From IMG/VR virus record IMGVR_UViG_3300006641_000205, positions 1 to 22,175 of that record: 22,175 nt of DNA. One strand, written 5' to 3'. The stretch comes from a virus. The position numbers were made by a program, and so were the translations under genes. Shown piece after piece: positions 1-22,175 of the stretch; the first letter of the stretch is position 1; the number at the start of each line of letters is the position of its first letter. The notes under the pieces are model-generated. The model was not told where the DNA came from. It ran no database searches and saw only the letters and a list, made by a program, of their open reading frames with translations.

Positions 1-423
1 AACAAGTTCTGGCAACTCTGTGATCTTGCTCTGAGTGAAGATGGCACTGAGAATGAAATTGCTGCTGGATGGTATGCAACAGAAGATGGACACACAACTT
101 CTGTCGCGCATTGGTTAGAAGAAGACGACTTCCGCAAGAACGGTGGAGTGATGAATCATGAAACTGTGGAATCTATCAGCAAGCGTCGTAAGCCATTTAC
201 TGTAGATTACACAGGTTTTGGTTGGGTACTGATTAAGAATGGTGTTTTTGAGAATCTTGAATATCCTTGGTTTGCACCTAAGATGCAAGTCTTTGAGTCT
301 GGTAATGTACAGGATATGTGTGGCGAAGATGTTTCATTCTGTCTTGATGCTAAGGACGCGGGTTTTGAGATCTGGTGCGATCCTCGGATTCGTGTTGGGC
401 ACGAAAAGACTCGTATTATTTGA
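1..423 (+). CDS. Glycosyltransferase-like protein, GT-A type, C-terminal part (5' end outside window)
   Basis: The reading frame is open from base 1 to the TGA at 421-423, giving at least 140 residues, so the true start lies upstream; the ATG at 148 is internal. The segment GEDVSFCLDAKDAGFEIWCD followed by PRIRVGH resembles the C-terminal motif of phage GT-A (family 2-like) glycosyltransferases: an acidic E-D pair, a downstream aromatic/acidic stretch and a histidine that in this fold often helps bind metal or nucleotide. The preceding VDYTGFGWVLI segment and a later YPWF are also common in these proteins. Such enzymes transfer a sugar from an activated donor. In a phage the acceptor could be a virion protein, DNA or host glycan, and nothing here decides which. 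All arginine codons are CGN, unlike the structural genes downstream. Family call moderately sure; substrate unknown. Confidence 0.68.
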   Translation, partial: NKFWQLCDLALSEDGTENEIAAGWYATEDGHTTSVAHWLEEDDFRKNGGVMNHETVESISKRRKPFTVDYTGFGWVLIKNGVFENLEYPWFAPKMQVFESGNVQDMCGEDVSFCLDAKDAGFEIWCDPRIRVGHEKTRII

Positions 424-575
424 TGAACTACAACGTGCTTTATAAAGGACGTAAAATTTATATGAATCTCACTGTAGAAGAGTGCAGTGAGATTCTTCAA
501 GACTTCTCTGAGCGTTTTTACTCAGGTGAAGATATTGATCCAAATGATTTAGAACTGGAGGAAATTTATGGCTAA
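423..575 (+). CDS. Small acidic conserved phage protein (50 aa), function unknown
   Basis: The ATG at 423 shares its A with the TGA of the preceding gene (TGATG), a typical translational-coupling arrangement. I prefer it to an ATG at 375, which would lie deep in the upstream gene. The 50-residue product starts MNYNVLYKGRKIY, continues with an NLTVEECSEILQDFSERFY stretch that could form one amphipathic helix, and ends in an acidic tail (NDLELEEIYG); about twelve residues are D or E. I recall small proteins of this pattern (K-G-[RK]-x-I-Y followed by an N-L-T-x-E-E-C helix) from T4-like cyanophage genomes, where they are listed as hypothetical. There is no obvious Shine-Dalgarno sequence, which fits coupling. 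Its 3' end contains the ribosome binding site and start of the next gene. Confidence 0.75.
   Translation: MNYNVLYKGRKIYMNLTVEECSEILQDFSERFYSGEDIDPNDLELEEIYG
557..561 (+). promoter_or_regulatory. Strong Shine-Dalgarno for the 46-aa gene
   Basis: GGAGG followed by AAA lies inside the 3' end of the 50-aa gene, 6 bases before the ATG at 568. It is one of only two clear ribosome binding sites in the window and fixes the start of a gene too short to be called by length alone. Confidence 0.75.
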
Positions 576-708
576 AGGTGGATCTAATAAGACTATTTTT
601 GAACCAGGCACACCTAAGAAAACTCGTCAAGGACGCTCTCCTCGCACACTACTTAGTGCAACCTCTCGTAATGGACGTAAGAAAAAGTATCGCGGACAAG
701 GTAAATAG
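568..708 (+). CDS. Very small basic conserved phage protein (46 aa), function unknown
   Basis: The ATG at 568 lies 8 bases inside the end of the 50-aa gene in another frame and has a strong ribosome binding site (GGAGG, 557-561). The stop is TAG at 706-708. The 46-residue product has 8 Lys and 6 Arg against one Glu. It contains TPKKTRQGRSPRT, then SATSRNGRKKKYRGQG, with almost no hydrophobic core, so it is probably disordered alone and may bind nucleic acid or an acidic partner. I recall close variants of the T-P-K-K-T-R-Q-G and K-Y-R-G-Q-G signatures in many marine T4-like phages, always unannotated. Its direct linkage to the strongly acidic 50-aa protein is suggestive of a pair, but that is only inference. 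All six Arg codons are CGT or CGC. Confidence 0.82.
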   Translation: MAKGGSNKTIFEPGTPKKTRQGRSPRTLLSATSRNGRKKKYRGQGK

Positions 709-729
709 AAACATATAAGACAATCTCTT

Positions 730-1401
730 ATGTATAATTTAAATGTTTCTGATGAATGGAATTCAATCCATTTGGATGATACATGGGTTTATAATAAGTT
801 GTTTTTAAATCATCGTTTGGGACATCTCTGTGGACCTACAGGGTGCTCTGTTCCACGTTCAGGTAATTATATCGTCCGACCAAGTATTAATTTACTTGGT
901 ATGGGACGATTTTCTCGTATAGAATGGATTGATGACTCAACAGAACACTTTCATCCATCTGAGTTTTGGTGTGAAATCTTTGAAGGAGAGCACTTAAGTG
1001 TTGATTTTTACTTAAAACAACCAAAATTAATTGTACTGGGCGAAAGAGATCTAGATGATCCATTGTACAAGTGGAAAAAATGGTCTAAAATTGATAGAGA
1101 AGTTAAGTTTCCCGATATTTTAAATGATTTAAAGGGAGATTATGAATGGATTAATTGCGAATTCATTGGAAATAAACTAATTGAAGTGCATTTTAGAAGA
1201 AATCCAGACTTTCGTTATGGTAATTCCATAGCAGTTCCTGTTTGGAAAGGTGATAGACCACAAAAAGTAGAAGACTTTACCTTCATCGAAGACAAAGATT
1301 ACCTAAGAAGAGGATTTTTTATTGACTCATGGGATAGCAACCCCGTAAAAAGTTCTGATTTAGCCAATCAGGAGCAAAAAAATGACCAAACAAGTCGATA
1401 A
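730..1401 (+). CDS. Conserved hypothetical phage protein, possible ATP-grasp-like fold (223 aa)
   Basis: No close named relative comes to mind beyond unannotated marine phage proteins. The visible pattern suggests a trimmed ATP-grasp core. NYIVRPSINLLGMG (about residues 47-60) resembles the K/R-P plus glycine-rich nucleotide loop. FWCEIFEGEHLSVDF (about 79-93) resembles the hinge E-x-[FLV]-x-G-x-E-x-S-V-D strand. INCEFIGNKLIEVHFR followed by NPDF (about 141-160) resembles the metal-binding E-x-N-x-R end strand. ATP-grasp enzymes use ATP to join a carboxylate to an amine or thiol, but no substrate can be named. The C-terminal ~25 residues are polar and probably disordered. The ATG at 730 has no clear Shine-Dalgarno, and 21 bases separate it from the upstream stop. 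The last 20 bases overlap the next gene. Gene call sure; fold call tentative. Confidence 0.78.
   Translation: MYNLNVSDEWNSIHLDDTWVYNKLFLNHRLGHLCGPTGCSVPRSGNYIVRPSINLLGMGRFSRIEWIDDSTEHFHPSEFWCEIFEGEHLSVDFYLKQPKLIVLGERDLDDPLYKWKKWSKIDREVKFPDILNDLKGDYEWINCEFIGNKLIEVHFRRNPDFRYGNSIAVPVWKGDRPQKVEDFTFIEDKDYLRRGFFIDSWDSNPVKSSDLANQEQKNDQTSR
1370..1374 (+). promoter_or_regulatory. Shine-Dalgarno for the 84-aa gene
   Basis: AGGAG lies 7 bases before the ATG at 1382, inside the end of the 223-aa gene. It supports the 20-base overlapping start rather than a later in-frame ATG at 1415. Confidence 0.65.
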
Positions 1402-1636
1402 AGACGAAAATTTTATGAAAAATGAGTGGGGAACCTCGTATTTGTCAAGTGAATATGGTTGGGAAAGTAAAATTGAAAAACAAAAGATGCTTCGTGAGAT
1501 CGCAAATGATGAACTAACTCCCAAAAAGCATGATTTTTTTCATCAAAACGAAATTCACTCACAAATTCGTAATGATGAAGACTATGATGATTGGGAATAT
1601 GGAACTGAACCCCTTTACGAATCAAAAAATCCCTAA
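1382..1636 (+). CDS. Hypothetical charged protein (84 aa)
   Basis: I do not recognise this protein. It overlaps the previous gene by 20 bases and starts 7 bases after a good AGGAG. The product is highly charged: the N-terminal half has alternating K and E (IEKQKMLREIANDEL) that could form a helix, and the C-terminal third is acidic and aromatic (NDEDYDDWEYGTEPLYESK). It has no signal peptide, membrane segment or cysteine. It ends just before the candidate late promoter for gp25, so it is probably the last gene of the upstream transcript. It could be a small virion or regulatory protein; nothing decides this. Confidence 0.66.
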   Translation: MTKQVDKDENFMKNEWGTSYLSSEYGWESKIEKQKMLREIANDELTPKKHDFFHQNEIHSQIRNDEDYDDWEYGTEPLYESKNP

Positions 1637-1642
1637 TAAATA
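1635..1642 (+). promoter_or_regulatory. Candidate late promoter upstream of gp25 (AATAAATA)
   Basis: AATAAATA overlaps the stop of the 84-aa gene and sits 21-28 bases before the gp25 ATG. The T4 late promoter is a single -10-like box, TATAAATA, read by the phage late sigma factor with a sliding clamp; cyanophage late promoters are described as NATAAATA. The match is exact to that form, and it lies in one of the few gaps between genes, at the boundary between small unknown genes and baseplate genes. Confidence 0.6.
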
Positions 1643-1662
1643 AGGTAGAATCATAATATTCA

Positions 1663-2064
1663 ATGCCCGTACAGCGCGTTAGTAAGTCATTTAAAGACAT
1701 TAGCATGTCTTTTCAGGTTAATCCTTTAACCTATGACTTAATCGCTCTTACAAATGAAAATGCAATCGCTCGCTCTTTACGTAATCTTGTACTTACTAAC
1801 AGAGGTGATCGATTTTTTGATAATAATCTAGGGTCAAGAGTCAACTCTTTACTTTTTGAATCACTTGACGACATTACTGCCTCATCTGTAAGAGATGAAA
1901 TTGAAAATACTATCAATAATTATGAACCAAGAGTGGAGTTAATATCAGTTGACGCTACGCCAGATTATGATAATGGTGAACTTAATATTACAATTAGATA
2001 CTATATCGTGGGAATTGACGCACAACCACAACAGTTATCATTTGCATTACAGCCGACACGATAA
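1663..2064 (+). CDS. 25: Baseplate wedge subunit gp25 (GPW/gp25 family)
   Basis: The product is 133 residues, against 132 for T4 gp25. Family landmarks are present in order: AIARSLRNLVLTNRGDRFF (about residues 34-52), corresponding to the T4 stretch that ends R-G-S-R-P-F-D; an N-L-G-S-R-V turn; an amphipathic helix; and YEPRVEL at residues 87-93. This contains the E-P-R motif shared by T4 gp25 and the TssE protein of type VI secretion. gp25 binds the gp6/gp7 core and seeds sheath assembly at the inner baseplate. Its TAA shares an A with the ATG of gp6, so the two are coupled, as expected for partners made together. The candidate late promoter at 1635-1642 is the likely transcription signal. 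A weak AAGG lies far upstream of the start. Identification is secure. Confidence 0.95.
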   Translation: MPVQRVSKSFKDISMSFQVNPLTYDLIALTNENAIARSLRNLVLTNRGDRFFDNNLGSRVNSLLFESLDDITASSVRDEIENTINNYEPRVELISVDATPDYDNGELNITIRYYIVGIDAQPQQLSFALQPTR

Positions 2065-4025
2065 TGCCATTAGTTAATTTTACGGATTTAGATTTCGATC
2101 AAATCAAAACATCAATTAAGGATTATCTCAGATCCAACTCAAATTTTACTGATTACGACTTTGAGGGATCTAATTTATCCACAATTATTGATGTGCTTGC
2201 ATATAATACGTATATAACTTCATACAATGCCAATATGGTATCAAATGAAGTTTTCATTGATAGTGCAACTCTGAGAGAAAATGTGGTTTCTCTTGCACGA
2301 AACATAGGATATGTACCAAAATCAAGAAAATCATCTAGAGCAAATGTATCTTTCTTTGTAGATACTTCTGGTTCTGCCTATACGATTAAACCAGAGACTC
2401 TAACACTTAATAAAGGCATCGTTTGCTCAACACTTGCCTTTGGAAATCAAAGTTACACCTTTTCAATTCTAGACGATATAACTGTTCCTGTTGTAGATAA
2501 TGTCGCATCATTTGATAATATTGATGTTTATGAAGGCACTTACATTACTGCAAACTTTACTGTTGATTCATTCAACCCAGATCAGCGATTTATTCTACCA
2601 AACTCCCAAATTGATACTTCTTCAATAAGAGTAATTGTAAAACCAAATACTTTTTCTGATATTAGCAGAAAGTATAGGCAAGCAGATAGTTTATTTAATA
2701 TAACTCCAGAATCTCCAATATTTTTTGCACAAGAAATTGAAGACGAAAGATATGAGTTGATTTTTGGTGATGGAGTATTTGGAACAAAGTTAGAGGCACC
2801 AAATTATATTCAAGTATCATATCTTGTCTCAAGTGGAGAATTAGCGAACGGAATTTCTCAGTTCAATTTTAGCGGAAAAATTACTTCCCCAAGAGAAACA
2901 TTTGCTATTACTTCTGGAATATCATTAATTACAACAAACCAAACCTCTTTTTCTGGAAAAGACATTGAAGGAATAGATTCTATCAAAAAATATGCATCTA
3001 GAATCTATGCATCTCAGAATAGAGCAGTTACTTCTAGAGATTATGAGTCAATAATTCCTAGAATTTATCCAGAAACTGAATCAATCTCAGTATTCGGCGG
3101 AGAAGAGTTAACTCCCCCTCAATTTGGAAAAGTTTTTATAAGCATAAAACCAACAAATGGAACGTACTTATCAAATTTAATTAAGGATAATATAAAAACT
3201 GAAATTAAAAAATACTCTGTAGCAGGAATTATTCCAGAAATTATAGATTTAAAATATCTCTATATTGAACCAACAATTAACGCATATTATAATACAAACC
3301 TAGTATCTTCAGCAAATTCAATTACATCAATTGTTTCTACTAATGTTGAAAGATATGCAAACTCAACAGAACTGAATAAGTTTGGTGCAAGATTTAAATA
3401 TAGCAAATTTTTAAAAGTGATTGATGATAGTAGTGATGCAATGACTTCTAACATTACTACTATTGTTATGAGAAGGGATCTGAGAGTTGCGTTAAATAGT
3501 TTTGCTGAATATGAAATTTGTTTTGGAAATAGATTCCATATTAAAAATGAAAAAGTTCTTAATGTAGAATACTTTGGATTAAATACGAGTGGAATCACTG
3601 AAAACAGTTTTAATATAAAGTCTTCTGGATTTAATGTGAGTGGTATTGTTGGTACAGTTTATCTCTCAGATATACCCAACACGGACAAAAAAACAGGAAC
3701 AATCTTTTTGTTTAGATTAAATTCTCCAACACAACCAGAAATTGTTAGAAAATCTGTTGGAACTATAGATTATATTAAAGGAGAGGTTAAACTATCTCCA
3801 ATTAATATTACAAATACTTCAATTAATAGGGGATTTCCGCTAATTGAAATTTCAGTTTCACCATATTCAAATGATGTAATTGGTCTTCAAGATTTATATT
3901 TACAATTGGATATAACTAAAACAGTTATAAATTCAAAACCAGATCAAATTTCATCGGGATACGATACATCGGGGACTAATTACATAGTTTCTTCCAGTTA
4001 TTCAAACGGACTTTTAGTAAGATAA
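2064..4025 (+). CDS. 6: Baseplate wedge subunit gp6 (baseplate J-like)
   Basis: The product is 653 residues, close to the 660 of T4 gp6. The N-terminus (VNFTDLDFDQIKTSIKDYL) and the following YDFEGSNLSTIIDVLAYNTY are typical of phage gp6/J-like wedge proteins. The central baseplate-J region contains YELIFGDGVFGTKL around residues 229-242 with a nearby YLVSSGELANG. Around residue 326 comes SRDYESIIPRIYPETESISV followed by FGGEE...PPQFGKVFISIKP, a strong gp6 signature. The C-terminal ~200 residues are more variable and beta-rich. In T4, two gp6 copies clamp one gp7 to form each wedge core, and gp6 forms the continuous inner ring. The start overlaps the gp25 stop by one base and there is no Shine-Dalgarno. 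One base separates its stop from the giant gene. Identification is secure. Confidence 0.94.
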   Translation: MPLVNFTDLDFDQIKTSIKDYLRSNSNFTDYDFEGSNLSTIIDVLAYNTYITSYNANMVSNEVFIDSATLRENVVSLARNIGYVPKSRKSSRANVSFFVDTSGSAYTIKPETLTLNKGIVCSTLAFGNQSYTFSILDDITVPVVDNVASFDNIDVYEGTYITANFTVDSFNPDQRFILPNSQIDTSSIRVIVKPNTFSDISRKYRQADSLFNITPESPIFFAQEIEDERYELIFGDGVFGTKLEAPNYIQVSYLVSSGELANGISQFNFSGKITSPRETFAITSGISLITTNQTSFSGKDIEGIDSIKKYASRIYASQNRAVTSRDYESIIPRIYPETESISVFGGEELTPPQFGKVFISIKPTNGTYLSNLIKDNIKTEIKKYSVAGIIPEIIDLKYLYIEPTINAYYNTNLVSSANSITSIVSTNVERYANSTELNKFGARFKYSKFLKVIDDSSDAMTSNITTIVMRRDLRVALNSFAEYEICFGNRFHIKNEKVLNVEYFGLNTSGITENSFNIKSSGFNVSGIVGTVYLSDIPNTDKKTGTIFLFRLNSPTQPEIVRKSVGTIDYIKGEVKLSPINITNTSINRGFPLIEISVSPYSNDVIGLQDLYLQLDITKTVINSKPDQISSGYDTSGTNYIVSSSYSNGLLVR

Positions 4026-4026
4026 A

Positions 4027-5010
4027 ATGATATCAACAGACCTCAAGAGAGTACAAATCCAGGACATAGTTGCAAATCAACTACCCTCCTTTGTGAGAGA
4101 AGATTTTCCTTTGATCACAGAGTTTTTAAAACAGTACTATATTTCACAAGAATATCCAGGAGCTTCTGTTGATCTCATACAAAATATAGATCAATATCTA
4201 AAATTAGAAACCTTAACTGATAATACAGATTCTACTAAATTATCTTCTGCAGTATCATTTAGTGATACTACAATTAATGTTGGATTTGATTTAGCTAATA
4301 ACATTTTAGGAACATATGGATTTCCTGAAAAGTATGGATTGATTAAAATTGATAATGAGATAATATTATATACAAGTAAAACAAACAACAGTTTTATTGG
4401 ATGTGTAAGAGGATTTAGTGGTGTAACTTCATATACGAAAGTAGACGCTACTGATGGGTTGACTTTCTCTACTTCAGAGATTGCAGAGCACTCAGCTAGC
4501 ACTAGTGTTATAAATTTAAGCAATTTACTCTTAAAAGAGTTCTTAACAAAGATCAAATATCAATTTACACCAGGTTTTGAGAATAGAAATCTTGACGCTG
4601 ATGTAAATGAAAGACTTTTTATCTCAAGAGCAAAAGATTTCTATCAAACAAAAGGAACTGACGAGTCATTCAAAATTCTTTTTGGTGCATTATATGGTGA
4701 AAAAGTAGATGTTGTTAAACCAAGAAACTATCTTTTCAGACCATCTGATGCACAATATAGAATCACCAAAGATATTGTTGTAGGTTCGCTATCAGGGAAT
4801 CCCCTGGAATTATTGAATCAAACTCTCTTCCAAGATGAGTATTCAAATTATGACATACAAAAAGCATATGCTTCAGTTACTGATGTAGAAAAACTTTACT
4901 ACGGTGGAAAAGAATATTACAAATTAAGTGTTGATTTTGATTATTCAAAAGATATTACCTTTGATGGTAGCGTATTTGGAGATTTTTCTGTTCATCCAAA
5001 AACAAGAGTA
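4027..5010 (+). other. gp7-like wedge core domain at the N-terminus of the giant protein
   Basis: Residues 1-~328. In T4 gp7 a helical segment is followed by R-S-Y-D-F-Y-S-T-K-G-I-E-A-S-Y-K-F-L-F-K and then a beta segment. Here the order is the same: LLLKEFLTKIKYQFTPGFE, then SRAKDFYQTKGTDESFKILF at 201-220, then GEKVDVVKPRNYLFRPSDAQ. The T4 sequence is from memory, so percent identity cannot be stated. This part probably holds the gp6 clamp contact. Confidence 0.65.
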
Positions 5011-8000
5011 ATAACAAAAGTTTCTGCAGGATCTTCTGTAATTGATGTAGACTCTACTGTAGGATTTCCCCACTCTGGAGAATTAGTAGTAAATTACTCA
5101 GCAACAAATACAGGTATAGTCTCATACACTTCAAAATCAACAAATCAGTTTTTTGGAGTGTCTAATGTAACTTCAGATATTGCATCTGCAACAGATATTA
5201 GGTTAAATGCATATGCATACGGATATGTTGGTGTAGGAACTGCATCTAAGGTTGAAGTTAGAATTGGTTCTGTGCTTTCAAATCTAGAAGTACAAGATCA
5301 GACATATTATTTTTCCAAAAATGATACTGCAACTATCAAATCCCTAGGAATCAAGACTTCTGGACCTAGGGTAGATAGTTGGATTTACAACCTTGCAACC
5401 AAATATGATATTAATTCCATAGCAGTAACTGATATTTCAAGTTTTACTTATAGAGCAACAACTTTTGTAAGAAATAATTTTAAGGTTGGGGACAATTTAT
5501 TCATTATAGATTCTTTTGGAGTTTCCAAAGAATGTTTTGTAAGCGATATTATTAATGACTTCACCTTCTCTATAAAAGGTCAAGGTTTCATTGATACAAA
5601 TAGAGTTGGATACAAGATAGAGAGAAAAATCTTAAAACCACAGGTCAGTTCTTTACTGACAAATTATTCGTATATTTCAAAATATACATCAAATGTTCAG
5701 AATACTTATGTAAAGTTTAATCAGGATGTTTTAGTTGCTGCATCATCTATTCCAAACTATTATAATCAACCATTAAGTTTTTATGATAGAAAGATAACTC
5801 TCAGTGGTTCTTACAGCGGAGAAGTTTTTACAGTTTCAAATGTTTCAGATCATGGATATTATACAGGAGATGCTGTTTACTATTCCCCATTTGTAAAAAC
5901 AGAAATTATAGATGGTAGCACTGTTACAACGACTAGCAAGTTTAGTAACATGCAGGAAGGCATTTATTATGTTAAAAGATTGGTAAATGCAAATCAATTT
6001 AAATTAGCAAGTAGCCAAGCAAATTTATATAACAATAAGTTTATATCAGTTTCCGGTATAGTAACAGCAAATACATTACAGTATGCTAATTTTTATAACA
6101 AAGAACTTCAGCATCAAAATCTATTAAGAGAAATTAAATCACCCAGTGATGAAAGTGGCAACTACACAACCGATCCAGGTAAAACCGGAATTTTGGTGAA
6201 TGGAGTTGAAATTTTAAATTACAAGTCTGAGGATACAATTTATTATGGTTCTTTAAATGATATTATTGTATCTGCAAAGGGTAGTAATTATGATATCATA
6301 AATCCACCCATCCTAGCAATAACCGATAGAGTTGGCACTGGTGCCACTGGAGTCTGTGTCGTAAAAGGATCTTTACAAAAAATAAATCTTATTGATTCTG
6401 GATTTGATTATATCGCAAAACCAATAGTTACTATAACAGGTGGTAATGGATATGGTGCAAAAGCAGATGTAAATACCACCTTTATAGACCATTCAGTTTC
6501 TTTCAATGCAACATCAGAATCTGCTTTCGTAAATCTGTCTGCAGATACGATTGGATTTTCTACATATCACAAATTTAGAAATGCCGAAAAAGTAGTTTAT
6601 AAAACAGATAATCAAACTGCAGTCTCTGGAATTGTTACCGATGCAGTTTATTTTGTCAAAACAATAGATGCATTTACAATCAAACTCTACAATACAGAGT
6701 CTGATGCAATCTCAGGATTGAATACAGTTTCGCTGACAAATTATGGTTCAGGTGTTCATAGAATACAATCTTTTGATAAAAAACAAATTATATCCAATAT
6801 TATTGTTGTCGATCCCGGGACAAATTATGAAAACAAAAAAAGAACAGTAAGTTCCTCAGGAATTAATACGGCATCTAATCAAATTACTATTAGAAATCAC
6901 CAGTACAACTCAGGAGAAGTTGTTACATACTCTTATAACGAAACCCCAATATCTGGATTAAGTTCTTTAACTTCATATATTGTTACCAAAGTTGATGAAG
7001 ATAATTTCAGACTATCAAGTGTTGGTGTGGGATCTATTTCAAAACTTTTCTACTTTAATAATAAACAATATGTCAATTTAGATTCTGTTGGATCAGGAAG
7101 TCACATTTTTAATTATGAACCAATTTCTGTCTCTATAGTTGGTGAGATAGGTGTATCAACTTTTGCAGGTCAAGATTTTTCTGCAAAAATTCAACCAATA
7201 TTCAGAGGATCAATTGAGTCTGTTCAAGTAACAAATCCCGGTGTTGGATATGGAGTTACTGATATATTAAACTATAATAGACAACCAAGTTTCACCTTAT
7301 CAAGTGGATCTTCTGCAGAACTTTTACCAATTATCAATAATGGAAGAATAGTAGAAGTTCTTGTTACTAATGAGGGAAGAGATTATAATTCTCCACCAGA
7401 ACTGATTATTTCTGGTTCTGGTAAGTATGGAAAACTGGTTCCTGTTATAAGTGATGGCAAAATTAAATCAGTAAAAATAGAAAGTCCTGGAATAGGATAT
7501 GAAGAAAAAACTAGAATAACAATTGCACCAAGTGGTAGTGGGGCTTCTTTTAATGCAGATATTCAAAAATGGACAGTTAATTTATTTGAAAAATATCTAA
7601 ACATTATTTCAGACGATGATGGAATTTTGACGAAATCATCAAATGAAGAATTTGGAGTGCAATATTCTCATTTATATGTACCAAGAAAATTAAGGGAGTC
7701 GGTATACGGAAAAGATCAAGACAACCAAGTAAAATATGGAGTTTTTGATTTACAAAAAGTAAATGGAGAAGAAGTATCATCACAATACCATTCACCTATA
7801 ATTGGATGGGCATATGATGGTAATCCAATTTATGGTCCATATGGATTTTCCACAAAAACTGGTGGAAGTGTTCGCACAATGAAGTCTGGTTATGCTGCGA
7901 CAGTAAAACCAAACAGACCTCCATATGCACAGGGATTTTTTGTAGAGGATTTTGAATTTAATAATTCGGGAGATCTTGATGAGCACAATGGTCGTTTTTG

Positions 8001-11000
8001 CGTAACACCAGATTTTCCAAATGGAGTTTATGCTTATTTTGCAACCATCAATCCAGACAGATCAGAAACTTCATCTGCCTTTAGTAAATACAGAATTCCA
8101 GTTTTCCCATACCTGATTGGCAATTCATTTAAGTCTAAACCAAATTCATTTAATTATGATTCGCAATCAAATCAAATCTCATATGATTTAAATTCATCAT
8201 CTTGGTTTAGAAATACAACGCCATATAATTTAACCGAAAGTGGTTCATATTATGATTTCTTATTCCAGCCAAATAAAATAAAACCACAAACAATAAACAT
8301 TAATGAGTCTTTAAGAGGAAGTATTGATAGTGTTGGAATTATAACAGGTGGTTTGGGATATAAGGTTGGTGATACAATTCTTTTTGACGATCAACAATAT
8401 ACCCAAAAAACAAAGGCAAAAGTAACTAGAATATTAGGTAAACCTGTAACTAATATTAGTGTTGCTACTACGACAATATCCCAGTTAGAAATTGTACCTT
8501 TTGATTCTAGTGGATCTTATGTTGCATTTGCAACTACTCCACATGGACTTTTAAATAATGATCTAGTTTCATTGTCTGGATTTAATACATCAATCAGTCA
8601 TCTACAATCAAACTTTAATATTGGCGTAAACTCTGAAAAATTGATTCTTAACACTGGAGTAGGAACAGATGGAGTTACTGGCGTTGTAACTTATTTTAAT
8701 GTATCTGGAAATATCAAAGGTGATAATTTATTCTCCATAAGAGAAAATGATATTATTTCTGTTGGGTCTGAAAAAGTAAAAGTACTTAATGTAGATGTAT
8801 TAAATTCAAGAATTAGAGTCTTAAGATCCCAACAAAATACAGTATCTTCAGCACATACTGCCTCCACATTATTGAATGAGGATACTAGGAAATTTACATT
8901 TACTGCATTACCAGAGAATGAGGTAACATTTGAATTAAATAAAGAAATTTATTTTAATCCTAAAGAGTCCATTGCTTTGGGATCATTGAGTGGAGTTGGA
9001 ATAGGAACTACCCTATCCTCCTCAAATCCTGGTGCAGGTATATCTCAAATTTTTGTACCAACACGATCAATTTATCTCCCAAATCATAATTTGAAAACAG
9101 GAGATGTTCTTTCTTATCATAATAATGGAGGAAGTTCAATATCAGTTTCTACAAATGGATCTGTTGGCTATGCTCTTTCCGATCTTTCAATAGTTTATGT
9201 AGGAAAAATATCCAATGATTTAATTGGAATATCAACCTATAAAATTGGAATTGGATCCACAGGAACATTTGTTGGTATTGCTAGCACAACTCTATCAACG
9301 GGATTATTATACTTTACTGGAATAGGTACAGATGTTTATCATAGTTTCAAAACAGTAAAACAAAATATTGTAACTGCAGAAGCAAATAAAAATGTAGTAA
9401 CTGTTGCTACTGCATCAACACATGGATTGTCAATAAATGATTCTGTTAATATTGAAGTAAATCCAGGAATAACAACTACAGTAGTTGTAAAATATGACGA
9501 TTACAATAGAAGAATAGTATTTAATCCAAAATCATTTACTTCTGGTGATGTTGATATTTTAAACAATACAATATCAATCAATGATCATGGATTTAATAGT
9601 GGAGACAAGGTAATCTACACATCATCTTCTTCCTCTGGAGGTCTTTCAAACGAAGGAATATACTACATATTCAGATTCAACAAAGATAAAGTTAAATTGT
9701 GTTTGAATAGATACCAATCTCTTCAGTTTAATCCTGAGGTTGTTGATATATCATCAGCATCTTTAGGAACTCTATCATCAATTAATCCCCAGATTAATGC
9801 ATATAAAAATAATACAATTAAATTTGATTTGTCAGATTCCTCTTTGTCAAATTTAAGTGGATCTACTTTCTATTCTGCATTTGATTTCAATCTTTATTCA
9901 GATTCTCAGTTTACAAATGTTTTTGATTCAACACAAAAATCAAATTCATTTGAGGTATTTAAATCTGGTCAAATAGGAATAACGACGAATGCATCATTAA
10001 CTCTGAGAGTAACAAATTCTTTACCTGAAGTATTATATTACAAGTTTTCTCCAATTAAATCGCAATTCGTATCTTCAGTCAAAAAAGAAATATACATTGA
10101 TGATGAAGTTTTATATTCAAACCAAATTAAAGTAACTAATAGTTTATTTAATGGTTCATTTAATGTAACTGGAATTGGAACAACTTCAACCTTTACATAC
10201 AATTTACAACAATTACCAGAAAAATCAAACTACACTTCCGATAATTCTACACTTAAATATACAACAAATTCTTCATCTGCAAATGGAGGAATTTCTGATA
10301 TTTCCATATCATACTCAGGTAAAGGATATCAAAATATAGTTGGAATATCTACAATAAATTCATTAAATGGTTCAGGTGCAATACTAGAATCATCAAGCAA
10401 ATCTATAGGTAGAATAGTTTCAAATCAAATAGAGGATATTGGATTTGATTTCCCAACCGACAAAACTTTAAGACCTGTCTGCAACTTACCTGAAATTTTA
10501 TTAATGCAGCCACTTTCATCATTTAATGAAATTGGCATCACTTCTGCAGGCAAAAACTACACAATAGCACCTAAATTGGTTGTTGTTGATGGATACACTG
10601 GAAAAGTGGTTGATGATGTTGACCTGTCATACAATATTGGCGACACAAAGGTAAAAATACTGAAAAACACTTTTGGTATTTACAATACAACACCAAAAAT
10701 TATCCCCACAAATAATCAAAATGGCATAGGAATCAATAATATTTCATATAATAGCGTTACTAAAGAAGTTAGTGTTGGATTAAATACTGGATTCAGTGAT
10801 TTCTTCCCATTCTCTGTTGGCGATAAAGTTCTTATCGAAAATGTCAGTGTTGGTGTTGCAACAACTGGATTTGGATACAATTCTGCAAATTACAACTATT
10901 CCCTTTTCACCTTAACTAAAGTTCCTGCTGGAGCGAGTGCTCTTGGTGGAAGTGTTGGTGTTGTTACATATAGTTTGGATGGATTACTGAAAGAGGGAAC

Positions 11001-14000
11001 AATACCTGGTAATTATGATCCTTTAAGATCCTCTGGTAGAATAATTGCAGAAAAAGATTTCCCTGTCTTTGATATTAAACTGAAAAAGAATGATTTTATC
11101 TTAGGAGAAACTGTTTCCTCCAATAATAATACTGGAAAAGTTGAAAGTTGGAATAATGAAATTGAGCTTTTAAAAGTTTCTACAACAAAAGACTTTAATG
11201 TTGGTGATATTTTAGTTGGGCAGACATCAAGAACTCAAGGTGCCATCAAATCAAAAATAGATTTTAATGCCGAAATTAAAACAGGACCAACTTCCATCGT
11301 TAAAAAAGGATGGAATAGAGAAACAGGATTTTTAAATTACAATACTGAGAGAATTTCTGACAATAATTATTACCAAAACTTCTCATACTCATTGAAATCA
11401 AAAGTTCCTTTTGAAACTTGGAATGATTCTGTAAGTTCCCTCAATCATACATCTGGATTCTTAAAGTTTAGTGACTTGATCATTGAATCGCAAGATTCTA
11501 ATTTTAAAGGAGTTAACTCCAATTACAGGGGTGGTGATATTGATATTGTTGTTGATATATATGATCAAGTAGATACAAACTGCTATTCTAACTTTGATTT
11601 AGTTACAGAGAATTCGTTAAATGCTGGCGGATCAACAATTTCTGATGAAATTTACTTTAATTCAAGAGTTCTGACTGATTATTTTGAATCATTTGGAAAT
11701 AGAGTTTTGATTATTGATGATATCAGCACTCAGTTTAATAGTGATCCTAGACCAACAAGATATTCAATTGTAGATACTTTTGATGTAAATCATAAGTATA
11801 AAAAATATTTTACATACGTAGCAGATAAAAGATTTACCGGAGAAAGACAGTTTCTAATTGTTTCTCTGCTTCAAAATGGATCTGAGGGATATTTGAATCA
11901 ATATGGTAGAGTTGAAAGTCAATTAGATCTTGGTAGTTTTGACTTTAGTATTTCTGGAACAGAAGGACAACTTTTATTCTATCCAACAAAATATTCAGTA
12001 AATAACTACAACTTAAGTTTTGCATCTTTTGATCTTGATAGTTCAATCTCTGGAATAGGTTCCACTAGTCTCGGTGACGTTGTAAGTATTAGATCATCAA
12101 AAGCATCTGCACCAACATCTACTGCAACTACTATCGTTTCCATTGCTTCTACATATAGATCATCTAAAGTTCTTGTTGAAATTGAAGGAAATAATGGGCA
12201 GTTCGAGTCTAATGAAATAAGTCTAATTCACAACGGGACTAACGTAGAATTTTTGGATTATGGTCAGTTGACAGATCATTCATCGGATGCATTATCCAGT
12301 TCAGGTTTAGGAACTTACAATGCTTATATTTCTGGCGGAAATGTAAAACTTGATTTTACTCCAAATGTAGGAATTGCGGCAACAATTAATGCAGTAACAG
12401 TATCTATAGCAAGCACCTTATCTACGGGAATTGGAACGCAATATCTTGGATTTGACTCCGAAAATATTGCTTTTGTTGATTCTTCATATACATCCATTGC
12501 ATCTACCTCTTCACCAACAGAAAATATTGTTGCAAGATATATTAATGTTATCCCAAGTGATCATACTTGTGCATATTATTTGATAAGTGTAGAGGATACA
12601 ACAAACAACCAATATGAAATGTCAGAAGTCATTGTTTTAAACGATGGTACAAATGCTTATATTACTGAATATGCAAATCTATCAACAAATTCTGGATTAG
12701 GAACGGTTGGCGCTGCAGTATCTTCTTCATATACAAATCTATACTATACCCCAATTCCAAACATTAATGCACAAGTTCGTGTCTTCCAATTAAGTCTACA
12801 ATTGGTTGATTTGGAAAGTTCATCTTCATCAGAGATAGATTTAAATAATTCATCTATTAGTGCTGGATATGGTTTCTATCAGGGAACAGAAACTGATGTA
12901 AGAAGAGCATTTAACCTCACATATAAGCAAAAACCAATTTTCTTAAGAAATTTTGATGGAGGAAACTCTTTAGTTGTAGATACAACTGAAGATACCATTT
13001 TATTACCAGAGCACTTCTTTATAACCGGTGAAGAAGTTGTATATTCTTATGATGTTAATAATGCAAGTCCAATAGGAATCGCCTCAACATCGTTTGCGGG
13101 TATAGGCACAACAAGCATTTTACCATCATCCGTTTATATTATTAAAATCAATGATCAAAAAATAAAACTTGCAAGATCTGCAGAAGATGCACTCAAAACA
13201 GTACCGAACGCCCTGAATATTACAAGTGTTGGAGTAGGTACTTATCATACATTTACCTCTAAGAGACAAAACTCTAAGTGTATTATTGCACTCGATAATT
13301 ATTTCCAATCACCTATCGTTGCAACATCAGTTACAACTGGTCTGACTACTCATATTGGTCTTGTTGATGATATTATTAAGTTTTCTGGAATAACATCATT
13401 CTTTAGTGGAGATCTAATCCAAATTAATAATGAGATTATGAAGATCAATACTGTTGGACTTGGTAGTACTAACTTTATACTTGTAGATCGCCAATGGATG
13501 GGAACTGGATTATCAACGCACTCGGAATATTCTATAGTAACTAAAGTTCAAGGAAACTACAATATTGTTGATAGCACTATCAACTTTATTACAGCACCTC
13601 AAGGACCTATTCCCATAGGAAGTTCTACAAATGCGCCTGACGAAAGAGATTGGTCAGGAATAACTACATTCTCAAAATTCCAGGGTAGAACTTTCTTAAG
13701 ATCTGGAACAGAAAATGGTACTTCAGAAACTTACACAACAAATTATATCTTTGATGATATTTCTGAATATTTCAATGCAACGTCTAAAACTTTTACTCTC
13801 CAAGTTAACAAGCAAAATGTAACTGGTTTCTCAACAGATAACGCAGTGATTCTTATCAATGGAATTTTCCAAGGTCCAACTGGACAACTTCCAGTATCAC
13901 AAGATTATTCTCTAAGTGAAGGATCTGGAATTAGTAGCATTACTTTTGCTGGAGCTGCAACATCTGTTTCATATGATCCAAATAACGCAAGTATACCAAT

Positions 14001-16101
14001 CGGTGGAATAATTGTTTCTGTTGGATCTACTGAAGGATTTGGATATCAACCTCTTGTTTCTGCAGGAGGAACTGCAGTTGTTTCAATAGCAGGAACAATA
14101 TCATCAATTAGTATTGGTAATAGTGGATCTGGATATAGAGCAGGAATTCAAACAACAGTAAGAGTTGGTGTCACAACTGCAACAACTGGTATTCCTAGCA
14201 TTCAATTTATCGGTACTGCTGCGATTAGTGGCGGACACATTGTAAGTGTTGCAGTTACAAATCCTGGAGCAGGATACACCTCATCAAACCCACCTCTTGT
14301 CGTTTTTGATTCTCCATTATCTTACTCAGACATTCCTCTGATTTATAGTTCTTCATCACCATCTGGATTTGGTACTCAAGCAACTATTGATATTGTTGTT
14401 GGACAGGGATCTAGTGTGATAGATTTTGAAATTAAAAACTTTGGATATAATTATGGACAGCAACAAATATTGACTGTGGCAGCAGGTGGATTAGCAGGAA
14501 TACCTACAGATCCAACAAAACCATTTAGAGAATTCCAACTTACAATTGACAAAACAATATCTGATGAATTTGCTGGATGGCACCTTGGACAACTGGAAGT
14601 TCTGGATAAGATTGAAAATCAATTTGATGGAGTTAGAAAATCCTTCAATATTTCTTTAAATTCATCTCCCGTTACTATTAGATCTGCAAAAGGATCAAAT
14701 ATAGATGTTCAAGCAACACTACTGGTATTCTTGAATGATATCTTACAAGTTCCTGGAGAAGGATATACATTTACTGGAGGTAGTGTAGTAACTTTTGCAG
14801 AACCTCCAAAAGGAAACTCTCCAGACGGATCAATTATTGGAGACAAATGTAAGATTCTTTTCTACAAAGGAAGTGGTGATGTTGATGTAGTTTTCCGTGA
14901 TGTTTTAGAAACTGTTAAAGTTGGAGACAATTTAACAATTAAAGGACAGGAAGAAAGATTAGTCACAACAGTTGTTTCTTCTGATACAGTAGAAACGAAT
15001 CCATATAATGGTGAAGGAATTGATTCAAATCCAGCAAATCAAAGAACGGTTGAATGGTGCAAACAAACTGTAGATAAAGTTATTAACGGCCAGATCATAA
15101 GTAAGAGCAGAATTCTTAATGAAGCACTTATAAATCCAACAACGAATATAATTCAATCTGTTGGAGTTGGATCAACTATAGTATATGTTGATAGTCTCAA
15201 GACTTTCTTTGATGCAAAAAATGAAAATCAAACTACAACAAACAGGCAAAAAATTGTTCTATTCTCCCAAGACATCACAGTAGGAGCATCTGCTACTGCA
15301 GTTGTCTCTGCAGCTGGAACAATATCATCAATCATTATCAGCAATGGTGGAGTAGGATATTCTACTGCACCAATAGTAACTATTGGAAATCCAATTGGAT
15401 TTGGAACAACTATGAGATCATCTGCTTCATCAACAATATCGGTTGGTGGAACAGTTTCTTCGATAACAATAACTTCACCTGGACTTGGATATACAACGGA
15501 CAATCCACCACAAGTTCTTATTGAAGTTCCCGAAGTGATTTATGAAGTAAATACTTCACTATCTTATGAGGGTGATTTTGGTGTGATTGTGGGATTTTCA
15601 ACAGTTTCCGTTGGAGTTGCTTCTACAGGAATTGTATTTGATTTTTACATTCCACAAAATTCTTTCTTGAGGGATACTTCAATAGTTTCTGCAGCAACAA
15701 CAGTAAGTGGTATTCAAACTGGTTACTATTTTGTTGTTAATAACAGCAATATTGGCAATGGTGTAACTTCATTGTATCAAAACAATTCTGTTTTGGGAAT
15801 TGGAACTCAATTCTTAGATAATGTTTATGAGGTAGCATCTGTTTCCATAGCACAAACCTCCGCCCCTGGAATTGCATTAACATACGTGGCTAGAGTTACA
15901 ACTAATGTCTCAAATTATAATGGATTGGTAGGAACGGGTAATAGTTCATTCTTTGGAAACTTCTCTTGGGGTAGAATTGTATTAGGAAATAGAATTGATC
16001 CAAAAGCATTTAATGCATATACAACAAATGGATCAACTGGTGTTACAACATCTGCTATTTTGAATAGAGTAGCACCCCTAAAATACATCAATTATTCTTA
16101 A
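4027..16101 (+). CDS. Giant baseplate protein: gp7-like core plus long modular beta-repeat region (4024 aa)
   Basis: This uninterrupted 4024-codon gene sits between gp6 and gp8, the place of gene 7 in T4 (1032 aa). Residues 1-~330 hold a gp7-like core: a helical VANQLPSFVREDFPLITEFL...QYYISQEY segment, then KDFYQTKGTDESFKILFGAL at 203-222 and a VDVVKP strand, matching the order and motifs near the C-terminus of T4 gp7. A small beta module (~70-160) interrupts it. Further on come I-x-I-x-N-E modules, H-G-[FL]-x-x-G-D-x-V-x-Y modules, G-x-G-Y repeats (747-1175 and 3340-3836), a YHYH domain (~1215-1350), a conserved N-N-Y-Y-Q-N-F-S-Y-S-L segment (~2445) and a triplicated ~90-residue domain (2583-2928). 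There is no signal peptide or membrane segment. The likely role is a wedge subunit with an outward extension, possibly contacting the host. Arg codons are almost all AGA. One base separates it from gp6 and no Shine-Dalgarno is visible. Gene call certain; gp7 homology likely; function of the repeats unknown. Confidence 0.88.
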   Translation: MISTDLKRVQIQDIVANQLPSFVREDFPLITEFLKQYYISQEYPGASVDLIQNIDQYLKLETLTDNTDSTKLSSAVSFSDTTINVGFDLANNILGTYGFPEKYGLIKIDNEIILYTSKTNNSFIGCVRGFSGVTSYTKVDATDGLTFSTSEIAEHSASTSVINLSNLLLKEFLTKIKYQFTPGFENRNLDADVNERLFISRAKDFYQTKGTDESFKILFGALYGEKVDVVKPRNYLFRPSDAQYRITKDIVVGSLSGNPLELLNQTLFQDEYSNYDIQKAYASVTDVEKLYYGGKEYYKLSVDFDYSKDITFDGSVFGDFSVHPKTRVITKVSAGSSVIDVDSTVGFPHSGELVVNYSATNTGIVSYTSKSTNQFFGVSNVTSDIASATDIRLNAYAYGYVGVGTASKVEVRIGSVLSNLEVQDQTYYFSKNDTATIKSLGIKTSGPRVDSWIYNLATKYDINSIAVTDISSFTYRATTFVRNNFKVGDNLFIIDSFGVSKECFVSDIINDFTFSIKGQGFIDTNRVGYKIERKILKPQVSSLLTNYSYISKYTSNVQNTYVKFNQDVLVAASSIPNYYNQPLSFYDRKITLSGSYSGEVFTVSNVSDHGYYTGDAVYYSPFVKTEIIDGSTVTTTSKFSNMQEGIYYVKRLVNANQFKLASSQANLYNNKFISVSGIVTANTLQYANFYNKELQHQNLLREIKSPSDESGNYTTDPGKTGILVNGVEILNYKSEDTIYYGSLNDIIVSAKGSNYDIINPPILAITDRVGTGATGVCVVKGSLQKINLIDSGFDYIAKPIVTITGGNGYGAKADVNTTFIDHSVSFNATSESAFVNLSADTIGFSTYHKFRNAEKVVYKTDNQTAVSGIVTDAVYFVKTIDAFTIKLYNTESDAISGLNTVSLTNYGSGVHRIQSFDKKQIISNIIVVDPGTNYENKKRTVSSSGINTASNQITIRNHQYNSGEVVTYSYNETPISGLSSLTSYIVTKVDEDNFRLSSVGVGSISKLFYFNNKQYVNLDSVGSGSHIFNYEPISVSIVGEIGVSTFAGQDFSAKIQPIFRGSIESVQVTNPGVGYGVTDILNYNRQPSFTLSSGSSAELLPIINNGRIVEVLVTNEGRDYNSPPELIISGSGKYGKLVPVISDGKIKSVKIESPGIGYEEKTRITIAPSGSGASFNADIQKWTVNLFEKYLNIISDDDGILTKSSNEEFGVQYSHLYVPRKLRESVYGKDQDNQVKYGVFDLQKVNGEEVSSQYHSPIIGWAYDGNPIYGPYGFSTKTGGSVRTMKSGYAATVKPNRPPYAQGFFVEDFEFNNSGDLDEHNGRFCVTPDFPNGVYAYFATINPDRSETSSAFSKYRIPVFPYLIGNSFKSKPNSFNYDSQSNQISYDLNSSSWFRNTTPYNLTESGSYYDFLFQPNKIKPQTININESLRGSIDSVGIITGGLGYKVGDTILFDDQQYTQKTKAKVTRILGKPVTNISVATTTISQLEIVPFDSSGSYVAFATTPHGLLNNDLVSLSGFNTSISHLQSNFNIGVNSEKLILNTGVGTDGVTGVVTYFNVSGNIKGDNLFSIRENDIISVGSEKVKVLNVDVLNSRIRVLRSQQNTVSSAHTASTLLNEDTRKFTFTALPENEVTFELNKEIYFNPKESIALGSLSGVGIGTTLSSSNPGAGISQIFVPTRSIYLPNHNLKTGDVLSYHNNGGSSISVSTNGSVGYALSDLSIVYVGKISNDLIGISTYKIGIGSTGTFVGIASTTLSTGLLYFTGIGTDVYHSFKTVKQNIVTAEANKNVVTVATASTHGLSINDSVNIEVNPGITTTVVVKYDDYNRRIVFNPKSFTSGDVDILNNTISINDHGFNSGDKVIYTSSSSSGGLSNEGIYYIFRFNKDKVKLCLNRYQSLQFNPEVVDISSASLGTLSSINPQINAYKNNTIKFDLSDSSLSNLSGSTFYSAFDFNLYSDSQFTNVFDSTQKSNSFEVFKSGQIGITTNASLTLRVTNSLPEVLYYKFSPIKSQFVSSVKKEIYIDDEVLYSNQIKVTNSLFNGSFNVTGIGTTSTFTYNLQQLPEKSNYTSDNSTLKYTTNSSSANGGISDISISYSGKGYQNIVGISTINSLNGSGAILESSSKSIGRIVSNQIEDIGFDFPTDKTLRPVCNLPEILLMQPLSSFNEIGITSAGKNYTIAPKLVVVDGYTGKVVDDVDLSYNIGDTKVKILKNTFGIYNTTPKIIPTNNQNGIGINNISYNSVTKEVSVGLNTGFSDFFPFSVGDKVLIENVSVGVATTGFGYNSANYNYSLFTLTKVPAGASALGGSVGVVTYSLDGLLKEGTIPGNYDPLRSSGRIIAEKDFPVFDIKLKKNDFILGETVSSNNNTGKVESWNNEIELLKVSTTKDFNVGDILVGQTSRTQGAIKSKIDFNAEIKTGPTSIVKKGWNRETGFLNYNTERISDNNYYQNFSYSLKSKVPFETWNDSVSSLNHTSGFLKFSDLIIESQDSNFKGVNSNYRGGDIDIVVDIYDQVDTNCYSNFDLVTENSLNAGGSTISDEIYFNSRVLTDYFESFGNRVLIIDDISTQFNSDPRPTRYSIVDTFDVNHKYKKYFTYVADKRFTGERQFLIVSLLQNGSEGYLNQYGRVESQLDLGSFDFSISGTEGQLLFYPTKYSVNNYNLSFASFDLDSSISGIGSTSLGDVVSIRSSKASAPTSTATTIVSIASTYRSSKVLVEIEGNNGQFESNEISLIHNGTNVEFLDYGQLTDHSSDALSSSGLGTYNAYISGGNVKLDFTPNVGIAATINAVTVSIASTLSTGIGTQYLGFDSENIAFVDSSYTSIASTSSPTENIVARYINVIPSDHTCAYYLISVEDTTNNQYEMSEVIVLNDGTNAYITEYANLSTNSGLGTVGAAVSSSYTNLYYTPIPNINAQVRVFQLSLQLVDLESSSSSEIDLNNSSISAGYGFYQGTETDVRRAFNLTYKQKPIFLRNFDGGNSLVVDTTEDTILLPEHFFITGEEVVYSYDVNNASPIGIASTSFAGIGTTSILPSSVYIIKINDQKIKLARSAEDALKTVPNALNITSVGVGTYHTFTSKRQNSKCIIALDNYFQSPIVATSVTTGLTTHIGLVDDIIKFSGITSFFSGDLIQINNEIMKINTVGLGSTNFILVDRQWMGTGLSTHSEYSIVTKVQGNYNIVDSTINFITAPQGPIPIGSSTNAPDERDWSGITTFSKFQGRTFLRSGTENGTSETYTTNYIFDDISEYFNATSKTFTLQVNKQNVTGFSTDNAVILINGIFQGPTGQLPVSQDYSLSEGSGISSITFAGAATSVSYDPNNASIPIGGIIVSVGSTEGFGYQPLVSAGGTAVVSIAGTISSISIGNSGSGYRAGIQTTVRVGVTTATTGIPSIQFIGTAAISGGHIVSVAVTNPGAGYTSSNPPLVVFDSPLSYSDIPLIYSSSSPSGFGTQATIDIVVGQGSSVIDFEIKNFGYNYGQQQILTVAAGGLAGIPTDPTKPFREFQLTIDKTISDEFAGWHLGQLEVLDKIENQFDGVRKSFNISLNSSPVTIRSAKGSNIDVQATLLVFLNDILQVPGEGYTFTGGSVVTFAEPPKGNSPDGSIIGDKCKILFYKGSGDVDVVFRDVLETVKVGDNLTIKGQEERLVTTVVSSDTVETNPYNGEGIDSNPANQRTVEWCKQTVDKVINGQIISKSRILNEALINPTTNIIQSVGVGSTIVYVDSLKTFFDAKNENQTTTNRQKIVLFSQDITVGASATAVVSAAGTISSIIISNGGVGYSTAPIVTIGNPIGFGTTMRSSASSTISVGGTVSSITITSPGLGYTTDNPPQVLIEVPEVIYEVNTSLSYEGDFGVIVGFSTVSVGVASTGIVFDFYIPQNSFLRDTSIVSAATTVSGIQTGYYFVVNNSNIGNGVTSLYQNNSVLGIGTQFLDNVYEVASVSIAQTSAPGIALTYVARVTTNVSNYNGLVGTGNSSFFGNFSWGRIVLGNRIDPKAFNAYTTNGSTGVTTSAILNRVAPLKYINYS
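4230..4500 (+). repeat. I-x-I-x-N-E beta module, copy 1 (inserted in the gp7-like core)
   Basis: Residues ~69-158 contain YGFPEKYGLIKIDNEIILY followed by FIGCVRGFSG, a small repeated unit of the form [GF]-x-x-x-G-x-[IL]-x-I-[DN]-N-E-x-[IM]-x-x followed by a V-x-R-x-x-x-G turn. Recognisable relatives occur at 5017-5211 (FPHSGELVVNYSATNTGIV), 8731-8870 (ENDIISVGSEKVKVLNV) and 13369-13530 (FFSGDLIQINNEIMKINTV then VDRQWMGTG). Confidence 0.5.
5790..7140 (+). repeat. Cluster of H-x-[FY]-x-x-G-[DE]-x-V-x-Y modules, copies 1-3
   Basis: Three modules of roughly 80-110 residues share a histidine turn, G-[DE]-x-V-x-Y strand, a G-[IL]-x-x-x-x-x-Y-[FIY]-V strand and an F-[KR]-L strand: DHGYYTGDAVYY...GIYYVKR...QFKLASS (His codon near 5854), YHKFRNAEKVVYKT...AVYFVKT...TIKLYNT (near 6568) and NHQYNSGEVVTYSY...TSYIVTK...NFRLSS (near 6898). 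I recall the same layout from bacterial surface adhesin repeats and other cyanophage structural proteins. Confidence 0.55.
6265..7560 (+). repeat. G-x-G-Y / x-P-x-[VI]-x-I beta repeats, N-terminal cluster
   Basis: At least six degenerate units follow the pattern hydrophobic strand, [NSD]-x-G-x-x-Y turn, P-x-hydrophobic strand: VSAKGSNYDIINPPILAI, LIDSGFDYIAKPIVTI, VVDPGTNYENKKRTV, VTNPGVGYGVTDIL, VTNEGRDYNSPPELII and IESPGIGYEEKTRITI. They flank two of the histidine-turn modules. Such units probably stack as beta ladders. Further units lie at 8332-8394 and 10300-10605. Confidence 0.6.
7669..8100 (+). other. YHYH-type domain within the giant protein
   Basis: Residues ~1215-1358. QYHSPIIGWAYDGNPIYGPY starts at residue 1253 and DLDEHNGRFCVTPDFPNGVY at residue 1316, followed by AYFAT. 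These two blocks are the hallmarks of the YHYH family (named for its conserved Tyr/His residues), known from bacterial exported proteins and phage structural proteins; its function is not settled. The conserved His (1255, 1320), Asp and Tyr residues could form a metal or ligand site, but that is inference. Confidence 0.8.
8520..9812 (+). repeat. Histidine-turn modules, middle cluster (four copies)
   Basis: Four further H-[GN]-[LF]-x-x-[NG]-D-x-[VL] units occur: TPHGLLNNDLVSLSG, LPNHNLKTGDVLSYH, STHGLSINDSVNIEV and NDHGFNSGDKVIYTS; the last continues with GIYYIFRFNKDKVKLCLN as in the earlier cluster. Short G-I-G-[ST]-T turns are abundant between them. The units are too diverged for DNA-level alignment by eye. 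Confidence 0.5.
11308..11490 (+). other. Conserved N-Y-Y-Q-N-F-S-Y-S-L segment in the giant protein
   Basis: Residues ~2428-2488. GWNRETGFLNYNTERISDNN is followed at once by YYQNFSYSLKSKVPFETW and SLNHTSGFLKFSD. I recall this string of motifs from other large marine phage virion proteins, where it separates repeat regions. It is less repetitive than its surroundings, so it may be a folded junction. Function unknown. Confidence 0.45.
11773..12810 (+). repeat. Tandemly triplicated ~90-residue domain
   Basis: Three consecutive units share strand order and motif. Unit 1 (11773-12042) has VSLLQNGSEGYLNQYGRV...LGSFDFSISGTEGQLLFYPT. Unit 2 (12160-12417) has ISLIHNGTNVEFLDYGQL...LGTYNAYISGGNVKLDFTPN. 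Unit 3 (12532-12810) has VIVLNDGTNAYITEYANL...LGTVGAAVSSSYTNLYYTPI. The common pattern is a hydrophobic strand, [NG]-[DG]-[ST], x-x-Y, L-G, S-G/S, then L-x-[FY]-x-P. Each unit ends in another alternating beta strand. Linkers of about 40 residues rich in A-S-T separate them. The units look like beta-sandwich domains from duplication within the gene; DNA identity is low, so duplication is old. Confidence 0.7.
12972..13260 (+). repeat. Histidine-turn module, C-terminal copy
   Basis: LPEHFFITGEEVVYSYDVNN leads into SVYIIKINDQKIKLARSAED and SVGVGTYHTF. This is the best-preserved copy of the module: His turn, G-E-x-V-x-Y strand, Y-x-I-K strand, K-L-A strand and a final G-V-G-T-Y-H-T-F close. Confidence 0.55.
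14035..15535 (+). repeat. G-x-G-Y beta repeats, C-terminal cluster, with a 66-base direct repeat
   Basis: Units include SIGNSGSGYRAGIQ, AVTNPGAGYTSSNPPLVVF, EIKNFGYNYGQQQILTV, IISNGGVGYSTAPIVTI and TITSPGLGYTTDNPPQVLI. Bases 14071-14136 and 15295-15360 align without gaps at 52 of 66 positions by hand count, sharing ACTGCAGTTGT and GGAACAATATCATCAAT, which shows relatively recent duplication. A non-repetitive block between them holds TLLVFLNDILQVPGEGYTFT followed by AEPP, which I recall from other cyanophage structural proteins. Confidence 0.7.
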
Positions 16102-16108
16102 ATAAATA
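16101..16108 (+). promoter_or_regulatory. Candidate late promoter upstream of gp8 (AATAAATA)
   Basis: The motif is identical to the 8 bases found before gp25. It starts on the last base of the giant gene's stop and ends 18 bases before the gp8 ATG, in one of the few gaps between genes. It would let gp8 and the next gene be transcribed independently of the 14-kb unit upstream. Confidence 0.6.
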
Positions 16109-16126
16109 GATAAAAAACTCTGTAAA

Positions 16127-17680
16127 ATGTCAGCAATCATAACTGATCAACTTCGCATATTAAATGCAAAAGAATTTGTTGCTAGTGTAGCATCCACTAG
16201 TAATTCATACTATACTTTTGTAGGTCTTCCAAATCCGACCCAAGTGAGTTCAAGTTGGGATATTTCACCACCAGATCCGAGAGATAATTTTGACGAGGAA
16301 AATAATTATTGGGATACAATGATTGCCCTCAAAAAAGTTAATTCCGGTGATATTAAGCAGGTTGTTAGAAAAGTAACCTGGCAATCTGGAGTTACTTATG
16401 ATATGTATAGACATGATGTAAAAGCAGAAAATCCATCAAAACCTTCAAATGCGATCAGTTTATATGATGCAAATTATTACGTGGTTAATTCTGACTATAA
16501 AGTTTATGTTTGCCTTCAAAATGGAACTAATCCAGAAAACCCATCAGGAAGATCATCTTTAGACGAACCTACTTTTACAGATTTAGAACCCAGAGAAGCT
16601 GGAACTAGTGGAGATGGGTATATTTGGAAATATCTTTATACAATTAAACCAAGTGATATTATAAAATTTGATTCTACAAATTTTATGCCAGTTCCAACAA
16701 ATTGGGACACCAGCACCGATAACGCTGCAGTGAGAGATAATGCAGCAACTAGCGGGCAATTAAAAATTATTACTATCACAAATAGAGGTGTTGGACTAGG
16801 AACAGCAAATAGAACATACACAAGAGTTCCAATTAAGGGTGATGGAACCGGAGCAGAAGCAACAGTAGTAATAAACAATAATTCAAAGGTAGAGTCCGTA
16901 ACTATTTCCTCTGGTGGTTCTGGATATACATTTGGAACACTAGATCTTGCTTCCGGAAATGTTCCAACTGGATCAACAAATCCAGTATTTAATATCATTA
17001 TTCCACCTCAGGGTGGACACGGAGCTGACATTTATAGAGAACTTGGTGCTAGAAATGCTCTGATTTATTCAAGAATAGAAAACGACTCAGAGAATCCTGA
17101 TTTTATAACTGGAAATCAAATTGCCAGAATTGGAATCGTACAAAATCCAAAAGCATATAATTCTACTCAAAATTTAGATTTAGACAAAGCAAGTGCAGTT
17201 TACGCTCTGAAATTAACAGGAGCGGGTTATAGTTCTGCAACCTTTACTGCAGACTCTTTTATCATACAAACCATTGGAGTAGGATCCACTGCGGTTGGCA
17301 GAGTTATTTCATATGACCAAACAACAGGTGTTTTAAAGTATTGGCAAGATAGATCAACTGCGGGATTTAATACTAATGGAATCCAAAATACAAATCCTGT
17401 TTATGGATTCCAGTTAAACAGATTTACCTCATCACCAAACGGTGGAGGTTCTATAAGTATTCTTGGTGGATCTACAACTTTATCAATACAAACATCATTT
17501 ACAGGTATTTCTACCGTAATAAATAATAGAACATACTACCTAGGCCAATCTTTTAGTCAAGGTGTAGCACAACCAGAGGTTAAAAAATACTCTGGAAATA
17601 TTATTTACGTGGATAATAGACCTTCAATAACAAGATCAACCAGCCAAAAAGAAGATATCAAAGTCATTTTGCAGTTCTAA
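16127..17680 (+). CDS. 8: Baseplate wedge subunit gp8, enlarged with beta-repeat insertions (517 aa)
   Basis: T4 gp8 has 334 residues; this protein has 517. Shared landmarks are an N-terminal YYTFVGLPNP and W-D-x-M region, DANYYVVNSDYKVYVCLQNG, GDGYIWKYLYTI at 162-173 (T4 G-D-G-Y-V-W-E-Y-L-F), QIARIGIVQNP near 330-340 (T4 Q-I-S-I-I-T-N-P) and a C-terminal IIYVDNRPSI ending DIKVILQF (T4 Y-M-E-N-R-P-P-I ... I-N-I-L-F-T-F). The extra length lies in two places: about 205-295, with G-x-G-[LY] repeats such as SVTISSGGSGYTFG modified to the local sequence VESVTISSGGSGYTF, and about 362-488. In T4 a gp8 dimer joins the wedge core to gp10 and gp11 in the outer baseplate. A candidate late promoter precedes it. 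No Shine-Dalgarno is seen before the ATG. Confidence 0.88.
   Translation: MSAIITDQLRILNAKEFVASVASTSNSYYTFVGLPNPTQVSSSWDISPPDPRDNFDEENNYWDTMIALKKVNSGDIKQVVRKVTWQSGVTYDMYRHDVKAENPSKPSNAISLYDANYYVVNSDYKVYVCLQNGTNPENPSGRSSLDEPTFTDLEPREAGTSGDGYIWKYLYTIKPSDIIKFDSTNFMPVPTNWDTSTDNAAVRDNAATSGQLKIITITNRGVGLGTANRTYTRVPIKGDGTGAEATVVINNNSKVESVTISSGGSGYTFGTLDLASGNVPTGSTNPVFNIIIPPQGGHGADIYRELGARNALIYSRIENDSENPDFITGNQIARIGIVQNPKAYNSTQNLDLDKASAVYALKLTGAGYSSATFTADSFIIQTIGVGSTAVGRVISYDQTTGVLKYWQDRSTAGFNTNGIQNTNPVYGFQLNRFTSSPNGGGSISILGGSTTLSIQTSFTGISTVINNRTYYLGQSFSQGVAQPEVKKYSGNIIYVDNRPSITRSTSQKEDIKVILQF
17518..17525 (+). promoter_or_regulatory. Possible late promoter inside gp8 (AATAAATA), weak
   Basis: A third AATAAATA occurs within the gp8 coding region, 161 bases before the DUF4815-type gene. 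By base composition a few such 8-mers are expected by chance in this window, and this one is inside coding sequence, so it is only a possibility. Confidence 0.2.
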
Positions 17681-17686
17681 AGAATT

Positions 17687-20600
17687 ATGTCACAGGAAAC
17701 AAATCTCAATGTAGCGCCATATTTTGACGATTTTGATGCAAATAATGACTATTATAAAGTTCTTTTTAAACCAGGTTATCCTGTCCAAGCTAGAGAATTA
17801 ACAACACTACAGTCAATTCTCCAAAACCAAATAGAAAAGTTTGGACAGCACTTTTTTAAAGAGGGTGCAAAAGTAATCCCAGGAAACACTGCTTATAGTT
17901 CTTCATACTATGCAGTGGAATTAGAAAATAATTATCTTGGTGTTCCTCTTTCGGATTATATTAATCAAATTATAGGTGCAAAAATAACGGGATTAACCTC
18001 TGGAGTAACTGCAGTCGTTAATAAAATAATTTCATCTAACGAATCTGAGAGGGGAAATACAACTCTTTATATTAGCTATCTTGGATCAAATTCTCAAGAT
18101 AATGCAACACTTCAGTTTTCTGATGGAGAACTTCTTTCTTCAAACACAATTATAAGTTCGGCAAATACTATTATTGCGTCCGGAGAAGCTTTTGCTTCAA
18201 CAATTTCGACAAATTCAACTTCTGCCGGATCTGCATTTTCAATATCCAATGGAGTTTATTTTGCAAAAGGACAATTTTTAAATGTAAATGATGAAACTAT
18301 TCTTCTAGACCAATATGGAAGTAGACCAAATTATAGAGTGGGACTTCTAATCACGGAAGAAATTATCAATTCAGACCTTGATCCTCTTCTAAATGATAAT
18401 TCAAATGGATTTAATAATTATGCTGCTCCTGGAGCAGATAGACTAAAAATTACAACATCTTTATTTAAAAAGAGTCTAGACGATTTTGATGATAATAATT
18501 TTATTGAACTTGCTACAATAGCAGATGGTGTTTTACGATCACAAAAGAAAACTACTGATTATAGCATTCTTGAGGACGAGCTTGCAAGAAGAACATACTC
18601 AGAGTCCGGAGACTACTACATAAATCCATTTGATCTAGCAGTTAAAGAATCTTTAAATGACAATCTTGGAAATAAAGGTGTCTTTAGTGTAAATCAATTA
18701 ACCTATGGTGGTTCAATTCCTTCAGAAGATCTTGCACTATATCAGGTATCTCCAGGAAAAGCTTTTGTTAAAGGATATGAAATTGAAACTATTAGTCCAA
18801 CTTTTCTAGATGTACCAAAACCAAGGACTACAAAAACTTTAACAAACCAATCAATCAATTATAACACAGGTTCTACATTAAAACTAAACAGAGTTTATGG
18901 AGCACCAACGGTTGGAATAGGAAATACATATATTTTAATTCTAAGAAATTCTAGGGTTGGTGTTAACTCAATTGCCTTACCTGGAAAAGAAATCGGTCTT
19001 GCTAGAGTATATGACTTTAAGTTAGATTCTGGATCATACAATTCTAGCAATCCACAACTAAATGAGTGGAATATTTCACTCTATGATATTCAAACAATTA
19101 CAGAAATTACATTAAACGAACCAATTACATTACCGGTCCCAACTTTTATAAAAGGAAAGTATAGTGGAGCAACAGCATTCCTTAAGAGTTCTGTTTCTGC
19201 GGGGACTGCCCTAACGACATATGAAAAAACTGGAGAGTTTTCTACAAACGAACCCCTCATTTTTAATGGAATTGAAAATAGTAGAGTTGCTACAGCAGTT
19301 ACTTCTTACGGAATCTCTGATATTAAGTCTGTTTATGGTATTGTTGGATCTGCATCTACATTTACTGCAGACACAATTCAATCAGATTCGACTTTAATTG
19401 GCGTATCCACAATTAGTGCTTATAATTCTTTAGGAATTAGTACAATTACAAGTACAAATCCACTATTCCCAGGCAGACTCAAAGTTGGCAATCTTCTAAA
19501 GTTCAGCAATCAATCAACATCAGATCCATCTTTTGTATCAGTAGTTAGCGTTGGAACAACTCAGGTAACTGTTTCAGGTGTAGCAACTGTTTTCGGTGTA
19601 TGTCAGGGAGGTCTTCCATCCACAACTCTACAGGTTACAGACTTAAAAGTTATTGAAACTAACTTAGAGACCTCTTTAGATAATTCATACTTTACCAAAC
19701 TACCAAAATCAAATATATCTGAAATAGATTTAACTGATGCATCCTTAACTATTAGGAAGTCGTATACTGTTAATATTACAGATAATCAGTTATCCACAAA
19801 TGTTTTATCTGGAACAAATGAAACATTCTTGCCTTTTGATCCAGAGAGATATCTATTAATTAGATCTGATGGAAAAACAGAAACTCTAACTTCAGATAAA
19901 GTTTCTCTGACTAATGGTTCAACACAACTTCAAATTTATAATCTAGGTTCAAATGATATTGGAGCAACTCTAGTTACGACTCTGAACAAGATTAAACCAA
20001 AATCAAAAGTAAAAATCAAAAATAGAGTCAATAGTCTAGTAATTGACAAATCAAAATATGAGTCATCTGGAATAGGTTCCACAACATTAAATGATGGATT
20101 GCAATATGGCAACTATCCATATGGAACAAGAGTTCAGGACGAAAACATTTCCTTAAACGTTCCTGATGTTATCCAGATTCATGCAATTTATGAATCTCCA
20201 GATACATCAGATCCATCTGCACCAACAGTTGTATTGTCCACCATTACTGGTCCTACAGGCAAAACATCTGATATTATAATTGGTGAAATGTTCACTGGAC
20301 AAATCAGTGGAGCTACTGCTATTTGTGCAGGAAGACTATCAGATTCTCAAATATCGTTTATTACAAAAAATAATACTAACTTTAGGGAAGGTGAAATTGT
20401 AGTATTTGAAGAGTCTAATATCCAAGCAGTTGTTACAACTTTAAATACACCAAGTTTTAATGTATCATTTAATTATACCTATGATAATGGTCAAAATGTA
20501 TCTTTCTATGATTACGGATTCATAACTAGAAAATTGGATTCAAAAGAACCAAGTAGAAAAATAAAAGTATATTTCTCAAATGGATATTACCAATCATCTG

Positions 20601-22175
20601 ACGATGGAGACATCACAACTGTAGATTCTTATAATGGGTTTGATTATGGAAAAGAAATCCAAACAGTAAACTCAATTAGAAATACAGATATCATTGATAT
20701 AAGGCCAAGAGTTTCTAATTATACAGTCTCTCAGAATTCAAGATCTCCACTGGAGTTTTATGGAAGAACATTCAATTCTTCTGGAAATTCTGCAGCGAAT
20801 ATTTTAGCAGCAAATGAATCGATTATAACTAATTTCTCATTCTACCTCGGAAGAATTGACAGAGTTTATTTGACTAAAGATGGCAAGTTCCAAATTAAAT
20901 ACGGAACTCCAGCAGAAAAACCAGAAAAACCAGTTTCTGTTGATGATGCATTAGAAATTGCATCAATTGCATTACCACCATACCTTTATAATATCTCTCA
21001 GGCTTCATTGACATTCTTGGAGCACAAGAGATATAGAATGGTTGACATCAAGCAACTTGAAAATAGAATTAAAAACCTAGAATATTATACTGCGCTTTCA
21101 TTGTTAGAAACAAACACTTCTAACTTGTTCGTTCCAGACTCTTCCGGTCTTAATAGATTTAAGTCTGGATTCTTTGTAGATAATTTTACTTCTCTTCTTG
21201 CTCAAGAAGATTCTGTTAAATTTAAGAATAGTATTGATATAAGAAACAAAGAAATCAGACCTGAGCACTATACTGATTCTATTGATTTAATTCCTGGACC
21301 AGTAACTAATGTAGATCCAAATAGAGACCTAGCATTTTCTTCAATAGAAGGAACTAATGTCAAGAAAACTGGAGATGCTGTAACACTAAATTATTCTGAA
21401 TTAGAATGGTTAAAACAAACTTTTGCAACTAGAACAGAAAGTGTTACTCCATTCTTGGTAAGTTTCTGGCAAGGATCTATGGAGTTAACTCCAGCATCAG
21501 ATACTTGGGTAGATACTGTTAGATTAGAAGCAAAAATTATCAATTCTGAAGGAAATTATGCGGAGACTCTTGCATTAGCTTCTAGAACTCTTAACGTAGA
21601 TCCTCAAACTGGATTTTCACCAACTATTTGGAATGCTTGGGAAACAAATTGGACTGGACAAGAAGTAGTTGAGACAACAAGACAGAGAACCATTGGTGGC
21701 GGTGGTGATATTGAAACTCAAGGACCTGGAGGTAGAGGTCAACGTAGATCTTTCACCCAAACAGTAACTGATACTGTTGTTCAAGATACTCTAAGAGAAG
21801 TAAGAGACACTGGAATTCAGACAAGAACTGGATTGAGAACTGTTGTTTCTGAGCAATTTGACAATACATCTGCAGGCGATAGAGTCATCAGCAGAAACTT
21901 GATTTCATTCATGAGATCAAGAAATATTCAGTTTGTTGCTAAGAAAGTTAAACCATCAACTCAGTTGTATGCATTCTTTGATGGACAAAATGTTACCAAT
22001 TTCTGTGTTCCAAAACTTTTAGAAATTAATATGGTTTCTGGAGTTTTCCAGGTTGGCGAAACTGTCATTGGAAGATCAAGACCTACTGGAATTTTGCCCG
22101 TAGATTCGAGAAATACCGATCCAAGAATTACCTTCAGAGTTGCGCAATCCAATCACAAAGAAGGTATATACAATA
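17687..22175 (+). CDS. DUF4815-type virion structural protein (at least 1496 aa, 3' end outside window)
   Basis: The ATG at 17687 follows the gp8 stop by 6 bases, with only a weak AAAGAA before it; the frame stays open to the window edge. The N-terminus (LNVAPYFDDFDANNDYYKVL, then FKPGYPVQARELTTLQSILQ, then NQIEKFGQHFFKEG) is the hallmark of DUF4815 proteins, large structural proteins of marine and other phages. Residues 1-~400 include SGDYYINPFDLAVKE and a VSPGKAFVKGYEIE motif typical of the domain. Around 1115-1140, RYRMVDIKQLENRIKNLEYY looks like a short coiled coil. Near 1337 comes GGGG and then an RGQRR tract, probably a flexible loop, followed by the conserved FMRSRNIQFVAKKVKPSTQL and YAFFDG. 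Position after gp8 fits a baseplate-proximal or fibre-attachment protein. T4 has gp9 and gp10 here, but I see no clear homology to either. Confidence 0.85.
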   Translation, partial: MSQETNLNVAPYFDDFDANNDYYKVLFKPGYPVQARELTTLQSILQNQIEKFGQHFFKEGAKVIPGNTAYSSSYYAVELENNYLGVPLSDYINQIIGAKITGLTSGVTAVVNKIISSNESERGNTTLYISYLGSNSQDNATLQFSDGELLSSNTIISSANTIIASGEAFASTISTNSTSAGSAFSISNGVYFAKGQFLNVNDETILLDQYGSRPNYRVGLLITEEIINSDLDPLLNDNSNGFNNYAAPGADRLKITTSLFKKSLDDFDDNNFIELATIADGVLRSQKKTTDYSILEDELARRTYSESGDYYINPFDLAVKESLNDNLGNKGVFSVNQLTYGGSIPSEDLALYQVSPGKAFVKGYEIETISPTFLDVPKPRTTKTLTNQSINYNTGSTLKLNRVYGAPTVGIGNTYILILRNSRVGVNSIALPGKEIGLARVYDFKLDSGSYNSSNPQLNEWNISLYDIQTITEITLNEPITLPVPTFIKGKYSGATAFLKSSVSAGTALTTYEKTGEFSTNEPLIFNGIENSRVATAVTSYGISDIKSVYGIVGSASTFTADTIQSDSTLIGVSTISAYNSLGISTITSTNPLFPGRLKVGNLLKFSNQSTSDPSFVSVVSVGTTQVTVSGVATVFGVCQGGLPSTTLQVTDLKVIETNLETSLDNSYFTKLPKSNISEIDLTDASLTIRKSYTVNITDNQLSTNVLSGTNETFLPFDPERYLLIRSDGKTETLTSDKVSLTNGSTQLQIYNLGSNDIGATLVTTLNKIKPKSKVKIKNRVNSLVIDKSKYESSGIGSTTLNDGLQYGNYPYGTRVQDENISLNVPDVIQIHAIYESPDTSDPSAPTVVLSTITGPTGKTSDIIIGEMFTGQISGATAICAGRLSDSQISFITKNNTNFREGEIVVFEESNIQAVVTTLNTPSFNVSFNYTYDNGQNVSFYDYGFITRKLDSKEPSRKIKVYFSNGYYQSSDDGDITTVDSYNGFDYGKEIQTVNSIRNTDIIDIRPRVSNYTVSQNSRSPLEFYGRTFNSSGNSAANILAANESIITNFSFYLGRIDRVYLTKDGKFQIKYGTPAEKPEKPVSVDDALEIASIALPPYLYNISQASLTFLEHKRYRMVDIKQLENRIKNLEYYTALSLLETNTSNLFVPDSSGLNRFKSGFFVDNFTSLLAQEDSVKFKNSIDIRNKEIRPEHYTDSIDLIPGPVTNVDPNRDLAFSSIEGTNVKKTGDAVTLNYSELEWLKQTFATRTESVTPFLVSFWQGSMELTPASDTWVDTVRLEAKIINSEGNYAETLALASRTLNVDPQTGFSPTIWNAWETNWTGQEVVETTRQRTIGGGGDIETQGPGGRGQRRSFTQTVTDTVVQDTLREVRDTGIQTRTGLRTVVSEQFDNTSAGDRVISRNLISFMRSRNIQFVAKKVKPSTQLYAFFDGQNVTNFCVPKLLEINMVSGVFQVGETVIGRSRPTGILPVDSRNTDPRITFRVAQSNHKEGIYN

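Follow-up and report, generated by a model that had tools for sequence, protein, structure and literature searches.

A giant gp7 in a T4-related cyanophage: evidence for a small wedge frame carrying a long insertion and a C-terminal tail

What is the 4,024-residue protein encoded between gp6 and gp8 in the virus record IMGVR_UViG_3300006641_000205, and how is it built? The baseplate is the landing gear at the tip of a phage tail and gp7 is one of its core parts. Cyanomyoviruses are among the most abundant phages in the ocean, and a gene central to their infection machine, among the largest that they have, carries labels that vary from gp7 to 'hypothetical', 'structural' and head protein; one study reports gp7 as missing. 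We analysed the whole stretch of 22,175 bases, hereafter the window, which is complete as a record and is a fragment of a genome. The ORF at exactly 4027-16101 starts with ATG and encodes 4,024 residues with no internal stops. Its coordinates and the Pfam matches of its neighbours agree with the first-pass annotation, which had placed a protein of this length in the slot between gp6 and gp8. The order of the locus is gp25 - gp6 - ORF 4027-16101 - gp8 - VrlC/DUF4815.

1663-2064, plus strand: gp25, wedge/sheath initiator (PF04965, E=3.8e-15)
2064-4025, plus strand: gp6, wedge partner of gp7 (PF21379, E=6.8e-16; PF21387; PF21871)
4027-16101, plus strand: giant ORF assigned to gp7 (baseplate wedge protein, BW3 class), 4,024 aa, 436 kDa calculated, PHROG 2885
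16127-17680, plus strand: gp8 (PF09215, E=5.8e-13)
17687-22174, plus strand: VrlC/DUF4815 protein, incomplete, running off the end of the record (PF16075, E=7.4e-56)

The gene order around the giant ORF (gp6-[gp7]-gp8, with gp25 adjacent) is identical in relatives. PHROG 2885, 'baseplate wedge subunit', matched the protein with 3740.8 bits, residues 7-3388 aligning to profile positions 8-3359. Near the start of the window an ORF of 223 aa at 730-1401 matches PHROG 3577; S-SM2 and Bellamy annotate a gene of similar size there as 'ferredoxin', and a Pfam search of the ORF gave no ferredoxin match.

We found that the N-terminus of the ORF is homologous to T4 gp7 ~641-832. The following features make up this region.

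4027-4209, plus strand: N-terminal helical segment, aa 1-61, equivalent to T4 gp7 ~641-690 (Gp7_helical); hhalign is collinear from T4 641
4210-4506, plus strand: beta insert of ~100 aa within the helical core, aa 62-160, not in T4, Moby or phiN3 types
4639-4683, plus strand: core motif FYQTKGTDESFKILF, aa 205-219, of the form F-Y-x-T-K-G-x-x-x-S-[FY]-K-x-L-F
4717-5091, plus strand: domain-V-like region closing the N-terminal core, aa ~231-355, aligned to T4 gp7 domain V (766-861)

The first-pass annotation had recognised gp7 by the F-Y-x-T-K-G motif and had proposed a profile comparison with T4 gp7; motif and homology were both borne out, and the profiles match. In a single-sequence phmmer search of the whole PDB, T4 gp7 was the first match (E=1e-4, residues 191-231 against T4 720-760). 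A search of the PDB with the whole protein gave no match, presumably because the signal was swamped by length. An HMM built without any T4-like sequence retrieved T4 gp7 at E=3e-7. By hhalign, T4 gp7 was matched by the window clade at E=4.2e-9 and by the small homologues (phiN3 and Moby types) at E=1e-11, collinear over T4 641-832, and the profiles of the window clade and the small homologues matched each other at E=2.7e-25. The core-to-T4 profile score was 94.4, compared with a maximum of 31.0 among 150 column-shuffled controls. Because the phmmer match, the T4-blind HMM and the shuffled controls all point the same way, the motif at residues 205-219 is not a chance occurrence. PF23786 scored 17.4 bits on the window protein, under its 27-bit cut-off, and was over the cut-off for Moby and phiN3. 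As the exact motif expression FYxTKG was too strict (13 ORFs), the survey of homologues was based on HMMs.

An AF2 model of residues 1-600 had a mean pLDDT of 72 and was weak in the N-terminal helices, which were placed at residues 11-62 with low confidence. When this model was compared with 350,542 PDB chains by Foldseek, the top two matches were gp7-sized chains from T4 (5iv5) and Klebsiella phage KP1 (9f4a), at E of 1.1e-4 and 2.1e-4, with low TM-scores and low pLDDT in the core helices. These chains were taken to be gp7 from their length and entry, and phmmer independently names gp7 in both entries. Searching 12 complete relatives with the T4 gp7 profile, or else the family profile, we found one gp7 core per genome, always in the gp6-gp8 slot, and no second gp7, which the first-pass annotation had named as a refuting finding; for the window's own genome the search covers the 22-kb record only. 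The ORF is thus almost certainly gp7, a BW3-class wedge protein of a T4-related cyanophage (Kyanoviridae), and its helical segment (aa 1-61) would be expected to partner two gp6 chains in the wedge core bundle.

The first-pass annotation held that the core had been moved to the N-terminus and that the T4 domains ahead of it have no counterpart. The second statement stands, since the core of the ORF begins at residue ~8 and nothing precedes it that corresponds to the ~640 N-terminal residues of T4. The first does not: the core is N-terminal in every complete homologue checked outside T4 and KVP40, from 466 aa upward, with gp7/BW3 proteins of this kind found at sizes of 466-2,014 aa. It lies at residue 719 in T4 and 773 in KVP40, where there are ~640-700 extra N-terminal residues. 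The bundle-forming helices are N-terminal also in the published structures of XM1 gp17 (242 aa), Milano BW3 and A-1(L) gp32 (PMC10457771, PMC10811340, PMC10966104). Since the non-T4 homologues and these three proteins share this position, the N-terminal domains of T4 gp7 look like a lineage-specific addition, and the T4 arrangement, not that of the cyanophages, is the unusual gp7 layout. A tree of gp7 cores, built to see if the giants had a single origin, was gappy and its deep branches were poorly supported (0.68-0.84). Tail_P2_I matched 2 of 35 small gp7s, at best with 8.4e-6. The sheath domain Gp18_dom_I matched L091 (aa 261-308) and seven other small gp7s, with a best value of 2.2e-5; in Moby gp7 its match was under the cut-off and inside the spacer region.

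A second element of gp7 is conserved far downstream of the core.

11245-11490, plus strand: HPxGF domain, aa 2407-2488, the second conserved gp7 element, equivalent to T4 gp7 ~861-891

Our comparison set held about 130 complete relatives, and 126 of the 129 complete ORFs that bear a core also carry the HPxGF domain. In the remaining three the gene is interrupted. In L103 the domain is found in the following ORF; inspection of L012 and L024 showed that reading goes on in another frame, and their short ORFs were rejected as natural short forms for this reason. Most small homologues end with the HPxGF domain, in many of them 15-20 residues ahead of the C-terminus. In T4, residues 861-891, which contain IKSNLPSSRWKSDVIRFVHPVGFGF, align to it. 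This match was weak by plain HMM (E 0.01-0.9), and reached E=1.1e-5 by profile-profile hhalign against the T4 C-terminus, with a score of 36.1 compared with a maximum of 19.6 in 150 shuffles. The proposed T4 equivalence rests on this profile comparison, on the order of the elements and on a bridging protein, the 586-aa gp7 of Desulfovibrio phage 7757, in which the core is followed by 15 residues, the HPxGF domain and a 299-aa tail. Because of the occurrence in 126 of 129 ORFs and the T4 861-891 alignment, we conclude that the conserved gp7 frame is the core (aa 1-355 minus the ~100-aa insert) plus the HPxGF domain. In small relatives this frame makes up a compact protein, about 290-500 aa long.

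If the frame is small, where does the extra mass lie? The first-pass annotation had described ~3,700 residues of repeats attached after the core. We found that there is indeed extra mass containing repeats, but that it combines at least four small repeat families with non-repeat domains, and that it is split by the HPxGF domain. As shown by mapping of that domain and by relatives with split genes, it is not one block but an insertion and a separable tail.

5092-11244, plus strand: insertion of ~2,050 aa between the core and HPxGF, aa 356-2406, beta-rich, 223 kDa
11491-16098, plus strand: C-terminal tail following HPxGF, aa 2489-4024, 1,536 aa, 164 kDa

Between core and HPxGF the Desulfovibrio phage has a spacer of 15 aa, T4 and KVP40 one of 31-35, Moby types 127-182, phiN3 types ~250-1,230 and cyanophages 1,444-2,681; the window protein has 2,052 aa. 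Within the window clade the insertion varies little in length (2,046-2,104 aa in seven phages), at a core identity to the window of 41-55%. Over its first 3,700 residues the protein matches close relatives at a fairly even identity. Over these codons dN/dS was ~0.05-0.21 in ten segments, values that are rough since dS is near saturation; the last ~320 residues are without close-relative coverage. Judged from these sequence comparisons, purifying selection acts along the first 3,700 codons, the insertion included. The layout of the giant gp7 is very probably a small frame, an insertion of ~2,050 aa and a separable C-terminal tail.

The extra mass contains the following recognisable modules, to which a conserved domain of the tail is added.

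5839-6096, plus strand: repeat family R1 ('HGxxxGDxV' beta module), copy 1, aa 605-690 (segment-HMM self search, best E 8e-10)
6199-6480, plus strand: repeat family R2 (GxGY...PP.V.I module), copy 1, aa 725-818 (self search)
7774-8052, plus strand: YHYH domain, aa 1250-1342 (PF14240, E=6.6e-23), its order kept in the cyanophage giants examined
14494-14976, plus strand: conserved tail domain, aa ~3490-3650, present also in P-SSM2, S-CAM9, S-SSM7 (second ORF) and S-SZBM1

R1 has six copies, the others at residues ~845-912, 945-1024, 1672-1756, 1836-1915 and 2984-3079; the module is possibly FCCH-like, the resemblance being weak. R2 has about nine, the others at ~1039-1078, 1102-1181, 1426-1466, 2080-2145, 3343-3371, 3374-3431, 3751-3791 and 3797-3838, and one more R2 module lies in gp8 (aa ~206-269, 16742-16933; R2 HMM E=2.2e-5). 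The same region of gp8 also matches PHROG 460, 'head closure'. Self comparison further showed a repeat pair (2681-2789/2815-2928) and an 'FP' module at ~69-134, 321-380 and 3692-3727. An AF2 model of residues 580-1480 reached a pLDDT of ~90 up to residue ~1190, with nearly all of ~580-1190 in beta strand, and was of poor confidence beyond, the YHYH part included. Foldseek of this model against the PDB gave no confident receptor- or carbohydrate-binding fold. Two PDB matches at E<=0.001 were judged spurious (probability <=0.38, TM <=0.14), and a resemblance to UBA1/FCCH was not significant by Foldseek. Against viral models the matches were mainly cyanophage proteins and uncultured phage sequences.

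The tail is the more variable part, with 15 to 3,038 aa after HPxGF across homologues and 429 to 2,670 within the window clade. In the relative L056 its last ~1,080 aa (from residue ~2944) form a separate gene, with a stop at residue ~2935 and a restart after an AAGGAG ribosome site and ATG. In S-SSM7 gp7 is split near the same place, so that there and in L056 most of the window tail is a separate gene. A T4 gp9/10-like gene (PF07880, 4e-11) lies between the two parts in S-SSM7 (L086:29051-30073). The gene is unbroken in S-SM2, Bellamy, S-CAM9 and P-SSM2. S-RIM2/ACG-type cyanophages also match the tail domain at ~3490-3650. The beta insert of the core is itself larger by ~500 aa in S-SM1 (L088) and S-SZBM1 (L265), and therefore gp7 has at least three growth sites. 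In S-PM2-type phages a 175-176-aa ORF between gp7 and gp8 matches the beta insert with its C-terminus (L089:23169-23696; equivalents in L093 and L178-L199). S-SZBM1 has three extra ORFs, 205-207, between gp7 and gp8 (L265:9260-14232): one with a second YHYH domain, one with the gp9/10 N-terminal motif, and one with R2-like and beta-insert modules.

The position of the core was correlated with the other baseplate genes. Across 14 genomes, gp11 (PF08677) and full-length gp9/gp10 were confined to T4 and KVP40; in the 12 relatives with an N-terminal-core gp7, gp11 was absent and full-length gp9/gp10 were not found. Conversely, VrlC (PF16075) was present in all 12 of these and in neither T4 nor KVP40. 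This exclusion fits two kinds of outer baseplate. As T4 and KVP40 are both Straboviridae and share ancestry, the correlation may count only once, as a single evolutionary event. DUF4815/VrlC was also above the cut-off in a control genome, Synechococcus elongatus, perhaps in a prophage or tail-like particle.

How might such a protein work? In solved contractile baseplates one BW3/gp7 chain and two BW2/gp6 chains build the core bundle with their N-terminal helices, and the outer part of BW3 links the periphery and holds receptor-binding proteins (PMC10457771, PMC10811340). If the window protein follows the pattern of T4, XM1, Milano and A-1(L), its N-terminal helices would join two gp6 chains in a (gp6)2-gp7 wedge core bundle beside gp25. 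The extra mass enters at two main places, between domain V and HPxGF and in the C-terminal tail of ~1,540 aa. Because the insertion is anchored at either end in one small frame, it is expected to run out from the wedge and come back to it as a single arm, with the tail as another arm, of modular kind. The likeliest task of the arms would be to form the outer baseplate and to carry gp8, VrlC and fibres, a role that in T4 belongs to the gp7 N-terminal domains with gp10/gp11. We infer copy number, arm geometry, binding partners and function; over 20,000 extra residues per baseplate, the figure of the first-pass annotation, presupposes six copies, the number in T4. On this analogy we lean towards the arms as scaffold of the outer baseplate, and a gp7 with frame, insertion arm, tail arm and scaffold role is, as a whole, the best explanation and a probable one. 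Conceivable, and to us doubtful, is a wider picture in which the gp7 of VrlC-type T4-like phages, with its two covalent beta arms, replaces much of the T4 outer baseplate, a fixed clade-specific insertion loop sets baseplate size, the modular tail can become a gene by itself, and the arms were enlarged by accreting small modules that gp8 also has.

An extension acting mainly as a host-binding adhesin, whose arms carry receptor-binding modules (YHYH, beta modules) so that gp7 itself contacts the cyanobacterial surface, is unlikely, though a serious alternative. It has a precedent in Vp4 Gp119, a BW3 protein with inserted carbohydrate-binding modules that decorates host cells where a homologue without these modules does not (PMC11406892). 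YHYH domains have been grouped with host recognition (PMC7029224), and a coexistence study places S-PM2d081, the 3,048-aa S-PM2 homologue, among the ORFs with early mutations, most of which recurred across replicates (PMC9910659). However, we saw no variable tip along the first 3,700 residues, where identity and dN/dS are even, and residues 580-1480 yielded no confident carbohydrate-binding fold, with YHYH itself modelled poorly. A structural arm is favoured over a hypervariable adhesin because the length of the insertion is kept and purifying selection acts on it.

That the giant gp7 is translated whole and then cut in the particle, frame and tail becoming separate subunits as in the split-gene relatives, is quite improbable. 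The separate genes from about residue 2940 in L056 and nearby in S-SSM7, and the three extra ORFs of S-SZBM1, would suit such cleavage, but the four phages with an unbroken gene do not, and published proteomes give coverage, not intact mass. We give hardly any weight to the reading that the ORF is not gp7 and that VrlC took the place of a lost true gp7, a statement made for pelagimyophages and cyanomyophages (PMC7029224). The ORF does go under 'hypothetical' or 'virion structural protein' in some records, but the phmmer, T4-blind HMM, hhalign and shuffle results contradict a loss, the Foldseek matches, at low TM-scores, point the same way, and VrlC is a separate gene following gp8. For cyanophages we therefore reject replacement of gp7 by VrlC.

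Giant gp7 is already annotated in databases (PHROG 2885; P-SSM2, S-SM2). GenBank names the gene gp7, baseplate wedge initiator or baseplate wedge subunit in S-SM2 (4,156 aa), Bellamy (4,067), S-CAM9 (3,884) and P-SSM2 (5,195), and it is listed as hypothetical for S-PM2 and S-SM1. No description of the insertion architecture seems to have been published: in a literature search covering few subscription papers and preprints, we found no paper on the gp7 frame, the insertion or the size series. Homologues reach virions: published mass spectrometry detected S-SZBM1_208 (6,619 aa, 71 peptides; PMC9146016) and S-CREM2 ORF122 (1,937 aa, 91 peptides; PMC10665884), each of which has the core as well as the YHYH and HPxGF domains. 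The model of core, insertion, HPxGF and tail reconciles the conflicting labels, gives a size series for a single wedge protein from 466 to 6,619 aa, and yields specific predictions that a single cyanophage baseplate structure could test.

Among known systems the cyanophage giants (S-SM2, Bellamy, S-CAM9, P-SSM2, S-SZBM1_208) are closest. They share with the window protein the slot, the N-terminal core, the YHYH/HPxGF order and homology over much of the length, and nothing essential differs; tail length and gene splitting vary between phages. Moby (Stenotrophomonas phage, 503 aa), phiN3 (Sinorhizobium phage, 1,006 aa) and the Desulfovibrio phage 7757 protein likewise have an N-terminal core and then HPxGF, but their insertion is 15-670 aa compared with ~2,050. 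In Moby and phiN3 HPxGF is at or near the C-terminus, and a VrlC gene is present as in the window. T4 gp7 (1,032 aa; PDB 5IV5) and KVP40 gp7 keep the gp6-gp8 position and the order of core (T4 ~641-832) and HPxGF (861-891). Unlike the window protein, T4 gp7 has ~640 residues preceding its core, and its core and HPxGF lie only ~30 residues apart; gp10/gp11 are present and VrlC is absent. The minimal BW3 proteins (XM1 gp17 of 242 aa, Milano gp30, A-1(L) gp32, P2 gpI; A511 gp105, Vp4 Gp119) have no giant insertion and are linked to the window by sequence only via intermediates. In XM1, Milano and A-1(L) the BW3 N-terminal helices lie within a (BW2)2-BW3 bundle (PMC10457771, PMC10811340, PMC10966104), and the outer parts of the minimal proteins carry receptor-binding proteins (PMC10457771, PMC10811340, PMC10966104, PMC11406892).
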